A DNA stretch of 64,000 bases from a virus. The number at the start of each line of letters is the position of its first letter. Position 1 is the stretch's first letter. Where the stretch lies: the IMG/VR virus record IMGVR_UViG_3300027773_000004, positions 1-64,000 of that record. One strand, given 5' to 3'. Shown piece after piece: positions 1 to 64,000 of this stretch. The notes beneath the pieces are model-generated. The model did no database searches. It had not been told where the DNA came from and saw nothing but the letters and a program-made list of their open reading frames with translations. The position numbers and the translations under genes were made by a program.

Positions 1-190
1 GGCGCACAATCTGCCGCTCAGCGAGATTTATCTGCGGGAGGGCGAAACCAGCCCGGAACGAAGGCGCACAGGCACACTGCTCGGTGACACCTCGACGCGT
101 TATGGACGCTGGGCCGAGTTGCGCCATATGTGGCCGGATGTGTGGATGCGGCTGATCGAGATTTTTCCCGAGATGAGCCGGTGGTCGTAA
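1..190 (+). CDS. C-terminal fragment of an unknown protein
   Basis: An open frame enters from the left edge (first full codon at 2) and stops with TAA at 188-190, giving the last 62 residues of a protein. The fragment is charged and ends in a Trp/Met-rich segment (residues WPDVWMRLIEIFPEM). No domain is recognised and the rest of the gene lies outside the window. A small Gly-rich ORF starts 15 bp downstream in the same direction, so the two may be co-transcribed. Confidence 0.5.
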   Translation, partial: AHNLPLSEIYLREGETSPERRRTGTLLGDTSTRYGRWAELRHMWPDVWMRLIEIFPEMSRWS

Positions 191-204
191 CGGAGGACGA
201 AAGA

Positions 205-291
205 ATGGCGCGATCGAGCGGGCCTCGACAGGGCGGCGGCGGTGGCGGCGGTAGCGGCGGTGGGGGTGGCGAGGGAGGCAAGGGCCGTTGA
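205..291 (+). CDS. 28-aa glycine-rich peptide
   Basis: ATG at 205 is preceded by a good ribosome-binding site (cggagga, 191-197). The product is 28 aa, about two thirds glycine, with basic ends. Its TGA overlaps the TTG start of the next gene (TTGA, 288-291), the signature of translational coupling. Function is unknown. It may act only as a leader for the downstream zinc-finger gene. Confidence 0.4.
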   Translation: MARSSGPRQGGGGGGGSGGGGGEGGKGR

Positions 292-1001
292 CCGCCGCAG
301 AGCTGATGTGGCGTGGCTTTGGTAGCCGGTCGCCCGAAGGCAAGACGGGGTCGCAATATCAATTCGAGCCGGCGGCCGGCCGCTGCTGCACCTGCGGCGC
401 CGAGATTGCCGAGGGCGTGCCGTTCGCGCCGCGCCGCGGCGTCGCCGGGATCGACAACGACACCTTCAGCGGCCACGGCGAGTTCGCGCGGTGGGGCACG
501 CATGCCTGCCGCGCCTGCGCCTGGTTCTACGGCGATCCGAAACGCACGCACCGCGGCTGTCTCGTGGTGGGGGATCGCGGCTGGTGGCCGACGATCGCGC
601 AGGAGATCGAGGGCCGACCGCGGTGGCGCCATGTCCTCGGCGAGATCGGCCGGGCCGGCGGCGACGCGCCGATGACCGGCGTGCTGACGAGCGATCCGAA
701 ACCGCGGCTGTGGCCGCGGGCGCAGCTGGCGACCTGCGGCGCGCCCGGCCTCTACCTGCACGTCCCCGATTACGACGTTTCCGGCTGGACGATATTCGAT
801 CTGCGGCGGGTCGAGCGGGCCATCGCCGCGGTCGATGACGCAATCGCCGCCGGCGCGACGAAGCGGGCCGCGTTCTATGGATTGTGGTTACAGGCGCAGC
901 TGGTGGATCGCCTCGGCCTCGCCGCTACCGCCGCGCTGGAAGCGGCGCTGGCGCCGCACCGCGGCAGCGTCGAATTGACGATCGCGGTGCTCATCGCGTG
1001 A
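288..1001 (+). CDS. Four-cysteine zinc-finger protein, possibly Csf1-like
   Basis: 237 aa from a TTG start coupled to the preceding small ORF. Two CxxC knuckles are visible (C33/C36 and C74/C77, the latter in HACRAC), followed by a basic stretch, a PMTGVLTSDPKPRLWPRA segment at about 128-145 and a C-terminal helical region with an AGATKRAAFYGLW motif. This layout (N-terminal zinc finger, central 'P-hydrophobic-R-H/L-W-RA' strand, C-terminal 'G-x-[ST]-K...Y/F-G' motif) resembles Csf1, the Cas8-like small protein of type IV CRISPR effectors, and Csf1-like proteins of phages and plasmids. The resemblance is recalled by eye, not by alignment. No csf2/csf3 genes or CRISPR array lie nearby. It could instead be an unrelated phage zinc-finger protein. 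It converges with the AcrVA2-like gene. Confidence 0.4.
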   Translation: MTAAELMWRGFGSRSPEGKTGSQYQFEPAAGRCCTCGAEIAEGVPFAPRRGVAGIDNDTFSGHGEFARWGTHACRACAWFYGDPKRTHRGCLVVGDRGWWPTIAQEIEGRPRWRHVLGEIGRAGGDAPMTGVLTSDPKPRLWPRAQLATCGAPGLYLHVPDYDVSGWTIFDLRRVERAIAAVDDAIAAGATKRAAFYGLWLQAQLVDRLGLAATAALEAALAPHRGSVELTIAVLIA

Positions 1002-1079
1002 GTGGCCGCAGTGCCGGCGGATTGCCCCGGTAGCGTCGGAGGCCCTGACCCCGCTGCGGCGCCGGGAAGGATGCGGGTC

Positions 1080-2135
1080 TCATGGTTTTACCGGCCGAAC
1101 CACCGCCGGGAGCGCATCGTAATCCTCGACCGCGACCGGGATCGGCGGCAGCCAGCGCAGCTCGCGCGGGCGGCTGTCCGCCGGCACGTCCTTGCGCGGC
1201 CCGCGCAGGTAGGTGTGCCAGTGCGCGCCGCGCACGTGCGGGCGCACCGGGCGGCGGGCGCCGGTTGCGTCCGAGCCGCTGCTTTCCGCGGCGGCGTCCC
1301 AGGCGGCCCGCAGCGCGGCGCCGAGCCTGACGCCGACCTCCCAGCGCCGCGGCCCGCTGGCCGGGAACAGCCGCTCGCCGCGTCGCGTCCGCGTCGCGGC
1401 CGGGTTGCCGGGCCGGCCGTCGATGTCGGCCGCGCGGCTGCACAGATACAGCACGAGCGACAGTGCGGCCGGCAGCCAAGCGCGGGCCGCCTCCCGGTAG
1501 CCGGGTGGCGGCGGCCGCGCCGCGTTGCCGCGCTCGACCGCATCGGCCCATTCCCGCACGGTCGCATTGAGCGCCGCGTCGAGCGTGCCGATCAGCGGGA
1601 CATGCTGCACCGGGATCGGCGGCCGCCGCCCGAGATCGATGCCGATGCACAGCGCCATCTCGCGGCCGGGGCCGCTATCGAGCCAGTACCACAGCCCCGC
1701 CACCGGCAGCGGCTCGCGATCCGCGGCGGGTGCCGTCATGCCGGGCGTCTCGATATAGACGCACCACTCCGGCAGGTAGAGCAGCACGTCGGCCGGAATG
1801 TCGCCGGCGATCGGCGTCGCGATCAGCGCCTCGTACAGCGTCGGGTCGATGCGGTAGATGCCCTGTGTCATGCGCCAGGCGGCGAGGCACTGCGTCGTGC
1901 AGGCCGGCGCCGACAGCTCGGCGGGACCGTCCGGCGGGCGCTGCCCCGCGGCGAGGATGGCCGCCAGGGTCGCGGCACCGGCGCGCTCCAGCGGCAGGAA
2001 CACCGGCGCCGGCCACTCGACGCTGTCCGGCCGCCGTTCGGCGCGCTGCGCTTCGACCGCGTGCCAGAGGCCGGGGATCGCCCGGCCCCATTCCTCAAGC
2101 CGCAGCCGCGGCGAGGGGATGATGCCGCTTACCAT
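1080..2135 (-). CDS. AcrVA2-like protein (candidate anti-CRISPR family)
   Basis: 351 aa, last gene of a leftward operon. ATG at 2135 overlaps the stop of the HNH gene by 7 nt; a longer upstream reading would lie inside that gene. The N-terminal half is a hydrophobic alpha/beta region with several Trp and Tyr. The C-terminus carries VRPHVRGAHWHTY at about 297-309 followed by RWLPPIPV at about 331-338. This 'R-x-H-x-R-x-x-H-W ... RWxxPxxV' ending is typical of the large AcrVA2-like family found on proteobacterial plasmids and phages. The founding member, from Moraxella, represses Cas12a production. Length is slightly above that of AcrVA2 (about 320 aa). Family membership is a motif judgement, and most members have no proven anti-CRISPR activity. 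Confidence 0.45.
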   Translation of the reverse strand: MVSGIIPSPRLRLEEWGRAIPGLWHAVEAQRAERRPDSVEWPAPVFLPLERAGAATLAAILAAGQRPPDGPAELSAPACTTQCLAAWRMTQGIYRIDPTLYEALIATPIAGDIPADVLLYLPEWCVYIETPGMTAPAADREPLPVAGLWYWLDSGPGREMALCIGIDLGRRPPIPVQHVPLIGTLDAALNATVREWADAVERGNAARPPPPGYREAARAWLPAALSLVLYLCSRAADIDGRPGNPAATRTRRGERLFPASGPRRWEVGVRLGAALRAAWDAAAESSGSDATGARRPVRPHVRGAHWHTYLRGPRKDVPADSRPRELRWLPPIPVAVEDYDALPAVVRPVKP

Positions 2136-2365
2136 CGGGGCAGCAGGCCGTGCACCTCGTTGCACGCCGCGCACTCAATCCGCGTGTTGGCGAGGCTCGC
2201 CTCGCCGCCGAGCGCGTGCGGCCAGATATGGCCGATCGTCGCGCGGTCCTCCGGCGCCGGCGCTCCCGGCGCGACCGCACGGCCGCAGAGCCGGCAGCGG
2301 CCGTTGTCGCGCGCCAGCAGCGCGCGCATCAGGGTCCGGCGCGCGGCGCGGCCGGGGCGTCTCAC
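2129..2365 (-). CDS. Small HNH endonuclease
   Basis: 78 aa from a GTG start that overlaps the upstream stop (GTGA). A zinc-knuckle HNH core is clear: CRLC (24-27), then IGHIWPHALGG (44-54) with Asn60, then CAAC (65-68). The HxxPHxxGG and two CxxC pairs match free-standing phage HNH nucleases, which nick or cut DNA using a beta-beta-alpha-metal fold. It sits mid-operon between an unknown protein and the AcrVA2-like gene, far from the terminase, so a packaging role is less likely than a counter-defence or homing-type role. Confidence 0.8.
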   Translation of the reverse strand: MRRPGRAARRTLMRALLARDNGRCRLCGRAVAPGAPAPEDRATIGHIWPHALGGEASLANTRIECAACNEVHGLLPRW

Positions 2366-2817
2366 CGATCAATCTCCGGCCACGTCGCCGGGTGGCTGGT
2401 GGCGAGGTCGAGCGCCTCCTCCGTCGGCAATTCCGTCAGCGCCCAGAAGCGCTGCGCGGTTTCGAGCACGGCGATCTTGCCGGCGCGCGGCAGCCCGTCG
2501 AGCCGCCGCACCAGATCGCGCTGGTCGATATCCCACTTGGCTCCGAGGCCGGGGGTATCGGCGACGTTGGCCGCGAGCACCATCCATTCCGGCGCCCCGG
2601 CGATCTCCAGCTCGTCGAACGAGCCGGCGCCGTTGTTGGCGTCGCAGACCGCGCACCACTCGGCGCGCGCGAAGGCGGGGCGCGCCTCCTCGACAATGTC
2701 GAGATAACGCTCGGCGATGGAGTTGACCCGGCCGGTCGGGTATTCCTCGCCGGCCGTCGCGCGTAGCGCCGCCTTGAGCGGCGCCCCGGCGACGATCCGG
2801 ATGCGCTTGTCGGTCAT
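2362..2817 (-). CDS. Unknown 151-aa operon protein
   Basis: ATG at 2817 overlaps the TGA of the upstream 45-aa ORF (ATGA), which favours this start over a longer reading to 2958. The N-terminus (residues about 5-45) could form a strand plus two helices like a ribbon-helix-helix unit. A CAVC pair occurs near residues 56-59. The remainder is acidic and helical with many Trp. No confident family. It is translationally coupled on both sides. Confidence 0.6.
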   Translation of the reverse strand: MTDKRIRIVAGAPLKAALRATAGEEYPTGRVNSIAERYLDIVEEARPAFARAEWCAVCDANNGAGSFDELEIAGAPEWMVLAANVADTPGLGAKWDIDQRDLVRRLDGLPRAGKIAVLETAQRFWALTELPTEEALDLATSHPATWPEIDR

Positions 2818-2951
2818 GCCGGCACCGGCTCCTTGCGGGCCGGCTCCCTGGCGGGCGCGCGGCGCGGCTCCTTGCGGGCCGGCGGGATCGCCGGCACCGC
2901 CACCGGCGCCGGCACCTCGATCACCTGTTGCTCTGGGATCCCGATCTTCAT
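2814..2951 (-). CDS. 45-aa Pro/Ala/Arg-rich peptide with ARKEP repeats
   Basis: ATG at 2951 lies just below the stop of the 385-aa gene (3-bp gap) and the TGA overlaps the next start (ATGA at 2817-2814). The 45-aa product starts MKIGIPEQQ and then carries Pro/Val-rich sequence and two ARKEP units separated by RRAPAREP. The repeats arise from an exact 18-bp direct repeat in the DNA. Coupling to both neighbours argues it is translated. Function unknown. Confidence 0.5.
   Translation of the reverse strand: MKIGIPEQQVIEVPAPVAVPAIPPARKEPRRAPAREPARKEPVPA
2827..2883. repeat. Exact 18-bp direct repeat inside a small ORF
   Basis: The 18-mer GGCTCCTTGCGGGCCGGC occurs at 2827-2844 and again at 2866-2883, 39 bp apart. 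It encodes the repeated ARKEP segments of the leftward 45-aa ORF. The spacing is a multiple of three, so slippage would add or remove 13 residues without breaking the frame. Confidence 0.85.
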
Positions 2952-2954
2952 CTC

Positions 2955-4112
2955 TCACGCCTCCCGATCGTCGTAGTAGACCTCGATCGAGGGGTAGGCC
3001 CGCTCGATCTCAAGGCCGATTTCCGTGCTCGGCGCCCGCACCGCGAGGATGCGCGCATACTCGGCGCGCCAGCCCTCGGAGCCGTACAGCATGCGGCCCC
3101 AGCCCTCGACGACGCCGACCACCGAGTTGCGGCTGATGCCGTACGTGGCGAGCTCGGGGTCGTAGAACGGATCTGCCAGCCGCCAGTCGCGCGGCAGCCG
3201 GCGCGCATGAATGCCGGCCTCGCCGCGCACCGCCGCGGCGTCGGACCAATTTTCCGCCCGCAGGATGCCGTCCTCCGGCCAGGCCGTCCGCTGCTGCGGC
3301 GAGACGAGGCGCTGGCCGGACCAGTACCACACTCGCCAGCCGAGGTTGCGCGGCGCCTGCGGATCGGGCGCGATGGCCCGCGCCCGCCGCGCCGCCTCGG
3401 CAAACGGCAGCGTGGTGGGGTTCCCGGGCCCCATCCAGCCGACGATCCGCGGGCCGCCGTCGAGCGAAACGACGCGCCTGAGCGTCACCCCATCGATGTC
3501 GCGGGTCACGCGGCGGGCCGCCAGTATCAGGCGCACCGCTTTGCGCGCGGTTTTGGCGGCGGCCTCTCCGCATGCCCACTCGACGCGCCCGTCTGGGCAC
3601 AGACGCGCCGTGACTGGCACGCCGCGGTAACGGCCGCTGGCCCTGCGCTGGCGCGGGGCGACGGCTTTGCGCGCCGCCCGCTCCTTGCGCAGCGTCTCGA
3701 TCTCGCGGCGGCGGCGCCGCACGAGGTTGTGCAGCGCGTCCGGTACCGCGATACCCCCTGTCGCCGCGCGGTCGAGCCAATACGGTATCGCGGCCGCCCG
3801 CGCGATCTCGCTGTAGCTGGATGCGGACCAGTCGCCATCGCATGCCCAGACCGGCCGGCCCCACCGCCCTCGCCGGCGAACGGCGATGCCGCCCGGCAAG
3901 GTGCGCACCTTCGGCCGCGCGAGCAGCACCGCCAGCGCCGCCTGCCGCCGCGAGCGGAACTCCCGCACGGGGCCGTAGCCGAGGGGCCGCTTGCCGCGGT
4001 AGTGCGCGACGATGCGCACCCCGCGGTAGAGGATTTCCCGCACGTCGATAGGCGCCGGCGGCGCGGCGATTCGTCCGGCCGCCGCCGCGATGGCGGTATC
4101 GAGGCGGCTCAT
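2955..4112 (-). CDS. Unknown 385-aa Arg/Trp-rich protein
   Basis: ATG at 4112 overlaps the stop of the upstream gene (ATGA, 4112-4109). The frame is open further upstream, but a longer reading would run through that gene and the promoter, so it is rejected. The protein is very rich in Arg and Trp, with a basic helical segment (LVRRRRREIETLRKERAARK) in the middle and an acidic C-terminus (IEVYYDDREA). A central strand-rich part contains GRYRGVPV and GRVEWACG. The basic middle suggests nucleic-acid contact, which is inference only. No family is recognised. It is the largest gene of the leftward operon. Confidence 0.65.
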   Translation of the reverse strand: MSRLDTAIAAAAGRIAAPPAPIDVREILYRGVRIVAHYRGKRPLGYGPVREFRSRRQAALAVLLARPKVRTLPGGIAVRRRGRWGRPVWACDGDWSASSYSEIARAAAIPYWLDRAATGGIAVPDALHNLVRRRRREIETLRKERAARKAVAPRQRRASGRYRGVPVTARLCPDGRVEWACGEAAAKTARKAVRLILAARRVTRDIDGVTLRRVVSLDGGPRIVGWMGPGNPTTLPFAEAARRARAIAPDPQAPRNLGWRVWYWSGQRLVSPQQRTAWPEDGILRAENWSDAAAVRGEAGIHARRLPRDWRLADPFYDPELATYGISRNSVVGVVEGWGRMLYGSEGWRAEYARILAVRAPSTEIGLEIERAYPSIEVYYDDREA

Positions 4113-4594
4113 TGCGCCGCCTCCATCCGCTCGGCCTCGCGCAGGAGGCGCAGCGCCAGCCAGCCCGCCGGCACCGCGACGCGCCGGTCGGACGGGATGT
4201 AGCTCCCCGGCGCAGTTTTCCACTGACCGCGCCAGCGGAAATCGTACCCGGAGCCGAGCTCGGTCGGGGTATAGGCGCGCCGGCCGCGGCGGTATACCGA
4301 CGCCGACACGACAACCGGGCGGCTGTCGTGCGCCAAGAGCCCGGCGGCCCGGCGCGCATCCCGCCGCAGATCGGGACGGGCGTCGATGATAGCCTGGAGC
4401 GCGTGGATGCGCTCCTTCCACACCCGCCGGCCCATGCCGTGCCTGTTGGCGGTGCGCGCGGCCTTGGCCCGCGCCGCGCGCTCGCTGCGGCGCTGAGCGA
4501 TCAACTCCGCCATCTGACGGATCTGGGAGCAGCCCTGAGCCACCCGCGCCGGGCGCGGAATGGAGCGGGCGAGGGCGATGGTAGTGCGATCCAT
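4109..4594 (-). CDS. Unknown 161-aa basic protein, first gene of leftward operon
   Basis: ATG at 4594 has a strong ribosome-binding site (AGGAGG, 4607-4602 on the minus strand). The N-terminal half is a long Ala/Arg-rich helix. The C-terminal half looks beta-rich with FRWRGQWKTAPGSYIPSDRR. It shares the Arg/Trp style of the next gene, with which it overlaps by 4 nt. Function unknown. A sigma70-like promoter lies 58-85 bp upstream. Confidence 0.65.
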   Translation of the reverse strand: MDRTTIALARSIPRPARVAQGCSQIRQMAELIAQRRSERAARAKAARTANRHGMGRRVWKERIHALQAIIDARPDLRRDARRAAGLLAHDSRPVVVSASVYRRGRRAYTPTELGSGYDFRWRGQWKTAPGSYIPSDRRVAVPAGWLALRLLREAERMEAAQ

Positions 4595-4651
4595 TGTGTC
4601 CTCCTAGGCCCCATCCGCCGCAGCGCCGGGGCACATCCGTTGACGCGACGG

Positions 4652-4679
4652 ATATTAGCACCGCGCGCGGACGAGTCAA
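4652..4679 (-). promoter_or_regulatory. Leftward sigma70-like promoter
   Basis: On the minus strand TTGACT (4679-4674) is followed after 16 bp by TAATAT (4657-4652). It points at the strong-RBS start at 4594 and would drive the six-gene operon down to 1080. The region is clearly AT-richer than its surroundings. Confidence 0.6.
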
Positions 4680-4687
4680 GATAAATA

Positions 4688-4714
4688 TTGACCAACGGGA
4701 GAAAAATTTATAAG
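4688..4714 (+). promoter_or_regulatory. Possible rightward promoter giving a near-leaderless mRNA
   Basis: TTGACC (4688-4693) is followed after 15 bp by TATAAG (4709-4714). Transcription would begin at about 4721, almost on the ATG at 4723, and no ribosome-binding site lies between. The short spacer makes this tentative. It is divergent from the leftward promoter, 9 bp away. Confidence 0.35.
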
Positions 4715-4722
4715 CTCCCCGC

Positions 4723-4986
4723 ATGAGCCTGAGAGAGAGAGCCGAGGCGGCCGGGCTGCCGCCGATGACGCTGGCGGCGATGCTCGATGCCGCCCCCTCG
4801 ATCGTCTATCGGGAGCTTGACGGCGCGCGTCCCCAGGGGCGCGTGCGCGCCGTGCTGACGGCGTGGGAGGTCATGACCCCGCAGCAGCGCATGACGTGGC
4901 TCGCCGCGCTCGGGGTGGCGGCGGAGCGGCCGCGGCGGGGACGGCCGCGCAAAAGCGGGGCTACCGCCGCAGCGCCTCCTCGATGA
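4723..4986 (+). CDS. Small HTH-like protein with AT-hook, putative regulator
   Basis: 87 aa. Residues 2-32 (LRERAEAAGLPPMTLAAML...) have the spacing of a helix-turn-helix. The C-terminus ends in RPRRGRPRKSG, a canonical AT-hook core (RGRP) that binds the minor groove of AT-rich DNA. The gene lies directly beside the divergent AT-rich promoter region, so autoregulation and control of the leftward operon are plausible. There is no Shine-Dalgarno sequence. Its 3' end overlaps the convergent receiver gene by 26 bp. Confidence 0.55.
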   Translation: MSLRERAEAAGLPPMTLAAMLDAAPSIVYRELDGARPQGRVRAVLTAWEVMTPQQRMTWLAALGVAAERPRRGRPRKSGATAAAPPR

Positions 4987-5323
4987 TCGCTGCCAGGTCG
5001 GCCTGGCGGAACGGCTTTCGCAGGATCGGGTATCGGGAGAGATCGCCAGCAGCGAGCGAGCGCAGCCATGCCGGGTTGCCGCTCATCAGCACCGCCGCGA
5101 TACCCCGCGCCGCAGCGTAATCCGCCAGCGCCTCGCCCTGTTCGGTCGGGCCGCCCGGCATCGCGCAGTCGGTCAGCACCAAATCGAATGGTGCTGCGGC
5201 GAGCGACGCCCGCGCTTCGGCGGCCGATGCGGCGCCGACGGCGTCATGACCGAGTTCACGCAGCGTCAGCACGACGATATCCAGGACCAGCGGATCGTCG
5301 TCCACGCACAGCACCCGAGCCAT
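4961..5323 (-). CDS. Stand-alone response-regulator receiver domain (CheY-like)
   Basis: 120 aa from ATG at 5323; a TTG 15 nt upstream is less likely. All receiver hallmarks are present: acidic pair D9-D10 in VDDD, phosphoacceptor D52 in TDCAMPG, S81 in LMSGN and K103 in LRKPF. The protein ends right after the fifth helix, so there is no output domain. It would take phosphate from a histidine kinase; none is encoded here, so a host kinase is implied. An orphan PhoB-type DNA-binding protein is encoded 1.4 kb away on the other strand. It could work as a phosphate sink or decoy in host signalling. Confidence 0.9.
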   Translation of the reverse strand: MARVLCVDDDPLVLDIVVLTLRELGHDAVGAASAAEARASLAAAPFDLVLTDCAMPGGPTEQGEALADYAAARGIAAVLMSGNPAWLRSLAAGDLSRYPILRKPFRQADLAAIIEEALRR

Positions 5324-5354
5324 CGGCGCCGCCCCCAAGGTGCTCGACCGACGA

Positions 5355-5386
5355 TTGTCTGTCGGCGAAGCGATTTACTATATACT
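5355..5386 (+). promoter_or_regulatory. AT-rich promoter before the XRE gene
   Basis: TTGTCT (5355-5360) precedes an AT-rich stretch (TTTACTATATACT, 5374-5386) offering a -10 element at about 17-bp spacing. Transcription would start close to the GTG at 5391. Confidence 0.4.
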
Positions 5387-5390
5387 CCAA

Positions 5391-5642
5391 GTGTTTGTAG
5401 ATCGTCGCCTTTGTATCGCGGCGCGCGCCCTGGTCGACGTCACCCAGGAAGACTTGGCGCGCGAGGCGCATGTCGGCGTCAATACGATCCGCAATTTCGA
5501 GGCGGGCGAGCCGGTGCATATCAACCACTGCCTCGCGATCCGGGAGGCGCTGCAGCGGATGGGCGTCCGGTTCGTCCGGTGTGCCGACGGCCGCGACGCG
5601 ATCCGGCGCGCCTCAAATCACGGCGGCGACGGTCTGGTCTAG
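5391..5642 (+). CDS. XRE-family helix-turn-helix regulator
   Basis: 83 aa from GTG at 5391; the frame is open to GTG 5340, but that would place the promoter-like AT stretch inside the gene. The HTH is clear: VTQEDLAREAHVGVNTIRNF, then EAGEPV and a closing AIREALQRMGVRFV. This 'ALxxxGVxF' ending is usual in alphaproteobacterial XRE regulators. It binds DNA as a dimer. The tandem hairpin repeat begins two bases before its stop codon ends, and a divergent receiver gene lies upstream. Likely a lysogeny or accessory-gene regulator. Confidence 0.8.
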   Translation: MFVDRRLCIAARALVDVTQEDLAREAHVGVNTIRNFEAGEPVHINHCLAIREALQRMGVRFVRCADGRDAIRRASNHGGDGLV

Positions 5643-5680
5643 CGCCACCGGATGGCGCTCAGCGCCACCAGATGGCGCTC
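5641..5680. repeat. Two tandem 20-bp palindromic repeats
   Basis: Two near-identical 20-bp units (5641-5660 and 5661-5680, one mismatch) each contain AGCGCCA and TGGCGCT arms around a 5-nt loop, so each can fold as a 7-bp hairpin. A third partial copy (AGCG) follows at 5681. They begin at the end of the XRE gene. They may be operator sites for that regulator or a structured RNA end; there is no T-run for termination. Confidence 0.75.
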
Positions 5681-5768
5681 AGCGTTCTTGGCAATCCCGG
5701 AGGCCTCCCCGACACATCAAGCTGCTGCGGTCTACGGCGCGGCGCGAGCTTGACGAGGGGACGCCGCT

Positions 5769-6761
5769 GTGGTATCGGGACAAATAGAAATTGGAATTCG
5801 TGTAGCCGCCCGGCCCGAGGCCGAGGCGGTTTTTCCGTTTCTGGCGGCGGGGGTCGGCTTGGCAAAAAAGCGCCCCGGCCGGCACCGCGACCCGGACTTG
5901 AAGCGGAGCGCCTCCGGCAAGGCCAAGTCGAGCAATTTCCGGGACTGGAACACCAAGGACCCCGGCACAGCCTATACGGTGGCGCAGCGCCAGCTCACGG
6001 GCCGCCCCGACATCGGCGAACGGCTCCTAGCGGCACTGAACGAATTCGCCGTCCTCACCTACCGGCTCAGCGACAGCACCCTCCATCCGGCGGAACGCAA
6101 CCGGGTCAAAAACCGACTCAACGAGCTGTCCGCTCTCATCACGACCGCACAGGGGTCGAGCAAGGACCAGCGCCTCTCCTATCCCCTCGGCGTCCTCTAC
6201 GCGCGCGGCGACCTCGCGCGGGCCGGCGATCCCGGCATTCCGGAACCGGCGGACGCCGACGACGATCCCGTCGCCCGCCGCGCCTACGCGCTGCATCAGG
6301 CCGGGCTCTATTACGCAGGACTGCACTGCGCCTTCTGGGGCGGGTTGCGCCAGGACGTGGCCGAGGCCCTGTCGCCGGAGGACGTGCGCGAGCTTGAAGG
6401 CGTCGGCCGCACCGGCATTCAGCGGCGGCGCATCCCGAGCCATCTCTCCAAAATCGTCGTCTCGATCGTCGGCACCGAGGACTATCAGGACACCGCCGAG
6501 CGCGAGAAGCGGCGCACCGGCATCGCCGCGCGCTTGTGGGAAGCGCGCAAGGCGATGGGCGTCTGCGTGATGGCGGTCGATCACGTCGTCATCGACGAAA
6601 TTCCGCCCGGTTGGCCCAAAGACGGCGCCGGCGCCTGGCAGATGAACGACATCTTCCGGGCGCGGCTCATCCGAGGCCTCGGTGCGCTGGTCGAGTTCTT
6701 CCATCTCGAGGACGACGGGCGCCGGCCGCGCATCAGGGCCTGGCGCCCGCCAGAGGGCTGA
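5769..6761 (+). CDS. Unknown 330-aa protein
   Basis: GTG at 5769 follows a GAGGGG ribosome-binding site. The protein has a basic N-terminal linker (KKRPGRHRDPDLKRSASGK), a helical middle with a Tyr-rich patch (HQAGLYYAGLHCAFWGG) and a C-terminus with a DHVVIDEIPPGWPKDG loop. No catalytic signature is recognised. About 90 bp of upstream DNA holds the palindromic repeats. The PhoB-like gene follows after 15 bp, so the two are probably co-transcribed. Confidence 0.6.
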   Translation: MVSGQIEIGIRVAARPEAEAVFPFLAAGVGLAKKRPGRHRDPDLKRSASGKAKSSNFRDWNTKDPGTAYTVAQRQLTGRPDIGERLLAALNEFAVLTYRLSDSTLHPAERNRVKNRLNELSALITTAQGSSKDQRLSYPLGVLYARGDLARAGDPGIPEPADADDDPVARRAYALHQAGLYYAGLHCAFWGGLRQDVAEALSPEDVRELEGVGRTGIQRRRIPSHLSKIVVSIVGTEDYQDTAEREKRRTGIAARLWEARKAMGVCVMAVDHVVIDEIPPGWPKDGAGAWQMNDIFRARLIRGLGALVEFFHLEDDGRRPRIRAWRPPEG

Positions 6762-6776
6762 CTGCTCAAGAGAAGC

Positions 6777-7292
6777 ATGGACGATCTCGTCGAGCGGCTC
6801 CGGCGCATCCCCTACATCCTGCGCTGGCCGAGCCAGCACCGCGAGATCATCGAAATAGCCAAGGCGGCAGCGGAGCGTCTTGAGGGCGCCTCGGCTGCGC
6901 CGGCCCGGACACCCGCCGTCCCGATAGATTGGCAGCTCCGCCGTCTGTGGAGAGACGGGCGCTGGCACCGCATCCCGGCGATGGAATGGCGCGTATTCGA
7001 AGCGCTGGTCAAAGCCAGGGGCAAAGTCGTTTCCCGTGAAACGCTGCACCGCGACCTCTATTGGCGCGATCCCTGTGGGGGCGCCAACATCAAGACCATC
7101 GATATTTACCTCTCAAAGCTGCGAAAGCACTGCCCGTGGCCGATCCGCACCGTGTTTCGTACCGGGGTCTTCCTTGAGGGCTACGATGGCCCCGAGCCTC
7201 CGGCCGCGGAGCGGGAAGTATCGCTGATCGATGCAGCCATCTGCCGGTTTGTGGCGCCGGCGCCGCGCAGCCGATTGATGGCCGGCCGTTGA
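6777..7292 (+). CDS. Orphan OmpR/PhoB-type winged-helix DNA-binding protein
   Basis: 171 aa. Residues about 62-136 form a trans_reg_C winged helix: WHRIPAMEWRVFEALV, GKVVSRETLHRDLY, then NIKTIDIYLSKLRKH (recognition helix) and IRTVFRTGVFLEG (wing). The first 50 residues are a helix and linker; there is no receiver domain, which such regulators normally carry at the N-terminus. The nearby stand-alone receiver may be its partner, or it may act without phosphorylation. Its TGA overlaps the next ATG (TGATG). Confidence 0.85.
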   Translation: MDDLVERLRRIPYILRWPSQHREIIEIAKAAAERLEGASAAPARTPAVPIDWQLRRLWRDGRWHRIPAMEWRVFEALVKARGKVVSRETLHRDLYWRDPCGGANIKTIDIYLSKLRKHCPWPIRTVFRTGVFLEGYDGPEPPAAEREVSLIDAAICRFVAPAPRSRLMAGR

Positions 7293-7519
7293 TGCGCCGG
7301 CCGCTACCCATGCCCGAGGGTCTCGAAGACGAACCCGATCGAGGCGCGCTCGCCGCTGCCGCTGCGCAGCGCGAACAGGAACGCCGCGAGCTGGCCGAAC
7401 TGCACCGCCGCCTCGGGCATTTCGGCAAGCCGAAATTCTGCCGGACCTGCCGCGACACGATCCGCCGCGGCGAGCACGCGTCGGCGGCGGCCGAAACGAC
7501 CCCTGCCGCACCAGCGTAA
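7292..7519 (+). CDS. Small helical protein with one CxxC
   Basis: 75 aa from ATG at 7292, coupled to the preceding stop. It has an acidic/Arg-rich coiled-coil-like helix (AAAAQREQERRELAELHRRL) followed by KFCRTCRDTIRRGE, a single CxxC that could bind zinc in a dimer. The Ala/Pro tail is probably disordered. Function unknown. Confidence 0.55.
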   Translation: MRRPLPMPEGLEDEPDRGALAAAAAQREQERRELAELHRRLGHFGKPKFCRTCRDTIRRGEHASAAAETTPAAPA

Positions 7520-7534
7520 CCCGACATCCGAACA

Positions 7535-7548
7535 CGCTCGCGCGAGCG
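7535..7548. repeat. Perfect 14-bp palindrome
   Basis: CGCTCGCGCGAGCG is self-complementary. It lies 15 bp after the CxxC gene, in the 187-bp gap before the serine recombinase. It could be a recombinase sub-site or a hairpin in the mRNA. Confidence 0.6.
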
Positions 7549-7642
7549 ATGCGCCGGCCCCCGCCGCTTCCCCCCTCCGGCGAGGAGCCGAGCGGCGACG
7601 TTTGCGCGGGCGTGCCCCTCTTCGATGGCGGCGGGCGCCGCG

Positions 7643-7696
7643 TCACAATCCATCATACGAGCGTAGCGAGACGTAGTGCGGCGTTGCGGATTGTGA
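7643..7696. repeat. Inverted repeat upstream of the serine recombinase
   Basis: TCACAATCC (7643-7651) and GGATTGTGA (7688-7696) are exact 9-bp inverted arms 36 bp apart, ending 10 bp before the recombinase ATG. Resolvases and invertases commonly bind paired inverted sites next to their own gene, so this is a candidate res/att or autoregulatory site. A large mRNA stem-loop sequestering the start is the alternative. Confidence 0.6.
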
Positions 7697-7706
7697 GGAC
7701 GCCAGA

Positions 7707-8468
7707 ATGGCCCGCAAACGCCCTGCGGAGGCCTCTGGCGAGCCTGCCGTCAGACCCCATGTTTCTTATGTCCGCGTCTCGACCGACGCACAGGGCGCCT
7801 CCGGGCTGGGCCTGGAAGCGCAGCGGGCAGCGATAGAACGCTATCTCGCCGGGACCGGCGGCAAGCTCGTCGCCGAATACCGCGAGGTCGAGAGCGGCAA
7901 GCGCAACGACCGGCCGCAACTGGCGGCGGCGCTGGCCGCCTGCCGCGCCCGCCGGGCGGTTCTCATCATCGCCAAGCTCGACCGCCTGTCGCGCAACTTC
8001 GCGTTCCTCGCCAACTTGATGGAGAGCGAGGTCGAGTTCGTGGCGTGCGACAACCCGCACGCCACCAAGCTGACGATCCGCATCCTCGCGGCGGTGGCGC
8101 AGGACGAGCGCGAGCGCACATCGGAGCGCACCAAAGCGGCGCTCGCTGTCGTGCGACGCCACATCGCCGAGCACGGCACGTGGCTATCGCGGCGGTCAGG
8201 CCGGGCAATCACGCGGCTCGGCAACACCAACCCGCCGCAGGGCAACCGCGCCTCGGCGCGTGCTGCGAGCCGGGCTGCGGCGGCGAAGGCCGAGGCCACG
8301 GCGTCTGACATCATGCCGTACATCGCCGCGGCGCAAAAAGCCGGCTGCCGCTCGCTGGACGAACTGGCGGCGGCGCTGACGGCGCGCGGGATCAAGACGC
8401 CGCGGGGCAAGAGCGAGTGGCGCGCCGAACAGGTGCGCCGGATCATGCTGCGGGCAGGTGGCGCATGA
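7707..8468 (+). CDS. Small serine recombinase (resolvase/invertase family)
   Basis: 253 aa. The N-terminal catalytic domain has the nucleophile Ser25 in YVRVSTDAQG and the KLDRLSR motif (90-96), and the dimerisation helix starts with AAVAQDERERTSERTK. The C-terminal part, with RGIKTPRGKSEWRAEQVRRIM, is a compact recombinase/HTH domain. The size fits resolvases rather than large phage integrases (450+ aa). It could resolve dimers, invert a segment or integrate the phage. Inverted repeats directly upstream are candidate sites. Its stop overlaps the next start (ATGA). Confidence 0.92.
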   Translation: MARKRPAEASGEPAVRPHVSYVRVSTDAQGASGLGLEAQRAAIERYLAGTGGKLVAEYREVESGKRNDRPQLAAALAACRARRAVLIIAKLDRLSRNFAFLANLMESEVEFVACDNPHATKLTIRILAAVAQDERERTSERTKAALAVVRRHIAEHGTWLSRRSGRAITRLGNTNPPQGNRASARAASRAAAAKAEATASDIMPYIAAAQKAGCRSLDELAAALTARGIKTPRGKSEWRAEQVRRIMLRAGGA

Positions 8469-8593
8469 GCGATGACATGCCGCGAATCGTGTTCGAGCCG
8501 CATGTCGGCATCGCGATCGGCATGCTGATGCTGGCGCTGCTCGCCTGCATCGTCGCGCTGACGCTGATCAACCTGCCGGAGAAGCGCCGATGA
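8465..8593 (+). CDS. 42-aa single-pass membrane peptide
   Basis: ATG at 8465 overlaps the recombinase stop (ATGA) and its TGA overlaps the next ATG (8590). After a short acidic N-terminus there is one transmembrane helix (GIAIGMLMLALLACIVALTL) and a basic tail (PEKRR). Double coupling supports translation. Function unknown. Confidence 0.6.
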   Translation: MSDDMPRIVFEPHVGIAIGMLMLALLACIVALTLINLPEKRR

Positions 8594-8775
8594 ACGCGAT
8601 GCCGAGTCGGTCGGAGGTCGTGCGCGCCGCGCCGGCCGGCAGCCACGTGCTGGCGCTCTCCGGCGGCGAATACCTCGTCACACACCCGGATCGCCCAGCC
8701 TACATCGTCGGCGCCTTCGGCGATGTCCGCTACATCAAGAACGCCGCCGCCGAGGTCGAGCCGCGGCGGGAGTGA
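8590..8775 (+). CDS. Unknown 61-aa protein
   Basis: ATG at 8590 overlaps the previous stop. A compact beta-rich sequence (SHVLALSGGEYLVTHPDRPAY) is followed by GDVRYIKN. No family recognised. Part of a run of small coupled ORFs behind the recombinase. Confidence 0.5.
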   Translation: MNAMPSRSEVVRAAPAGSHVLALSGGEYLVTHPDRPAYIVGAFGDVRYIKNAAAEVEPRRE

Positions 8776-8829
8776 TCGGCCGCGCTGTCGTTCGCGTGCA
8801 AAGCGCGGGGAAGCAGCGCGAGGTTCGGC

Positions 8830-8994
8830 ATGGAACTCAGCGAAAACGAGGCGTGGGAACGGCTGCGCCTGGCGATCCTGCGCTGCCGCGAAGAGGATAC
8901 CGCCGCTTCCCATGCGGAGGTCGAGCGCGCCAGACGCGCCTTCGTCGAAGCCTGCGGCGAGGGCGGCGCCGAGCCAGAAGTCGCGCGCGCCTAG
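8830..8994 (+). CDS. Unknown 54-aa acidic helical protein
   Basis: ATG at 8830 follows GCGAGG. The product is a likely helical hairpin (ENEAWERLRLAILRCREED, then HAEVERARRAFVEACGEG). It fills the gap between the neighbouring small ORFs on the same strand. Function unknown. Confidence 0.5.
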   Translation: MELSENEAWERLRLAILRCREEDTAASHAEVERARRAFVEACGEGGAEPEVARA

Positions 8995-9019
8995 CCGCGC
9001 AGCGCAGGGGGCCGCAACC

Positions 9020-9235
9020 ATGAAAGCGCTGCCGGCGAGCCTCACGCGGCCCGTCGCCAAAGCCGCCACGTCGGCGCAGCTCGTCGACGAACTGATCGAG
9101 GACATCATCCGCCGCCACCAGCTGAGCGGCGGCACGATCTCTCCCGCCCATCTCGTGCGGCTGGAAGCGATGCGCGAGCCATGGGCCGGGATCGTGTCGC
9201 GCCACCTCGACGCCTACGATCAGCGCAGCGCTTGA
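9020..9235 (+). CDS. Unknown 71-aa helical protein
   Basis: ATG at 9020 after GCAGGGGG. Residues about 18-60 are amphipathic helices (SAQLVDELIEDIIRRHQL, HLVRLEAMREPWAGIV). No family recognised. Same-strand small-ORF cluster. Confidence 0.55.
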   Translation: MKALPASLTRPVAKAATSAQLVDELIEDIIRRHQLSGGTISPAHLVRLEAMREPWAGIVSRHLDAYDQRSA

Positions 9236-9278
9236 CGCCGCGTTACGGGCATCTCGAACCGCCAGAGGGGAAAGCCGC

Positions 9279-9506
9279 ATGGCAGCGTTCGTCAGGGCGG
9301 GTCCGGCGACCGACCTCGCCGACCTGGCCGGCATGCTCGCGGCCGAAAAGGCGCACCGCGTGTGCGCCGGCGACCCGCGCCACCAGCGCATTATCGCCGA
9401 CGAAATCCTGCGCGAGGCCGGCTGCCCCGATCTCGGGGCGAGCATCGAGCGGCTCGCTTCAATGCTGAGGCAGCGGCGGCTGCGGAAGACGTGCGCGGGG
9501 GATTGA
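9279..9506 (+). CDS. Unknown 75-aa helical protein
   Basis: ATG at 9279 with AGAGGGGAAA upstream. Mostly helical (DLADLAGMLAAEKAHRVC, HQRIIADEILREAGCP). Its stop lies 2 bp before the next GTG. Function unknown. Confidence 0.55.
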   Translation: MAAFVRAGPATDLADLAGMLAAEKAHRVCAGDPRHQRIIADEILREAGCPDLGASIERLASMLRQRRLRKTCAGD

Positions 9507-9508
9507 GC

Positions 9509-9706
9509 GTGGACGGACAGCGCGCCTCGGGGATCGCGGAGTATCCTAAATATCTCGGCTGGAACGCCTGCGCCCTGGGCGTCCATCTCGTCACCGACAA
9601 GGCCGAGCGCATCCTGAGCGTCGCCGACGGCGGCAACGCCGCGCTGGCGCTGATCAATGAACTGATCCGGCCGGAATTGCACGGCGAGTTCGCCGGCAAC
9701 TGCTGA
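9509..9706 (+). CDS. Unknown 65-aa protein
   Basis: GTG at 9509 follows GCGGGGGA; a TTG at 9503 is the alternative start. The mixed alpha/beta sequence includes YPKYLGWNACALGVHLV and ILSVADGGNAALALINELI. No family recognised. Last of the small-ORF run before the ParB-like gene. Confidence 0.5.
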   Translation: MDGQRASGIAEYPKYLGWNACALGVHLVTDKAERILSVADGGNAALALINELIRPELHGEFAGNC

Positions 9707-9749
9707 TCTTTCGCAAATCTACCGGCTATAAAACAGGGCCTGCGGCAGG

Positions 9750-10298
9750 ATGAACATCGCCGACAAGATCGTGATGCGCGCCGTCGCATCGCTGATCCCC
9801 TACGCGAACAATAGCCGCGAGCACAGCCCCGCCCAGATCGGCCAGATCGCCGCGTCGATAAAGGAGTTCGGATTTACCAATCCGGTCCTCGTCGATGCAG
9901 ACGGCGGCATCATCGCCGGTCACGGTCGTGTGCTGGCGGCGCAGAAGATCGGGATCGAGGAAGTCCCGACGATCGAACTCAAGTATCTGACAGAGGCGCA
10001 ACGGCGAGCCTACGTCATCGCCGACAACAAGCTGGCGCTGAACGCAAGCTGGAACGACGAGCTTCTGGCGATCGAACTCGGGCGGCTCGGCGAGGACGGC
10101 TTCGATCTCTCCCTCACGGGTTTCTCTGCGACCGAATTGAACGGCCTCGGCGGCCTCGGCGCCGGCGGCGACGCCGCGGTAGACGCCACGCCCGAGGGCT
10201 ACGTCGTCGTGGTCGACTGTGCCAGCGAGGCCGATCAGGTCGATTTGATCCAACGCCTGCAGGCCGAGGGCCGCACGTGCCGGGGATCGATCGCGTGA
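9750..10298 (+). CDS. ParB/Spo0J-like N-terminal domain protein
   Basis: 182 aa. The first ~105 residues are a ParB fold: VASLIPYANNSREHS, IAASIKEFGFTNPVLVD, GGIIAGHGRVLAAQ (the GHxR nucleotide-binding loop), VPTIELKYLTEAQRRAYVIADNK. In phages this arrangement usually precedes a DNA methyltransferase domain. Here the protein stops after a Gly-rich linker and a short VVVVDCASEADQVDLIQRL segment, so no methyltransferase follows. It could be a truncated adenine/cytosine methylase or a free ParB-type CTPase/nuclease. It lies just upstream of the terminase genes. A TATAAA element occurs at 9727. Confidence 0.85.
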   Translation: MNIADKIVMRAVASLIPYANNSREHSPAQIGQIAASIKEFGFTNPVLVDADGGIIAGHGRVLAAQKIGIEEVPTIELKYLTEAQRRAYVIADNKLALNASWNDELLAIELGRLGEDGFDLSLTGFSATELNGLGGLGAGGDAAVDATPEGYVVVVDCASEADQVDLIQRLQAEGRTCRGSIA

Positions 10299-10420
10299 AG
10301 CTCGCCATCGCGCCAAAGCAAGGATCGAAGCTCTAGGGCGGTCCTGGAGCCGCATTGCGAGGGACGCAGAGCTTCGGCGCGGCGCCCCGCACGAGGGTTG
10401 CAAGGGCGCGGGAGCACGGG

Positions 10421-10774
10421 ATGGCGCGGCAGAAATGGGTGCCGGACGCCGCCGAGCGCCGGCAGGTGCAGGCGATGGCGGCTTACGGCATCCCGCAAGA
10501 CGATATCGCGCGCGTGCTCGGCGTCGCACCGAAGACATTGCGCAGCGCGTGCCGCGACGAGCTCGACACCGGCACCACGGTAGCGACGGCCAAAGTTGCC
10601 GAGGGTCTCTATCAGGAGGCGACGGCAGGCAAGGATCCGCGGGCGCGGGTGACGGCGCAGATATTCTGGCTCAAGACCCGCGCCGGCTGGAAGGAAACCA
10701 CCCTCAACGAACACACGGGCAAGGATGGCCGGCCGATCGTCATCCGCATCAGCCCCGAAGACGCCGACCTTTAG
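10421..10774 (+). CDS. Terminase small subunit (HTH)
   Basis: 117 aa from ATG at 10421 (GGGAGC upstream); a longer reading to 10355 lacks a ribosome-binding site. An HTH occupies residues about 18-45 (AYGIPQDDIARVLGVAPKTL), followed by a helical assembly part ending in KTRAGWKETT, a frequent feature of small terminases. It recognises the packaging site and recruits the large subunit. The large-subunit gene overlaps it by 50 bp. Confidence 0.8.
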   Translation: MARQKWVPDAAERRQVQAMAAYGIPQDDIARVLGVAPKTLRSACRDELDTGTTVATAKVAEGLYQEATAGKDPRARVTAQIFWLKTRAGWKETTLNEHTGKDGRPIVIRISPEDADL

Positions 10775-12092
10775 GCTGACCCAAAAGCAGCGCGAGCTGC
10801 GCAATCTTCTCAGCGGACCGCAACTTCACACGCTGATCTACGGCGGCGGCCGATCCGGGAAAACCTTCCTAATCGTGCGGTCGATCCTGATCCGCGCGGT
10901 TCGAGCCGCGGGATCGCGGCACGCCATCGTCAGGTTGCGCGGCAATGCGGTTCGGTCTTCGATATGGTTAGACACGCTGCCGAAGGTGACCAGGTTGTGC
11001 TTTCCCGATCTGGAGATCAGGGATCATCGTCAAGACGGCTTTGTCGAGATCGACAACGGGTCGCAAATCTGGTTCGGCGGTCTCGACGAGAAGGACCGAG
11101 TCGAGAAAATCCTCGGTCAGGAATTTGCCGGCATCTACTTCAACGAGTGCTCGCAGATACCGTACAGCTCGGTGCTCGTGGCCCAGACCCGTCTGGCGCA
11201 GAACATCGGACTGCCGCTGCGCGCATATTACGACCTGAACCCGGCCGGCACGCGCCACTGGACATATCAGCTATGGATCGACGGGATCGACCCGATCAGC
11301 CGAACCCGATTGTCGGAAGCCGACAGGGCACTCTACCGGTACGGCACGATTAACCCCGAAGACAACGCCGACAACCTGCCGGAACAAACCCTCCGGGTGT
11401 ATCGCAGCCTGCCGGAGCGGCAACGCAAGCGGTTCTTTCTCGGGCAATACGTCTCCGACATCGACGGCGCGTTATGGACAGTGGAAACGCTGGAGCATGC
11501 GCGCTGCGATAGTGCCGACGTGCCAACCACATTGCGCCGGGTCATCATCGCGGTCGATCCCTCCGGGACCGAAGGCAACGAGGAAACCCGATCCGACGCC
11601 GTCGGCATCGTCGCGGCCGGCCTCGCGATGGACGGCACGGCATATCTGCTGGAGGACGCGACCTGCAATCTTCCCCCGGAAGGCTGGGGCCGGCGGGTTG
11701 CGTTCATGTTCGACAAGTGGAAGGCGGATCGCGTCGTCGCCGAGACGAACTTCGGCGGGGCGATGGTCCGGTTTGTCATCAAGGCCGCCAACGCCGCGAT
11801 CCCCGTAAAGGTGGTCACGGCGTCGCGCGGCAAGGCGGCACGCGCCGAGCCGGTTTCGGCTCTTTACGGTCACGAGCAGGACGGCGCCTGGATCGGCGAC
11901 AAGGTGCGGCATGCCGGCCAGTTCCCCGAGCTCGAAGACGAACTGCTCAATTTCTCGGTGTTCGGCTACCAGGGCGCGCGGTCACCCAACCGAGCGGACG
12001 CGCTGATCTGGGCGTTGACCGACCTCGCCCTGGGGCCGCAGCAGGATCATGGCCGCGCGATACCGATCGTGATGACGGCGCCGCGGCGATGA
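10725..12092 (+). CDS. terL: Terminase large subunit (packaging ATPase/nuclease)
   Basis: 455 aa. Walker A GGGRSGKT at 40-47, Walker B GIYFNE at 136-141, and a coupling motif near YYDLNPAG (168-175). The C-terminal RNase H-like nuclease shows D278 in IIAVDPSG, E340 in VVAETN and D425 in RADALIWAL. It translocates DNA into the prohead and cuts the concatemer. Length is typical. It is followed after 20 bp by the portal gene. Confidence 0.95.
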   Translation: MAGRSSSASAPKTPTFRLTQKQRELRNLLSGPQLHTLIYGGGRSGKTFLIVRSILIRAVRAAGSRHAIVRLRGNAVRSSIWLDTLPKVTRLCFPDLEIRDHRQDGFVEIDNGSQIWFGGLDEKDRVEKILGQEFAGIYFNECSQIPYSSVLVAQTRLAQNIGLPLRAYYDLNPAGTRHWTYQLWIDGIDPISRTRLSEADRALYRYGTINPEDNADNLPEQTLRVYRSLPERQRKRFFLGQYVSDIDGALWTVETLEHARCDSADVPTTLRRVIIAVDPSGTEGNEETRSDAVGIVAAGLAMDGTAYLLEDATCNLPPEGWGRRVAFMFDKWKADRVVAETNFGGAMVRFVIKAANAAIPVKVVTASRGKAARAEPVSALYGHEQDGAWIGDKVRHAGQFPELEDELLNFSVFGYQGARSPNRADALIWALTDLALGPQQDHGRAIPIVMTAPRR

Positions 12093-12112
12093 CCGGATAG
12101 GCAGAGGCTGGC

Positions 12113-13672
12113 ATGGCGACTGATCCGTACACGGATGGGTCGGGCGGCTGGCAGCTGCCGGTATTCGACCATGGAATGACGTTCAAGGACGTCGGCTCCT
12201 ACGGTCTGCGGCAGTTTTCCGGTTGGGTCCGCGAGGAATTTCTTCCCGACCTGCAAGGCCGGCTCGCCGCCCGCGCCTATCGCGAGATGATGGACAACTC
12301 CGCCACCGTGGGCGCGGTGATGTTCGCGATCATGCAGACGATGCGCAGGGTCGACTGGCGGGTCATTCCTGCGGCCGACACACCGGAAGCGGAAGAGGCG
12401 GCCGAGTTTGTCCATGGCCTGATGGACGACATGTCGCACACGTGGCCCGGCTTCGTCGTCGAGGCGCTGTCGATGCTCGGCTACGGCTACGCCATAAACG
12501 AGGTCGTCTACAAACGCCGCCTCGGCCGCAAGCCGAAGGACGGTGCCGATGCGTCGAGCAAATACAACGACGGCAAGATCGGCTGGCGCCGCTTGCCGAT
12601 CCGCTCCCAGGACACGATCCTCAAGTGGTTCTTCGATGCCAACGGCCAAATAAAGGGCGTGACGCAACAGCCGTGGGTGGGGCGGCTGATCGATTTGCCG
12701 ATCGAGAAGTTCCTGCTGTTCCGGCCGTCGAGCCACAAGAACAACCCTGAAGGGCGTAGCATTCTCAGGACTGCGTATCGCAGCTACTACCTGGTAAAGC
12801 GCATGGAGGAGATGGAGGCGATCCTGATGGAGCGTTTCGCCGGCCTCCCGGTGGTCAAGGTGCCGAGCGCCCTCCTTGAGGCGGCCGCGACCGGTGACGC
12901 TACCGCCACGGCGCAGGTGGCCGCCTATAAAAAGCTCGTGACCAACATCCGGGTCGACGAGCAGATGGGCGTCATGATGCCCTCCGACACGTACGAGGGG
13001 GCGGACGGACCCAGCAACGTGCCGCGGTACACGCTTGAACTGCTGACGCCGCAAGGAACGCAGTCAGGCGTGCGGTCGCACGAGATCGTCACCCGGCACA
13101 GTCTCAACATCCTGAAGACGGTGCTGGCCGACTTCATCGATCTCGGCCACCAAGCGCGGGGAACGCAAAATCTCGCGATCTCCAAGGTCGACATGTTTTA
13201 CGCCGGCATCGAGGGCTGGCTCGACAGCATGGCGGCAGTGCTCAACCAGCACGGTCTGCCGCGGCTTTGGGAGCTGAACCGCTTCGATCCCGACCTGCTG
13301 CCGCAAATCAGCCCGGACATGCCGGATCGGATCGACATCGACGCGATCGGCAATTTTGTTCTCAACCTATCAAGGGCGGGCGTGCACCTCTTCGACGACC
13401 CCGAGACGCGGCAGTACCTTCGCGGCGCCGCAGGACTCCCGGAAGTCTCCGAAGAGGAGGACGAACTGGGCGCCGAGCGCGACGCCGCGGATCGCGAAGG
13501 GGAGGCGCGGCGGGGCGACGGCAACGGCGCCAGCGGCCTGACCGACGATGACGATCCCGCCGATGACTCGCCGGCGCGCAACACCGCAAAAGCACTGGTC
13601 CGCATGGCGCTGCGAGAGGCGCAACGCAAGCGAAAAGGGCGCAAGCCGATCGCCTCGGTGACCGTGACATGA
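12113..13672 (+). CDS. Portal protein (DUF935/Mu gp29-like)
   Basis: 519 aa, directly behind terL. Early residues include SATVGAVMFAIMQTMRRVDW and VIPAADTPEAEEAA, typical of DUF935 portals. A central LFRPSSHKNNPEGRSILR and the long helix YYLVKRMEEMEAILMERFAG match the wing/stem region. The acidic, Asp/Ser-rich C-terminal tail is probably disordered. It forms the dodecameric ring at the capsid vertex through which DNA passes. Its TGA overlaps the next ATG. Confidence 0.92.
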   Translation: MATDPYTDGSGGWQLPVFDHGMTFKDVGSYGLRQFSGWVREEFLPDLQGRLAARAYREMMDNSATVGAVMFAIMQTMRRVDWRVIPAADTPEAEEAAEFVHGLMDDMSHTWPGFVVEALSMLGYGYAINEVVYKRRLGRKPKDGADASSKYNDGKIGWRRLPIRSQDTILKWFFDANGQIKGVTQQPWVGRLIDLPIEKFLLFRPSSHKNNPEGRSILRTAYRSYYLVKRMEEMEAILMERFAGLPVVKVPSALLEAAATGDATATAQVAAYKKLVTNIRVDEQMGVMMPSDTYEGADGPSNVPRYTLELLTPQGTQSGVRSHEIVTRHSLNILKTVLADFIDLGHQARGTQNLAISKVDMFYAGIEGWLDSMAAVLNQHGLPRLWELNRFDPDLLPQISPDMPDRIDIDAIGNFVLNLSRAGVHLFDDPETRQYLRGAAGLPEVSEEEDELGAERDAADREGEARRGDGNGASGLTDDDDPADDSPARNTAKALVRMALREAQRKRKGRKPIASVTVT

Positions 13673-14223
13673 CCGGCGAGCAGCCCGATATGGACATCAC
13701 CGTCACGGTGAACTCGGAAGACGGCGGAACCCAGGTCTACGACACGACCGCTTCGGCGCTGGCGGCCGAGCAGCGCGAGCTGGGCAACACCGGCTTGGCC
13801 GATCCGCGGCATATCATCGGCGAGATCATCCTCGGCGGCGGCTTCGGCGGCTTCCATTGGCGCCGGATCGGTGGCGAGGAGAACCTCCCGATCGTCCTGT
13901 CCGAGCCGGTCTATGTCACCCGCGCCACACTGACCACGGCCGAAAAATCGAGTTGGCGCATCGAAGAGTTCAACGGCGAGCCGAACGGACCGGTCTTGGT
14001 GATCGGCTATCGCGACGAGACGACAGCAATCGCCGCACTTGACGGCAGCGACAAGGCAAGGCGCGCCCGGTCGGCGATTGAGAGCCTCCCGGCCTATCTC
14101 GACGCGGCCGAGGCTCTAGGCAACCTCCTGCGCCACCCCGCCCTGCAGGGCGACGAAGATCCGGCGGTGGACCGAGCCAGAATGGCCTATGCGGCAGCGA
14201 TGACGCGTGGAGCCGCCAAGTGA
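13669..14223 (+). CDS. Unknown 184-aa head-module protein
   Basis: Coupled to the portal gene (ATGA). Beta-rich N-terminus (MDITVTVNSEDGGTQVYDT), a Gly-rich turn (LGGGFGGFHW), then helices. No family recognised. Position between portal and capsid protease suggests a head-assembly or accessory role. Confidence 0.65.
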   Translation: MTGEQPDMDITVTVNSEDGGTQVYDTTASALAAEQRELGNTGLADPRHIIGEIILGGGFGGFHWRRIGGEENLPIVLSEPVYVTRATLTTAEKSSWRIEEFNGEPNGPVLVIGYRDETTAIAALDGSDKARRARSAIESLPAYLDAAEALGNLLRHPALQGDEDPAVDRARMAYAAAMTRGAAK

Positions 14224-14495
14224 TTCTGCCTGATCGCGATAAGCGCACGCCGGTGACGGCGCAACAGCAGATCACCGCCGAAAACATCATGGCGGCGCTG
14301 CTTCATCGCTTGGTGATGGCTGCGGGAGGAGCGGTATCGATCCGCGTTGAAGATGTGCCCAGCGATCTTCCGTTCCGCCTCGAGGTGAGGCCCGACAATC
14401 TGGCTGTACTGCACGCTGGCGTGCCGCAGGCTCGCAAAGCGGCACTCGTGGCGGCCGGCCCGGAGACCTTGAACAAGCTGCGACCGATCGGCTGA
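14220..14495 (+). CDS. Unknown 91-aa protein
   Basis: GTG start overlaps the previous stop (GTGA). A helix (AENIMAALLHRLVMAAGG) is followed by strand-rich sequence (VSIRVEDVPSDLPFRLEVR). From here to about 18 kb the DNA is visibly less GC-extreme than the flanks. Function unknown. Confidence 0.55.
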   Translation: MILPDRDKRTPVTAQQQITAENIMAALLHRLVMAAGGAVSIRVEDVPSDLPFRLEVRPDNLAVLHAGVPQARKAALVAAGPETLNKLRPIG

Positions 14496-14582
14496 CAACC
14501 GGCTTGGGGGCGATTTCCCGCCCCGCCAAAGCCGAGATGCTACGGCCGGAGGGGCTGACGAGATGTTGGGAGAGGCTCAAGC

Positions 14583-15698
14583 ATGAAGGCTCGCCTCTTC
14601 AACGAGATCCGGAAGGATGCGCCCACGGTCGGCGATGTCCATGCCACGACGGCCGTCGGCAACAGCACCCGGCGCCGCCGTTATCGGCTGTTCAGCGCCA
14701 TCACCGGCGGTTCGAACGAGCCGACTGAGGTGACGCAAAAGCTCGCTACCGAGACGAAAGAGCACGCCGGCTACGTGGAGCATCCAGTAGGCGGCCATCA
14801 GTGTTCCGCATGCTCAATGTTCCGCGCACCCGGCCGCTGCACGTTGGTTATGGGCTTGATCAGGCCCGACGGCCATTGCCGGCATTGGCAGGCAAAGACC
14901 GCAAAGGCGGCAGACCGCGCGCTCAAGCCCTTCGAAGACGGGATGGCGCATACGCCCTTCCCGTACGATGCAAACGCGCTCGGCTCGCTGCGGCATGACC
15001 AGATTCCGCGCTTCCTTGGCGCTGTCACGAACCCCGGCGCGCACCCGACGCGTCACGTAGACCTGAAGTCGCTCCACGCGATCCAGAACCGGGTCGATCC
15101 CGAAAAGGTCGAGCGCATGCGCCGCGGCGCCATGCGGGGCAAGACCAAGCCAATGGTCATCCGCTGGAACGACCGAGACTATATCGCCGATGGGCATCAT
15201 CGTCTGGCGGCGGACTACGTCGATGGGCATGACGCGGCCGAGGTGCACTACCTCGACCTGACCCCCATGAACAACGCGGTGAAGCGCGATGCGGGTTGGC
15301 GCCTTCCGTTCGAGGTGCGGAAGGCCGAGCCGGAGCAGCAGCTGATCTTCGGTTGGGCCTCGGTCGTCACCAAGAACGGCGAGCTTGTGGTCGACAAGCA
15401 GCAGGACGTGATCGAACCGGCCGAGCTTGAAAAGGCGGCCTACGAGTTCGTGCTGTACAGCCGCGCTCAGGGCGACATGCACGAGAAGGTGGGCGTCGGC
15501 CGCATGATCGAGTCGATGGTCTTTACGAAGGAAAAGCAGGACGCTCTCGGCATCGTCGTGAAAGACGAGGCGGGCCGCCAGATCGAAGGCTGGTGGATCG
15601 GCTTCAAGGTCGATGACCCCGGCGTCTGGGCCGCCCACAAGCAAGGCGAGCGCCCTGAGTTCTCGATTGGCGGCATGGCCGTTTCGCAGGAAGCCTGA
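14583..15698 (+). CDS. Capsid maturation protease, Cys-cluster + ParB-like + XkdF-like fusion
   Basis: 371 aa with three visible parts. Residues 67-101 carry four Cys (C74, C77, C86, C99) in HPVGGHQCSAC...GRC...GHC, like HiPIP or zinc-binding modules. Residues about 158-226 resemble a ParB/Srx fold (VDLKSLHAI, KPMVIRW, IADGHHRLAADY, VHYLDL). Residues 250-371 match XkdF-type prohead serine proteases: LIFGWASVV, DMHEKVG (His300), GWWIGFKV, and EFSIGGMA with likely nucleophile Ser361. The protease would trim scaffold and capsid proteins. It is a fusion; XkdF proteins often stand alone or fuse to other domains. The scaffold-like gene follows 1 kb downstream. Confidence 0.85.
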   Translation: MKARLFNEIRKDAPTVGDVHATTAVGNSTRRRRYRLFSAITGGSNEPTEVTQKLATETKEHAGYVEHPVGGHQCSACSMFRAPGRCTLVMGLIRPDGHCRHWQAKTAKAADRALKPFEDGMAHTPFPYDANALGSLRHDQIPRFLGAVTNPGAHPTRHVDLKSLHAIQNRVDPEKVERMRRGAMRGKTKPMVIRWNDRDYIADGHHRLAADYVDGHDAAEVHYLDLTPMNNAVKRDAGWRLPFEVRKAEPEQQLIFGWASVVTKNGELVVDKQQDVIEPAELEKAAYEFVLYSRAQGDMHEKVGVGRMIESMVFTKEKQDALGIVVKDEAGRQIEGWWIGFKVDDPGVWAAHKQGERPEFSIGGMAVSQEA

Positions 15699-15727
15699 GC
15701 ACCGCAAGCAACTCGAATGGAAACGAA

Positions 15728-16321
15728 ATGAGCTGGCAGGATCTGCCCAGCGCCGATGGCGTGACGCTCACGGTCGCCCCGAAGACGGCCCGATTCCGCA
15801 TCGGATCGGATTGTACGCCTCCATTGGCTGGTGCCGGGGGGATAAGAGTGCAGCTCGGCGATGGTGAGCACGCAGGTTGGGTTCGTTTCAGTCGGGACGG
15901 CACGATCGGCAATCCAACCCCCACCGCCGTCACAGTTCCTTTGGCGCTGTTCGACAATGCGCCGCCGCCGTGTCGGAACTTGCCGCTGGTCTGGCGGGCC
16001 GATGGCGGCGCGATCCTGGCGCGGCTACCGAAATCCCAGCGGCAGGGCCGAAAAGCAAGCGGGCCGCAATCCACCGCAGCAGATGACGGCTTGCCGCCGA
16101 ACGACGAGCTCGACGAGGACCTGAAACAGGCAGCCAGGCCGATCGGCATTCCGCGCCTCTTTGACCAGGTGGTCAAGGAAGCCTGGGGCGCCGGCATCGA
16201 GGTGATTTTTCTGTCTGACGACACCGCTGTTGTCGGCAATCGGAAGATCCCGGTCGGCGAAGTCGAGGACGCGATCCGCGAGGCGCTGCGCCATCACGCG
16301 CTGCGCAATGAGCCGCGGTAA
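15728..16321 (+). CDS. Unknown 197-aa head-module protein
   Basis: N-terminal half beta-rich with paired Cys (C29 and C82 region), acidic linker (PPNDELDEDLKQA), C-terminal helices with EDAIREALRHHAL. No family recognised. The position suggests head assembly. Confidence 0.6.
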   Translation: MSWQDLPSADGVTLTVAPKTARFRIGSDCTPPLAGAGGIRVQLGDGEHAGWVRFSRDGTIGNPTPTAVTVPLALFDNAPPPCRNLPLVWRADGGAILARLPKSQRQGRKASGPQSTAADDGLPPNDELDEDLKQAARPIGIPRLFDQVVKEAWGAGIEVIFLSDDTAVVGNRKIPVGEVEDAIREALRHHALRNEPR

Positions 16322-16336
16322 TGCAAGGAGACCATC

Positions 16337-16666
16337 ATGCGGTTTTTTGAGATACAGACCCCGGACGGACGCATCGTCCGCCACCAGGCGGAGCAGAACC
16401 CGACCAACCTGACGCCGGGATACGTCGTCACCGGCGAGTTCGTCGCGGCCTACCCCGACGGCAACGGGTTGTCCTTCTCGCCACCGCTTCCGGATGTTGA
16501 CCCGGCCGGGAAGAAGGTGACCGGCTACAGCCTGATGGGTGCGCTCTTGGCGCGCTTCGGCGACGAACTGGGTCAATGGCTTGATGCGCGCGCAGCTGCG
16601 GCGGCACCGAAGAAGGCCGCTGCAAAGGCAGAGGCAAAGACGATCGAGCCGGCCGCGGCCGACTGA
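16337..16666 (+). CDS. Unknown 109-aa protein with Ala/Lys-rich tail
   Basis: ATG after AAGGAGACC. Small beta-rich domain (MRFFEIQTPDGRIVRH, YVVTGEFVAAYPDG) and an AAPKKAAAKAEAK tail that is probably disordered and basic. Could be a minor head protein. Unknown. Confidence 0.6.
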   Translation: MRFFEIQTPDGRIVRHQAEQNPTNLTPGYVVTGEFVAAYPDGNGLSFSPPLPDVDPAGKKVTGYSLMGALLARFGDELGQWLDARAAAAAPKKAAAKAEAKTIEPAAAD

Positions 16667-16703
16667 TCTTCACGTCCAGAACAACCTTTTCCGGGTGATC
16701 GCG

Positions 16704-18179
16704 ATGGCGAAGATCTTGCGCAATCTCCGAATCACCGAGGTGTCGTCTGTCGATCGCGGGGCCGGCGAAGGCGTCAAGGTCGTGCTGATGAAGCGGGATG
16801 AAAAAACCATGGATATTCAGATCGACGCCGCGCTCGCCAAGATCGACGCGGCCGGCGAAGCAGACCCCGTCATCAAGCGCACCTTCACGGCACAGCAGCG
16901 GCGCGAGTACGCCCGCAGCGGCGTCGCAATGAAGGACGGCTCCTACCCGATCGCCAACCGAGCGGACCTTGAGCGAGCCATTCACGCGGTCGGCCGCGGC
17001 AGGAACAATTCTCACGAAGCGATCCGGCGACACATCATCGCCCGGGCCCGCGCGTTGGGCGCGACCAGCATGCTGCCCGACGATTGGAACGTCAAAAAGC
17101 GGGCGCTGCCGGCGGTGCTGGAGAAATTCTTCGCCGTCTTCGGTGTCGCCAAGGATGGTCACGACTTCGATACGGTCCAGGCCGCAGTCGAGGCCCGGGA
17201 ATACGCCTGCGGCATGCTTCAGGAAATCTGCGAGGCGGTCGGCTCCCTGCGCGAGTCGGTGAACTCGATCATGTGCGACGACGAGCTGACCGACAAACAG
17301 GCGGCGCTCGACGAGACGTTCGGGCAATTCCAGGAACACGTCCAGGGCATCGTGCCCGAGGGCATAGAGACGGCCATGGCCGCAGCGGCGCTAGTGGCGG
17401 ATGGCTACACGATCAACCCGCAAGGCGCCGTGCACAAGCAGGAGGATCGCATGACCGATCTGGAGAAGAAGCTTGCGGAGACCGAGGCGGCACTCGCCAA
17501 GGCCCGCAAGGATATGGACGACGAAAAGGCCGCCCGCGAGATGGCCGCCAGGGAGAAAGAGAGCATCGAGAAGGCGCTCCATGCGTCACTCGAAATGCCG
17601 GTCGCGCATCGCGACTACATGAACCATCCTGACCAGGACATGACCGTCACCGAGAAGGTGGCGTTCGTCAACAAGTCCGCGTCGGAGCGGGACGAGTTCA
17701 TCAAGGCGCACCCGATCGCCGAGAAGACCGAGAAGCGGATCGCCTCGCTGCCGGAGAGCGTCCGGAAGGCGCTTGAGGCCGGCAAGGCGGCAGCCGAACA
17801 GGTGCAGAAGCTCGCTGACGAGGCGGTGGCGACCGAATTCGCAAAGCGCGCGTCGGACATGGGCCTCGGTAATGACCTCGTGCCGCACATGATCGCGTTG
17901 CACAAGGCCGCGCCGGAAGCCTATGCCGAAATCCAGAAGCAGCTTGAGGCGCTTGCCGCGCAGGTGAAGGCCGGCGAGGTGTTCAAGGAGTTCGGTGCCC
18001 GCGGATCGGTCTCGGTCGATGACCCGGTCGGCAAGGTCGGTGCGGTCGTCGCCGAACTGCAGAAGTCCGATGGGAAGCTCAGCAAGGCGAAGGCGATCGC
18101 CAAGATCGCGACCATGCCGGAGCACCGTGACCTCTGGTACGCCTACAAGGCGGCCACGCAGGGCAAGCGCGGCGCCTAA
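16704..18179 (+). CDS. Scaffold-like head protein with YPI/helical domain
   Basis: 491 aa from ATG 16704; longer reading rejected because it overlaps the previous gene by over 120 bp. The N-terminus RITEVSSVDRGAGEGVKV is a signature seen in phage proteins next to prohead proteases. Residues about 70-115 (DGSYPIANRADLERAIHAVG, HIIARARALGA) look like the DUF6582-type module. Residues 240-330 are a long charged coiled coil (LEKKLAETEAALAKARKDM), as in internal scaffolds. It probably guides capsid assembly and is a substrate of the XkdF-like protease. Exact role inferred from position. Confidence 0.65.
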   Translation: MAKILRNLRITEVSSVDRGAGEGVKVVLMKRDEKTMDIQIDAALAKIDAAGEADPVIKRTFTAQQRREYARSGVAMKDGSYPIANRADLERAIHAVGRGRNNSHEAIRRHIIARARALGATSMLPDDWNVKKRALPAVLEKFFAVFGVAKDGHDFDTVQAAVEAREYACGMLQEICEAVGSLRESVNSIMCDDELTDKQAALDETFGQFQEHVQGIVPEGIETAMAAAALVADGYTINPQGAVHKQEDRMTDLEKKLAETEAALAKARKDMDDEKAAREMAAREKESIEKALHASLEMPVAHRDYMNHPDQDMTVTEKVAFVNKSASERDEFIKAHPIAEKTEKRIASLPESVRKALEAGKAAAEQVQKLADEAVATEFAKRASDMGLGNDLVPHMIALHKAAPEAYAEIQKQLEALAAQVKAGEVFKEFGARGSVSVDDPVGKVGAVVAELQKSDGKLSKAKAIAKIATMPEHRDLWYAYKAATQGKRGA

Positions 18180-18277
18180 GAGGCCGTCATCGCCCGCACC
18201 CGAAGGGAGAGCGTCAGGCGCCCTTCTTTTCGCCCGCGCCGAGAGGCGCCGGCTGTCCCACAGACGGAGTATGCCCC

Positions 18278-18655
18278 ATGGCTACAGAAGGCCCATTCCT
18301 TGCGGACGGCGCGCAGACCACTGCGGCCGCCGATCTTTCCAGCAACCAGTTCTACGCCGTCAAGCTGACCGGCGCGCGCCAAGTCAATTTGGCCAGCGCC
18401 GGCGGCGAAGACATCTATGGCGTGCTGCAGAACAAGCCAACCTCCGGCCAAGTCGCCGACGTTGCGCTCTACGGTATCTGCAAGGCTGTCGCCGGCGCCG
18501 CGTTCTCGGCGGGCGCACAGCTGATGACCGATACGTCGGGAAGGTTGATCGCCGCCACCTCGACCAACCATCGCGTCGCGAGCGCTCTCGAAGCCGCCAC
18601 CCAGGCCGGCCAGATCGTGACCGTGTTCCTGCGCCCGATCGGCACCGTGACCTGA
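18278..18655 (+). CDS. Capsid decoration/stabilisation protein (DUF2190-like)
   Basis: 125 aa, mostly beta, with AVKLTGARQVNLAS, VLQNKPTSGQVADVALYG and GAAFSAGAQLMTDTSGRL. This order is typical of DUF2190-type cement proteins that bind the outside of the capsid. Located just before the major capsid gene, as usual. Confidence 0.8.
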   Translation: MATEGPFLADGAQTTAAADLSSNQFYAVKLTGARQVNLASAGGEDIYGVLQNKPTSGQVADVALYGICKAVAGAAFSAGAQLMTDTSGRLIAATSTNHRVASALEAATQAGQIVTVFLRPIGTVT

Positions 18656-18673
18656 TCGGCCGCTCACTCCATA

Positions 18674-18697
18674 GGCCGGTGCCCTCGGGTGCCGGCC
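18674..18697. other. Stem-loop between decoration and capsid genes
   Basis: GGCCGG (18674-18679) pairs with CCGGCC (18692-18697), with an inner CCC/GGG pairing. It lies in the 203-bp gap before the capsid gene. No T-run, so more likely an mRNA-stability or processing element. The rest of the gap shows nothing clear apart from the capsid RBS (GGAG, 18847-18850). Confidence 0.45.
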
Positions 18698-18858
18698 TTG
18701 CCCCGTCTGGCCCTTGGGCAAGGCCCACCGCCGCAGGGTCGTGAGACCGCCGCCCCTTCGTCTCCGAAGGATCGCGGGCCGCGTGCGGCTGCTGTCCACG
18801 TAAACCCTGCGGAAAAGCCCGCCGAGAGGCGCGCGATCCCATTGATGGAGATGGCACT

Positions 18859-19854
18859 ATGCCGCAACCTTCAAACTCGGACGTCCATGTCAACGCGGCC
18901 CTGACCGACATCTCGGTCGCGTACCTCCAGGACGAGGCCCACTACGTCGCCGACAAGGTGTTCCCGACCGTGCCGGTCGTGCATCAGTCCGACAAGTATT
19001 TCGTCTTCTCGAAGGACGATTACTTCCGTGACGAAGCGCAGTTGCGCGCCGACGCCGAGGAGTCGGCCGGCGGCGGCTTCACGCTTTCGACCAATAGCTA
19101 TTCGGCCTCCGTGTGGGCGTTCCACAAGGACATCGGCGACCAGACCCGCCGCAACGCCGATCCGGCGCTCGACATCGATGTCGCCGCCACGAAGTTTGTC
19201 ATGCAGCGCCTGCTGATCCGCCGCGAGCGGTTCTTCATGGCGAAGTACATGACGACCGGCGTCTGGGGCACGGACAACACCGGCACCGCCGGCGGCACGC
19301 CGGGCACCACGACCCCGGCCTTCTGGAACGACGATGCCGGCGGCGATCCGTTCACCGATGTCGAAGTCGGCCAGAGCACGATCCTGCAGAACACCGGCCA
19401 CGAGGCCAACATCCTCGTGCTGTCCTATCCGGTGTATGCGGCGCTGCGCAAGCACCCGCTCGTCGTCGACCGCATCAAGTACACGATGCAGGCGGACGCC
19501 AAGTCGATCACCCCGCAGCTGCTCGCCGCGGCGTTCGACGTGGAGGAGGTGCTGGTCTCGAAGGCGGTCTACAACACCGCATCGGAAGGCATCGCCGGGT
19601 CCTACAGCTTCACGATGGGCAAGAGCGCATTGCTCTGCCACCGCGCCGATGCGCCGGGCCTGATGGTCGCCTCGGCCGGCTACATCTTCCCGTGGGAAGG
19701 CTACACCGGCCTCAACAACATGGGCGTCCGCATCCTGGAAATCCCGATGCCGTGGCGCGGCAACAACACCGTGCGCATCGAGGGCGAAATGTCCTTCGAC
19801 ATGCAGGTGGTCGGGAGCGACCTCGGCTACTTCTTCAGCGGCATCGTCCAGTAG
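18859..19854 (+). CDS. Major capsid protein (HK97 fold expected)
   Basis: 331 aa. Early VAYLQDEAHYVADKVFPTVPV, then YFVFSKDDYFRDEA and an EESAGGGFTLSTNSYSASV stretch, long spine helix around DIDVAATKFVMQRLLIRRE, and C-terminal RILEIPMPWRGNNTVRIEG. These match a widespread group of phage major capsid proteins. No separate delta domain is evident because the scaffold is a separate gene. A stable hairpin follows the gene, fitting high expression. Confidence 0.9.
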   Translation: MPQPSNSDVHVNAALTDISVAYLQDEAHYVADKVFPTVPVVHQSDKYFVFSKDDYFRDEAQLRADAEESAGGGFTLSTNSYSASVWAFHKDIGDQTRRNADPALDIDVAATKFVMQRLLIRRERFFMAKYMTTGVWGTDNTGTAGGTPGTTTPAFWNDDAGGDPFTDVEVGQSTILQNTGHEANILVLSYPVYAALRKHPLVVDRIKYTMQADAKSITPQLLAAAFDVEEVLVSKAVYNTASEGIAGSYSFTMGKSALLCHRADAPGLMVASAGYIFPWEGYTGLNNMGVRILEIPMPWRGNNTVRIEGEMSFDMQVVGSDLGYFFSGIVQ

Positions 19855-19878
19855 CCGCCGCGAACCCCTGAGTGACGG

Positions 19879-19898
19879 CCCCCCGCTCCGGCGGGGGG
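19879..19898. other. Very stable hairpin after the capsid gene
   Basis: CCCCCCGC (19879-19886), tetraloop TCCG, GCGGGGGG (19891-19898): an 8-bp all-GC stem 24 bp after the capsid stop. It lacks a T-run, so it is probably a 3'-end stabiliser or attenuator that raises capsid mRNA relative to downstream genes. Confidence 0.7.
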
Positions 19899-19964
19899 AG
19901 CCACCAGTGCGGCCGGGACCAATCGGCCCCGCCCACCATCTTTCGATCAGAGGAAGTCCAAAAA

Positions 19965-20321
19965 ATGGAAGCCGCCCGCGTCCCGTTTTCGCCCCCGCGC
20001 CTGATCGGCATCGTCGATGCCGCAGAGATGGGCGGCGCGCAAGTCTTCCGGCCCTTCACGGTCGGCGCCCAAACCTTCCGCAAGGGCGACCGCCTGCCGC
20101 GCGAGACGCTGCTCGCTATTCCGGCGTCGAACCTGCGGGCGCTGGTCAACAACCGCTATATCGCGCCATTCCCGCGGGATCCCGATCCGGCAGAGAACCG
20201 AGGCCCGGCGCGGAAGTTCGTCGTGTCGCTCGGCAAGGGCGAATTCGGTGTGGTCGAAGGCTGGCGGATCACCGCCGAGCCGATGACGCGCGAAGCGGCG
20301 CAGGCGCTGGCGGCCGGCTGA
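19965..20321 (+). CDS. Unknown 118-aa head-completion candidate
   Basis: ATG at 19965 follows AGAGGAAG; a longer frame to 19872 would include the hairpin. Beta-rich (RLIGIVDAAEMGGAQVFRPF, FRKGDRLPRETLLAIPAS). The position right after the capsid gene suggests a head-completion or minor capsid protein. No family recognised. Confidence 0.6.
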   Translation: MEAARVPFSPPRLIGIVDAAEMGGAQVFRPFTVGAQTFRKGDRLPRETLLAIPASNLRALVNNRYIAPFPRDPDPAENRGPARKFVVSLGKGEFGVVEGWRITAEPMTREAAQALAAG

Positions 20322-20377
20322 AATTACAATGCCCGCGTCGGGATGACGCCGGCCGTCCCTGAGAAGGAACATCACCC

Positions 20378-20920
20378 ATGGCTAATGGCTTCATCCAGCG
20401 CTTCAAGGGCAAGATCCTCGTTCCTGCCGGAAGCCTGTTCCAGTTCGGCAAGTCCGGCGCGACGTTCGGCGCATCCGGCAACATCTATTCGAAGCTGTCC
20501 GCGGCCGGCCTCGGCAATGGCAACGACACGACCGAAGACACGCTCGACAGCTTCTCGCTGCCGGCCAATTCCCTCGATGTCGTCGGCCGCATGCTCTACA
20601 TCTACGCGTGGGGCATGCTCGCCAACAACGCGCACTCGAAGACCGCGAAGCTGTATTTCGGGTCGGAGGTCGTTTCGACCGGCGCGCAGACCGGCGCCAA
20701 TGTCGGCTGGGCCCTCGAAATGGTCATCGCCAAAGCCGGCGCCAACTCGCAGGTCATCAGCGGCCAGCTGATCACCGGAGCCACGCATGGCGGCGTCGTC
20801 AACCAGAGCGGCACCGAAACCGATACGTCGGCCATTACGCTCAAGGTCACCGGCCAGACCGGGACGGCGGCGGCGAACGATGTGACCCTCAACGGCTGGT
20901 ACGTCGTAGCTTCGGACTAG
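20378..20920 (+). CDS. Unknown beta-rich virion protein, 180 aa
   Basis: Ser/Thr/Gly/Asn-rich beta protein (RFKGKILVPAGSLFQF, LPANSLDVVGRMLYIYAWGM, repeated TGA/TGQT turns). Composition fits a capsid spike/fibre or outer decoration. Good RBS (AGAAGGA). No family recognised. Confidence 0.65.
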   Translation: MANGFIQRFKGKILVPAGSLFQFGKSGATFGASGNIYSKLSAAGLGNGNDTTEDTLDSFSLPANSLDVVGRMLYIYAWGMLANNAHSKTAKLYFGSEVVSTGAQTGANVGWALEMVIAKAGANSQVISGQLITGATHGGVVNQSGTETDTSAITLKVTGQTGTAAANDVTLNGWYVVASD

Positions 20921-20938
20921 ACGGTCCTGATTGCACTG

Positions 20939-21016
20939 ATGGAGGCCCTCGCGACCGCTCTGGTCGCCGGCGGCCTTCTCATCCTGTTCGTGCTGTTCCT
21001 GCGTGGAGGGCGATGA
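20939..21016 (+). CDS. 25-aa membrane peptide
   Basis: ATG at 20939. One hydrophobic helix (LATALVAGGLLILFVLFLRG) and a basic end. The stop TGA (21014-21016) overlaps the following ATG at 21013. Coupling suggests it is expressed with the secreted protein downstream. Confidence 0.45.
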   Translation: MEALATALVAGGLLILFVLFLRGGR

Positions 21017-21423
21017 TGCGCGCCTGGCTGTCTCGCCTTCTCCTGGTCCTCGCCTCGATATTGCTGGTTGCATCTGTCGCGAATGCGGCGGCCGTGCAAC
21101 CGGAATACGCGTCCGGCATCAACGGCTCGGACTACAGCGTCAACCCGCCATCGCTTTCCGGGCTGACGTTGCTGACGACAATCCCAGCCGCTGGTGGCCA
21201 CCGGCTCGGTTACCTCATCGTCGTCTCGTCGAGCGTCGCCTACTACGTGACGCTGGATGACGGAACAGACACGGGAACGAACTGTACCCCCGGAAAATGC
21301 ACGATCTTGCCCTTGGGTCTGAACGGCATCGGCTCATGGATGGATATGGCCGGGATGCCGCATACCGGGCGGATTCGCGTTTTTGGGACGGCCGGCAGCT
21401 TCGTCGGCGCGCACTCCTGGTGA
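21013..21423 (+). CDS. Secreted or fibre-like protein with signal peptide, 136 aa
   Basis: The N-terminus MMRAWLSRLLLVLASILL then VASVANA-AAVQ is a textbook Sec signal peptide with likely cleavage after Ala25. The mature ~111 aa is beta-rich with a Cys pair (NCTPGKCT). It lies in the structural region among fibre genes. A signal peptide on a virion protein is unusual because phage assembly is cytoplasmic. It may act in the periplasm or outer membrane of the infected cell instead. Confidence 0.65.
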   Translation: MMRAWLSRLLLVLASILLVASVANAAAVQPEYASGINGSDYSVNPPSLSGLTLLTTIPAAGGHRLGYLIVVSSSVAYYVTLDDGTDTGTNCTPGKCTILPLGLNGIGSWMDMAGMPHTGRIRVFGTAGSFVGAHSW

Positions 21424-21428
21424 TCCCG

Positions 21429-22142
21429 ATGACGCCGCTCGGAACACGGATCGCCGCCATCGCGAGACGCGCTGCAGCAGGAGCGTTCACGCTCGGCCTA
21501 TTGGCCGGAACGGCTTGGGCCGACATTGGCGGTGGCAGCAGCGGCGGCGGTGGCGGATCGACCCCGCCGGGCGGCACCAACGGCCAGATTCAATACAACA
21601 ACGCCGGAAGCTTTGGCGGTCTTGCGAACTCGCTGACGATCGCCGGCCAAGCCGTCGGCCTTGGCGGATCGTTGACCGCGGCGGTGCTCACCGCAGCCCT
21701 GAACCAGTTCTCATCTTCTCTCCAGGGCCTTGTCCCAGCCTCGGGCGGCGGCACCACGAATTACCTGCGCGCCGACGGAACCTGGGCCGCGCCGGCCGGA
21801 GGCGGCAGCGCTCCGACTCTCTCGGCCGGCTCCGGCGCTCACACCCTCTCGGGCACCGCCGCGTATTTCGTCTGCACCGGGGCCTGCACGATCACCCTGC
21901 CGACCCCGGCGGCCGCCGCCGAATATTGCGTCTACAACGACACCGGGGTTTCAACCGCCATCACTTTGGCCGCGCTCGGCGGCAGCGATGCGTACGAAAA
22001 GACCGACCACTCCGGCTACGGAACTGCCGGCACCGGTACGATGGTCAGCGCCGGTGCCCTGGGTGACCGGGTTTGCCTCACCGGCCGCGACGCAACGCAC
22101 TACCAGATCGGCGCCCTGACCGGCTCCTGGACGGTCAACTGA
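21429..22142 (+). CDS. Tail-fibre-like protein with signal peptide, 237 aa
   Basis: ATG at 21429. Signal-like N-terminus (FTLGLLAGTAWA, cleavage near residue 31), a Gly/Ser linker, then a GTNGQIQYNNAGSFGG motif and TNYLRADGTWAAP, both common in phage tail fibres and spikes. The C-terminal half is beta-rich with three Cys. The stop overlaps the next ATG. It may be an appendage subunit or secreted adhesin. Confidence 0.7.
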   Translation: MTPLGTRIAAIARRAAAGAFTLGLLAGTAWADIGGGSSGGGGGSTPPGGTNGQIQYNNAGSFGGLANSLTIAGQAVGLGGSLTAAVLTAALNQFSSSLQGLVPASGGGTTNYLRADGTWAAPAGGGSAPTLSAGSGAHTLSGTAAYFVCTGACTITLPTPAAAAEYCVYNDTGVSTAITLAALGGSDAYEKTDHSGYGTAGTGTMVSAGALGDRVCLTGRDATHYQIGALTGSWTVN

Positions 22143-24610
22143 TGCGGCGCATCGTTCTCGCCGCCGCGCTCTTCGCGCTGGTGTCGAGCCCGGCCTGGGC
22201 GACGGTCTACCACGTCCAGCAGACCGGCTCCGACAGCAACCCCGGCACCTCCGGAAGCCCGTTCCAACACATCTGGAAAGGCATCTCGGCCGCGGTCGCG
22301 GGCGATACGGTGTGCGTCGATGACACCGCGACGTATGACGGGACGTTCGAAAACGGCCAGACCGGCGGGGCTTCGGATCAGCGCGTCGTGCATTTCGGCG
22401 GCAGCTCAGGCTCGCCAAGCGGGACATCCGGCAACCCGATCAAGCTTTCCGTACGCGCCGCCGATGGCTGTGCCGGCGGCAACGTCGTCACGATTTCCCG
22501 CCTCAACGGCCCGAGCGCCAGCAACAACCACGTCCTCTTCTACGGCATAGAAGTCGAGGGCGTGAATTATATCTCGATCCTCGGCAACCCGCTGCACGGC
22601 CCGACCTGCGTGTCGAGCTGCTGGAAAATCTACGGCGGCGACGATCAGGCGAATACGATCCTCGGCGGCGGCTATGCCGACAATCTCGCGGCGTGCGTCG
22701 CCAACCCCTCGGCCTTCATCTGCAACGGCAACGCCGTTGGCGCCTACGGGCACCACATCACGGTTGAAGGGGTCGAGGTCTACTTTCACGGCTCCTCGGG
22801 CATCGAGGGAGCGTCCAACGGTGGTGGCGCGCCGCAGGACTACCTGATCTACGCCTACAACGCGGCGCACGACAACGCCTACTATTCGCCGGCAGGCGGC
22901 TCCGGGATTTCATCTCTCCCCTTGGCGCTCGACAGCAGTCCCGGCATGACCTGCCCGGACGATACGTCGGGCAACCTCTATCACATCTGCGTCGTCGGCA
23001 ACTGGTCGTACAACAACAACGAGCAGGTCACCGAGACGCAGACCGGCCATCGTTCGGATGGCAACGGCATCATCATCGGCGGGACCTCGACCTATACCGG
23101 GTCGGTCCTGATCATGAACAACATCCTGACCGGAAACTCCGGCGACGGGGCGCACTGCATCAACGTGACGGCGGTATCCGGCGCGCCCGCCGCCTGCGAT
23201 CTCGTCTACAATACGGTCTATGAGAACCAGCAGTCGCCGAACGGGACGGGCGCGCTGCAATCCGGCTGCGCCGCGCCGTGCTCGGCCAACGGCGAAGTGG
23301 ACAGCAACAACAACTCGGCCCGCTACTTCGCGAATATCCTTTATTCGAAGAACACTACCGACAATTACACGATAGGTTCGCTCGGGACCGGCACTCTCGG
23401 CGGCAATTACAACGACCGTTTCCAGGGGGCGGGCGCAGCGGTCACGGGCGCGAACGACATTACCGGCGACCCGAAGCTGACCAGCCCCGGCTTCACCAGC
23501 GTGGCGAATTTCCATCTTCAGGCAGGATCGCCGGCGATTGGCGCAGCGGGCGGGTTCGCGGCACCGAGCGTCGATTTCTTCGGCACGACGCGCAGCAGCC
23601 CAACGGCGATGGGCGCGGTCGAGTTCGCAAGCGGCGGCACCCCGCTGTCGAGCGGCGGCATGATCTCCCTGTTCGGCGGCGGCGGTCCTTTCCTCGGCTA
23701 CACGCGCCAGACGGTGTGCTTTACCTCCTCGGCGACGTTCAACAAGAACAGCGACGGCTCGAACATCACCGTCGAGGCGATTGGCGGCGGCGGCGGCGGA
23801 GCCGGCTCGAACGGCGGCGTTTCTATCGGCGGGCCGGGCGGCGGCGGCGAGTACCGCGCCGCGTCGCTCGCGTATGCCTCAGGCACCAGCAAGGCCATCG
23901 TCATCGGCAGCGGCGGGGCTGGGGGAGCCCCGTCCGGGAACGGGACGGCTGGCGGCGCAACGACATGGGACAGCACCGTCGTTGTCGCCAATGGCGGCGG
24001 CGGCGGGACAGCGGCAGGCGCTGCGGGATCTGGCGGTTCCGGCGGCACCGGAACGACCGGCCACAATGGCGGATCGGGCGGGACCAACGATCAGGTCGGC
24101 TATGCCGCGGCCGGTGCTGGCGGTGCTGGCGGTCCGCATGGCGCGGGCGCGGCCGGCGGTGCCCAATCCGGCTCCAATCAAGGCGGCGCTGGCGGCGGCG
24201 CATCCGATGGCGGTAGCGTCGGGACGGCCGGCAGCGGCATCAACGGTCAGGCTGGCGGCGCGGCGCAGGACAGCACTGCGGGCGGCACTGGCGGAACCGG
24301 CGGCGCTTCCCCAACCGCGGGCGGTTCTGGTTCGCACGGATCGGGCGGCGGCGGTGGCGGCGGCTCGACGGCTGCGGTGACCGGCGGCACCGGTGGCGCT
24401 GGCGGCAATGGTGTCGGCGGCACAACGGCGATCAGCCCCGGCGGCGGCGGCGGCGGCGGCGGCGGCGTGCAGAACTCGGCGACCGGCGGCAACGGCGGTG
24501 TTGGCGGGAATTACGGCGGCGGCGGCGGAGCCGGCGGCTACAGCGCGACCGGTGGTGCCGGCGGCAATGGCGCGGCCGGCCAGCTTTGCGTCATCGGGAA
24601 TTTTCAGTAG
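22142..24610 (+). CDS. Secreted beta-helix protein with polyglycine C-terminal domain
   Basis: 822 aa. Signal peptide (ALVSSPAWA, cleavage after Ala20). Residues about 21-500 form a right-handed parallel beta-helix: VYHVQQTGSDSNPGTSGSPF opens it as in DUF1565/pectate-lyase-like proteins, ending with LQAGSPAIGAAG. From about 535 on comes a Gly-rich domain (TFNKNSDGSNITVEAIGG) followed by ~270 residues of GG-rich repeats resembling polyglycine-II sandwiches of phage adhesins. A depolymerase or receptor-binding adhesin is likely; no catalytic residues could be assigned. Confidence 0.75.
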   Translation: MRRIVLAAALFALVSSPAWATVYHVQQTGSDSNPGTSGSPFQHIWKGISAAVAGDTVCVDDTATYDGTFENGQTGGASDQRVVHFGGSSGSPSGTSGNPIKLSVRAADGCAGGNVVTISRLNGPSASNNHVLFYGIEVEGVNYISILGNPLHGPTCVSSCWKIYGGDDQANTILGGGYADNLAACVANPSAFICNGNAVGAYGHHITVEGVEVYFHGSSGIEGASNGGGAPQDYLIYAYNAAHDNAYYSPAGGSGISSLPLALDSSPGMTCPDDTSGNLYHICVVGNWSYNNNEQVTETQTGHRSDGNGIIIGGTSTYTGSVLIMNNILTGNSGDGAHCINVTAVSGAPAACDLVYNTVYENQQSPNGTGALQSGCAAPCSANGEVDSNNNSARYFANILYSKNTTDNYTIGSLGTGTLGGNYNDRFQGAGAAVTGANDITGDPKLTSPGFTSVANFHLQAGSPAIGAAGGFAAPSVDFFGTTRSSPTAMGAVEFASGGTPLSSGGMISLFGGGGPFLGYTRQTVCFTSSATFNKNSDGSNITVEAIGGGGGGAGSNGGVSIGGPGGGGEYRAASLAYASGTSKAIVIGSGGAGGAPSGNGTAGGATTWDSTVVVANGGGGGTAAGAAGSGGSGGTGTTGHNGGSGGTNDQVGYAAAGAGGAGGPHGAGAAGGAQSGSNQGGAGGGASDGGSVGTAGSGINGQAGGAAQDSTAGGTGGTGGASPTAGGSGSHGSGGGGGGGSTAAVTGGTGGAGGNGVGGTTAISPGGGGGGGGGVQNSATGGNGGVGGNYGGGGGAGGYSATGGAGGNGAAGQLCVIGNFQ

Positions 24611-25072
24611 ATGACTTGGTCCTACAATGCGGTTGGGGTCGGTTCGTCGCAGAAAGACCAAGTGCGCCTGCTGATCGGCGACACCAACTCGACAAATCCG
24701 CTGCTGCAGGATGAAGAGATCGCATTCGATCTGACGCAGGTGCCGACGGTGTACGGCGCCGCCGCGATGGCCTGCTCCCAAGTGGCCGCAAAATTCTCCT
24801 CGCTTGCCGATCAGTCGGCGGGGCAAACGAAAATCGCCTACAGCCAGCGCGCAAAGGCCTACCGCGCCATGGCCGCCGAATACAAGAACCTCGCGGCAGC
24901 CCGCGGGGGCGGCATGCCGTACGCCGGCGGCATCAGCATTTCCGACAAGGCGCAGCAGACGCAGGACAGCGATCGCGTGCCGCCGAACTTCAACATCGGC
25001 ATGACGGACGATTTTCTCCCGGTGGCACCCGTAGGACCGGAAACCCAGGCCGAGATCGACGAGGTCGAATAA
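24611..25072 (+). CDS. Head-tail connector (gp6-like adaptor)
   Basis: 153 aa. DQVRLLIGDTNSTNPLLQDEEI at residues 16-37 is the usual opening of HK97 gp6/SPP1 gp15-type adaptors, followed by AAAMACSQVAAKFSSLADQS and a helical AKAYRAMAAEYKNLA. It joins portal and tail. It abuts the preceding stop directly and the next gene starts with GTG right after its TAA. Confidence 0.8.
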   Translation: MTWSYNAVGVGSSQKDQVRLLIGDTNSTNPLLQDEEIAFDLTQVPTVYGAAAMACSQVAAKFSSLADQSAGQTKIAYSQRAKAYRAMAAEYKNLAAARGGGMPYAGGISISDKAQQTQDSDRVPPNFNIGMTDDFLPVAPVGPETQAEIDEVE

Positions 25073-25435
25073 GTGGCCGACCCGCAGGCGCTCTACGACC
25101 GCACCGTCACGATCACCCGGCCGGCGCTTGCCACGACCTCGGGCGACGCCGGCTATCTCGGCCTCGAAGAGGCCAACGAGACGGTCATCGCCAGCAACAT
25201 CCCGGCGAGCATCCAGTTCGACCGGCACGGTACCCGACCCGATGCGCGCGTCCCCTCGGATGCCGAGGGCCGCACCCTGTGGAAAATCTTTCTTCCGGTC
25301 ACCCCTGCGCTTCCCCTCGGGTCGCTTCGACAAACTGATGTCGTGACCGACGATCAGGGGCTGCGCTACCAGATCGAGGCGCCTTACTGGACCGCCCTCG
25401 GCTACGACATTCGGGCCGAGCTGCTGACCGCGTAA
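25073..25435 (+). CDS. Head-closure/neck protein, 120 aa
   Basis: GTG start right after the adaptor. Beta-rich (RTVTITRPALATTSGD, GRTLWKIFLPVTPALPLG, RYQIEAPYWTALGYDIRAEL). Size and position match head-tail joining stopper proteins. Family assignment rests on position and pattern. Confidence 0.65.
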   Translation: MADPQALYDRTVTITRPALATTSGDAGYLGLEEANETVIASNIPASIQFDRHGTRPDARVPSDAEGRTLWKIFLPVTPALPLGSLRQTDVVTDDQGLRYQIEAPYWTALGYDIRAELLTA

Positions 25436-25450
25436 CGTGACGGAGCGCGC

Positions 25451-26356
25451 ATGGCAGACCTCGTCGATGTCTGCAACGCGCTCAAATCGATCGCGCTGAC
25501 GGCATTGGGCATCCCCAGCGGCGGCGGTCTTTCGACGGTCGTGCCGAACACCCTGATTGCGATCGGCAACGGCTGGCCCACGGAAGCGACCCTCAACGGC
25601 ATCGCCGCCAGCTACAGCGCCGCCAACCCACAGGCGCTGATCTCGATCTACCCAGTCCCGAACGGGTTCCGGAACCTCACCCGCAACCCAGCCAAGTGGC
25701 AGGAACTGTCGCGCCCAACCGCGACGCTGACGATCACCGTCGCGGGCGATACGCTGACCATCGGCGGCGCGGCGCCGGGAGCGAACGGCGCTGTTCAGAA
25801 CGTCGCCGCCATCGTCGGGTTCGGCACCGCCTATCAGGGCTTCGTCTACCAGACGACCCCATCCGATACGCTGAACACCATCGCCGCTTCCCTCGCGGCT
25901 CTCATCAACGCCGCCACTCCCGCGTCCGCAGTGGGAGAGGTCATCACGATCCCGGCCGCGTTTTCGATCATCGGCCGCATCGGCGTGACCGGCACCGCGA
26001 TCCGCGAAATCTCGCGCCAGGCGCAGATGGTCGACCTGCACGTGTGGACCCCGACCCCCGCCTTGCGCGACCAGATCGGCATCCCGCTCCGGCAGGCACT
26101 GAGTGCGCAATTCACCGCCGGCTGCATCGAGTGGGTGACCCTCGCCGACGGCTCCGGCATGCGCATCACGATGGGCGCCGACCACTGGCTCGACGATCCG
26201 GAAAAGGCGAACCTTTATCGCCGCATCATCGGGGTCGAGTGCGACTACGCCACGACGCAAACGATAGCGGCGGCGGAGATCATCGTCATGGAAAGCCAGA
26301 CCGAGATGGGCAACAGCACCCTCGGTACGGCACCCTCGATCACCTTCACCAATTGA
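25451..26356 (+). CDS. Neck/tail-terminator-region protein, 301 aa
   Basis: N-terminus ADLVDVCNALKSIALTAL resembles tail-terminator-like proteins. Residues 85-165 look like an inserted beta domain (TLTITVAGDTLTIGGAAPG). The C-terminal part has QMVDLHVWTPTPALRDQIG and a long helix/strand with IGVECDYAT. Probably tail completion at the neck. The insert resembles the one in the tail sheath (GDTLTI versus GDIPTLTF), so a shared virion-surface domain is possible. Confidence 0.6.
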   Translation: MADLVDVCNALKSIALTALGIPSGGGLSTVVPNTLIAIGNGWPTEATLNGIAASYSAANPQALISIYPVPNGFRNLTRNPAKWQELSRPTATLTITVAGDTLTIGGAAPGANGAVQNVAAIVGFGTAYQGFVYQTTPSDTLNTIAASLAALINAATPASAVGEVITIPAAFSIIGRIGVTGTAIREISRQAQMVDLHVWTPTPALRDQIGIPLRQALSAQFTAGCIEWVTLADGSGMRITMGADHWLDDPEKANLYRRIIGVECDYATTQTIAAAEIIVMESQTEMGNSTLGTAPSITFTN

Positions 26357-26365
26357 GGCCAGACC

Positions 26366-26935
26366 ATGCAAGTCGGCGTCCTGACCACGGATTACGGCCC
26401 GCACCCGCCCGAAAAATGGGCGCGGATGACGGCTTGGATGATCGCCAACCACCTGATCGAGGTCGACGAGAAGAGCGCGTTGGCCAAGGCGATCGAGATC
26501 CGCGAGGCCCGGGACGACCTGGAGCGCAATCTCTACAAGGTGCTGAAGAGCCATCACCAAACCGTGCAGGACAAAGAGCGCGCCGCAGTGGCAGAGCACG
26601 GTCATGCCCGGCTCGACGGTGCGCCGCACGCGGCGGTGCACGACCACATCGACGTCGATGCGTGCGTTGAGGCTGTCGTGGATGAGGCCAAGCTTCATCC
26701 TGATCTGTTCGCGCACTTCGACAAGGAAGAGGTGCGGGCGATGCTGCGCGATCGATTGCTGATGGACTTTTCCTCCGTCGTCGATATCGAGCGCGACTGG
26801 CACGCCAACGGGCACAACATCGCTGCCGACGGTAGGGCCGTTCCGAACCCGGACCACGATCCACGGCACCCAAGCGTCCTCGCCTTCAAGGCGGCGCGCC
26901 ATCCGGGCGCCCATCCCTCTGCGGCGGAGGCGTAA
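26366..26935 (+). CDS. Unknown 189-aa His/Asp-rich protein
   Basis: Helical N-terminal half (WARMTAWMIANHLIEVDEKS) and a C-terminus rich in His and Asp (HNIAADGRAVPNPDHDPRHP). No family recognised. Direct continuity with the next gene (ATG follows TAA). Confidence 0.6.
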   Translation: MQVGVLTTDYGPHPPEKWARMTAWMIANHLIEVDEKSALAKAIEIREARDDLERNLYKVLKSHHQTVQDKERAAVAEHGHARLDGAPHAAVHDHIDVDACVEAVVDEAKLHPDLFAHFDKEEVRAMLRDRLLMDFSSVVDIERDWHANGHNIAADGRAVPNPDHDPRHPSVLAFKAARHPGAHPSAAEA

Positions 26936-27601
26936 ATGGCCGGAACGACCACCGCTTTCCCGACCAGCTTCAAGCAGGAACTTGCCCAAGGCATGCACTG
27001 CTTTACCGGGTCGCAAACCCCGACGGGCAACACGACGAACACGAGCACCGGGGTAACGTCGCTGTCGTCGCCGGCCAATCTCTGCCGCGGCATGGCGATT
27101 TCCGGCACGGGCATCCCGGCGAACACGTTCATCGCCGACCTCCCGACCTCGACGACCCTCACCCTGTCGCAGGCCGCGACCGCGACCAACAGCGGCACGA
27201 CGCTGACCTGCGCCGGCGACACGTTCAATGTCGCGCTGATCAAGAACGGCTGTGCCGGCACGTACGGCGCCGCCTCCACGAACTATTCGAACATCACCGG
27301 CAATTCTGACGAGGCAACCGGTGCCGGATACACGGCCGGCGGCCAGACGCTGACCGCCAACACCACCCCGGCGACTTCGGGAACCACGGCGTTCTGGTCG
27401 TGGAGCACGAACCCGTCCTGGGCCTCGGCGACCCTCGATGTCCAGGGCTGCATGTTCTACAACAATTCGACGCGAGCGGGCGCTGCGGGCCGCGCGGTGT
27501 ATGTCGGCGACTTCGGCGGCGAGCAGAAGGTCACCGCCGGCACCCTGACCCTGGTGCTGCCGACCAACAATTCGTCAAGCGCGATCTTGCGGATCAACTA
27601 A
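26936..27601 (+). CDS. Beta-rich virion/appendage protein, 221 aa
   Basis: Thr/Ser/Asn/Gly-rich, with four Cys and segments such as AISGTGIPANTFIADL and TTAFWSWSTNPSWASATLDV, typical of phage head- or tail-fibre modules. Its TAA overlaps the next ATG by one base. Likely external fibre; no catalytic motif. Confidence 0.6.
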   Translation: MAGTTTAFPTSFKQELAQGMHCFTGSQTPTGNTTNTSTGVTSLSSPANLCRGMAISGTGIPANTFIADLPTSTTLTLSQAATATNSGTTLTCAGDTFNVALIKNGCAGTYGAASTNYSNITGNSDEATGAGYTAGGQTLTANTTPATSGTTAFWSWSTNPSWASATLDVQGCMFYNNSTRAGAAGRAVYVGDFGGEQKVTAGTLTLVLPTNNSSSAILRIN

Positions 27602-28125
27602 TGCCGCGCGATTACACGGCCCTCAAGACTGCGTGGAACTCATCGACGCAGCCACCTTCCGGGGTCACCGGTACAGCGCTCATTGGTTCGATGACGAACC
27701 AGCAGAAGGCCGATGCCATTAACGGATGGGTCGTGGCCGGATCGAAGGTCGATGTGCCGATCGGATCGGTCATCGCCTATCTCGCCCTCCAGGGCAAACT
27801 GACGGGGTTGCAGACCTATGTCGCCGGGACCGGGCAGCAGCCGCAGTCGCTGGTCGCGGCAAAAGAGCTTCTGACGCTGCTCTCGACCCCGAGCATAACC
27901 TCGTTTCAGATGTCGAACCCGGCCACTGGTACCGCGGTCGAGAACTTTCTGAACGCGCTCGCCGCGGATAGCGCCAGCGGGATTGTTGCGGCCGACGTCA
28001 CGGCATTGCTCGCGATGGCGGACACGACAGTGCTGTGGCGCGTCGCTAACGGCTACGCGGACCCGATCACGATCATGGACCTGGAAGCGGCTGGACTCAT
28101 CCCTCTGGGAACTTACGGGGCCTAA
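27601..28125 (+). CDS. Unknown helical virion-region protein, 174 aa
   Basis: ATG at 27601 (shares a base with the previous stop). Residues SMTNQQKADAINGWVVAG and a set of amphipathic helices. Composition is less Gly/Thr-rich than its neighbours. Might be a minor tail or fibre-base protein. No family recognised. Confidence 0.6.
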   Translation: MPRDYTALKTAWNSSTQPPSGVTGTALIGSMTNQQKADAINGWVVAGSKVDVPIGSVIAYLALQGKLTGLQTYVAGTGQQPQSLVAAKELLTLLSTPSITSFQMSNPATGTAVENFLNALAADSASGIVAADVTALLAMADTTVLWRVANGYADPITIMDLEAAGLIPLGTYGA

Positions 28126-28128
28126 GTC

Positions 28129-28626
28129 ATGGCGAATCGAACCGCATGGACAGCAGGGAACGGCGCTGGCCTGACCTGGACCAGCGGTTTCGGCGCCGCC
28201 GATCTGACCAGCCTGCCTTCGGGCGACGTGGTGCTGTCTTCTGGAGCGGCCATCGCGAACGGCGCGAACCTTGATATGTTCGCCGACGCGTCGGTCGAAA
28301 TCACGATCGCATCGTCCACGCCATCGGCCGGTGCCTATATCGCGCTATGGATTGCCCCGCTCCAGGAAGACGGCACGACCTACGGCGACGGCCAGCTGAC
28401 CGCCGGCGTCCAGGCTGCTTACACGCCGCCCTGGGCTCCGGCCGCGATCATCCCGATCGAGAGCGGCACCGCCTTGACGAAGATGATGGGATCCGTCTCG
28501 GCGATCCTGCTGCCGCCGCGGAACTTCCTGTGGATCTTGGGCAACTTCACCGGGCTCACGTTCTCCGGTACTGCGGGTAACAACGTGATGAAGTTCATCA
28601 CCGAGAACGTCAACCTGAACAACTAG
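28129..28626 (+). CDS. Beta-rich virion protein, 165 aa
   Basis: N-terminus NRTAWTAGNGAGLTWTSGFG, central AYIALWIAPLQEDGTTYGDG, and a hydrophobic SAILLPPRNFLWILGNFTG. Pattern resembles phage appendage proteins with jelly-roll-like strands. Co-directional, 3 bp after the previous stop. Confidence 0.6.
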   Translation: MANRTAWTAGNGAGLTWTSGFGAADLTSLPSGDVVLSSGAAIANGANLDMFADASVEITIASSTPSAGAYIALWIAPLQEDGTTYGDGQLTAGVQAAYTPPWAPAAIIPIESGTALTKMMGSVSAILLPPRNFLWILGNFTGLTFSGTAGNNVMKFITENVNLNN

Positions 28627-28633
28627 GCCAGCG

Positions 28634-30463
28634 ATGTTCGCGCCGCTGGCCCTCAAATCGCGCCGCGCCGGAGGGATGCGGCCTGGGGTCCCGAAGATCG
28701 ACTGGAGCAACCCGCTTACGAAGGGGCTGGTTGCGTGCTTCTTCCCGGTCGGGAACAAGATTATCGATCTTGTGTCCGGCGTCTACCTGACGCCAACAGG
28801 AACCGTATCCCGGAGCCTCGGGCCGGAGGGCGTCGAAGCCAACAGCGCCGGAACGGGTTACTGGTCTCTGGCCGCCCTGCCGACGTGGCAGGTCACGACG
28901 CAGGGAACACTGCTGTACTCTGGCCGCATCCTGGCCCGGAGCTTCAGCAATTTTCGCATCTTCGGCCTCGACCCGAACCCGACCAACGCGTCTCCCTTTA
29001 CCGCGTTGACCATCTACGATGGCACCCCGGATATTCAGCTGGGATACAACAACGGTTCGGCATTCGAAGCCTTTACTTCCGGACCGAATCCGTCGAACGG
29101 CGATGTGGTCTCGATGGTCGTCACCCTGACGATGGGCGGCGCGGTCAACTGGTACAACAAGGGCGCGCCCGTATCGAGCGGCACAGCGGTCGCGGGAACG
29201 ATCGCCTATACCGCCGGCACGATGTACATCGGCGGCTCGTCGGCTGGCGACGGCGATTACGCCATGGCGCTTGCCGCTCTCTACAATGTTGCTATCCCGG
29301 CCTCGGCCGCGCAAGAACTCTCGCGGGACCCGACCCGGTTTCTGATATTCCCGGACGACGTTGTTTCGTCGATCTTAGGTGCTGCGGCACCCTCGCTTAT
29401 CAGCTTTCCGCTGACCGGGGTAGCGGCGGCAGGTGCGGTAGGCGGCCTCGTCCCGTCGGTCTTGATCAATCTTGGTACCGTGTCGGCGTCGGCCGCGGCG
29501 CAACCTCTTAGCCTCTCCGAGATCGCCAGCTTCGCGGGCGCGAGCGGGTCCAGTGCCGCCGGGTCGGTCGTAACGGCCGGGTCCGTAGCACTCAATAGCG
29601 CCGCGGGTTCCGGGGCATTTGGGGCCATCGCCGACGCCGACCAGCACAGCCTCTCAGCCGTTGCCGGGTCGGGCGCGGCAGGTACGCTGAGCGAATCTGC
29701 CGCCAATGCTCTGGCCGGACAATCCGGGGCGGGTGCGGTGGGTTCGCTCTCCGATGCGGCAAGCAATAGCTTATCGGGCGCAACCGGATTGGGCGCGAGC
29801 GGAATATTCGGTCCTGCCGAGTCTGTCACGCTCCCGGCGGCCACGGCTTCGGCCGCCGTTGGCGTTCTGAATGTGGATGCCGGCGGCTCGGCGTCAGTAG
29901 ATCTGACCGGCGCGAGCGTCTCGACGGCAGCGGGAACCCTCGGCTTCGCGAACGCCTTCACCCTGCCGGCAGCGACCGCTGCGACGGGAGCCGGATCGGT
30001 AGAAGGCTCGCCAGAGGCCGTAGGAGGCTCTGTAAGCGCGTCTGGCGCTGCCGGGGGAGTGGCAAGGGCAGAACAGATTCCTATCGCTGGAACCGCGGCT
30101 ATGGGCACCGCGGGGGCAGCCTCGGCCTCGTGGAATGGGTCACTCGGCTCGGCGAGTGCTACGGCGTCGGTTTCGTCGATCATCGACAGCGTCGTCGCCT
30201 CGCTGGTACGCGAAGCGGCTTTCGGCGCGGCTGGCACGATCACCGTGCAGGTGCCGACCAATGCTGTGCCGCTGACCGGCGTCGCGGCGATGGGCATCGC
30301 CGGCATTCTCGGCGTCCTCGCCTCGGCGGTTCAGGCGAATGCCAACCGGACCCTGAAGGCGATCGGAGCAGGCCGAACGGTGGCCGTGCCAGCAAGCGGC
30401 CGGCGCGTCGTCGCGCCCGGCCCAACACGGGCGGTCCGATGCGCAAGTTCATCGACGGCGTGA
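28634..30463 (+). CDS. LamG-like fibre protein with Ala/Gly/Ser repeat domain
   Basis: 609 aa. Residues 1-245 look like a concanavalin/LamG domain (IDWSNPLTKGLVACFFP, then GAPVSSGTAV, YTAGTMYIGGSSAGDGDYAM and ALYNVAIPASAAQ, a common end). From about 255 to 560 there are at least a dozen degenerate repeats of about 20-25 residues built on G-x-[AS]-G-A-x-G, for example GQSGAGAVGSLSDA and AVAGSGAAGTLSES. The tail is basic. Likely a long fibre: binding head plus repetitive shaft. No collagen GXY pattern. Confidence 0.7.
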   Translation: MFAPLALKSRRAGGMRPGVPKIDWSNPLTKGLVACFFPVGNKIIDLVSGVYLTPTGTVSRSLGPEGVEANSAGTGYWSLAALPTWQVTTQGTLLYSGRILARSFSNFRIFGLDPNPTNASPFTALTIYDGTPDIQLGYNNGSAFEAFTSGPNPSNGDVVSMVVTLTMGGAVNWYNKGAPVSSGTAVAGTIAYTAGTMYIGGSSAGDGDYAMALAALYNVAIPASAAQELSRDPTRFLIFPDDVVSSILGAAAPSLISFPLTGVAAAGAVGGLVPSVLINLGTVSASAAAQPLSLSEIASFAGASGSSAAGSVVTAGSVALNSAAGSGAFGAIADADQHSLSAVAGSGAAGTLSESAANALAGQSGAGAVGSLSDAASNSLSGATGLGASGIFGPAESVTLPAATASAAVGVLNVDAGGSASVDLTGASVSTAAGTLGFANAFTLPAATAATGAGSVEGSPEAVGGSVSASGAAGGVARAEQIPIAGTAAMGTAGAASASWNGSLGSASATASVSSIIDSVVASLVREAAFGAAGTITVQVPTNAVPLTGVAAMGIAGILGVLASAVQANANRTLKAIGAGRTVAVPASGRRVVAPGPTRAVRCASSSTA

Positions 30464-30543
30464 TGGCCGGCTTTGCCGCGGGCGTCTTCAGCGCCGTCGT
30501 CGAAGGGCTGATCCTGTTCTGGCTGCTGGGTGCGCCGCGGTAG
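30439..30543 (+). CDS. 34-aa membrane peptide
   Basis: ATG at 30439 inside the 3' end of the fibre gene, different frame. One transmembrane helix with small residues (MAGFAAGVFSAVVEGLILFWLL). Followed after 11 bp by a lipoprotein gene, with which it may form a membrane pair. Too short for family assignment. Confidence 0.5.
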   Translation: MRKFIDGVMAGFAAGVFSAVVEGLILFWLLGAPR

Positions 30544-30554
30544 CGGGAGGCAAC

Positions 30555-30791
30555 TTGCAACACGCTCTTGCTCTCGCGGGCTTCCTCGCCCTCGCCGGCT
30601 GCACCTACACCGTCAAAGACCCGGTTACCGGAGAGGTCATGGCGAAGTGCCACGACGGCGGCCTGTCGTTCTGCCAGGTGGCGCAGCCGCAAGGGACGAC
30701 CGTGATCAGCGGTTCCGGGCTGTTCAGCGGCAACATCGTGACCGGCGGCCTCGCCGTCGGCGGCGCTATCGGCGGACTGCTCGCGCAGTAG
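30555..30791 (+). CDS. Small phage lipoprotein
   Basis: TTG start with a strong RBS (GGGAGG). Signal MQHALALAGFLALAG-C with lipobox LAGC (Cys16), so the mature 63 aa would be lipid-anchored. It has two further Cys and a glycine-rich hydrophobic end (GLAVGGAIGGLLA). Candidate roles are superinfection exclusion or spanin-like disruption. It is far from the lysis genes, which favours exclusion; that is inference. Confidence 0.7.
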   Translation: MQHALALAGFLALAGCTYTVKDPVTGEVMAKCHDGGLSFCQVAQPQGTTVISGSGLFSGNIVTGGLAVGGAIGGLLAQ

Positions 30792-30805
30792 AGGAGGGGC
30801 CGCGC

Positions 30806-31141
30806 ATGTTTGTCGGCAACGACTTCTCTCCGATCGAGCCGGGCGACGTCGATACCTTCACCTTCGACGTAACCGCAATGCTCGGCGTCTCGACGATCGC
30901 CTCGGTCGATGTCGAGCTTCTGGCCACGCCGTTCGGCACCGCGACCGACAACGCGCCGGCCTCGCGTCTGATCGGCAGCGCGAACCACGCCACAGCCAAC
31001 GGCATCACGACGGTCAGCCAGGATGTCGGCAACTGCCTTGACGGGGTGATCTACCTGTTCCGGGTGACGGTCACGACCACCGACACACCGCCCCGCGTCC
31101 TGTCGGCCTACTCGCACATCCCTTGCCGGGTGGCGGCGTAA
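30806..31141 (+). CDS. Beta-sandwich-like protein, 111 aa
   Basis: ATG after GAGGAGGGG. FTFDVTAMLGVSTIASVDVEL and a closing GVIYLFRVTVTTTDT pattern suggest an Ig-like or fibronectin-like fold, frequent in virion surface proteins. No closer call. Confidence 0.6.
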   Translation: MFVGNDFSPIEPGDVDTFTFDVTAMLGVSTIASVDVELLATPFGTATDNAPASRLIGSANHATANGITTVSQDVGNCLDGVIYLFRVTVTTTDTPPRVLSAYSHIPCRVAA

Positions 31142-31158
31142 CTGAGGAGAAGCTCTCC

Positions 31159-31497
31159 ATGACGAATTCGTTCATCGTGCGCGTGCCGTTCTCGCGCAAG
31201 TGCCCCATCACCGGGGAGCTTGTCGAGTACAAGAAGGGCGACATCGTCGCGCACCCGGAGCGGCTCGCCGACATCCGCGACAGCGAGCACGCGGCGCACG
31301 GCCACAACATGCAGTTGCCCGACGACCACGATGCGGTACTGCCGCATCTGTCAGACGGCCATCCCGCGCTCGCGGCGCTGCCGGAGGGCCACCCTGTGCG
31401 GCTCGCGCGCGCCATCGCTGCTGCGCCCCATGCGACGCCGGCGGCACCATCTCGCCGCCGCGATAGCGCTCCTGAGGGAGCCGCCGAACCGGCGTAG
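31159..31497 (+). CDS. Unknown 112-aa protein before the sheath gene
   Basis: ATG 31159 after GAGGAGAAG. Contains VPFSRKCPITGELVEYKKGD, a beta hairpin with one Cys, then a His-rich stretch (HAAHGHNMQLPDDHD). Proteins with similar 'F/Y-x-G-x-V' starts occur before tail sheaths, but no family is assigned. Last gene before a terminator. Confidence 0.55.
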   Translation: MTNSFIVRVPFSRKCPITGELVEYKKGDIVAHPERLADIRDSEHAAHGHNMQLPDDHDAVLPHLSDGHPALAALPEGHPVRLARAIAAAPHATPAAPSRRRDSAPEGAAEPA

Positions 31498-31524
31498 AAC
31501 CGCACCCTCCACCACGTGAACCGC

Positions 31525-31548
31525 GCCCCCGCGAGGGGGCTTTTTGTT
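31525..31548 (+). terminator. Intrinsic terminator upstream of the sheath gene
   Basis: GCCCCC (31525-31530), loop GCGA, GGGGGC (31535-31540), then TTTTTGTT. Classic rho-independent terminator ending the fibre/neck transcript. The sheath gene starts 74 bp further on and would need read-through or its own promoter. Confidence 0.85.
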
Positions 31549-31621
31549 GCCCGGAAAGCGCCTTGGGCAAGCGCCGCGCGCCGCTGGATAGCGCCGCCGT
31601 CCCTTTGAAGGAACTCGCCCG

Positions 31622-33526
31622 ATGACGCAGATCGTGCAAGCCGGCACCACCAACGTCCTCGCGCTCGGCGCACCGAAGGCGGTGGTTCAGATTCAAACCC
31701 CGACGCCGCCGGTCACCGGGGTTCCGGTCAACATCCTCGGCTACATCGGCGCCGCCTCATGGGGTCCGGTCAACATCCCGATGGTGGTGGGCGGCAACGA
31801 CGAGCAGGTCGCCACGTTCGGACCGGTCACCAACCGCAAGTTCGACCTCTCCAGCGCGGTCGCGGTCGCGGTCGAGAACTACGTGTCGAGCTTCAAGAAC
31901 GTGCGCGTCAGCGACGGCACCGACACGGCGGCGACCGGCACGTACTCGACGAGCGAGACCTTCGCGACCGAGACGATCGCCGGCACCGTCAAGGCCGGCG
32001 ACATCCCGACCCTGACCTTCACTCCGACCGCCGGTTCGCCGATCGTCGTCAGCTACACCGTCCCCGCGGGTCCGCCTACGGCCTCGGCGGTGGCCGCCTC
32101 GCTGGCGGCGCTGCTCAGCGCCAATACGCAGCTGCAAGCCGCGGGTTTCGCCTTCTCGGTCGCCGGCGCGGTCATCTCGGTCTACTGCCCCGGCGGCACC
32201 GCTCCGGGCACGGGATGGACCTCGATCACGCCCTCGGTCGGCGGCTCCAGCCCGACGACGACCTTCACCGCCGGCACCTCGACCGCGGCGACCGTGAAGC
32301 TCACCCTGACGGCGCTCTACACCGGCACCGTCGGCAACGGCCTGCTCGCCTCATTGCAGCCGGGCACCCTCGCCGGCTCGACCGCGCTGGTCCTGGCGCG
32401 GCCCGGCTTCGTCGCCGAGAAGTTCGACAACCTCACCGGCACCGGCAACCTTCTGTGGGCGAACATCGCCAATGCCGTCAACAACGGCAACTCGGCGCTG
32501 CGCGGCCCGTCGCAATTGTGCGTCGCCTCCGCCGGAACGGGCGCCGCCGCCGCCCCGAACGCCGCCACGACCGTCCCGATGACGGGCGGCACCGACGGCT
32601 GGTCCGGCATCACCGACGCGACGCTCCTCGGCGTCGATGTGGTGCCGCGCAAGGGGCTCTACGCGCTGCGCGCGCAGGGCGTCGGCATCGCCTGCCCGGT
32701 GGACGCCTCGGTCTCGACCTACTGGACCAATTTCGCCGCGTTCGGCCAGTCCGAGGGCATCCTCGTCGAGACTTCGACCCCGAGCGCCGATACCTTGACC
32801 AACGCCGCCACCGAACTGGCGACGGCCGGCGTCGACAACTATGCGCTGCGCGTCACTTTCGGCGACTGGCTCTACTGGTACGACACGACGAACCAGACGG
32901 AGCGGGTCCTGGCCCCGGCTACGTTCATGGCCGCGATGCGGGCTCAGCAGGCGCCACAGAACTCGACCCTGAACAAGATCATCAACGGCATCATCGGGTC
33001 GCAGAAGACGCTGACCGGCGGCGTCTGGTCGGACGCCGACAAGGACGCGCTCTACTCCTACCGGCTCGACCTCATCTGCAACAACCCGCCGGGCGGCCAG
33101 TACTGGGCCGCCAACAACGGCATCAACACGTCGTCGAACGCCGCGATCAACGGCGACAACTACGCGATGATGACGGACTTCATCGCCCGCTCGATCGGGC
33201 TGTGGGCGGGCAAGAACATCGGCCTGCTGCAGACGCCGGACCAGCGCAAGGCGGCGAAGGCCGTCATGGACGACTTCTTCAACGACATGTGGCAGGAGGG
33301 CATGATCGGCAACGCCGACAGCGCCAACGGCATCGGCGTGCCGCCCTGGTCGGTGGAGATCGACGACACCACGACGCCGCCGAACATGGCCGCGCTCGGC
33401 TACGAAATCGCCGCGGTGCGGGTCCAGTATCTCGCGGTCATCCGCTGGTTCGTCGTCAACCTGATGGGCGGCCAGACCGTCCAGGTCAACGTCTCGCAGA
33501 CGCCGCCGGCCTTCGCCCGGAGCTAG
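31622..33526 (+). CDS. Tail sheath protein
   Basis: 634 aa. N-terminal PTPPVTGVPVNILGYIGAASWGPVNIPMVVGG is shown in part by VPVNILGYIGAASWGP, a sheath hallmark, followed by FGPVTNRKFDLSSAVAVAV. A large inserted domain spans about 105-260 (TAGSPIVVSYTVPAGPP). The conserved C-terminal domain includes DLICNNPPGG, ARSIGLWAGKNIGLLQTPDQ and VNLMGGQTVQVNVSQTPP. It polymerises around the tube and contracts during infection; this is the main evidence for a myovirus. Terminators lie on both sides. Confidence 0.92.
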   Translation: MTQIVQAGTTNVLALGAPKAVVQIQTPTPPVTGVPVNILGYIGAASWGPVNIPMVVGGNDEQVATFGPVTNRKFDLSSAVAVAVENYVSSFKNVRVSDGTDTAATGTYSTSETFATETIAGTVKAGDIPTLTFTPTAGSPIVVSYTVPAGPPTASAVAASLAALLSANTQLQAAGFAFSVAGAVISVYCPGGTAPGTGWTSITPSVGGSSPTTTFTAGTSTAATVKLTLTALYTGTVGNGLLASLQPGTLAGSTALVLARPGFVAEKFDNLTGTGNLLWANIANAVNNGNSALRGPSQLCVASAGTGAAAAPNAATTVPMTGGTDGWSGITDATLLGVDVVPRKGLYALRAQGVGIACPVDASVSTYWTNFAAFGQSEGILVETSTPSADTLTNAATELATAGVDNYALRVTFGDWLYWYDTTNQTERVLAPATFMAAMRAQQAPQNSTLNKIINGIIGSQKTLTGGVWSDADKDALYSYRLDLICNNPPGGQYWAANNGINTSSNAAINGDNYAMMTDFIARSIGLWAGKNIGLLQTPDQRKAAKAVMDDFFNDMWQEGMIGNADSANGIGVPPWSVEIDDTTTPPNMAALGYEIAAVRVQYLAVIRWFVVNLMGGQTVQVNVSQTPPAFARS

Positions 33527-33555
33527 CCCGCTCCCCTTTTCCCTCTTCACACGTG

Positions 33556-33586
33556 GCGGCGCCTCAACCGGCGCCGCTTTTCTTTT
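33556..33586 (+). terminator. Intrinsic terminator between sheath and tube genes
   Basis: GCGGCGCC (33556-33563), loop TCAACC, GGCGCCGC (33570-33577), then TTTTCTTTT. Probably balances sheath and tube expression. Confidence 0.85.
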
Positions 33587-33603
33587 GACGGGAGCACACC
33601 GCC

Positions 33604-34050
33604 ATGGCGCAGCTTGGTGGCATCAACCAGGTCAATACCGGCCGCGACGTATCGTTCAACATCGTCACCGACGCCGGGCTCCTCAGCCTCGACATCACGC
33701 AGTCGTTCCGGCGCCGCGGCCTCTACGACCATCGCGTGTCGCGGCCGATCAACGGGCCGCCGAAGTTCGTGCCGATCATCGCCGGCTGGGAACTCGACTT
33801 CGAACTCGACCGCCAGAACGCCGGCGTCGATACGTTCTTCGCCAACCTGGAATCGACCTACTACCAGGGCGGCGCGATCAACGCCGGCACGATCACCGAG
33901 ACGATCATCGACGCCGACACTGGCGCGGTGCACGTTTTCCTGTTCAGCGGCCTCATGTTGACCTGCGAAGACATCGGCGACGTGAAGGCCGACGACATGA
34001 TCAAGATGCGGGTCCAGGGCCGAGCATCGACCCGGACGCAGCTGTCGTAG
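33604..34050 (+). CDS. Tail tube protein
   Basis: 148 aa immediately after the sheath, the usual order. Beta-rich with GRDVSFNIVTDAGLLSLDIT, PIIAGWELDFELDRQNAG and a closing GDVKADDMIKMRVQGRAS. The INGPPKFVPIIAGW/ELDFELDR pattern is typical of myophage tubes. Forms the inner conduit for DNA. Confidence 0.88.
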   Translation: MAQLGGINQVNTGRDVSFNIVTDAGLLSLDITQSFRRRGLYDHRVSRPINGPPKFVPIIAGWELDFELDRQNAGVDTFFANLESTYYQGGAINAGTITETIIDADTGAVHVFLFSGLMLTCEDIGDVKADDMIKMRVQGRASTRTQLS

Positions 34051-34133
34051 GCGATCATCGTTCGGTGGATCAGGCGATGCTTATTGTCGATGCCCGACAG
34101 GTGAGCGTGATCGGCTTGGACGGAAGCCTGCGC

Positions 34134-34409
34134 TCAGTCCCGTTGCCGCGCTCGCTGGATTGCGAGGCGCATGTGCTCTTCGAGGTTCTGGATCGCCTGC
34201 CCGATGATTGCGGCCTCGTCCTCGATCGTCAGACCAACCGGATACGCGTCTTTCAAATCGCGGATGCAGCTCGCCTGGATCGCGGCCAGCGCGGCCTCGT
34301 CAAGCGGCTCGTCGTTCAGCGCAGCCCGCAGCAGCTTGGCCGCGAAATCTTGCATGCCGATCACGGTGAAGCCGAGCGCGAATAACCCGCGCTGCGGTGT
34401 CTCTGCCAT
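34134..34409 (-). CDS. Leftward 91-aa helical protein (moron candidate)
   Basis: ATG at 34409 has a strong minus-strand RBS (GGGGGAGG). Helical product (MQDFAAKLLRAALNDEPLDEAALAAIQASC shown in part by FAAKLLRAALNDEPLDEAAL). It is oriented against the tail operon between tube and chaperone, so it is probably an added, separately expressed gene. Function unknown. Confidence 0.6.
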   Translation of the reverse strand: MAETPQRGLFALGFTVIGMQDFAAKLLRAALNDEPLDEAALAAIQASCIRDLKDAYPVGLTIEDEAAIIGQAIQNLEEHMRLAIQRARQRD

Positions 34410-34492
34410 CGCCGCCTCCCCCAGCTTTCGAGCAGTCTGCGCCGAGCGCAGGACCGCGCACAACGCCCCTCCACAACAGAAGAGAACCCACC

Positions 34493-34954
34493 ATGTCCGA
34501 CGCCATCGGGCCGACCATCGCCTATGCCGGCCCCGCCGCAGAGGCGCCCGCCGTCGTGCAGCAGCCGATCGGCGGAACGCCGGAACCGGAGCCGATTGCG
34601 GTTGCGCCGGTAGCGCCCGAAGCGCCGACGCCGCGGCCTAAGATCACGCCGGACGGGCTGCTGATTGACGAGAAGGGGCGACGGCTGAGGCTGCGGGAGC
34701 TGTCTTATCTCGACGAATTGGACCTGCTGGAACTTGCGGGTGCCCGTACTGAGAATGGATCCTGGATGGTCCAGCTCGTCCTGGCCGCGCGAGTGGCCGA
34801 GATCGACGGCGCCAAAGTGCCCTTTCCGAGAAACGGGGTCCAACTCCGCAGCATGTTCCAGATGGTGGATCGCTCTGGAGTCCGCGCCGTGCGGGAGCAC
34901 CTTGAGAGCCAGATCGACAATGCCGACAGCGACGAGGCGATCGCAAAAAACTGA
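34493..34954 (+). CDS. Tail assembly chaperone, short form (gpG-like)
   Basis: 153 aa from ATG 34493. Pro/Ala-rich N-terminus, then GLLIDEKGRRLRLRELSYLD and MFQMVDRSGVRAVREHLE. Ends exactly at the slippery site (GCA AAA AAC TGA). It binds the tape measure during tail assembly together with its frameshifted form. Confidence 0.85.
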   Translation: MSDAIGPTIAYAGPAAEAPAVVQQPIGGTPEPEPIAVAPVAPEAPTPRPKITPDGLLIDEKGRRLRLRELSYLDELDLLELAGARTENGSWMVQLVLAARVAEIDGAKVPFPRNGVQLRSMFQMVDRSGVRAVREHLESQIDNADSDEAIAKN

Positions 34955-35103
34955 CCCGGCAGGCAGCCCTCTATGAGGTTGCCTGCCTGATAAAGAACGG
35001 GATCGCGTACGACGTTGCGATGACGATGTCGCGGGCGCGGCGCCTCGCCTTCATTCACGCCTTCAAGAAGCTGGCCGGCGAGAAAGGGTTATTCGATAGC
35101 TGA
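34493..35103 (+). CDS. Tail assembly chaperone, -1 frameshift product (gpGT-like)
   Basis: Slippage by -1 on A AAA AAC (34945-34951) continues with CTG ACC CGG and adds 50 residues to TGA at 35101-35103, total about 203 aa. The extension (LTRQAALYEVACLIKNGIAY, then MTMSRARRLAFIHAFKKL) is helical and basic like T domains of gpGT proteins. No start codon with a RBS opens the second frame, so frameshifting is the natural way to express it. The spacing to the tape measure is abnormal here because ~5 kb of foreign genes intervene. Confidence 0.85.
34945..34951 (+). promoter_or_regulatory. Programmed -1 frameshift slippery heptamer
   Basis: AAAAAAC in the X XXY YYZ phase (A AAA AAC), followed directly by the in-frame TGA. 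This is among the most efficient bacterial -1 slip sites. The following GC-rich repeat-like sequence (GGCAGGCAG...GCCTGCCTG, 34959-34991) can form a stimulatory stem. Confidence 0.85.
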
Positions 35104-35122
35104 AGACCAGATTCCCGTGCCG

Positions 35123-35602
35123 TCAGGCTGCCTCTCGCTGCCAGCCGCGCTCGGTTTCGCGCAGCCTGATGTCGCTCATCACATGCAACGAATGCTCCAA
35201 ATCGTCCAGCTCGGCCAGGATTTCGCAAATCTGCTGGGCAAGACCGTGCTTCTCGAGCTTCAACGCGTAGAACAAGCGCAGGGCCGAGTCGGCGGCGCCC
35301 GGTATGGGATGGTTCGGCCGCGCTTCCCAACGCGCCACCGAAACACGCCTCGTGCGCAGAATGCGAGCCAGTCCATCCTGCGAAAGCTTGAGCAGCGAGC
35401 GCAGAAAGCGCACTTCCTGGCCGCGCAAACGCTGCGGTCGCGTAATCACGACGCGCGCGATGGCCTCGTGCAGCGCTGCGGCGTCGTGGATCGCGATCCC
35501 GCGGCCATGGCGCGTCTCTCGCACCACAAAGCCGTTGCGCAGGTAGACATAGTCCAGGCCGCAGTTCGTGTAATGGTGCAGTTCGGTCATCTGGTCGGTC
35601 AT
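35123..35602 (-). CDS. XRE-type antitoxin (MqsA/HigA-like) of a toxin-antitoxin pair
   Basis: 159 aa from ATG 35602, which overlaps the toxin stop (ATGA). N-terminal YVYLRNGFVVRETRHGRGIA, then RLRGQEVRFLRSLLKLSQDG-LARILRTRRVSVARWE: an HTH of the type joined to MqsR/DUF4258 toxins. It would neutralise the toxin and repress the operon. Order here is toxin first, antitoxin second. Confidence 0.8.
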   Translation of the reverse strand: MTDQMTELHHYTNCGLDYVYLRNGFVVRETRHGRGIAIHDAAALHEAIARVVITRPQRLRGQEVRFLRSLLKLSQDGLARILRTRRVSVARWEARPNHPIPGAADSALRLFYALKLEKHGLAQQICEILAELDDLEHSLHVMSDIRLRETERGWQREAA

Positions 35603-35946
35603 CTGAGCCAATCCATCCATTCCACGGTTTTTACGAAGACCTCATCGTTGCTTGAGACAATGATTGTGACGACACCCGCCTCGCGGCATCCGGGCATGCG
35701 GCGAACCATGATGACCTTCCACTCGCCTTCGCCCACATACTCCGGCTGCCCCTCGACAAACCCAGTCTGCAAAATCCAGTAGGCGTCTTCGGCGAGGATC
35801 GAGCGGTCGTCGATACGGTCGAACGCATGATCGCCGAAGATGACGTTGACCTCGGTCTTGGCGCGCTCGCGGACGATCGCTTCGGCTTGGTCGGCGCGAA
35901 GCCTGGCCCAGTTGACGGGCCGTTTGAACGGTATGGGATCGGCCAT
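35599..35946 (-). CDS. DUF4258-type toxin
   Basis: 115 aa. NVIFGDHAFDRIDDRSILAE and WILQTGFVEGQPEYVGEGEW, then VIMVRRMPG and VVTIIVSSNDEVFVKTVEW, matching DUF4258 proteins (RelE/MqsR-related RNase-like fold; His-Ala-x-x-Arg helix plus strands). Paired with an HTH antitoxin gene overlapping by 4 nt. Probably an mRNA interferase that stabilises the prophage or aborts competing infection. Confidence 0.75.
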   Translation of the reverse strand: MADPIPFKRPVNWARLRADQAEAIVRERAKTEVNVIFGDHAFDRIDDRSILAEDAYWILQTGFVEGQPEYVGEGEWKVIMVRRMPGCREAGVVTIIVSSNDEVFVKTVEWMDWLR

Positions 35947-35974
35947 TCATCCGCGCCAACAGCCCTAGCTGGCT

Positions 35975-36007
35975 GTATCAATATGATACGCCAACGGAGG
36001 CTGTCAA
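35975..36007 (-). promoter_or_regulatory. Promoter and operator of the toxin-antitoxin pair
   Basis: TTGACA on the minus strand (36007-36002) with a -10 element CATATT (35985-35980) after 16 bp. The perfect palindrome GTATCA-ATA-TGATAC (35975-35989) covers the -10, as expected for an autorepressing antitoxin operator. Confidence 0.65.
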
Positions 36008-36059
36008 CTACGGTTCCATAGAATGCTACAGAACGCGGAGAGGCGGCCCGAAAGCCGCC

Positions 36060-36300
36060 CCCTTGGCCCTGCCATGGTTTGCCCTGCCTCGCCAAGCCAG
36101 TTCCGTTGCCTCGCCTGCGGTGCCGAGCCGTGACCCGCGATGCCTCGCCTGGCCTAGCCACACGTCGCCATGCCTGCCGTGTGTTGCGTTGCCCAACCCA
36201 GCCTCGCCATGCCCCGCCATCCCTCGCTGTGCCTTGCCACGCCTGCGGTGCCGGGCCTGGCCTTGCCCAGCTGCGCCTAGCCCATCCGTGCCCGAACTCA
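36060..36300. repeat. Pentameric (NGGCN)n quasi-repeat region
   Basis: About 240 bp with a 5-nt rhythm; on the minus strand it reads GGCATGGCGAGGC, TGGCAAGGC and similar, on the plus strand TGCC/CGCC/GCC steps. Units are degenerate, so there is no exact tandem repeat. A minus frame through it would encode an artificial Gln/Arg/Gly/Trp-rich chain, which I do not call a protein. It lies just after the 3' end of the leftward four-gene operon and before the toxin-antitoxin promoter. This fills the 300-bp gap without a normal gene. Confidence 0.8.
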
Positions 36301-36316
36301 TGATACTGTCCTGAAC

Positions 36317-36784
36317 CTAAGCAGCGTCCTCGTTGCGGTACTGCTCTTTGACCCGGTCCAGTTCGCGCCACACACCGGCGAGAGCCTGAACCGTCTCGTA
36401 CTTCAGCCGCACCCTCTGAAGTTCTGCCAGCGCGTCCTTGAGCATGACGGCGGTCAGTTCCACATCCATCAGCACGTCTTTGACGCGCCGATAGCCGCCG
36501 CCAGAGACGCGGTCAACGCTGAGTGATACGACCTTGCGCGCTCCCGCTTCGTCCACAATGTGGACCGCAATGAGCCGCCGGGCCTGATGCAACAAATATT
36601 CTTCGGCGGCCTTGACAAGATCCCACTTCCCGTCGGTGCCAAGCGGACACAGGGCAGCGTAGAGCGCCGATTTCGGGTGCGAGCGCGCCCAATCGACTAC
36701 CTGTTGCGCCTGCAATTTGTCGCCGGTGTTGATCTGCGACGCGAGCGCCAGAAGTTCCCCGGCGACTGTCGATTTGGTTCTCAT
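36317..36784 (-). CDS. Conserved-looking phage protein, 155 aa (fourth operon gene)
   Basis: ATG 36784 overlaps the previous stop (ATGA). QQVVDWARSHPKSALYAALC, EYLLHQARRLIAVHIVDE, GGYRRVKDVLMDVELTAVML and a C-terminal coiled coil (LAELQRVRLKYETVQALAG). The 'W-x-x-x-HP-x-SALY' element occurs in small phage proteins of recombination/replication regions. Function unknown, possibly DNA-associated. Confidence 0.65.
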   Translation of the reverse strand: MRTKSTVAGELLALASQINTGDKLQAQQVVDWARSHPKSALYAALCPLGTDGKWDLVKAAEEYLLHQARRLIAVHIVDEAGARKVVSLSVDRVSGGGYRRVKDVLMDVELTAVMLKDALAELQRVRLKYETVQALAGVWRELDRVKEQYRNEDAA

Positions 36785-37428
36785 CCTGCCACCTCCCAAA
36801 GGCCCCAACCGAGGCCGTTGCTGTTTCTGCTGTCCGGCCGACCTTCGCCAACGCCGACCTGCATGCCGGCGCGCGCCAGCAGGTTCATGATGTCTGTCGC
36901 GGAGAACTGATCCGCGTCCCAGCGTACCCGCACATTGGCGGACCAGTCATCCCAGATCGGCCGCACCCGAACGTCCGCTACACCCGTCTCGTTACGGGCA
37001 GTCATATGAAAGGGCCTTGGAGCACCCTCGATCTTGACCAGGGGAGTACCGTCGTCACGGTCGAACCCATCGGCCTCAATGAAGACGCTCAGCTTTGCGA
37101 GCGTCATGCGAAATCCAACGACCCGGCACGCGGAGATCATCGCGTTGCGGAAGGCGGGCGCCGGAATGCCGTACCAACCCTCGCGGCTGACGTGCAGCGC
37201 CCCTTCGTAGACCGCGTCGAAGTCCTTGGGCTCGCGTTTGCGGCCCTTTGTCGCCTGCGATCCGGCGCGCTGTTTCGCCTCCATCTGCTCGCGCGCCTTC
37301 TGGCTGAATTTATTCTGCACGTAGGGCGACGTGCCCACGATCCGGATCACGGCCCGCTGGAACTTCGGCGGTTCGATCACGACGATCGCGCTTGGTGCCT
37401 CATCCTTCGCTTTTGTGCTCTTTGCCAT
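36781..37428 (-). CDS. Conserved-looking phage protein, 215 aa, RAMP-like Gly-rich loop
   Basis: Strand-rich with AVIRIVGTSPYVQNKFSQKA near the N-terminus, a basic linker (QRAGSQATKGRKREPKDF), WYGIPAPAFRNAMISACRVV, and a C-terminal GMQVGVGEGRPDSRNSNGLG followed by WGLWEV. The closing segment resembles the G-rich loop of RAMP/Cas7-like proteins, but it is a short motif and other folds are possible. It is coupled to both neighbours. Likely an early phage protein acting on nucleic acid; unproven. Confidence 0.6.
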   Translation of the reverse strand: MAKSTKAKDEAPSAIVVIEPPKFQRAVIRIVGTSPYVQNKFSQKAREQMEAKQRAGSQATKGRKREPKDFDAVYEGALHVSREGWYGIPAPAFRNAMISACRVVGFRMTLAKLSVFIEADGFDRDDGTPLVKIEGAPRPFHMTARNETGVADVRVRPIWDDWSANVRVRWDADQFSATDIMNLLARAGMQVGVGEGRPDSRNSNGLGWGLWEVAG

Positions 37429-37970
37429 TAGCGTGCTCCTGTCGGTGCGACGAGCGGCGGCTCGGGGCTGGCGAGATCGACCCGCAACGCGCGGACGACA
37501 GTGAAAACCTTCTGGCCGTTCACGGGGTCGTAGCTGACTTCGACGAGACCGCCGTCGAGGATGGGCGGCCGCGGTCTTGGAGAAGGCAGCACGTCTTCGT
37601 CGGTCCGTTCGCCGCCCTCGTCGTCGAGACCATCGCTTTCGAGATCATCGGCTCCGACCGATGGCTCGTCGTCCACATCCGGCTCGCGATCGCTATCCGG
37701 CTCGTCGTCGCCGTTCTCTTCGCGGTCTTCGGTGGCGCCCGCGGCGACGATCAGGGTTTCCAGTACGTCGGCATCGATCCACGCAACGAGATAGCGGCTG
37801 CGGCCGACTGCGAAGATATCCGCCTCTTCCATCAGCAGATGCAGTGCGGCTTCCGCGGTGATCGTCGGGGGATGAACGCGCCGCCGCCGGCGGCGCAGAT
37901 CGATCCGCCGGTAGAGGCGTGCGCGCGGCTTGCGCCGGCGAACGCCGGCAGCGGGATTGGTCGCGGCCAT
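37428..37970 (-). CDS. Unknown 180-aa protein with acidic linker (second operon gene)
   Basis: Very basic N-terminus (GVRRRKPRARLYRRIDLRRR), then EAALHLLMEEADIFAVGRSR, a long Asp/Glu-rich low-complexity linker (REENGDDEPDSDREPDVDDE) and a small C-terminal strand domain. Shares one base with the next start. The basic/acidic architecture suggests nucleic-acid or protein contacts; no family. Confidence 0.6.
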   Translation of the reverse strand: MAATNPAAGVRRRKPRARLYRRIDLRRRRRRVHPPTITAEAALHLLMEEADIFAVGRSRYLVAWIDADVLETLIVAAGATEDREENGDDEPDSDREPDVDDEPSVGADDLESDGLDDEGGERTDEDVLPSPRPRPPILDGGLVEVSYDPVNGQKVFTVVRALRVDLASPEPPLVAPTGAR

Positions 37971-37971
37971 C

Positions 37972-38304
37972 TCACGCCGCCGCCTTGAAGGAGCCGGTGC
38001 GGGCGCAGACCTTGACCGTCGTCACGCTGGCAGTGCGGCAGTGTTGGTTCCACCAATCGTGGCCCATCCGCTCCTTGACCAAGGAACTGTCGAGCGTCCA
38101 ACGGATCGCCTCGGAGACGGTGGCGCGGAACAGCGCACCCTCGGCCTCACCGACGCCGCGGGCGACCAGCTCGTCGCGCAGCCGCTTCTCGCGGGCTTCG
38201 AGGTCCGCGATACTGGCTTTCAGTGCGCCGAGTTCATCGACGATGTCGCCAACGGGCAGATTGTGCAGAGAGGATGTGGTAAGTGTGGCAGTAGCCGTAG
38301 CCAT
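37972..38304 (-). CDS. Small coiled-coil phage protein, first gene of leftward operon
   Basis: 110 aa, ATG 38304 with an excellent RBS (AAGGAGA). Helical SLHNLPVGDIVDELGALKAS, IADLEAREKRLRDELVARGV, followed by FRATVSEAIRWTLDSSLVKE and VTTVKVCARTG. Such proteins occur in early or recombination operons of other phages. Driven by the palindromic promoter upstream. Function unknown. Confidence 0.7.
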   Translation of the reverse strand: MATATATLTTSSLHNLPVGDIVDELGALKASIADLEAREKRLRDELVARGVGEAEGALFRATVSEAIRWTLDSSLVKERMGHDWWNQHCRTASVTTVKVCARTGSFKAAA

Positions 38305-38366
38305 GGGCCATCTCCTTGGCTGGGGTTAGGCCCGGTCGGGAGGTTCCAGCTCTCGGTCGGGCCGCT

Positions 38367-38430
38367 ATTGAACGCATTGAACATATAGCCTATAGGCGCT
38401 CTTGTCAATAGCGTCAATATCGACTATTTT
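38367..38430. promoter_or_regulatory. Divergent promoter/operator region
   Basis: Leftward: TTGACA (38408-38403, minus) with TATGTT after 17 bp (38385-38380). Rightward: TTGTCA (38402-38407) with TATTTT after 17 bp (38425-38430), giving a start close to the ATG at 38440. Both -35 boxes overlap in TTGTCAA. Operator-like elements: direct repeats ATTGAAC (38367-38373, 38376-38382) and GTCAATA (38404-38410, 38413-38419), and the palindrome GCCTATAGGC (38388-38397). A single repressor could control both directions. Confidence 0.65.
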
Positions 38431-38439
38431 TGCCAGGCG

Positions 38440-38643
38440 ATGGCGCGCTACTCAGCAGTGATTTACCCCGTCAAGAAGCTCGTCGCACTGACGACGGAGC
38501 AGGCGAAGGCGATAGAGGATTTCCGGTTCGCGCACCGCATACCCACAGAGGCGGAAGCGATCCGCCAACTTATCGAGCGCGGGCTGTCGCGGGACGAGAT
38601 ACCGGTGCACCGGCCGAAGCCGCGAGGGAAAGCGAGCGAGTGA
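38440..38643 (+). CDS. Ribbon-helix-helix (Arc/CopG-like) regulator
   Basis: 67 aa. YPVKKLVALTTEQAKAIEDF (strand and helix 1) then RIPTEAEAIRQLIERGL (helix 2) is a clear RHH pattern, followed by a basic tail (RPKPRGKASE). It binds DNA as a dimer and lies on the divergent operator. Its stop overlaps the GTG of the Gp49-type toxin, so it may be a third component or extra repressor of the TA cassette. Confidence 0.75.
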   Translation: MARYSAVIYPVKKLVALTTEQAKAIEDFRFAHRIPTEAEAIRQLIERGLSRDEIPVHRPKPRGKASE

Positions 38644-39077
38644 GGACGAAGAGCTCGCCGGTAACGGAACCTTTATCTGGGCGGAGCGATTTAATCCCTG
38701 GCACTGGCGCACCAAATTTGGTACAGCCTGGGTCAGGGAAAAAGCTCCCGGTCTCGTTCTACAGGACCGCGGCGGGAGCGGAGCCGGTAAGGGATTGGCT
38801 CAAGGGTTTGCCTGAGAATGAGCGGATTGCGATCGGGAGAGACATCAAGGCGGCAGAGTACGGGTGGCCAGTCGGGTTGCCGCTGTGCCGGCCTCTGGGC
38901 AATGGGCTATGGGAGGTGCGGACCGAGTTGCCGACGCGCATCGCGCGGGTGATCTTCAGCGTCTACGAGGGTCGCATGCTGCTGTTGCATGGCTTCATCA
39001 AGAAGCAGCAGAAAACCCCTCAATCGGACATCAACCTGGCGCGTGCGCGCAAACGCCGAATGGAAAAAGCAAAATGA
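38640..39077 (+). CDS. Gp49/HigB-type toxin (RelE superfamily)
   Basis: 145 aa from GTG 38640 (GTGA overlap). The first ~40 residues are low complexity; the domain begins at PVSFYRTAAGAEPVRDWLKG and continues IGRDIKAAEYGWPVG, CRPLGNGLWEVRTEL and RVIFSVYEGRMLLLHGFIKK, the Gp49-like signature. A shorter start (TTG 38718) would give the usual ~120 aa. Ribosome-dependent mRNA cleavage is expected. The antitoxin gene overlaps at its stop (ATGA). Confidence 0.82.
   Translation: MRTKSSPVTEPLSGRSDLIPGTGAPNLVQPGSGKKLPVSFYRTAAGAEPVRDWLKGLPENERIAIGRDIKAAEYGWPVGLPLCRPLGNGLWEVRTELPTRIARVIFSVYEGRMLLLHGFIKKQQKTPQSDINLARARKRRMEKAK
38711..38722. promoter_or_regulatory. Perfect 12-bp palindrome in the toxin 5' region
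   Basis: ACCAAATTTGGT. It sits between the GTG start and the conserved toxin domain, near the alternative TTG start (38718), and could be an operator for the HigA-type antitoxin driving a secondary promoter. Confidence 0.45.
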
Positions 39078-39418
39078 CCGCAAACACTGGAAAGACAAAT
39101 CCTCATATCGGCAGCGATTTCGACGATTTCCTCGTCGAAGAGGGGATTGATGCAGTCGTGGTCGATCAGGCGTGGCGCAAGGTGATCGCCTACATGGTGG
39201 CAGACTGGATCCGGCTATCGGGCATCACGAAGGCCGAGATGGCCCGCCGCATGCACACCAGCCGCACCGCCGTAGACAGGCTTCTCGACCCCAACGGTGC
39301 CGGCATAACAATCGATACGCTCGACCGTGCGGCCCTCGCAGTCGGCAAGCGGCTGGTAATCGAATTCGAGGACCGGGAGGCGGAGCCGGAGACCGACCGC
39401 CAACTGGCGATGGCCTGA
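39074..39418 (+). CDS. HigA-type XRE antitoxin
   Basis: 114 aa, ATG overlaps the toxin stop. NPHIGSDFDDFLVEEG is the characteristic opening of antitoxins paired with Gp49 toxins; the HTH is WIRLSGITKAEMARRMHTSR-TAVDRLLDP, then TLDRAALAVGKRL. Neutralises the toxin and represses transcription. Confidence 0.85.
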   Translation: MTANTGKTNPHIGSDFDDFLVEEGIDAVVVDQAWRKVIAYMVADWIRLSGITKAEMARRMHTSRTAVDRLLDPNGAGITIDTLDRAALAVGKRLVIEFEDREAEPETDRQLAMA

Positions 39419-39420
39419 TC

Positions 39421-39639
39421 CTACCGCCTCCGCCGCGTCAGCGGGTGCGTCCACGACCCGCTCGGGTGCTTCGACCAGCACGATGAGCTTTTGCACGGGC
39501 TGGAGCGGAAGCCGTAGATGCCGCCGCGATGACCGCGAGCGGCGCTGTCTGCCATGGGGCTGAGCGTGAGCAATATGGATAGAAGCGCCAGGATAACTGG
39601 GCGCCTGAAGTGGCCGCGCCGCTGCTTCATGGTTTGCAT
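39421..39639 (-). CDS. Small secreted peptide, 72 aa
   Basis: ATG 39639 (alternative ATG 39630). Signal peptide (FRRPVILALLSILLTLSPMA). The short mature part is basic with two Cys, ending in Arg residues. It lies 2 bp after the leftward membrane protein gene and is convergent with the HigA gene. Function unknown. Confidence 0.5.
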   Translation of the reverse strand: MQTMKQRRGHFRRPVILALLSILLTLSPMADSAARGHRGGIYGFRSSPCKSSSCWSKHPSGSWTHPLTRRRR

Positions 39640-39641
39640 GG

Positions 39642-40019
39642 TTAGTCGCCCAATCCTATGATCCGGAAGCGCACAAACTGCTGATCGCCCTTGAGCGTGA
39701 AGCTGTAAGTCGCGGGATGCGACGTGTCGTTGTTGAGCACAACTGTCGCCTTGCATTCCACCAAAGAGGCTGATTGGGAAACTGTCTCAACTGCGTCGTA
39801 TTCAATAACCGATATCCCGTAGATCTTCCCTAGGGGAGCGCGGGAGATCGTGTCGTCAACTTCTTCGCGCGCCCGAGGACTGTCACACTCGGGCAACCCC
39901 GACTGTCCAAGATCCCTTGCTTGGTGCATCAGCCCCGCGATTACCGCGAGCGTGGCTTCGCGCGAGGTCGGGAAAATGAAGATCAGAATGATCACGATGA
40001 GAACGAGGTAGCGCACCAC
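39642..40019 (-). CDS. Exported 125-aa protein
   Basis: GTG at 40019 has a strong RBS (GGGGAGGGA); the longer upstream reading runs antisense into the gene at 40060 and is rejected. N-terminal hydrophobic VVRYLVLIVIILIFIF anchor or signal, then helix and a beta domain (GISVIEYDAVETVSQSASLV, ATYSFTLKGDQQFVRFRI) with two Cys. Similar small exported proteins are often lysogenic conversion or exclusion factors; unproven. Confidence 0.6.
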   Translation of the reverse strand: MVRYLVLIVIILIFIFPTSREATLAVIAGLMHQARDLGQSGLPECDSPRAREEVDDTISRAPLGKIYGISVIEYDAVETVSQSASLVECKATVVLNNDTSHPATYSFTLKGDQQFVRFRIIGLGD

Positions 40020-40059
40020 TCCCTCCCCATCTACGCCGCAAACCAAAAAGTAGACACCG

Positions 40060-40506
40060 ATGACCCGCACCTTCAAGAGCCTCGCCGAGTTCGGCGAGTT
40101 TCTCCAGCGCTGCGCCGGCCATATGCCGGAGGCCAAGCGGCGGATGCTCAAAGAGGGCGCCGAGATCGTCAAAAAGCGGGCGCAAAGCTTGTACGGCAAT
40201 GGCGCTGGCGCGGGTTGGCCTGGGCTGGCGGCTTCGACCTTGGAAGACAAGGCGCGGCACGGCTGGCCTTCGCCCAGTCCTTTGCTGCGCAGCGGCGCGA
40301 TCCGCGACAGCGTCGAGTCTGTGGTCGCTGGCGAGCGCGAATTTTCAGTTGGCAGCAATGATCTGATTGACCTGTTTCAGGAACTAGGCACGTCGCGCGG
40401 AATACCGCCGCGGCCGGTAATGGAGCCGGCGATGAAGCTCAGTCAAAAGCCGGTCGAGCAAGAAATGGCAAGAAAATTCGAGCACGTCTTTACGGGGGCC
40501 AAGTAA
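40060..40506 (+). CDS. Tail completion/virion morphogenesis protein (gp10/gpS-like)
   Basis: 148 aa. Helices FGEFLQRCAGHMPEAKRRML and EIVKKRAQSLYG, then PLLRSGAIRDSVESVVAGER, FSVGSNDLIDLFQELGTSRG and IPPRPVMEPAM, the typical closing motif of HK97 gp10/Mu-like morphogenesis proteins. Less GC-rich than the flanking late genes. Directly adjoins the tape measure. Confidence 0.82.
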   Translation: MTRTFKSLAEFGEFLQRCAGHMPEAKRRMLKEGAEIVKKRAQSLYGNGAGAGWPGLAASTLEDKARHGWPSPSPLLRSGAIRDSVESVVAGEREFSVGSNDLIDLFQELGTSRGIPPRPVMEPAMKLSQKPVEQEMARKFEHVFTGAK

Positions 40507-43131
40507 ATGGGTGCTCGCTTTTTGGTTGAAGCCGATCTTGTTTTGAATGACCGCGCCACGCGGCGGCTCCGCGAAATCGGAGCAATGTTTGAGAAGATCG
40601 GCCGGCTTGAGAAGGAGTTCGGTAAGTCCTTTAGTACCCTCGGCGTCGGCCGAGCGGCCAAGGATATGGAACTGTTGTCGCGCACTGCCGCGATAGCAGC
40701 AAAATCGTCAAGGGAGCTTGGGGAGACGCTTCGGACAGTCCGGCTGAATTCCGGCGCAGCCAGCGGTGTCCAGACATTGGCTGGCGATTTGAAGGCGGCC
40801 AGGAGTGAAGCGTCGGCTTTGTCGAAATTGCTTTCGACGCTCCGCGCGCCGCCGCGTGGCACTGGGGGCAGCGTTCCGCCGAGCGGCAGGCCGCCCGCTA
40901 TCGGTTCAGGGGGGCATGCTCCGCGCGGTGGACATGCCAGCATGTGGGAACTTGCCCGCCGCGGCTTCTACGCCGTGAATGACATCGAGATGATGGCCAG
41001 CATGGCCGGCACCGTCCTCGAACCGAGTGTTGAATACGGCCATCAACGATTTCTTGCGCGGCAGATGCTCGGCACGAGTCCGGGCGCCGCAGCCAACTTG
41101 GGCCTGATGAACCAAGCCGCCTATCGGGTGGCCCGGCAGGTCCCGAACATGTCGGCAGCCTCGGTCATGGCGCTGGAGCGCGAGCTCTATCCGATCATGA
41201 TGAGCATGTCTCACGGCGGCGATCCGATGCCGGAGCTGATGCACTGGCTTCCGGAAGCGGCCAAGTGGAACGCTGTTCTGGCAAACAGCATGGGAGAGAA
41301 CGCCGGCACGACCGGAGAGCGAGCCAGCCAGTTCTACAGCGCAATACGCGCCGGCGAGCAGCTCGGTTTTAATACGAGCCCGGAACGCCTCAACAGCTTC
41401 ATCACGGGCGCAATGCGTGCCGTAATCGCGTCCGGCGGCAAGATGGGCGCGAATGCGTTCACACAGTTCGCGTCAACAGCCGGGTCCGCCGCTTACATGA
41501 TGGACCCGGATTTTATCACCCACTATCTGCCCGAACTGTTTATGGCGATGGGCAGCGGCTCAAAAGTCGGCACTATGGCACAGACTTTCCAGCGCTCGAC
41601 ATTCGGCCGCGGGACAGTCGCATCCATGGAGTTTGCAACGAAGCTTGGCCTGCTTGACCCGCACAAATGGCGCTCAGAGCACGGCCACGTGAAAATTGAG
41701 GCTGGTGCTTGGAAAGACGAACTGCTCAAGATGAACGAGCCGCTGAAATGGGTCGTCAAAGATCTCCTGCCGGCCCTTTCTAACCTCGGCATAGATTGGG
41801 GGAAGGCCAAAGCCGGAGACATCAACGAGCGCGCGAAGGCGATGCGCGCGTTGAACATGGCTTTCAGCGATCGCAAGGCCGTACAGTTCGTCGAAGAACT
41901 CCTGGCGCAATATCCGAACATGGTTCGGACATCAGAAATGGTTAACCAGGTCGGCACCGACTATGACCGCTCCGATCCGAAACAGGCGCTTCAGGCATTC
42001 CGGCAACAACTCGACTCGCTCGCCTCAACGATTGGCTTAGTCACCGACAATCTGGGTGTTGTCAATCTGGCGACGGATGCGCTGAGCTGGATTGCAGAGA
42101 AGCGCGCTGCACATCCGAGCATTGCCCGCGCCACAGAGATCGGCGGGATCGGGGGCATAGGCTTGGCCGGCGGATGGGCAGCTTATCGCCTACTGACGGC
42201 AGGCCCTGCTCTTACTGGTGCCGCCGGAAGGCTCTCCTTGGCGGCGGGCCAGCTCTCGGCGGCCGCGGGCCGGTTAACGGGGAGCACTATAACCGGCGGC
42301 CCCGCCAAGGCCGCAGCCGGCGCCGGTGCTGGGGCAGCAGTCTCGAAAGCAAGTCGCGTCCTACGGCGTTTTGGAGCGTTCGGTGCCGCACTTGGCACAG
42401 CGGGCGCTGGATTCCTTGCATACGACTACTTGAATAGCATCGACTGGGAGAAGTTTAACAAGATAGAGCCACAATTGCGGAAAAAGGGCTGGTCTTCGCA
42501 GAAGATCGGCCAGGCCGAGATGTGGCAGACGATTTCAGACTACGTTCGGGCGCTTGTTGGCCTTGATCCTGAGCTAACTCCGGAACTGGCCGAAGCGCTT
42601 CCTGGATACAAAGCACCGCTAAATTTGGATGCTCACAACCGGACCATGCCGCCGTTCATCCGGCGCGCTGGCACGATGGCTGGAGAAATCCCCGGGTTTG
42701 TCCCCACACCTGCGGAGCGCAAGGCGCTGGGCCTCGATTTACACACGATGCCCGTGGCTCGGACGGCTGCTCACGAAGCCGAAGGCGCTTCGTACGCGCT
42801 CGGCACCGTCGGCGGGGTCCACGGCGGCATGGCCGGGGGCGAGGGACACAACCCCGCAGGCGCCGGTGCCGTGGCGGGCGCTCTAGCGGGAGCGGTGGCG
42901 GCCCTTCAGGCCGCGGCCGCAGCCATCCAGGCGACCGCGAGCCGGGCCGTGCAGCTGCAAGGCACCGCGACCCTGACCGGCAACGTCAACATCAACATGG
43001 GCCAACTTGGCTCGCAGATCGCGGCCTTGGCCGCCAAGGGTGTCGCACAAGCCTTGTCCGGCGGCGGCAAGGCTGCTGGCGGTGCCCGGCCTGACTACTC
43101 AGGCGGTTCGGTCAAACCCAGTCCGAACTAA
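40507..43131 (+). CDS. Tape measure protein
   Basis: 874 aa. Coiled-coil N-terminus (IGAMFEKIGRLEKEFG), long helical body, hydrophobic segments near 555-640 (GGIGGIGLAGGWAAYRLL) and an Ala/Gly-rich C-terminus ending ARPDYSGGSVKPSPN. It sets tail length and may contact the membrane on DNA entry. It is visibly less GC-rich than sheath or baseplate genes. Its last residues recur at 43397-43477. Confidence 0.85.
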   Translation: MGARFLVEADLVLNDRATRRLREIGAMFEKIGRLEKEFGKSFSTLGVGRAAKDMELLSRTAAIAAKSSRELGETLRTVRLNSGAASGVQTLAGDLKAARSEASALSKLLSTLRAPPRGTGGSVPPSGRPPAIGSGGHAPRGGHASMWELARRGFYAVNDIEMMASMAGTVLEPSVEYGHQRFLARQMLGTSPGAAANLGLMNQAAYRVARQVPNMSAASVMALERELYPIMMSMSHGGDPMPELMHWLPEAAKWNAVLANSMGENAGTTGERASQFYSAIRAGEQLGFNTSPERLNSFITGAMRAVIASGGKMGANAFTQFASTAGSAAYMMDPDFITHYLPELFMAMGSGSKVGTMAQTFQRSTFGRGTVASMEFATKLGLLDPHKWRSEHGHVKIEAGAWKDELLKMNEPLKWVVKDLLPALSNLGIDWGKAKAGDINERAKAMRALNMAFSDRKAVQFVEELLAQYPNMVRTSEMVNQVGTDYDRSDPKQALQAFRQQLDSLASTIGLVTDNLGVVNLATDALSWIAEKRAAHPSIARATEIGGIGGIGLAGGWAAYRLLTAGPALTGAAGRLSLAAGQLSAAAGRLTGSTITGGPAKAAAGAGAGAAVSKASRVLRRFGAFGAALGTAGAGFLAYDYLNSIDWEKFNKIEPQLRKKGWSSQKIGQAEMWQTISDYVRALVGLDPELTPELAEALPGYKAPLNLDAHNRTMPPFIRRAGTMAGEIPGFVPTPAERKALGLDLHTMPVARTAAHEAEGASYALGTVGGVHGGMAGGEGHNPAGAGAVAGALAGAVAALQAAAAAIQATASRAVQLQGTATLTGNVNINMGQLGSQIAALAAKGVAQALSGGGKAAGGARPDYSGGSVKPSPN

Positions 43132-43356
43132 AAAAGCTTTGAGCTTTTCCACGGCGGTGACTGCGGGTGGATAAGTCGATGTGCCAAGCTTTTCGATCCA
43201 TCCCGCGATGTCTGCCTCCGATAAAATATTTTTGTCCAATAGTGACTTCATCAAAAACTCGACCACAAGCATCACGTGATCTGGCAATTTCTCAAGCGCA
43301 CCTGCCATTATAGTCAACTGCTCTTTAGTAAAGGGAGTGCCCTCTTCCGGCGTCAC
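43099..43356 (-). CDS. Leftward 85-aa helical protein (moron candidate)
   Basis: GTG 43356 with GGAG 8 nt upstream (a TTG at 43371 is the alternative). Helical, acidic product (KEQLTIMAGALEKLPDHVML, SEADIAGWIEKLG). AT-rich for this genome. Its 3' end overlaps the tape-measure end by 33 bp in antisense, suggesting insertion at that boundary. Function unknown. Confidence 0.55.
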   Translation of the reverse strand: MTPEEGTPFTKEQLTIMAGALEKLPDHVMLVVEFLMKSLLDKNILSEADIAGWIEKLGTSTYPPAVTAVEKLKAFLVRTGFDRTA

Positions 43357-43396
43357 GGGCTGTTGCTCCAAACTTTACGCGATAGGAGTAAGCGTA

Positions 43397-43477
43397 GTGG
43401 CCGCAATGGTGCCTGACAAGCTGGATTTCGCGCGGCCCGACACGTCCGGCGGTTCGGCGCGGCCGTCGCCGAACTGA
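43397..43477 (+). pseudogene. Remnant copy of the tape-measure C-terminus
   Basis: A short open frame ends FARPDTSGGSARPSPN-stop, nearly identical to the tape-measure end (ARPDYSGGSVKPSPN). The DNA also matches (GGCGGTTCGG shared; both end GAACTRA) but is more GC-rich, like the native late genes. It is read as the 3' scar of the original tape-measure gene left after replacement by the present one. Confidence 0.7.
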
Positions 43478-43499
43478 TTTCCCAAGAGGGTCCCCGATC

Positions 43500-43679
43500 A
43501 TGAATACGATGGCGTGGGCGCTCGTCGCGGTGTGGCTGAGTTCGGGTCACGTCGAGGCCGATCTGATCCGCTACTACGCGCAGCAGCAGGACTGCGAGTA
43601 CGCCGCAAAGACGCTGTCGATCGAGGTCCAGCCGATGCTTTGCTTGGGCACGACGATCGTCGATCGCGCGCGGCGGTAA
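43500..43679 (+). CDS. 59-aa small exported peptide
   Basis: ATG 43500 after AAGAGGG. Short hydrophobic N-terminus (MNTMAWALVAVWLSSGHVEA) and a mature part with two Cys (QQDCEYAAKT, PMLCLGT), possibly a disulfide. Located between tape-measure remnant and baseplate genes. Function unknown. Confidence 0.5.
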   Translation: MNTMAWALVAVWLSSGHVEADLIRYYAQQQDCEYAAKTLSIEVQPMLCLGTTIVDRARR

Positions 43680-43688
43680 TTCTCCGCC

Positions 43689-44237
43689 ATGGAGCTTTTT
43701 CCCGTCCAGATCGGGCAGTTCACGGCCCGCGGCGGCTCAGTCCCCGACAAGAACATCAACTTCGGCGGCGCGCAGCGGCTCGGCGTCCACCAATTGCCGG
43801 GCGGCGTGCGTATCGTCGACGTGATGGGGCCGAGCGACGACGACATCCACTGGAAGGGCACGCTCTATTCCGACGATGTCGGCGACGCCGTCGCGGCGGC
43901 GTTGGAAATCGACCAGATGCGGCAGACCGGCACCCCGGTCACGCTGTCGTGGGATGTGCTTTCCTATACGGTCGTCATCGCGCACTTCAAACCGGAGTTC
44001 GAATTCGTCTCGCGGGTGCCGTTCGAGATGGTCATCAAGGTCATCGACGATCCGCAGTCGCCTGCCGATCAGAACGGCACGGGCGACCTCGATACCCTGG
44101 TCGCCGGCGACATGACCAACACGCTGAACTCGGCGACACAGCTCAACATGACCGTGCCGAGCGCGATGCCGTCGCCGTTCTCCGCCTCCTTCGGCTCGGC
44201 GCAGCCGGCCAATCAGGCGATCACGTGGAACGGATAG
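43689..44237 (+). CDS. Baseplate/tail hub-associated protein, 182 aa
   Basis: MELFPVQIGQFTARGGSVPD, HQLPGGVRIVDVMGPSDDDI, WKGTLYSD, LDxxR-TG-TPVTLSWD and SYTVVIAHFKPEF: this 'PGG-R-D-G-D-W-G' sequence is shared by baseplate proteins related to DNA-circulation/gp53-type proteins. It follows the tape measure as in other myophages. Confidence 0.75.
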   Translation: MELFPVQIGQFTARGGSVPDKNINFGGAQRLGVHQLPGGVRIVDVMGPSDDDIHWKGTLYSDDVGDAVAAALEIDQMRQTGTPVTLSWDVLSYTVVIAHFKPEFEFVSRVPFEMVIKVIDDPQSPADQNGTGDLDTLVAGDMTNTLNSATQLNMTVPSAMPSPFSASFGSAQPANQAITWNG

Positions 44238-44260
44238 GCCCAAAAAAAGGAGCCGCCAAA

Positions 44261-44332
44261 ATGCAGAAGCTGGTGCTGATCGCGCTGGTCAGTGTCGCGG
44301 TCGATCACTACGAGCAGCATCGGGACCGCTGA
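44261..44332 (+). CDS. 23-aa peptide
   Basis: ATG 44261 with a strong RBS (AAAGGAGCC). Sequence MQKLVLIALVSVAVDHYEQH: a short hydrophobic N-terminus and polar end. Real translation is plausible because of the RBS, but it may simply be a leader. Confidence 0.35.
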   Translation: MQKLVLIALVSVAVDHYEQHRDR

Positions 44333-44357
44333 GCGCATCGCGGAACGGCAGCAAGCC

Positions 44358-44693
44358 ATGACGATCGATCTGACGCAGCTCGCCACCGATCTGACGACGC
44401 TGCGCCAGACGGTTCAGGCCAACGGCCCGTTCGTCGGCGAGAGCCAGGCCGGCATGGCGCCTGTCATCGCCGCGCTCGACAGCTGCATCGGCGATGTCGA
44501 GAGCGCGCTGGCGCAGGCCGAGACGCAGATGATCGGTGATACCGTCGCGGGGGTCGTCTCCGGCGTGGACGGTGCGGTCAACGCCGCCGCCTTCCTTGCC
44601 TATCAGTCCACCGCCGATCAGGCGCCCGACCTCATCGACATGCAGTCCTACCTCAACCGCATGGCGATCAACCTTGAGGCCGGGGCCGTGTGA
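44358..44693 (+). CDS. Unknown 111-aa tail-module protein
   Basis: ATG 44358. Helical (IDLTQLATDLTTLRQTVQAN, VESALAQAETQMIGDTVAG). Its TGA overlaps the next ATG. The position suggests a baseplate component or chaperone. Confidence 0.6.
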   Translation: MTIDLTQLATDLTTLRQTVQANGPFVGESQAGMAPVIAALDSCIGDVESALAQAETQMIGDTVAGVVSGVDGAVNAAAFLAYQSTADQAPDLIDMQSYLNRMAINLEAGAV

Positions 44694-44920
44694 TGGCCGG
44701 GGTCGCCCTCGTCAACGGCGGCGTGCTCGCGCCGGCGCCGCAGAAGACGCTCCGCGTCATCGGCGGCAACCTGTTCCGCATCGCGCTCGACGAACTCGGC
44801 GACGCGACGCAATGGGATCGGATCGCGGTGCTGAACGGCCTGACCGACCCGTGGATTCAGGGGTCCGTGACTTTGCTGATCCCGTCGAAGCTCGACACGG
44901 GAGGCCAGCCTGTCGTCTAA
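44693..44920 (+). CDS. LysM-like baseplate/tail protein (gpX-like)
   Basis: 75 aa. TLRVIGGNLFRIALDELGDA and WDRIAVLNGL, then TLLIPS form a LysM-like beta-alpha-alpha-beta unit as in P2 gpX and other small tail proteins located before gpD. Overlaps the next gene by 11 nt. Confidence 0.75.
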   Translation: MAGVALVNGGVLAPAPQKTLRVIGGNLFRIALDELGDATQWDRIAVLNGLTDPWIQGSVTLLIPSKLDTGGQPVV

Positions 44921-46097
44921 CGTCCAGTCGCAGGTCCGCCGACCGCTGGGGCGGGTCACCGCGAACGGCACGCCGCTGCGCTTCGAGTCGTTCCACGTTA
45001 CCAAGACCTCGAACCACAAGAGCGACCATTTCACCGTCGAGTTGCCGCTGTTCGACGCCAAGGCGCCATTCGACTGGAAATGGTGGTCGGAACAGGCCGA
45101 GATAGAGATCGAAATCTCCATTTCGTTGGCCCAGAACGCCAGCAATGACGGCGGCGGCCAGTGGACCTCGCTGATCACCGGGCCGGTCGAGAAGCAAACC
45201 CTGACGCCGCTCGCCGGCGAGGGCGGGGGCGAGCACGAAGGCGGCCACGCCGGCCACGAGGCAAAGCTCGTCATCACCGGCCGCGACTATGCCGGGCAGC
45301 TGATCGACTCGCGGATGGACGAGGGTTTCGAGGGCAACCCCGTCTCGAACCAGCAGATCATCGGCAAAATCCAGCAGAACCATCCCGAGCTGAACATCTC
45401 GATCCAGGGGGCGGGCGACGATGGCGGCGACGCCGTGGGGGACCCGTACAACCAGGACCAGCATCGGCTGTTTCTGAACCGCTCGGAATGGGATGTGCTG
45501 ACCGGGATCGCCGACCACGAGGCGCTCGACATCACGGTGCAGGGCAAAAACATCACCCTGGCCCCACCCGATGCCGCAGACGCCGGCAGCGACTTCAAGG
45601 TCTACTACTCGCCGCCGCGGATCAGCCAAGGCACTTCGGGTTCGTTCAGCCCGGCCTCGGCCAATGTTGAGTCGCTGACCCTGACGCGCGACCTGCAGGT
45701 CTCGAAAGGGATCGACAGCAAGGTTCAGAGCTTCCACGCCAAGACCGGCAAGTCGCACACCTCGCTGAGCAAATACCGCGGCCGGCACTCGAACAAGCCG
45801 CTGGCCTACCACCACAACATCCCCGGCATGACCAAGTCGCAGTCGGGGAAGCACGCGCGCAACAAGGCCGACCAGCTGTCGAAATTCGAGAAGGAAATTT
45901 CCTTCCACCTGCCGGGCGACCCGAGCCTGACGCCAAAGTTCACCGTCACCCTGTCCGGCACCGGGACGGCGTTCGACCAGCCCTACCACGTCAACGAGAT
46001 CACCCATTCGTTCGACGTGCGGTCGGGCTACACGATGCACGTCACGGCACGCGACAAGGACAGCCAAGGCTCGGTCGGGTCGGCGGAGAGCAGCTAG
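44910..46097 (+). CDS. Baseplate hub (gpD-like late-control family), CTG start
   Basis: 395 aa read from CTG 44910, which has a perfect GGGAGG five nt upstream. No ATG, GTG or TTG exists in this frame before TTG 45042, and starting there would delete N-terminal strands (VRRPLGRVTANGTPLRFESF). Further features: TGPVEKQTLTPLAG, ITGRDYAGQLIDSRMDEGF, a swapped hub domain and a C-terminal HVNEITHSFDVRSGYTMHV, the typical gpD ending. It forms the central hub that holds the spike. Confidence 0.8.
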   Translation: MSSNVQSQVRRPLGRVTANGTPLRFESFHVTKTSNHKSDHFTVELPLFDAKAPFDWKWWSEQAEIEIEISISLAQNASNDGGGQWTSLITGPVEKQTLTPLAGEGGGEHEGGHAGHEAKLVITGRDYAGQLIDSRMDEGFEGNPVSNQQIIGKIQQNHPELNISIQGAGDDGGDAVGDPYNQDQHRLFLNRSEWDVLTGIADHEALDITVQGKNITLAPPDAADAGSDFKVYYSPPRISQGTSGSFSPASANVESLTLTRDLQVSKGIDSKVQSFHAKTGKSHTSLSKYRGRHSNKPLAYHHNIPGMTKSQSGKHARNKADQLSKFEKEISFHLPGDPSLTPKFTVTLSGTGTAFDQPYHVNEITHSFDVRSGYTMHVTARDKDSQGSVGSAESS

Positions 46098-46697
46098 ATG
46101 TCGGCCTTCGATCATTTCTTCGAGGCGATCGTGCGCCGCGTCCAGGACCTCGTGCGCGACGAGGTCGAGCGGGTGATCCGCTTGCAGCCGACAGCCCGGC
46201 ACTCGCTCGTCAACGCGTTCGACCCGAAGACCTGGTCGGCCAAGTACGCGATCCAGCCGGAGGGCGTCGTCACCGGGTGGTCGCCGATGCACGCGCCGTG
46301 GGTGGGCGACGGTTACGGCTTCTTTGCCCCGCCCGCCGTGGGGCCGGATCAGGGCGACCAGATTTTCCACGCCTTCCCGCAGTTCGGGGCCAACGAGGGC
46401 TTCGGCGTCACCCGCGCCTGGGATGCGCGCAAGAAAATCCCCGACGCCGTGAAGCAGCTACAGGCTGGAGAACTGATGCTGATCGATAAGCAGGGGTCGA
46501 TGTATTCGATGACGAAGGACGGCTCGCTGACCCTGCAAGGGAAGGTCAAGATCGTCACGTCGGCGCCCGATTACACGCACACGGCTCAGAATACGTGGAC
46601 GACGAACACGCCCAACGCGACCTTCAAGAACGGCGGCTCGACGCAGCCGGTCAAGCTCGCTGACGGGTCCAATTCCACCGTACTGTTTGCACAGTAA
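46098..46697 (+). CDS. Baseplate spike protein (gpV/gp45-like)
   Basis: 199 aa. An OB-fold (PEGVVTGWSPMHAPWVGDGY, AVGPDQGDQIFHAFPQFGA) follows an N-terminal helix, and the C-terminus is a repetitive beta region (MYSMTKDGSLTLQGKVKIVT), consistent with a trimeric beta-helix puncturing tip. Starts right after the hub stop. Confidence 0.82.
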   Translation: MSAFDHFFEAIVRRVQDLVRDEVERVIRLQPTARHSLVNAFDPKTWSAKYAIQPEGVVTGWSPMHAPWVGDGYGFFAPPAVGPDQGDQIFHAFPQFGANEGFGVTRAWDARKKIPDAVKQLQAGELMLIDKQGSMYSMTKDGSLTLQGKVKIVTSAPDYTHTAQNTWTTNTPNATFKNGGSTQPVKLADGSNSTVLFAQ

Positions 46698-46709
46698 ATC
46701 GGAGCTACC

Positions 46710-46985
46710 ATGATGAGGTTGAGCATCAAGGCGAAGGCGCAAGATAGCATTCTGATCGGGCGAGATACTGAGATCAGGGATGAGAACGGTGATTTGATTC
46801 CCGGCCTTATTACCGGGTATCGCATTTCTTGCCCAACGGCCGACGATGTAATCACGGCAGAGATATACTATAGCCTAGCGGGTAGGCTCGATTTTGAGGA
46901 CGTGCCCGCGATCTTCTGGCCGGCGGACGAAGCGGCTCTGAACGCGGCGGCTGAGCGACTTGGATTCAGGGTCATCCCGGAATAA
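46710..46985 (+). CDS. Unknown 91-aa protein, AT-richer insertion in baseplate operon
   Basis: MMRLSIKAKAQDSILIGRDT, DVITAEIYYSLAGRLDF and a helical end. Codon use is markedly less GC-biased than the flanking genes. Its TAA shares a base with the gp25 start. Probably an acquired gene; function unknown. Confidence 0.6.
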   Translation: MMRLSIKAKAQDSILIGRDTEIRDENGDLIPGLITGYRISCPTADDVITAEIYYSLAGRLDFEDVPAIFWPADEAALNAAAERLGFRVIPE

Positions 46986-47386
46986 TGGCCGACATCTCGA
47001 TCGGCCAGTACGGCTGGGCCGCCGATCTGGTGCAGACGCCCTCGGGCGATCTTCAGACGGTTGACGGCTCCGCGCTCGGCACGCAGCGGGTGATCCGCCG
47101 TCTCTTGACCCCGAAGCGTGCCTTGCTGGCGCATCCCGAGTACGGCGCGGGGCTGCCGGAGAAGATCGGTTCGACCCGGAACGTGCGCACGATCACCGGC
47201 ATCGTCCGGGCGCAGATGTACCAGGAGGCGGCGGTGGCGCACTCGCCGCAGCCGGCGGTCGAAATCCAGGAAATCCCCGCCGGGTCGGGCGAGCAGATCG
47301 TCAACATCAAGTACCAGGACGCCGAGTCGGGCGCCCCGATGCTGCTCACGTTCAATCCGGCGGTCGGCAACAGCAACGGCGGGTAG
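46985..47386 (+). CDS. Baseplate wedge protein (gp25/gpW-like)
   Basis: 133 aa. LQTVDGSALGTQRVIRRLLT, HPEYGAGLPEKIGS and a beta/alpha end (VNIKYQDAES) match the gp25-like lysozyme-fold wedge family, which nucleates sheath assembly. Confidence 0.85.
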   Translation: MADISIGQYGWAADLVQTPSGDLQTVDGSALGTQRVIRRLLTPKRALLAHPEYGAGLPEKIGSTRNVRTITGIVRAQMYQEAAVAHSPQPAVEIQEIPAGSGEQIVNIKYQDAESGAPMLLTFNPAVGNSNGG

Positions 47387-47389
47387 ATC

Positions 47390-48622
47390 ATGGCGATTGC
47401 CCTGCCGACGATCGTTACCCGCTCGTTCCAGCAGTTCGTCCAATCGTTCGCCGCCGCCGCGCAAGCGGCTTCAAAGACGGCGCTCGACTTCTCGGTCGGC
47501 TCTGTGGGCTTGGCGATCGGCGAGGCCTCGTCCTTCATGGCGCTGTGGTTTCAGCGCATGGGGCTGCGGCTCTTGGCATTGACGCGGGCCCAGACCTCCA
47601 CCGGCGCCGACCTCGACAGCTGGATGGCGCAGTGGCCGTTGCCGATCGGCCAGAGCGCCTTCACCCGCCTGCCGGCGACCTACGCCACCGGGACCGTCAC
47701 CTTCACGCGGGGCGACACATCGTTGCAAGGTGTCGTCACGATCGGCCCGGCGGGCACGGCGCAATTGCAAAGCGCCGACGGCACGCAGGGCTTCACCGTC
47801 ACCCTCGACACGGCGAACGCCTACTACAACCCGGCGACCGGCAGCTATGTCTGCCCGGCCGGCACCGCGAGCATCATCGTCCCGGCGGTCGCGGTCAATG
47901 CGGGCACGGTCGGCAACGTCGCCGCCAACACGATCACCTCCATCGTCGACGGCACGATCAGCAATTTCGACTCGGTCACGAATGTCGCCGCCTTTACCGG
48001 CGGCATGGCGGCCGAGAACGACGACGCCTTCCGCCAGCGCTTCCAGCTCGCGATCGCGGCATTGCCCTCCGCCGACGAAACCGCAATCGAAAGCGCCATC
48101 GCCAACGTCCAGCAGGGGCTGTTCTACCTGCTCGTCGAGAACAAGGACTACCCCGGCCTCGGCACCGACTACGGCTCGTTCTTCGTCGTCATCGACGACG
48201 GCTCACACAACCCGCCGTCGAGCCTCCTGACCGCCGTCTACAACGCCATCTACGCTGTTCGGGCGTTCACGGTGCGGCCGCAGGGCGTCTACGGCCCCAC
48301 GACCGTGACGGTGAGCCTATCCGGGACGATCACTTCGGCGCCTGGCCTCAACCACGGCACGGTGGTGCAGGCGGTCGACGCTGCCTGGGCAAACTGGCTC
48401 AACACGATGTGGCAGAGCTGGGTCGCCTACCTCCAGACCCTGCCGGCCGGCACCGCGCCGACGCCGATCACGGTGTCCGTCGCCGCGGCGGTCGATGTCG
48501 CGCTGTCGGTTCCGGGCGTCATCAACGTCAGCGTCCCCTCGGTGCTGATCAACGGCTCCAATGCCGATCTGGCGCTGACCCTGATCCAGGTGCCCGTGCC
48601 GGGCACGGTCGCCGCCGCCTGA
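47390..48622 (+). CDS. Baseplate J-like protein
   Basis: 410 aa, next to gp25 as usual. LDSWMAQWPLPIGQSAFTRL, TGTVTFTRG, VNAGTVGNVAANTITSIVDG, FTGGMAAENDDAFRQRF (the GG-x2-E-D-D-x-R signature) and VVIDDGS. Forms the wedge ring around the hub. Confidence 0.9.
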   Translation: MAIALPTIVTRSFQQFVQSFAAAAQAASKTALDFSVGSVGLAIGEASSFMALWFQRMGLRLLALTRAQTSTGADLDSWMAQWPLPIGQSAFTRLPATYATGTVTFTRGDTSLQGVVTIGPAGTAQLQSADGTQGFTVTLDTANAYYNPATGSYVCPAGTASIIVPAVAVNAGTVGNVAANTITSIVDGTISNFDSVTNVAAFTGGMAAENDDAFRQRFQLAIAALPSADETAIESAIANVQQGLFYLLVENKDYPGLGTDYGSFFVVIDDGSHNPPSSLLTAVYNAIYAVRAFTVRPQGVYGPTTVTVSLSGTITSAPGLNHGTVVQAVDAAWANWLNTMWQSWVAYLQTLPAGTAPTPITVSVAAAVDVALSVPGVINVSVPSVLINGSNADLALTLIQVPVPGTVAAA

Positions 48623-48641
48623 GGCTCGGGAGAAAGAGGCC

Positions 48642-48998
48642 ATGGATGTGCGCCACGATGCGCTCCTCGCCGAGCTGGAGGCGCGCGGCTGGCTCGCCGG
48701 AGCCTTCCACCAGACGCATTATCCGAACGGCGCCATCGTGCTGTCGTTCGGCGGCGGTGAGGACGGCGGCGAGACGGCGACGATCGCGGTCTTCGCGATC
48801 CCCGACCGCCACGCCTTCAGCAACATCCGCGGCCGGATCACGCGCAATGCGGTGAAAGGCGAGGGCTATGGCCTCGCGTTTGCCGCCGGTGGCCGGCGGC
48901 TCGACCGCAAGGCCGCGACCGCATCCGAAGCGGTCGATGTGATGGAGGAATGGCGCGCCAACCTGAGCGAGGCGCAGCGCGAGACCTTCGGAGCCTGA
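48642..48998 (+). CDS. Unknown 118-aa baseplate-region protein
   Basis: MDVRHDALLAELEARGWLAG, strand-rich IVLSFGGGEDGGETATIAVF and helical end (SEAVDVMEEWRANLSEA). No family recognised. Sits between J-like and distal tail genes. Confidence 0.6.
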   Translation: MDVRHDALLAELEARGWLAGAFHQTHYPNGAIVLSFGGGEDGGETATIAVFAIPDRHAFSNIRGRITRNAVKGEGYGLAFAAGGRRLDRKAATASEAVDVMEEWRANLSEAQRETFGA

Positions 48999-49002
48999 AT
49001 CC

Positions 49003-49833
49003 ATGACCGCTCCGGTCACCCCGTTGCCGCCGGCGACGGTCACGCCATCGATGCTGCGGCGGGTGCGGGATCTGCTGCCGCGCGGCTGGTTCCCGGAGCC
49101 GGGCGACGAACTCGGCGCGACGGACACGCCCGAGCCGGTCCTGGAGGCCTATCTCGCCGGCTGGGCCAACGGCATCGCCGGCTGGATCTGGTGGTTTCTG
49201 CAATACGTCACGGCGCAGCTCTACATCACCACCGCGACCGGCGGCTGGCTCGACATCGCCTCGACGGATTACCTCGGGCCGAGCCTGCCCCGCCTTCCCG
49301 GTGAACTCGACGATCCGTTCCGGCTGCGCATCCAGCAGAACCTGTTTCCGCCAGCCAATACGAGGAGCGCCATCCAGGCCGCGGTCGCTACCCTGACGGG
49401 CGCGCCGGTGCGCATGATCGAGCCGTGGGACCCGCGCGATAACGCCTGCTACGGCTATGCCTTCTACGGCGTCGATGCGACGGCGCGGCCGGGCAATTAC
49501 TCGAACGGCAACGCCCGCTACCAGGGCTTCGTCGAGTGCTCGCTGCCGGCCGTCAAGAGCCTCGGGGCGCAGCCGCAGTGGTCGTTTTACGACGGTGGTT
49601 TCTACGGCAACAACTCGGGCTTTGCCGGCTGGTATTGGGACGGCCCCACCGCCGGCGGCTCTGGGGCGCAGCTCGTCTACGGCCTCGTGAACCGGCTCAA
49701 GTCCGAAGGCACGACGGTCTGGGTCAGGTTCCTCAACCCGGTCAACGTCACCGAGCAGCTTGCCTACGATTTCCTGATCGACGGCAGCCTCCGACCGCTC
49801 GACGACAGCGGCGGCCGGCCGCTGACGCCGTAA
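49003..49833 (+). CDS. Distal baseplate/tail protein (gpI/DUF2313-like)
   Basis: 276 aa. MLRRVRDLLPRGWFPEPGDE and ITTATGGWLDIASTDYLGPS, then LRIQQNLFPPANTRSAIQAA, the usual pattern in proteins after gpJ that attach fibres. The C-terminal half is Tyr/Gly-rich beta sequence (WSFYDGGFYGNNSGFAGWYW). Confidence 0.75.
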   Translation: MTAPVTPLPPATVTPSMLRRVRDLLPRGWFPEPGDELGATDTPEPVLEAYLAGWANGIAGWIWWFLQYVTAQLYITTATGGWLDIASTDYLGPSLPRLPGELDDPFRLRIQQNLFPPANTRSAIQAAVATLTGAPVRMIEPWDPRDNACYGYAFYGVDATARPGNYSNGNARYQGFVECSLPAVKSLGAQPQWSFYDGGFYGNNSGFAGWYWDGPTAGGSGAQLVYGLVNRLKSEGTTVWVRFLNPVNVTEQLAYDFLIDGSLRPLDDSGGRPLTP

Positions 49834-49846
49834 CCCGTCTCTTTGT

Positions 49847-49864
49847 GCCCGGCTAGCTCCGGGC
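49847..49864. other. Hairpin between baseplate and fibre genes
   Basis: GCCCGG (49847-49852), loop CTAGCT, CCGGGC (49859-49864). No T-run; a processing or weak termination element. Confidence 0.4.
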
Positions 49865-49928
49865 CTTCCGCACATCGTCTGAACCAAACCGCACGCCAAA
49901 CGGCGCGCGGCAAGGCAGGAGCACGCGC

Positions 49929-51602
49929 GTGGGCATCTACGGGCGACCGATCATCTACGACCAGTCGATGGTCAGGGACTACGACCATCTCTGGGCCTGG
50001 CGCGGCAACGAGTACGCCCGCTCTCAGAGCCTCGCGGACCTCCTGGGCAGCACCGGCACCGTCGTCACCGGCCTCGGCGCGACGCCGACCGCTCCCGCCA
50101 GCCTGACGATCAATCTTGCGGCCGGCGACATCTACCAGCTGGCGCAGCTCGATACGACCGCTTACGGCTCGCTGAACCCGGATACGACGCAGACGATGAT
50201 GCAGGGCTTCGCGGTCGCGCAGACCGTGCTGCTCTCGACCTCCGGCCTCGGTGCCGGCCAGTCTCGCTATGCCCTGATCACCGCCTCGTTCAGCCAGGCA
50301 GATTCAATCCCGTCCGACGATCCGACCGGTGGCCTCCTCTATTACCTCAACACCGTCAACCCGACCGGCGCGCCGTACAGCGGTCCGAACAACAACAACA
50401 CCTTGCAGAACACCCGCCGGCAGGGTGTGTGCACGATCGGCGTCACCTACGGCACGGTCGCGACCACGGGTTCGGAAGTGCCACCGAACGCGCCGGGCGG
50501 TGCGGTCGGGCTTTACCTGATCGACCTGACCTTCGGCCAGACGCAGGTCAACGCCAACCAGATACTCGTCGCCGGTCCGTCGCAGGGCAGCAACACCCCG
50601 AGCAATTACCCGCAGGCGCCCTTCCTCGCCGGCCTGACGCAGAAGCCGACGGTCGGGACCTACGCCGGCAATCCGAACGGCAACCTCGCCGGCACCGTCG
50701 TCGGCACGGTCGGGCCGAGCTACGCCCCGAACTTCTGCTGGGACACGACAGATGGCCTGATGTGGGTGTGCAGCCAGACCGGCAATGCACTGACCGCGAA
50801 ATGGGTCGGCGGCGGCAACCGCACCCGCCTCACCGCCAATACGACGATTTACGTCAACGCCTCGACCGGCAACGACTCGACTGCAGACGGTACCTCGGCA
50901 AAGCCGTTCCGCACGCTTCAGGCCGCGCGCAACTACGCGTTCTCGCATTTCGATGGCGGCGGCGTCTACAGCCTCACTTTCCAGTGCACCGGCGCTTTCA
51001 CTGCCGGCCTCCTGGCGTCGGGCACGATTTCCGGCCTGCCTTCGGTCGGCGAAATCTGGAACTTCACGTCGAGTTCCTCAATTGCCCTGAGCGCCGTCTC
51101 CACCTACTGCATCAGCGCTGTCAACGCGGCGATCCAGATCACGGGGACGGTGCAGCTCAGCTCGACCGGCGGCGGTTCGGCATCCTGCGTCCAGATCGGG
51201 GCCGGCGGCTTCATCCTGCTCAATTCGACCGGCATCGCCTTTGGGGCCGCGGTCAACCAGATCTATCTGACGCAGGGCGGCACCGTCGAACTGGCCACCG
51301 GTTACACGATCAACGGCAATGCAGGACAGCACGTCAACGGCGGCAACGGCAGCTTCTACGCGCCGGAGGCCACCGTGTGCACGATCACGCTGACCGGCAC
51401 GCCCGCCTTCACAACCTTCATATCGCTGAACTACCAGTCCTTCGTGCAGCTGAGCGCCGCGTACGTGACCTTCTCCGGCGGCGCGACCGGGCAGCGCTAC
51501 AACGCGGCGGTGCAGTCGTACATCAAGACCGACGGCGGCGGCGCGAGCTTCCTGCCGGGCTCGACGGCGGGCGCGGTCGACGCCACCAGCGTCTACAACT
51601 AG
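49929..51602 (+). CDS. Tail fibre/spike with parallel beta-helix
   Basis: 557 aa from GTG 49929 (GGCAGGAG upstream). N-terminal ~290 residues resemble fibre anchor domains. At about 302 a beta-helix opens with TTIYVNASTGNDSTADGTSA and KPFRTLQAARNYAFSHFDGG (pectate-lyase-like opening), running to the C-terminus. Likely a receptor-binding or depolymerising tail spike. Confidence 0.8.
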   Translation: MGIYGRPIIYDQSMVRDYDHLWAWRGNEYARSQSLADLLGSTGTVVTGLGATPTAPASLTINLAAGDIYQLAQLDTTAYGSLNPDTTQTMMQGFAVAQTVLLSTSGLGAGQSRYALITASFSQADSIPSDDPTGGLLYYLNTVNPTGAPYSGPNNNNTLQNTRRQGVCTIGVTYGTVATTGSEVPPNAPGGAVGLYLIDLTFGQTQVNANQILVAGPSQGSNTPSNYPQAPFLAGLTQKPTVGTYAGNPNGNLAGTVVGTVGPSYAPNFCWDTTDGLMWVCSQTGNALTAKWVGGGNRTRLTANTTIYVNASTGNDSTADGTSAKPFRTLQAARNYAFSHFDGGGVYSLTFQCTGAFTAGLLASGTISGLPSVGEIWNFTSSSSIALSAVSTYCISAVNAAIQITGTVQLSSTGGGSASCVQIGAGGFILLNSTGIAFGAAVNQIYLTQGGTVELATGYTINGNAGQHVNGGNGSFYAPEATVCTITLTGTPAFTTFISLNYQSFVQLSAAYVTFSGGATGQRYNAAVQSYIKTDGGGASFLPGSTAGAVDATSVYN

Positions 51603-51615
51603 AGGAGAGCGAGAG

Positions 51616-52191
51616 ATGGCCTATACACCGCTCTCCTGGTACTGGCTGGTCGGCAACAAGAGCGACCTCGTCTTTTCCAGCGCCGGCCCCGGTTATGTCG
51701 CACTCACCGATGCGGGGTATGAGGCCTGGCTCGCCGCGGGAAACCTCCCGAGCCGCATCGCCACCGACGGCGAACTCGCGGACGTGCTGGCGAAGGCTGG
51801 CGCGACCGCCGCAGCGATCCAGGCAGCGGGCTGGACGGGTTGGGGCGAGGTCTCGATCGCCGACCAATACGCCGTTCTGAAGGCGGCCGGGTGCCGCATC
51901 TCCTCGACCGCGACGCCAAGCCTTGATGCTGCCTACGCGATCGATGACGCCAGCATCGGCAAGATCACCGCGATCGCGGCGGGTATCGGCAACGGCAAGG
52001 GCCTGCCCGGCGGCGGCTCGACCTTCAACCTTTACGACGCCTCCGGAGCCGCGCACGCGATCGGCAACGCCGACTTCCTTAATCTGGCGGCGGCGCTCGA
52101 AACCTACGTCTACGACCTGATCCAGGCGCAAGCCTCGATGCTTGGCGGCCACGGCGGGACCTGGCCGACGCAGCCCGTCACGATCCCCTAA
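51616..52191 (+). CDS. DUF4376-like tail fibre protein
   Basis: 191 aa. The C-terminal part SLDAAYAIDDASIGKITAIA and GKGLPGGGSTFNLYDASGAA match DUF4376 domains, frequent in fibre-tip or fibre-assembly proteins. RBS GAGGAGAG. Confidence 0.75.
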   Translation: MAYTPLSWYWLVGNKSDLVFSSAGPGYVALTDAGYEAWLAAGNLPSRIATDGELADVLAKAGATAAAIQAAGWTGWGEVSIADQYAVLKAAGCRISSTATPSLDAAYAIDDASIGKITAIAAGIGNGKGLPGGGSTFNLYDASGAAHAIGNADFLNLAAALETYVYDLIQAQASMLGGHGGTWPTQPVTIP

Positions 52192-52209
52192 AGCCGGAGA
52201 ACAGACCAG

Positions 52210-53862
52210 ATGCTCACGCCGCACTTCGCGGCGCCGAGAGGGCTGCGCCGGCTTCTCGCGCCCATCCTCTCGGCGCTACTCGCCTCCCTGCCGGTCGCGG
52301 CGCAGACCCCGGTGCCGTTCCAGACCTCCTACGACGGGCTGGTGCCGATCCTCGCGACGGCGCAACTGCAATCGGGAACCGCAGGATCGGTTTCGCTTGG
52401 GCAGATACTTTACGTCGTCGCCTCGGGTTCTCCCGGCGCCACGGCGATTTCCGCCCCCGCGTGCAATTCGACCAATGACGGGCACTATTTCGCGGTTGCC
52501 GATGAGGCGCTGAACGCCGGGGCGTACAACGACACGGTCACCCCCTCCGGCGGGACCATCGACGGGGGCGCGAGCGAAGCCCTCAATTTCAACGGGCAGG
52601 CCATCGTCTGGCGCTGCCATGGGGCGACGGCGAACTGGGTGGCATTCACCCGCGCTTTTGTGCAGGGCAGCAGCCTCGCGACCTATACCGGCTCGTTCAC
52701 GATCGGCCATCTGCCGACCGCCTCGTCCACATCTGGGCAGTTCCAGGACAGCGGCCTCGCGCCGCTCACCTCACTGCCGGGGTTTTCGCTCTACGGCAAC
52801 CCCAATTCCTCCTCCGCCGCTCCGACCAGCGTGCCGCTGGCGGCCACGGGATTCACCGCGAACGCCGGGACGCTCTATCCGGCGACGCCGATCCGGGGCT
52901 TCGTCAACAAGCTACGCAATTCGAGCCTGTCACAGTGGTACGGCGGCACCACTCCAACGGTCACGACTTCGGGCGGCTGGGGGCCCGAGGGCGTCTACAT
53001 CGTCCCGACCGGCGGATCGGTCAGCGCGCAGCAGGGGACCGCCACCACTTACTTCTCGCCGCCGCAGGCTTATTGGGCGATGGCCCTGGTGCCGGCGTCG
53101 AGCGTCACCGACATCGTGTTGCGCTTCCCGATCTACAGCCAGACGGCGGCGCAACTGGCGGGCCAGAACGTCACCTGCCAGTTCTTGCTCTACAACTCGC
53201 TTTCGACGGCGGTTACGCCGAAGTTGACGGTCAAGCGGGCGACCGCCGGACAGGACAGCTTCGGCAGCAACGCAACAGATGTCAGCGCCGTCAGCCTGCA
53301 AACCGTCCCGGCTACGCAGGTGGCGACCGTCGCCTATACCTTCGCCGCCAACAACGCCAGCGGCCTTGGCCTGTCGATCGATCTCGACCTCAACACCGCG
53401 ATCACGAGCCCGAATTTCATCGCGCTTGGCGGCATGGACTGTCGTGCAACCCCCAACGTGGCGACCGGGCTCAACGCCAATCCGCCACCGATGGAAGTCG
53501 CTCCGCCGGCCTTTGATGCGGCGTGGAACCAGGCTTTCTTTGAGACGAGCTACGACAACGGCGTCGCGCCGGCGACGGTGACCACAAACGGCGTCGCCGA
53601 ATTATATTCGTCTGCTTCGGCGGGAATGGGAGTGCCGATCTACTTCAAATCCCGCAAGGTGTGCGACCCGACGTTGACGATCTGGAGTCCTACGACCGGC
53701 GCGTCCGGCAAAGTGCGCGACTTCCAGAACAATACCGATGTCAATTTCAACACCGGCTTGATCGGACAGACGGCGGCGCACATCAACTCCACCGCGTCGG
53801 CCGGGACGGTCTCATTCTTCGGCTACCACTGGGCCGCCGACTGCCGCAACAGCGGCGCCTAA
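52210..53862 (+). CDS. Fibre-like protein with signal peptide, 550 aa
   Basis: N-terminal signal (LRRLLAPILSALLASLPVAA, cleavage about residue 31). Then Ser/Thr/Gly-rich beta modules including TYTGSFTIGHLPTASSTSGQ, LPGFSLYGNPNSSSAAPTSV and a C-terminal lectin-like part (RNSSLSQWYGGTTPTVTTSG) as in phage receptor-binding proteins. The signal peptide is at odds with cytoplasmic assembly. First of a run of exported proteins. Confidence 0.7.
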   Translation: MLTPHFAAPRGLRRLLAPILSALLASLPVAAQTPVPFQTSYDGLVPILATAQLQSGTAGSVSLGQILYVVASGSPGATAISAPACNSTNDGHYFAVADEALNAGAYNDTVTPSGGTIDGGASEALNFNGQAIVWRCHGATANWVAFTRAFVQGSSLATYTGSFTIGHLPTASSTSGQFQDSGLAPLTSLPGFSLYGNPNSSSAAPTSVPLAATGFTANAGTLYPATPIRGFVNKLRNSSLSQWYGGTTPTVTTSGGWGPEGVYIVPTGGSVSAQQGTATTYFSPPQAYWAMALVPASSVTDIVLRFPIYSQTAAQLAGQNVTCQFLLYNSLSTAVTPKLTVKRATAGQDSFGSNATDVSAVSLQTVPATQVATVAYTFAANNASGLGLSIDLDLNTAITSPNFIALGGMDCRATPNVATGLNANPPPMEVAPPAFDAAWNQAFFETSYDNGVAPATVTTNGVAELYSSASAGMGVPIYFKSRKVCDPTLTIWSPTTGASGKVRDFQNNTDVNFNTGLIGQTAAHINSTASAGTVSFFGYHWAADCRNSGA

Positions 53863-53885
53863 ACCGAACCGGGAGAAACCCTGGC

Positions 53886-54479
53886 ATGAACAGACCGCTT
53901 CGGGCGGCGCTGCAATGCGTTGTGCTGGCGTTCGGCCTTTTGTGGCTCGCTGCCCCGCTCGGCCATGCGCAGTCGATCGCACCGTGCCCGCAGACCGGCA
54001 CGGTCAATCCCGGCGACGTGCTCGTCGCCGGGCCGCAGACCACCCTCGCGGACAGCTGCGTCGCGCCGGCTCCGAACATCTGCCAGACCATCTTCGGTCA
54101 TTCCGACCCGATGCAGCCTCCGCTCGGCCCCGACACCAGCCCGGCCTATTTCGGCCTCGCCGGCTACAGCGGCGGCTCGGGCGCCGTCGCGGTGACGTTG
54201 CCCGAGGGGATCGGCTGGCTCTACGACCTCACGGTGTGGGTCGCCACGGCGCCTCCGGCCGGGTCGAGCGATACGGTCTACCTTAACTACGAGACGCAGA
54301 ATACCGCCGTCGGCGGCGTGGTGACGCCGGGTCAGAACCTGCTCGTCGATGCCGATCCGAGCCACGCCGTCGAGGTCAACGGCGGCAGCTTCTGGGTGCT
54401 CTACAAGGCCGTCGGCGGGGCGGCGGGGTCGCGCTACGGCATCTCCTGGTCGGTCAAATACTGCGCGGGGCATCCGTGA
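53886..54479 (+). CDS. Exported 197-aa protein
   Basis: ATG 53886. Signal peptide (CVVLAFGLLWLAAPLGHA, cleavage about residue 28). Mature part beta-rich with four Cys and SIAPCPQTGTVNPGDVLVAG. Its stop overlaps the next ATG. Function unknown. Confidence 0.65.
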   Translation: MNRPLRAALQCVVLAFGLLWLAAPLGHAQSIAPCPQTGTVNPGDVLVAGPQTTLADSCVAPAPNICQTIFGHSDPMQPPLGPDTSPAYFGLAGYSGGSGAVAVTLPEGIGWLYDLTVWVATAPPAGSSDTVYLNYETQNTAVGGVVTPGQNLLVDADPSHAVEVNGGSFWVLYKAVGGAAGSRYGISWSVKYCAGHP

Positions 54480-54709
54480 TGCGCCGGGTCATCGTCATGA
54501 CGCTCGCCGCGGCGGCGTTGGCCGCCGTCGCCGAACGCGCCATCGCTGCGGAGCCGACGCCGCCCCGCGTCGAAATCTGGGTTCACTGCGGCGGGCAAGC
54601 CCCGACCCGGCTCGGCCCCGGCCAGACCGTCCCGGCCGGCTGCCAGATCATCCGCCATCACCTCGGCAAGGAGCGCAGCGATGCAGAGAACGCGCCCTCT
54701 GGGCCGTAA
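54479..54709 (+). CDS. Exported 76-aa protein
   Basis: ATG 54479 (TGATG overlap). Signal MTLAAAALAAVAERAIAA, mature ~52 aa with two Cys (VHCGGQ, AGCQ). The gene overlaps the next by 29 bp. Function unknown. Confidence 0.55.
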   Translation: MRRVIVMTLAAAALAAVAERAIAAEPTPPRVEIWVHCGGQAPTRLGPGQTVPAGCQIIRHHLGKERSDAENAPSGP

Positions 54710-56006
54710 GGCTTGGCGGCGGATCGCCGCCGCGCTCGGATTTCTCGCCTGCCTCGTCGGACCGATCGAGGTCGCGGGCGCCTGCACGCTCCCGGCGGAT
54801 ACGACGAACCGGCTCGGGCGCATGCAGGTCTTCGATTACGCGATGAGCGATGCCTCGGCCCTGATCAACCGCGACATGACATGGGCGTCGGATAACGGCC
54901 TTGGGCCGCCGAGTCCAACCCTGCCGCAAGGAGTGTGGTCCTCGGCCTATACGACGTTCGCGGTCGATTACCACCCCGGCAATTCGCTGTCGTGGTGGCA
55001 GGCCAACCATCCCGGCTGCATCGTCTACCAGAGCGACCACAAGACGATCGCCTACATGTTCGGCGGCCCGCCCGACGCGCCGTCGGTGCCGTTCGCGTTC
55101 TGGAAATCGGAGTGCCAGCAGGTCGAGCTCGCCTATATCCTGAGCGAGGTCCGCTACGGCTACAACTCGATCTCGCTCGATAATCTCGATGCGGTCAATA
55201 CCTGGGGCTACTATGGCACCTGCTCGGTGGCGCTCTCTGCCGGCACGACCTGCGAGGGCGGCGGTGGCACCTTCACGCAGCGATTCACCGGCGGGGCCGG
55301 CGATCCGCAGTACGTCGCCGATGTCGCTTCTTGGGTGCAGACGGTGCGGGTGGCCATCGAAGGGGTCAATCCCAATACCTGCCTGATGGGCAATTTGGGC
55401 TTTTCGGCGCAGCACGCCAGCGATGTCGTGACCATCGCGAAGCAGCTCGATGTCTGGTTCAACGAAGACGGCTGGTGGTTCGCCTGCGGCCCCTGGGATA
55501 CGCAGGACAATTACTGGCAGATCCTGTTCGCGGTGCTCGCGACCCTCAGCATTCCCGGCTATGTCGATAACAACTACATGACCGACATCGCCGGCGGCGG
55601 CGGCGGCAACTGCCACTCGGCGCCGTCGCAACCGGGCGCGGAAGCGCTGGAATTCGTCATCGCCAGCGACATGCTGATCAAGGGCAACCATACCTATCTC
55701 GCGCTGTCGGCCTACCACGTCGCGCAGTACGAGGACTATGGCCTCTCGCCGTGGTGGTATCTGAACCACGGCCCGGCGCAGGGACCCTATTCCGTCAGCG
55801 GCGGCATCTACAGCCGCCAGTTCGCCAACGCCCTGGTCCTGGTCAACCCTCCGGGCGGCGCGGTTGCCACCTACAATCTCGGCTCGACCGTCTACTGGCG
55901 GATGAACGGGTTGCGAATGACCGGCACGATCACGATGCAGCCGGGGACTGGGCTGGTGCTGATGACCTCGCCGCCGGCCGCCAACGGCTCGGTCGCGGTG
56001 CACTGA
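54681..56006 (+). CDS. Secreted GHL15-like glycoside hydrolase
   Basis: 441 aa. Signal peptide (RIAAALGFLACLVGPIEVAG). A TIM-barrel-like sequence follows: VDYHPGNSLSWWQANHPGCI, ISLDNLDAVNTWG, TCLMGNLGF, LDVWFNEDGWW, YLALSAYHVAQYEDYGLSPW, then a beta end (GIYSRQFANALVLVNPPGGA). The Asp/Glu at the strand ends (DNLD, NEDGW) are candidate catalytic residues. The R-x-F-x-N-x-L-V-L-V-N ending is typical of GHL15-type proteins. Likely acts on cell-surface or capsule sugar. Confidence 0.6.
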   Translation: MQRTRPLGRKAWRRIAAALGFLACLVGPIEVAGACTLPADTTNRLGRMQVFDYAMSDASALINRDMTWASDNGLGPPSPTLPQGVWSSAYTTFAVDYHPGNSLSWWQANHPGCIVYQSDHKTIAYMFGGPPDAPSVPFAFWKSECQQVELAYILSEVRYGYNSISLDNLDAVNTWGYYGTCSVALSAGTTCEGGGGTFTQRFTGGAGDPQYVADVASWVQTVRVAIEGVNPNTCLMGNLGFSAQHASDVVTIAKQLDVWFNEDGWWFACGPWDTQDNYWQILFAVLATLSIPGYVDNNYMTDIAGGGGGNCHSAPSQPGAEALEFVIASDMLIKGNHTYLALSAYHVAQYEDYGLSPWWYLNHGPAQGPYSVSGGIYSRQFANALVLVNPPGGAVATYNLGSTVYWRMNGLRMTGTITMQPGTGLVLMTSPPAANGSVAVH

Positions 56007-56023
56007 GACGGGAGCGCGCGACG

Positions 56024-56533
56024 ATGAAACGGCTTGCCCCGCTCGTGGCGCTCGTGCTGCTGGGGTCTCCCGCGGCTGCGCAGGCTCCCGCAACACCGCA
56101 GGCGCCGCTGCCGCCGGGGCCGTGCGAAGCCCATCCGGGGGCCGGCGCATACCAGGCGACCGCGCAAGGCGCCGTCGTGTTTCTCGCGACCGGAGCAGTC
56201 ATCCCGAACGCACCCGACAACCCGATGTGGCGCTGCTACCAGGAGTGGCTTGCGGCGGGCAACCAACCCGTGCCCGCACCGGCCGCGCCGGTGACGAAGA
56301 TCGTCTCGCGCTCGGTCTTTCTGTCGCTGTTCACGACAGCGGAGCTGGTGGCGATCTCAGGTGCCGCCCGAACCAACGATGCCGTCAATGTTTGGCTGAT
56401 CACCGCCGAGGCGGCCGACAGCATCGACCTTGCTGCGGCGAAGACTAAGGCCGGACTCGACGCGCTCGTCGCGGCCGCGCTGCTGACCGGCGCGCGCGAA
56501 GCCGCGATCCTGGCGGGGCAGCCGCCCGCGTAG
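56024..56533 (+). CDS. Exported 169-aa protein
   Basis: ATG 56024 after CGGGAG. Signal peptide (LAPLVALVLLGSPAAAQ). Pro-rich linker, two Cys, then a helical domain (VFLSLFTTAELVAISGAART) that resembles small helical modules seen in phage tail-fibre cassettes. Function unknown. Confidence 0.6.
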   Translation: MKRLAPLVALVLLGSPAAAQAPATPQAPLPPGPCEAHPGAGAYQATAQGAVVFLATGAVIPNAPDNPMWRCYQEWLAAGNQPVPAPAAPVTKIVSRSVFLSLFTTAELVAISGAARTNDAVNVWLITAEAADSIDLAAAKTKAGLDALVAAALLTGAREAAILAGQPPA

Positions 56534-56576
56534 CAAACGCCGTCGCCCGCCGACGATTTCCCAAGGAGACGCCTCG

Positions 56577-57080
56577 ATGACCAAGCTGCTGAAGGTGGCG
56601 CCGCTGGCGCTCGCCCTGATGGCCGCCGCCTGCACACTCTCGCAGACCGGGAAGAACGACGTTCTGTCGTACGAGCAGATCGCCCAGCAATTGGCGCAAT
56701 CCCCATCCGGCCAGGGCGTCCTGGCCTGGCTGAACGGCCTCGCCCCGAAGGCCCAGGCGGCGATCCAGAAGGTAAACGCCAAGCTCGGGATCGGGGTCGA
56801 CGACGTGAAGGCGATGTGCGGCTTCGACAACACCGTGCACAGCCTCGTGCAGCTTGCCTTGGTGCTGGCGCCGCAACTGCCGAGCGCGGTCATGACGGCG
56901 GACAACATCGGCTATGTCGCGATCCAGGATACCTGCGCCCTCGCGACCGCGGGGACGCTGCCGAGCGCGACGCAGATACAGACGCTCGTCACCTACGCCA
57001 ACGACCTCTCCGGGCTGACCAAGCCGGCGCAGGCCGTCGCGGCGCAGCAGGCGGCGGCACGGAAGGCGGCCGGGCAATGA
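56577..57080 (+). CDS. Lipoprotein, 167 aa
   Basis: Signal with lipobox: PLALALMAAAC, Cys19. The mature protein is helical (EQIAQQLAQSPSGQGVLAWL, GVDDVKAMCGFDNTVHSLVQ). ATGA overlap with the next gene. Probably anchored to a membrane; role unknown (exclusion or cell-surface remodelling). Confidence 0.7.
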   Translation: MTKLLKVAPLALALMAAACTLSQTGKNDVLSYEQIAQQLAQSPSGQGVLAWLNGLAPKAQAAIQKVNAKLGIGVDDVKAMCGFDNTVHSLVQLALVLAPQLPSAVMTADNIGYVAIQDTCALATAGTLPSATQIQTLVTYANDLSGLTKPAQAVAAQQAAARKAAGQ

Positions 57081-57796
57081 CCGATATCGCGATCGTCAAC
57101 CGCAGCACGGTAGCGACCGACGCGCTGCTGTCGGCGATGCTGCCGGCACTGCAAATCCAGGTGACGCGCGACCTCGCCCCGTGGTGGGGCGTCACCGCGA
57201 CGCTGCATTTCGTCGGCGCCGGCGCGCAGCCCGAACCGACGCACTGGCCGATCTGGGTCATGGATCGCTCCGATCAGGCGGGCGATCTCGGCTATCACGA
57301 TACCGCCGGCGGACCGCTGCCCGAAGCCAGGGTCTTCGCGGCCGATGACGCCAAGTACGGCGCCATGCTCAGCGTCACCCTCAGCCACGAGCTGTGCGAG
57401 ATGCTGGTGGACCCGACGACCGAGCGCATGGTTCAGCTCGGCCCGGTCGGTTACGCGGTCGAGATCGCCGATCCGGTCGAGGCAGACAGCGACGGCTACG
57501 CGATCGGCGGCGTGCAGGTCAGCAACTTCGTGACGCCACGCTACTTCGGCCTGCCCAACCCCAGCGGCGACGCGCGCTTCGACCATCGCGGGCTGCTGAC
57601 GGCGGGATGCCCCAGCCTGCGCCCCGGCGGCTACAGCCTGTTCTTCGAGAACGGCGTGTGGAAGTCGACGATGGCCCGGCTCGCGGATGGCTCGCTGAGC
57701 GGGCGCGCGATCCGCTCCATCGGCCGCAGCTACCGCCGCGCCGGCCGGATCACCGGGTCGCCAGCTTTGGTGGCGTCATGCGCTGTCGTGTCCTGA
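57077..57796 (+). CDS. Putative zinc metallopeptidase (HELxE)
   Basis: 239 aa, coupled to the lipoprotein gene. MLSVTLSHELCEMLVDP places H104, E105, E108 and D112 in a HELxExxxD arrangement like a short zincin motif; a third zinc ligand cannot be fixed by eye. The N-terminal TLHFVGAGAQPEPTHWPIWV is strand-rich. No signal peptide. Homologues with 'SHE-[LI]-x-EM-x-x-DP' are common among uncharacterised proteins. Function inferred. Confidence 0.6.
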   Translation: MTDIAIVNRSTVATDALLSAMLPALQIQVTRDLAPWWGVTATLHFVGAGAQPEPTHWPIWVMDRSDQAGDLGYHDTAGGPLPEARVFAADDAKYGAMLSVTLSHELCEMLVDPTTERMVQLGPVGYAVEIADPVEADSDGYAIGGVQVSNFVTPRYFGLPNPSGDARFDHRGLLTAGCPSLRPGGYSLFFENGVWKSTMARLADGSLSGRAIRSIGRSYRRAGRITGSPALVASCAVVS

Positions 57797-57824
57797 CGCG
57801 CCGGACCTTCCTGCGAGCGGCAAA

Positions 57825-58505
57825 ATGACCCGCACCCCGGCCGCGGCGACGGTGGCAGATGTGCCGCCGCCGAGTCTGCACGGCTTCAGCTTGGACCACC
57901 TGGCGCCGTTCTGCGCCGAGAAATCGTTTCCGCGCGACGCCAATCCCGAGTTCCGCACCTTCTACGTCGGCTGCGACGACGTGCACGGCATCCTCGCGCA
58001 CCTGCTGTCGCGGGCCCGCCAGTCGCTGGTCATGAACATGTTCGGCTACGCGGACGAGGCTCTCAACGACCTCGTCATGCGGCTCGTCATGGACCCGTCC
58101 GTGCTGGTCATGGTGACGCTGGACAAAAGCCAGGCGGGCGGGGTCCACGAACGGCAGCTCCTCGAAGCCGACCGCAAGCAGGCGCTCGCCGAGTTCGACA
58201 CGCATTTTGCGATCGGCCAGAGCGCGACGCACCAGATCAGCCACACCAAGGGCGGCGTTATCGACGGCGTCGTCGGATGGGAAGGCTCGACGAACTGGTC
58301 GGCCTCCGGCGAGGGCACTTTCGTGCTCGACGGCCGCCCCGGCGGCCCTCGGTACCGGGCGCAGAACAACACCCTGACGGTTTACACCAACCCCTATGAA
58401 TTGCGCCGCGCGACGATCCGGCTGACGCGCGAGCATCTCGTTGCCAAGGGGCAGCACCAGAAACCTGCGCCGCGGCGGCGGCAGAGCGCGCCCTTGGCAA
58501 GATAG
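57825..58505 (+). CDS. PLD-superfamily nuclease (single HKD)
   Basis: 226 aa. The catalytic motif is HTKGGVIDG (H140, K142, D147) followed by EGSTNWS (S155, N157), the Nuc-type phospholipase-D signature. There is only one motif, so it should dimerise. Upstream VHGILAHLLSRARQSLVMNM is the usual helix/strand pair. Could degrade host DNA or lipids. Confidence 0.85.
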   Translation: MTRTPAAATVADVPPPSLHGFSLDHLAPFCAEKSFPRDANPEFRTFYVGCDDVHGILAHLLSRARQSLVMNMFGYADEALNDLVMRLVMDPSVLVMVTLDKSQAGGVHERQLLEADRKQALAEFDTHFAIGQSATHQISHTKGGVIDGVVGWEGSTNWSASGEGTFVLDGRPGGPRYRAQNNTLTVYTNPYELRRATIRLTREHLVAKGQHQKPAPRRRQSAPLAR

Positions 58506-58523
58506 CCTTGAGGTAAGAACACG

Positions 58524-58937
58524 ATGACGAACGCGACCCAGTCGCGGGGATCGCCCGCGGTGCATCAGCAGATCGGCGCCCTGCGCGGCCACGTCGAGGG
58601 CATCGTCGCATCGCTTTCACGCCTGCGAGAAGATTTCCGTGAGGACCTGAAGGCGAGCGAGCAACGCCTCCTCGAGCGCATGACCGAACGCAACGAGGTC
58701 CAGAAGGAGACGCTGAGCCATGCCCAGGCCGGCGTCGACGGCCGTTTGTCGCGCCTCGAAACCAAGGTCGAGGGCGTCGATACCAAAATCGGCGAGATGA
58801 AGGATGAGCTGGCGGCAATGCGCGGCCGCGACAGCGGCGTCGAGAAGGCCGCGATGCGCTGGGAGCGCTGGGTGCATTGGACGGTGTCGCTGCTCACTGG
58901 CGGTGGGGTCCTGGCGCAGATGTTCCACAACCGCTAG
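58524..58937 (+). CDS. Coiled-coil membrane protein (holin-like candidate)
   Basis: 137 aa. Long coiled coil (SLSRLREDFREDLKASEQRL, LETKVEGVDTKIGEMKDELA) and a C-terminal transmembrane helix (WTVSLLTGGGVLAQMF). It directly precedes the endolysin, where holins often lie, but one TM helix at the C-terminus is unusual for a holin; it may be an accessory lysis protein. Confidence 0.55.
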   Translation: MTNATQSRGSPAVHQQIGALRGHVEGIVASLSRLREDFREDLKASEQRLLERMTERNEVQKETLSHAQAGVDGRLSRLETKVEGVDTKIGEMKDELAAMRGRDSGVEKAAMRWERWVHWTVSLLTGGGVLAQMFHNR

Positions 58938-58945
58938 GTGGCGCC

Positions 58946-59503
58946 ATGGCCGATATGAAGGCGGCGCTGATCGCGGCGATGACCAAGGCCGGCATCACCG
59001 ATCCCGATGAGCGCGCGATGATCGCGGCGATTGCCGGCGGCGAGAGCGGGTTCGCGCCGCAGACCGAGATGAGCTACGCGCACACGCCGAACGTCCGCAT
59101 CCGGCAGATTTTCGGCACCCGGGTGCCGGCCGACGACGCGGCGCTCAATGCGCTGAAAGCCGACGACCGCGAGTTCTTCGATGCCGTCTATGGGGGCCGC
59201 TACGGCAACCGACCGGGCACCGATGACGGCTACACCTACCGCGGCCGGGGGCCGTTCCAACTGACCTTCCGCGGCAATTACGACGCGATCGGCAAGGCCA
59301 TCGGCCAGGACCTCGTCGGCAATCCCGATCTCGTCAACGATCCTGTCATCGGCGCCGAGACGGCCGTCGCCTACATCAAGGCGCGCTACCACGGCGGCGG
59401 GTTCAACATGATGCTCGCCTGCGTCGGCTGGAACACGCCGGACATGCGGCGGCGCAAGACGCAGCTTTATCAGCAGTTCAAAGCCTCGGGCGAGTTCGCC
59501 TGA
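58946..59503 (+). CDS. Endolysin, GH19 chitinase/lysozyme-like
   Basis: 185 aa from ATG 58946. Catalytic glutamate likely E33 in AGGESGF; the substrate groove motif YRGRGPFQLTFRGNY (98-112) is the GH19 hallmark. Cleaves peptidoglycan glycan strands at lysis. No signal peptide, so a holin is needed. Also contains KARYHGGGFNMMLACVGWNT. Confidence 0.9.
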   Translation: MADMKAALIAAMTKAGITDPDERAMIAAIAGGESGFAPQTEMSYAHTPNVRIRQIFGTRVPADDAALNALKADDREFFDAVYGGRYGNRPGTDDGYTYRGRGPFQLTFRGNYDAIGKAIGQDLVGNPDLVNDPVIGAETAVAYIKARYHGGGFNMMLACVGWNTPDMRRRKTQLYQQFKASGEFA

Positions 59504-59505
59504 AA

Positions 59506-59653
59506 ATGACCCGCCATCTCGCCGCTGCGCTCGCGATGGTGGTGGCGGCGGCAGAGCCGGCCTGCCCAGATGCAGATCATCGGCGGCGACTGCCCCTGCG
59601 TCGTCGATGCCGGCAGACTGACCGCCACCGCGACCGCGGCGGGGGTGGCTTAG
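59506..59653 (+). pseudogene. Possible frameshifted small exported peptide
   Basis: ATG 59506 gives a signal-like MTRHLAAALAMVVAAAEPA in one frame; the natural-looking continuation (MQIIGGDCPCVVDAGRLTAT) to TAG 59651-59653 lies in the +1 frame. A single indel near 59560 would make a ~48-aa secreted Cys-Pro-Cys peptide. The uninterrupted first frame runs on as a non-natural Arg-rich chain to 59757. Spanin-type overlapping genes are the alternative. Confidence 0.35.
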
Positions 59654-59656
59654 CTG

Positions 59657-59866
59657 TCAGAGTGCATGTGGTAAACCAGTGGCCTGAGCCGGGGCGGCCT
59701 CTTTGGGTTCCCGCCGCGATTTGGCGATCATTGCGCAAAATACCTTCTTTGCTATGAAGTCATCGGCGTAGTCGAAAAACTCATCGAGCACGCGGACGCC
59801 GGCCTCAATCATCTCCGGCGTAACCTCTATCTCGGTGGTTGAAGTTGTCTCGCTCTCTCGTTCCAT
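59657..59866 (-). CDS. Leftward 69-aa acidic helical protein
   Basis: ATG 59866 with AAGGA 8-12 nt upstream. EIEVTPEMIEAGVRVLDEFF and FIAKKVFCAMIAKSRR follow the pattern 'ITPEMIEAGxxxL...FxAM' of small proteins common in alphaproteobacteria and their phages. Against the local transcription. The gap 59867-60026 holds nothing else recognised. Confidence 0.65.
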   Translation of the reverse strand: MERESETTSTTEIEVTPEMIEAGVRVLDEFFDYADDFIAKKVFCAMIAKSRREPKEAAPAQATGLPHAL

Positions 59867-60026
59867 ACTCGCCATCCTTTCGGCTCGATCCGCTCGACAT
59901 GTTCGCGCGGGACAAGACAAAGCGCAAATAGGTGCGGCAGGCGTCACCCGACATCGGCGCCGACGCCAAACTAACCTGAACACCGCTCCGGGGCGGCCTT
60001 GGCACTCCCGCGACTGGAGGCTCGAC

Positions 60027-60509
60027 ATGATCCGCCTCCAGTTCTCGACGCAGCGCGGCCTCAGTTCGGCGCTGATCCGCTGGTTTGGCCACCTCGGGCC
60101 CTTCACCCATGTCGATGCGATAATGCGCGACACCGGCCCGCGGCAAGGCTGGCTCCTTGGGGCACGCTGGCGAGGCCCCTACGGTCGGGGAGTGCAGATA
60201 CGGCCGCCCGACTATGCCGTGTTCAGCCGTCGTCTCGTCGTCGATATCCCGGTGCCGTGGCCGCGGGAACAGTGGTTCTACCGCTATCTGCGCGATCAGC
60301 TCGGCAAGCCTTACGATATCTCCGCCATCCTGGGCTTTGCCTCCGGCCGCGACTGGCGCGCCGACGACAGTTGGTTCTGCTCGGAGTTGATCGCTGCCGC
60401 ACTCGAGGCCGCAGGCGTCTTCGCGCGGCCCCTCTGCTGCCAGGTCAACAAGATCGACCCTGACGATCTGCTGCTCGCGCTGAGCATGCTGGTGCCGATC
60501 GCCGCCTGA
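60027..60509 (+). CDS. NlpC/P60- or YiiX-like papain-fold enzyme
   Basis: 160 aa from ATG 60027. The permuted papain order is visible: catalytic His in FTHVDAIM near residue 28, GARWRGPYGRGVQIRPPDY and the catalytic Cys in WFCSELIAAAL near 116. Could cut peptide crosslinks of peptidoglycan or act on lipid/acyl substrates. Adjacent to the endolysin, so it probably assists lysis. Confidence 0.72.
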   Translation: MIRLQFSTQRGLSSALIRWFGHLGPFTHVDAIMRDTGPRQGWLLGARWRGPYGRGVQIRPPDYAVFSRRLVVDIPVPWPREQWFYRYLRDQLGKPYDISAILGFASGRDWRADDSWFCSELIAAALEAAGVFARPLCCQVNKIDPDDLLLALSMLVPIAA

Positions 60510-60542
60510 ACTCCTCCCTCCCTAACCCGAAAGGACGCCGCC

Positions 60543-61046
60543 ATGGACGCCGCTTCCGCGTGGCTCGCCGCGCATTGGTATCTGCCGTTTGCCCTCCTGC
60601 TGGTGCGGTGCGCCGCCGAGGCCTACGTCAACCTGACCGGCACGCCCGATCCGGCCACGACATGGGGCAAGGTCTATGCCTGGATCGAAAAAGCCGGCGG
60701 CATCTGGTCGGCGCTCGCCAAGGATAAGGGCATCCCGTCGCCGCTGTCCGAAGACAGGATCAAGGCGGCGCACGCGATCGCCGACAATCTGGTCACGGTG
60801 GCGAAGGACATTGCCGCCGAGGCCAAGGCCGTCATGCAGGCACCGAAAGTGCTGCAGCCGGTCAAGATCGCCGAGGCCGGGGTTTCGCTGATCCCCGATG
60901 CGCAGCGCGTTGCGATGATCATCGAGACGCTCAAGGCGATGGGAATGATCGTGCCGCGTGATGCGACCGCTGCCGCACCTGCAGTACCTGCGGTGCCGCC
61001 CGCGCCCGCCGCAGAACCGGCACCTGCGGTAGGGACCGTCGCCTAG
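60543..61046 (+). CDS. Membrane-anchored lysis-region protein, 167 aa
   Basis: One N-terminal hydrophobic helix (AHWYLPFALLLVRCAAEAYV) followed by an amphipathic/helical domain (HAIADNLVTVAKDIAAEAKA) and a Pro/Ala tail. No signal cleavage site. Could be an i-spanin-like or holin-like protein in the lysis cassette. Confidence 0.55.
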   Translation: MDAASAWLAAHWYLPFALLLVRCAAEAYVNLTGTPDPATTWGKVYAWIEKAGGIWSALAKDKGIPSPLSEDRIKAAHAIADNLVTVAKDIAAEAKAVMQAPKVLQPVKIAEAGVSLIPDAQRVAMIIETLKAMGMIVPRDATAAAPAVPAVPPAPAAEPAPAVGTVA

Positions 61047-61062
61047 CGCCGGCATTACTCAA

Positions 61063-61305
61063 ATGCGCGCGGCGCGGACCAGATGCCCGAACCCGGCGTG
61101 CCGGGATGGGCTGGTGCCGCGCGCGGCCGATCCGCAACGCCCGGCCTTCGACCGCTTTCCGCAACTCTGCCCGGATTGCGGCGGCGCGGGAACGGTCGAA
61201 TATTCTGCGGCTGACCGGAAGAAGGATGCCGACGCCGCGGTTGCGCGATGCCCTTGCGGCCTCGTGCCTGAGCGGTGCGACGGTTCGTGCTGCTGCTATG
61301 ACTGA
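61063..61305 (+). CDS. Cysteine-rich zinc-binding protein, 80 aa
   Basis: Several Cys clusters: CPNPACRDG, CPDCGGAGTV (DnaJ-like CxxCxGxG knuckle), ARCPCG and CDGSCCCYD. Likely binds one or two zinc ions. Function unknown. Last gene before the terminator. Confidence 0.65.
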   Translation: MRAARTRCPNPACRDGLVPRAADPQRPAFDRFPQLCPDCGGAGTVEYSAADRKKDADAAVARCPCGLVPERCDGSCCCYD

Positions 61306-61327
61306 GCGGGGGTTCGGCGCCGCATAG

Positions 61328-61349
61328 CTGACGCGCCTGCGCGCGTCAG
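61328..61349. other. Hairpin upstream of the terminator
   Basis: CTGACGCGC (61328-61336), loop CTGC, GCGCGTCAG (61341-61349): a perfect 9-bp stem directly after the Cys-rich gene. May be part of a double terminator. Confidence 0.55.
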
Positions 61350-61365
61350 AGTACGACACTATGAA

Positions 61366-61406
61366 GACCCGGCGGCTCCCCTCGTGGGCGCCGCCGGGTC
61401 TTTTTT
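61366..61406 (+). terminator. Strong intrinsic terminator of the late region
   Basis: GACCCGGCGGC (61366-61376) pairs with GCCGCCGGGTC (61390-61400), 13-nt loop, then TTTTTT. It lies between the end of the lysis genes and the convergent AT-hook gene, ending the rightward late transcript. Confidence 0.9.
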
Positions 61407-61424
61407 GCGTTTCCGGCCAGGTCT

Positions 61425-62027
61425 TCAGCCGGCTTGCGCCGCGAGCGGCTGCGCCTCCGTGACGGCACCGGTGCTGCCGCCCGTGCCGGTGGCGCGCTGC
61501 CTGCCGGTCTGCGCGGCCCGACCCCGGCGGCGCTGCGCCCGGTCGATGTCCGCCACCTTGGCCTCCGGCACGAACAACTTGCCGTCGCGCTCGACGATCT
61601 TGCCGCTCTTGACGGCGCGCGAGATGACGCTCGCCACCAGGTTCGGCCGGTCGGTGAAGCGGCTCGTCAGCGTTGCCGGCGTGATGCCGTTGGACGGGAT
61701 CGCGGCGAGGATGCGGCTGCCCAGCGGTTGCTGCGCGGTCGACGACGACGATGCGCCGGCGCTCGTGCGCCGGTTGCGCCCGGTCGCGATGGTCTTGCGC
61801 GGGCGCCCGCGGCCGGTACGCGCCGCCGGCGGTGTCGCCGCCGCGGGCTGTTGCCGGGTGCCGAGCGAATAGCCCCAACCGGCAGCGGAGTACGCGGTCA
61901 ACGCATGCTGCATTCCGGCGCGCGCCTCGGCTGCGGCGGCATTGGGCGTCGGCAACGCGTAGATCATGCGCCCGAGTTCGGCGATCTGCTGCGGCAGGCC
62001 ACGGTCGATGGTCGATGCAGTGTCCAT
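61425..62027 (-). CDS. AT-hook/winged-helix DNA-binding protein
   Basis: 200 aa from ATG 62027 with GGGAGAGG upstream. N-terminal helix (IAELGRMIYALPTP), a GRGRPRKT AT-hook at about residue 72, Ser-rich linker, then a compact winged-helix-like unit (PLGSRILAAIPSNGITPATL, RAVKSGKIVERDGKLFV). The tail is Gln/Ala/Gly-rich. The architecture (AT-rich DNA binder plus helical domain) recalls H-NS/Lsr2/MucR-type silencers. It has its own leftward promoter region. Confidence 0.65.
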   Translation of the reverse strand: MDTASTIDRGLPQQIAELGRMIYALPTPNAAAAEARAGMQHALTAYSAAGWGYSLGTRQQPAAATPPAARTGRGRPRKTIATGRNRRTSAGASSSSTAQQPLGSRILAAIPSNGITPATLTSRFTDRPNLVASVISRAVKSGKIVERDGKLFVPEAKVADIDRAQRRRGRAAQTGRQRATGTGGSTGAVTEAQPLAAQAG

Positions 62028-62114
62028 GATTTCCCTCTCCCTCACGTGCAGCGGCAGTGCACTGCGACGGCAATAGCGCAAATTGCGATATTTTGATACA
62101 CCGTCTTTACGAAT

Positions 62115-62732
62115 ATGGTGATCGCAACACTGCTGCAACCGGCTCCCGACCAGCTCATGAACGCACTCCGCCCCGACAGGCGCAGATCTTCGCCACCTTG
62201 CCTTACCAAAGAACGGCAGCCGAGACTGGTGCTAAGCCGTCCCGTTGCCGCAATGATTGCGGCATACGCACTTGCGGCAAATGCCACCGCCGATCCGCCG
62301 ACAGCGATGCTGACCCCCGATCCGGTTCTGACCCCCGGCGTCGTCGCCTCGACAGACGCCGATGCGATCTGCGGCCACGCTGGCGGCGGGTCCTACTCGC
62401 GTGCTCATCGCTTCACCACGCCGGAGATGAAGGCACAGGTCTTTGCCGAGTACGGCATGGCCGTCCCGGTTGGGCCCGAGCGGCGCCGGTGGGAAATTGA
62501 CCATCGTGTGCCTCTGGCGTTGGGCGGCGCCGACGATCTCCGCAACCTATGGCCGCAATACCGGGGCGGCCTATGGGGCTATCCGGCGAAAGATCGGTTT
62601 GAAGCCTACGCGGCGCGCGAGGTGTGCGACGGCCGCGTGCCGCTGGCGACGGCGCAGGGATGGTTCCTCGCACCGGACTGGCGCGTCGGATACTGCGCCG
62701 TCTTTCGCGATGAGAATTGTCCGGCGCGGTAA
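62115..62732 (+). CDS. Exported HNH-like nuclease
   Basis: 205 aa. N-terminal hydrophobic RPVAAMIAAYALAANATA suggests export (start may be ATG 62253 or upstream). The nuclease core is WEIDHRVPLALGGADDLRNL and WPQ, the DHxxPLxLGGxxxxxNLWPQ signature, followed by KDRFEAYAAREVCDGRV. Two to four Cys could form disulfides. Could degrade DNA in the periplasm. Divergent from the AT-hook gene across an AT-rich 87-bp gap. Confidence 0.78.
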   Translation: MVIATLLQPAPDQLMNALRPDRRRSSPPCLTKERQPRLVLSRPVAAMIAAYALAANATADPPTAMLTPDPVLTPGVVASTDADAICGHAGGGSYSRAHRFTTPEMKAQVFAEYGMAVPVGPERRRWEIDHRVPLALGGADDLRNLWPQYRGGLWGYPAKDRFEAYAAREVCDGRVPLATAQGWFLAPDWRVGYCAVFRDENCPAR

Positions 62733-62792
62733 AAGCCATCCGGGCCGAAGTAGACCGATCCTAAGCAACCGCAGTGCTAGGGGAGCGGGGTT

Positions 62793-63320
62793 ATGACGAC
62801 GCAACCCTTCTCCGACGCCGACCTCCTGGCGTGCCTTCCCAAGCTGCGGCGCTATGCCTACAGCCTCACCCGCAATCCGGCCGACGCCGAGGATCTGGTG
62901 CAGCAGACGATCATGCGCGCCCTCACGAAGCGGCATCTGTTCGAGCCGGGCACCAACCTGACGGGTTGGCTCATGACGCTCGCGCACAACCAGCGCATCA
63001 ATTCGGTGAGGAAAGCGGTTCGCGAGAGCACGATCGAACTCGAACCGGAGCAGGTCGAGCAGGTCCGCGCCGTTGTCGACCCCGAAGCGCGGCGGCTGCT
63101 GAGCGAGGTCGAGGCGGCGATGCGCCGGTTGCCGCGGGGGCAGCGGCGGCTCCTCATGCAGGCCGCGCTCAGCGCCGACAACTACGAGGAGATGGCGGCG
63201 TACGAGGCGATCCCGGTCGGGACCGTGCGATCGCGGCTGTCCCGCGCCCGCCAGGCGTTGCGCGCGCTGGTGCACGGCGCCGAGCTCGGCCGCGACGAGC
63301 GCGAGCATCTCGGCCTGTGA
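62793..63320 (+). CDS. ECF-type sigma factor
   Basis: 175 aa. Region 2: LPKLRRYAYSLTRNPADAED and LVQQTIMRAL, FEPGTNLTGWLMTLAHNQRI. Region 4: LPRGQRRLLMQAALSADNYE and GTVRSRLSRARQAL (143-156). Size and GTNLTGWL element resemble alphaproteobacterial EcfG-type general-stress sigma factors. It would direct host RNA polymerase to phage or stress promoters. No anti-sigma gene is visible. Overlaps the following gene (GTGA). Confidence 0.92.
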   Translation: MTTQPFSDADLLACLPKLRRYAYSLTRNPADAEDLVQQTIMRALTKRHLFEPGTNLTGWLMTLAHNQRINSVRKAVRESTIELEPEQVEQVRAVVDPEARRLLSEVEAAMRRLPRGQRRLLMQAALSADNYEEMAAYEAIPVGTVRSRLSRARQALRALVHGAELGRDEREHLGL

Positions 63321-64000
63321 GCGGCTTGCGCCCGATCGCATCGCTGGCGCCGGCCTCCCTGCATGGGGTCCGCTTCAACGAAGATGTCGGCGATCCGCCG
63401 GAGCTGCGCTGGGTCGATCCCGCGACGTTGTGGGTAGACGACACCTACCAGCGCCGGATCGGCAAGGAAGGCACCGCCCTGATCCGGCGGATCCTCGGCC
63501 GGTTCGACTGGTCGAAGTTCCAGGCGCCGAACGTCATCGAGACGCCGCACGGCCTCGTCATCACCAACGGCCAGCACTCGGCGACGATCGCCGCGACGCA
63601 CCCCGCCGTCGAGCTGATCCCGGTGCTGGTCAGCCGGCCGCGTTCGGTCGCGCGGCAGGCCGAGTCGTTCATCGCGATCAACACCGACCGCACCGCGGTT
63701 ACGAAACCGCAGCTGTTCCATTCCGCCCTCGTCGCCGGCGACCCCGAAATCATCGCGATCCAGAAGGTCATGGACGAGACGGGTGTCCGCGTGCCGCGCT
63801 CGCCGCCGCCGCGCAAGGACCTCTACAAGCCGGGCGACACGGTTGCGGTCGGGACCGTCATCGACTTCTACCGCTCGCATGGCCCTGGTGCCTTGCGCAC
63901 CGCGCTGTCGCTGCTGAAGACGCGGCGGCCGATCCAGATGATCGAAGTGCGGGCGCTCGAACTCCTGATGTTCGACCCCGACTACCGCGGCAACTGGGAT
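63317..64000 (+). CDS. ParB-like (DUF6551-type) protein, partial
   Basis: GTG 63317 overlaps the sigma factor stop. 228 codons are visible before the window ends. LRWVDPATLWVDDTYQRRIG, FQAPNVIETPHGLVITNGQH, ELIPVLVSRPRSVARQAESF and INTDRTAVTKPQLFHSAL match ParB-like/DUF6551 phage proteins. The third ParB-like element of the window. Probably binds DNA or nucleotides; coupling to the sigma gene suggests a shared regulatory role. Confidence 0.8.
   Translation, partial: MSGLRPIASLAPASLHGVRFNEDVGDPPELRWVDPATLWVDDTYQRRIGKEGTALIRRILGRFDWSKFQAPNVIETPHGLVITNGQHSATIAATHPAVELIPVLVSRPRSVARQAESFIAINTDRTAVTKPQLFHSALVAGDPEIIAIQKVMDETGVRVPRSPPPRKDLYKPGDTVAVGTVIDFYRSHGPGALRTALSLLKTRRPIQMIEVRALELLMFDPDYRGNWD

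Follow-up and report, generated by a model that had tools for sequence, protein, structure and literature searches.

We analysed positions 1 to 64,000 of the IMG/VR record IMGVR_UViG_3300027773_000004, a soil virus of bacteria; the window below means this whole stretch of 64,000 nucleotides. A first-pass annotation had proposed that six consecutive genes at 52210-57080, following the tail fibres, encode exported proteins. All six were present with the starts claimed, the third opening at ATG 54479 or, alternatively, at GTG 54476. The run and its two neighbours are listed below.

49929..51602, + strand: tail fibre without a signal peptide, given as context (score <6.5; phrog_4577 tail protein, E 3e-4)
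52210..53862, + strand: predicted exported tail-fibre-like protein, 550 aa (SP 8.0; predicted cleavage after residue 31, VAA^QTPVPF; 6 mature Cys)
53886..54479, + strand: predicted exported protein, 197 aa (SP 7.1; 4 Cys)
54476..54709, + strand: small predicted exported protein, 77 aa (SP 8.1; 2 Cys)
54681..56006, + strand: predicted exported protein, GHL15-like below threshold, 441 aa (SP 8.5; 8 mature Cys)
56024..56533, + strand: predicted exported protein, 169 aa (SP 8.6, 0/2000 shuffles; phrog_34019, phrog_25252; 2 Cys)
56577..57080, + strand: predicted lipoprotein with an AAAC lipobox, 167 aa (LIPO 7.9; lipid Cys plus 2 Cys)
57077..57796, + strand: protein without a signal peptide

A GGAG motif lies upstream of five of the six genes. 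The third gene overlaps the preceding stop, and the last overlaps the next gene. All six N-termini carried the hallmarks of Sec and signal peptidase recognition (a positive n-region, a hydrophobic h-region, and either small residues at -3/-1 or a lipobox). Our own signal-peptide scorer, used with a main threshold of 6.5, gave 7.1-8.6 for the six; the claimed signal peptides were thus recovered throughout, and in no case did the prediction fail. Four signals resembled signal peptidase I substrates, one was of the lipoprotein type and one could be either. The lipobox claimed for 56577 was likewise found by the scorer, and 54681 was scored as a lipobox at C24, with a signal peptidase I site near residue 33 as the alternative reading. 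When residues 2-45 were shuffled, the scores of the six genes were matched 0 to 24 times per 2000. In the mature parts, the maximal 19-residue Kyte-Doolittle means were 0.09-1.60, and the usual membrane limit is 1.6. A second membrane segment is therefore unlikely, with 56024, the highest, lying just at the limit.

The scorer was calibrated on 82 E. coli K-12 proteins from two stretches, labelled by RefSeq product names and recall, after omission of end-cut genes, RNAs, one pseudogene, and five small or membrane CDS. The threshold was reached by 15/15 exported, 0/49 soluble (maximum 5.3), and 7/18 inner-membrane proteins. None of 32 hand-picked other genes in the window reached it; beyond these, a frame at 59506 (83 aa) scored 7.7 and another at 62157 scored 6.3. 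In stretches of three annotated isolate phages, where a subset of 28, 25, and 35 annotated CDS was scored, just 4/88 reached 6.5 (1/28, 0/25, and 3/35), in keeping with the earlier remark that so large a set is unusual.

The earlier placement of the exported set after the tail fibres holds for these six genes and is incomplete, as such genes also lie inside head modules and recur at fixed places in one soil phage group. Beyond the six, the head module of the same record (21013-24610) contains three, and a second head module, located past the window, contains another three (signal scores 6.7, 8.0, and 6.7). Those of the first module are:

21013..21423, + strand: predicted exported protein F1a, 136 aa (SP 9.4; 2 Cys)
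21429..22142, + strand: predicted exported protein with a GQIQYNNAG stretch, 237 aa (SP 7.3; 4 Cys)
22142..24610, + strand: large predicted exported protein, 822 aa, whose start overlaps the preceding stop (SP 8.7; 14 Cys)

F1a is homologous (42% identity) to an exported-type protein encoded at record positions 76534-76983, in the second head module. The GQIQYNNAG stretch is, we assume, a tail-fibre-like motif; the 21429 product had no Pfam or PHROG match at E 0.01. The 22142 product had no Pfam match, and a longer 845-aa frame of the gene weakly matched phrog_863, tail fiber assembly (E 6e-5).

With cleavage sites placed by hand and lipid cysteines set aside, all 12 predicted mature proteins contained an even number of cysteines. 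The nine in the window also remained even at the scorer's own cleavage sites, again without counting the lipid cysteine of 54681 and that of 56577. The cysteine density was 1.60 per 100 aa in the 12 and 0.48 (about threefold lower) in 36 other phage proteins, one of an initial 37 having been dropped for a wrong frame. Among those comparison proteins, 7 of the 23 having any cysteine had an even number. The parity and density seen in the 12 are as expected of exported proteins that would become oxidised. On the other side, the ordinary fibre 49929 is also cysteine-rich (7 Cys).

Uncultured soil phages related to the second module encode a predicted exported pectate-lyase/tail-fibre-like protein, fib2, between the terminase and portal genes. 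Truncated, duplicate, and fused copies were left out of the following counts. Among 16 distinct fib2 members, all scored at least 5 and 14 reached 6.5, and the mature part held exactly 10 cysteines in every one; in the F1 family, 15/16 reached 6.5 and 16/16 had 2 cysteines. Controls from the same loci stayed below the threshold (portal 0/29, protease 0/59, and capsid 0/60, or 0/148 together), as did the unexported F0 proteins (0/10). A kinship between F1 and F0 was considered and rejected (profile comparison probability 2%).

Across 13 aligned fib2 sequences, which excluded the duplicates L123, L043, L086, and L069 and members lacking QSPG near the start, the signal region showed 29% identity and the mature part 72%, and the signal was the lower in 78/78 pairs. 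The mature start QSPG is conserved, but QSPG was also a selection rule. Signal divergence was seen in two related families (29 versus 72% and 41 versus 68% identity, signal versus mature); our searches yielded no diverged homologues of the six genes of the run. Hydrophobic N-termini might arise in ordinary virion fibres with Ala/Leu-rich starts in a GC-rich genome, and the window, at 61-74% GC in 2-kb steps, does favour Ala-rich proteins. Set against the residue shuffles, the same-locus controls, the cysteine parity and density, and the divergence pattern, this explanation appears extremely improbable. Export of the 12 proteins is, as a prediction from sequence, well supported.

Within the head modules, the genes are flanked by those for terminase, portal, and protease, a usual setting for virion genes. 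Together with the fibre-like mature parts, this could indicate exported virion parts, that is, fibres that become folded and oxidised while in the periplasm and join released particles only at or after lysis. The virion-anchoring N-terminus of a fibre is expected to be its conserved part. In the related fib2 family, however, the N-terminus is the most variable part and no conserved virion-binding N-terminal domain was found; assembly after lysis would also dilute the components. We consider exported virion parts rather improbable.

Large frames in the portal-protease gap of the related loci also tended to score as exported (15/17 at 6.5 or above and 17/17 at 5 or above, some being near-duplicates); another large gap protein, L195:6018, scored only 5.5. 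In 19 of 40 loci, the gap had no frame reaching 6.5, and some loci carry a different cassette without signals. Of seven large proteins of the gap or the fib2 family, five matched the pectate-lyase-like domain PF12708, two of them above the cut-off, and four of six gap proteins matched tail spike or tail fibre PHROGs (best E 2e-28). A Foldseek search with a fib2 model returned viral tail fibres, tailspikes, and pectate-lyase-superfamily proteins; these matches are local, since the model had a mean pLDDT of 61 (<50 for residues 125-332) and the TM-scores were about 0.1-0.2. For F1 (model with pLDDT 61), no structural match had an E below 0.001.

A scan of whole loci with the second capsid type, comprising the best 80 of 394 capsid relatives, yielded 66 exported-looking frames on the + strand and 28 on the - strand. 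Where the capsid resembles that of the window, most loci lack an exported-type gene in the equivalent slot: 4 of 31 non-duplicate loci have one, counting the contig of the window itself and a further case that was unconvincing. These loci, scanned whole, showed no strand enrichment (15 + versus 23 -). The idea of a trait common to all relatives of the window phage therefore failed.

Turning to the mature parts of the run, the C-terminus of 52210 (residues 428-548) showed 35% identity over 121 residues (E 5e-8) to a protein of Stenotrophomonas phage Silvanus (MZ326867) that is annotated as an ordinary tail fibre and shares only this region. The earlier annotation called one of the six glycoside-hydrolase-like, and 54681 has a local Pfam match to GHL15 (PF14885; E 0.0015); the match covers only residues 319-384 and its 18.9 and 20.3 bits lie below the curated cut-off of 27, which leaves the label weak. 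The C-terminal domain of 56024 shares 57% identity over 77 residues with L209:3154-3747, a protein of another phage that adjoins a fibre-like gene and has no signal peptide (score -1.9). The 57077 product, with 42% identity to L209:4894-5583, is conserved beside lipoproteins in the other phage; its HE..EM motif marks a possible metallopeptidase. Homology between the window and L209 lipoproteins was not convincing (E 0.065). For 53886, there was no Pfam or PHROG match at E 1 and none in phage records, and scans of both collections detected no fibre- or spike-type domain in 53886 or 54476. PF12708 was found in none of 52210, 53886, 54476, 54681, 56024, 56577, 21429, and 22142.

Further homologues were few. 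54681 had no match in phage records, in 3 Komagataeibacter genomes, or among 395 genomes from the same order; the last of these negatives, obtained without a known positive, says little. In IMG/VR, the sole match of 54681, 52210, 56024, and the baseplate J protein was contig G001 (54681 100% identical), which does not differ from the record of the window over 73,704 bases and is thus not independent evidence. Phage records gave no match for the 22142 product, F1, or fib2, and one short match for 56024, in phage Simon. A search of 385 genomes from the class to which Komagataeibacter belongs found no F1; the second capsid protein had 41-45% matches in 3 of these 385. Sequence searches of solved structures returned nothing usable.

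Receptor masking would fit two features of the run: in 52210 a signal peptide precedes a fibre-type C-terminus, and 56577 is a predicted lipoprotein. Secreted or lipid-anchored fibre-like proteins might act as decoys that cover receptors on the host or on debris and block rival and sister phages, leading to superinfection exclusion or virion protection. The pectate-lyase-like domains in related exported-type proteins suggest cutting rather than binding alone, and we regard such decoys as unlikely. Exported cargo proteins are common in lysogenic conversion, and the set could likewise be expressed in the lysogen, altering adhesion or the cell surface to the host bacterium's benefit. The genes, however, lie on the same strand, several overlap or nearly touch, and they recur between core head genes, which suggests co-expression with virion genes; lysogenic conversion is accordingly a distinctly improbable account.

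The best explanation, to which we give about an even chance, is that the proteins form a set, fibre/tailspike-like and glycan-active, which is exported late by the Sec route and works off the virion. Late in infection, the host Sec pathway would export the six and the six further proteins of the same record, so that genes within same-strand runs of virion genes yield products that leave the cytoplasm. Once in the periplasm, the proteins would acquire disulfide bonds; they would then be attached to the surface, stay in that compartment, or be freed at lysis. Their mature parts would include tail-fibre-like and, in the relatives, tailspike/pectate-lyase-like domains; one member may be a glycoside hydrolase and another a lipoprotein. 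Acting off the virion, they would most likely bind or cut glycans of the host surface or matrix, freeing progeny from capsule and matrix; the pectate-lyase-like domain predicted in exported proteins of the soil phages related to the second module fits such glycan remodelling. The signal peptides, the diverging signal before a conserved mature start in related families, the even cysteine numbers, and the gene order form the sequence basis of this explanation; when the proteins are made, that they are cleaved and disulfide-bonded, where they act, on which glycans, and to what benefit is inferred. The passage of folded spikes through the outer membrane ahead of lysis lies outside this explanation. 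In a more speculative version, which we hold to be a minor possibility, the fibres and spikes of the head run form a second, extracytoplasmic product line that is exported, oxidised in the periplasm, and meets virions only at lysis, either arming particles or leaving a clearing or masking cloud of spikes.

Tail fibres and spikes are usually viewed as virion parts assembled in the cytoplasm. Our analysis suggests that some phages may send part of a fibre-like toolkit out of the infected cell. If so, the cell surface and the soil matrix would, through infection, also receive free glycan-active proteins stabilised by disulfides, with a bearing on models of soil phage spread, superinfection, and matrix turnover, and genes annotated as tail fibres that carry signal peptides may not be virion genes.

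Among the papers found in searches of an open-access library, none described, by its title and the opening of its abstract, exported sets of tail fibres or tailspikes in phages. The Komagataeibacter phages phiKX1 and phiKX2 have the nearest baseplate J relatives in phage records (37%), and phiKX2 has three genes that score as exported, two of them lipoprotein-like; unlike the window, neither has exported fibre-like genes in a row behind its tail fibre. Phage tailspikes and capsule depolymerases (PF12708 beta-helix; PHROG tail spikes) resemble the related exported-type proteins in the pectate-lyase-like domain and the tail spike PHROG matches. They differ in that here a diverging signal peptide replaces the conserved virion-binding head, the genes lie in head modules, and the cysteines are conserved. 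A precedent comes from Pantoea stewartii, whose enzyme WceF is exported by the Tat route, has a trimeric beta-helix fold resembling that of tailspikes, and is linked to exopolysaccharide (PMC7949094). Its likeness to the present proteins lies in export and a tailspike-like fold, both predicted for the latter; whereas WceF is bacterial and bears a Tat signal, the proteins predicted here are phage-encoded, of the Sec type, and several per phage.

The six consecutive genes highlighted by the first-pass annotation (52210, 53886, 54476 with its ATG at 54479, 54681, 56024 and 56577, together spanning 52210-57080) proved to be real reading frames with the claimed starts. Signal peptides were judged with a custom scorer calibrated on 82 E. 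coli K-12 proteins, labelled from product names and background knowledge; values of at least 6.5 were obtained for 15/15 labelled exported, 0/49 soluble, and 7/18 inner-membrane proteins. All six products carried the predicted signal peptide, scoring 7.1-8.6, a level attained by 0-24 of 2000 shuffles of the same residues. Four signals were of the signal-peptidase-I type, and two, in 56577 and 54681, were of the lipobox type, in agreement with the lipobox proposed for 56577; an ordinary cleavage site near residue 33 would be a possible alternative in 54681. The mature parts of the six contained no clear membrane helix (highest hydrophobic mean, 1.60 in 56024). Among the 88 scored coding sequences of three annotated isolate phages, four reached 6.5; by simple arithmetic assuming independence, such a frequency gives six consecutive hits a probability of ~1e-8. 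Against these isolates the run is unusual, as had been supposed. None of 32 other, hand-picked window genes reached 6.5. That the signals are false is very improbable, and export is well supported by sequence.

Outside those 32 genes, two window frames reached or approached 6.5. The first (59506-59757), 83 aa long and downstream of the endolysin, begins like a signal peptide (7.7) but is otherwise arginine-rich, and may be spurious. The second (62157-62732; 191 aa, four cysteines) has a signal-like start (6.3) and a stretch that we take to be HNH-nuclease-like, making it a possible exported nuclease.

The IMG/VR virus record totals 80,823 bases; the window covers its initial 64,000. The gene content of the window indicated a contractile-tailed phage, with the following starts:

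10725, terminase
12113, portal
18859, capsid
31622, tail sheath
47390, baseplate J protein

In phage records, the J protein matched only the Komagataeibacter phages phiKX1 and phiKX2 (37% identity). Komagataeibacter belongs to the family Acetobacteraceae, and these matches hint at an Acetobacteraceae-like host. The record contains two different terminase-portal-capsid modules, at window 10725-19854 and record 70638-80784 (L002:8638-18784). A second contig agrees with the record up to 73,704, where that contig ends, and the record's end is matched by a third; the modules may stem from prophages lying side by side or from a join made in assembly beyond 73,704. At record 64601-69123 (L002:2601-7123), a gene for an RtcB-type RNA ligase lies within a group of 29 tRNA genes. 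Two window products have relatives in a different, 95 kb phage contig: a Sigma-70-type factor with region 2 and 4 domains (62793-63320; 40% identity), which may be phage-encoded rather than host, and the product of 57077-57796 (42% identity), whose counterpart adjoins lipoprotein genes and whose HE..EM motif presumably marks a possible metallopeptidase.

The predicted exported set extends beyond the six. The head module contains three more genes (21013, 21429, and 22142), the first two five bases apart and the last two overlapping by one base, and another three lie past the window at record 72415, 76534, and 76983, within the second terminase-portal-protease-capsid module. The 21013 and 76534 products are homologous (42% identity) despite belonging to separate head modules. 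Scanning the record in all six frames yielded 15 frames, 12 of them on the + strand and 10 of these 12 in the described clusters, at a cut-off of 7.0 that narrowly misses two of the three record-end genes (6.7).

Exported proteins meet oxidising conditions, and their cysteines therefore tend to pair. With cleavage sites placed by hand and the lipid cysteine excluded, the mature cysteine number was even in 12/12 exported proteins, for which the coin-toss odds are ~1 in 4000. When the sites were those chosen by the scorer, counts in the nine window proteins remained even, again without the lipid cysteines (54681, 56577). Cysteine density was 1.60 per 100 residues in the 12 versus 0.48 in 36 other phage proteins, where the count was even in 7 of the 23 having any cysteine; the ordinary fibre 49929 has seven.

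Relatives of the second module's capsid protein (capsid-2) occurred at 394 loci in virus contigs, the best 80 at 79-86% identity with the identical contig set aside; the nearest isolate showed about 42%. From the window's record and the nature of the data sets, we take these to be soil phages. The exported family fib2 (about 860 residues) sits between terminase and portal in 6/6 loci with both found (best 80 of 394), and in 8/8 loci of a second sample, which was picked for carrying the small exported family F1 (including the 21013 and 76534 products) and includes re-fetched contigs. In the portal-protease gap, a frame of at least 6.5 was present in 21 of the 40 loci having both genes, small lipoprotein-like frames included, and in none of the other 19; all 21 fall among the 29 whose gap measures 1000 bases or more. 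Large gap frames scored 5 or more in 17/17 cases and reached 6.5 in 15, some being near-duplicates, and another outside the 17 (locus L195) scored 5.5. Over the whole length of the 80 loci, exported-looking frames numbered 66 on the + strand versus 28 on the - strand. A separate family of about 220 residues (L050:12539-13198 and homologues) lies in the tail region of this group, with 9/17 frames reaching 6.5.

Among 16 distinct fib2 members, all scored 5 or more, 14 reached 6.5, and all had exactly ten cysteines; for F1, 15/16 reached 6.5 and 16/16 had two cysteines. In the same set of loci, 0/29 portal, 0/59 protease, 0/60 capsid, and 0/10 small unexported neighbour proteins scored as signal peptides. 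Identity among 13 fib2 sequences was 29% in the signal region and 72% in the mature part (signal lower in 78/78 pairs), with a conserved mature start, QSPG, that also served as a selection rule. The corresponding F1 values were 41% and 68% (77/78 pairs). Judged from sequence, this divergence is that of a cleaved signal peptide.

Several mature parts, in the window or in related proteins, are fibre- or spike-like. At its C-terminus, 52210 resembles the tail fibre of a Stenotrophomonas phage; 4/6 gap proteins hit PHROGs for tail spikes or tail fibres (best E 2e-28); and a fib2 model of low overall confidence gave local matches to viral fibres and spikes. 54681, first annotated as glycoside-hydrolase-like, shows this similarity only below threshold. 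PF12708 (pectate-lyase-like) stood behind the signal in 5/7 related large exported proteins scanned, above cut-off in two, and was not matched by the window's own exported proteins. The C-terminal domain of 56024 shares 57% identity with a domain in the 95 kb contig, in a protein directly after a fibre-like gene and without a signal peptide (-1.9); this domain thus occurs with and without export. We give about even chances to a set that would be exported late via Sec, its proteins binding and cutting glycans while separate from the virion, where we infer the timing and all steps after export. Receptor masking by such exported proteins appears distinctly less probable, late addition of the fibre-like proteins to virions is unlikely, and a surface change in lysogens is more doubtful still.

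The 95 kb contig, in which no relative of the window's J protein was found, encodes an exported F1 (scoring 7.9 or more), two lipoproteins (7.3, 7.1), and a 700-residue frame preceded by a signal peptide (8.7); exported genes are thus seen on three or more distinct backbones. The trait does not look general, however: the equivalent slot of loci with a window-like capsid has an exported-looking frame in only 4/31 non-duplicate cases, one of them from the contig of the window itself and another unconvincing, and these whole loci lack strand enrichment (15 on + versus 23 on -). Different small exported-looking proteins (L124:11430-11918, L129:5439-5855) occupy the same post-capsid slot as the window's 21013-24610 cluster. 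At a locus with relatives of the 56024 C-terminal domain and of 57077, a large frame (L209:11527-14316) has an internal start, MQRISRRSLLAG, that we take to resemble a Tat signal, which raises the possibility of export via Tat as well.

Among bacteria, WceF is an enzyme that is exported and has a tailspike fold (PMC7949094). Searches of open-access literature turned up nothing describing a phage-encoded set of exported fibres or spikes. Tailspikes usually conserve the head that binds the virion, whereas fib2 and F1 show the reverse, the N-terminal signal region being variable.
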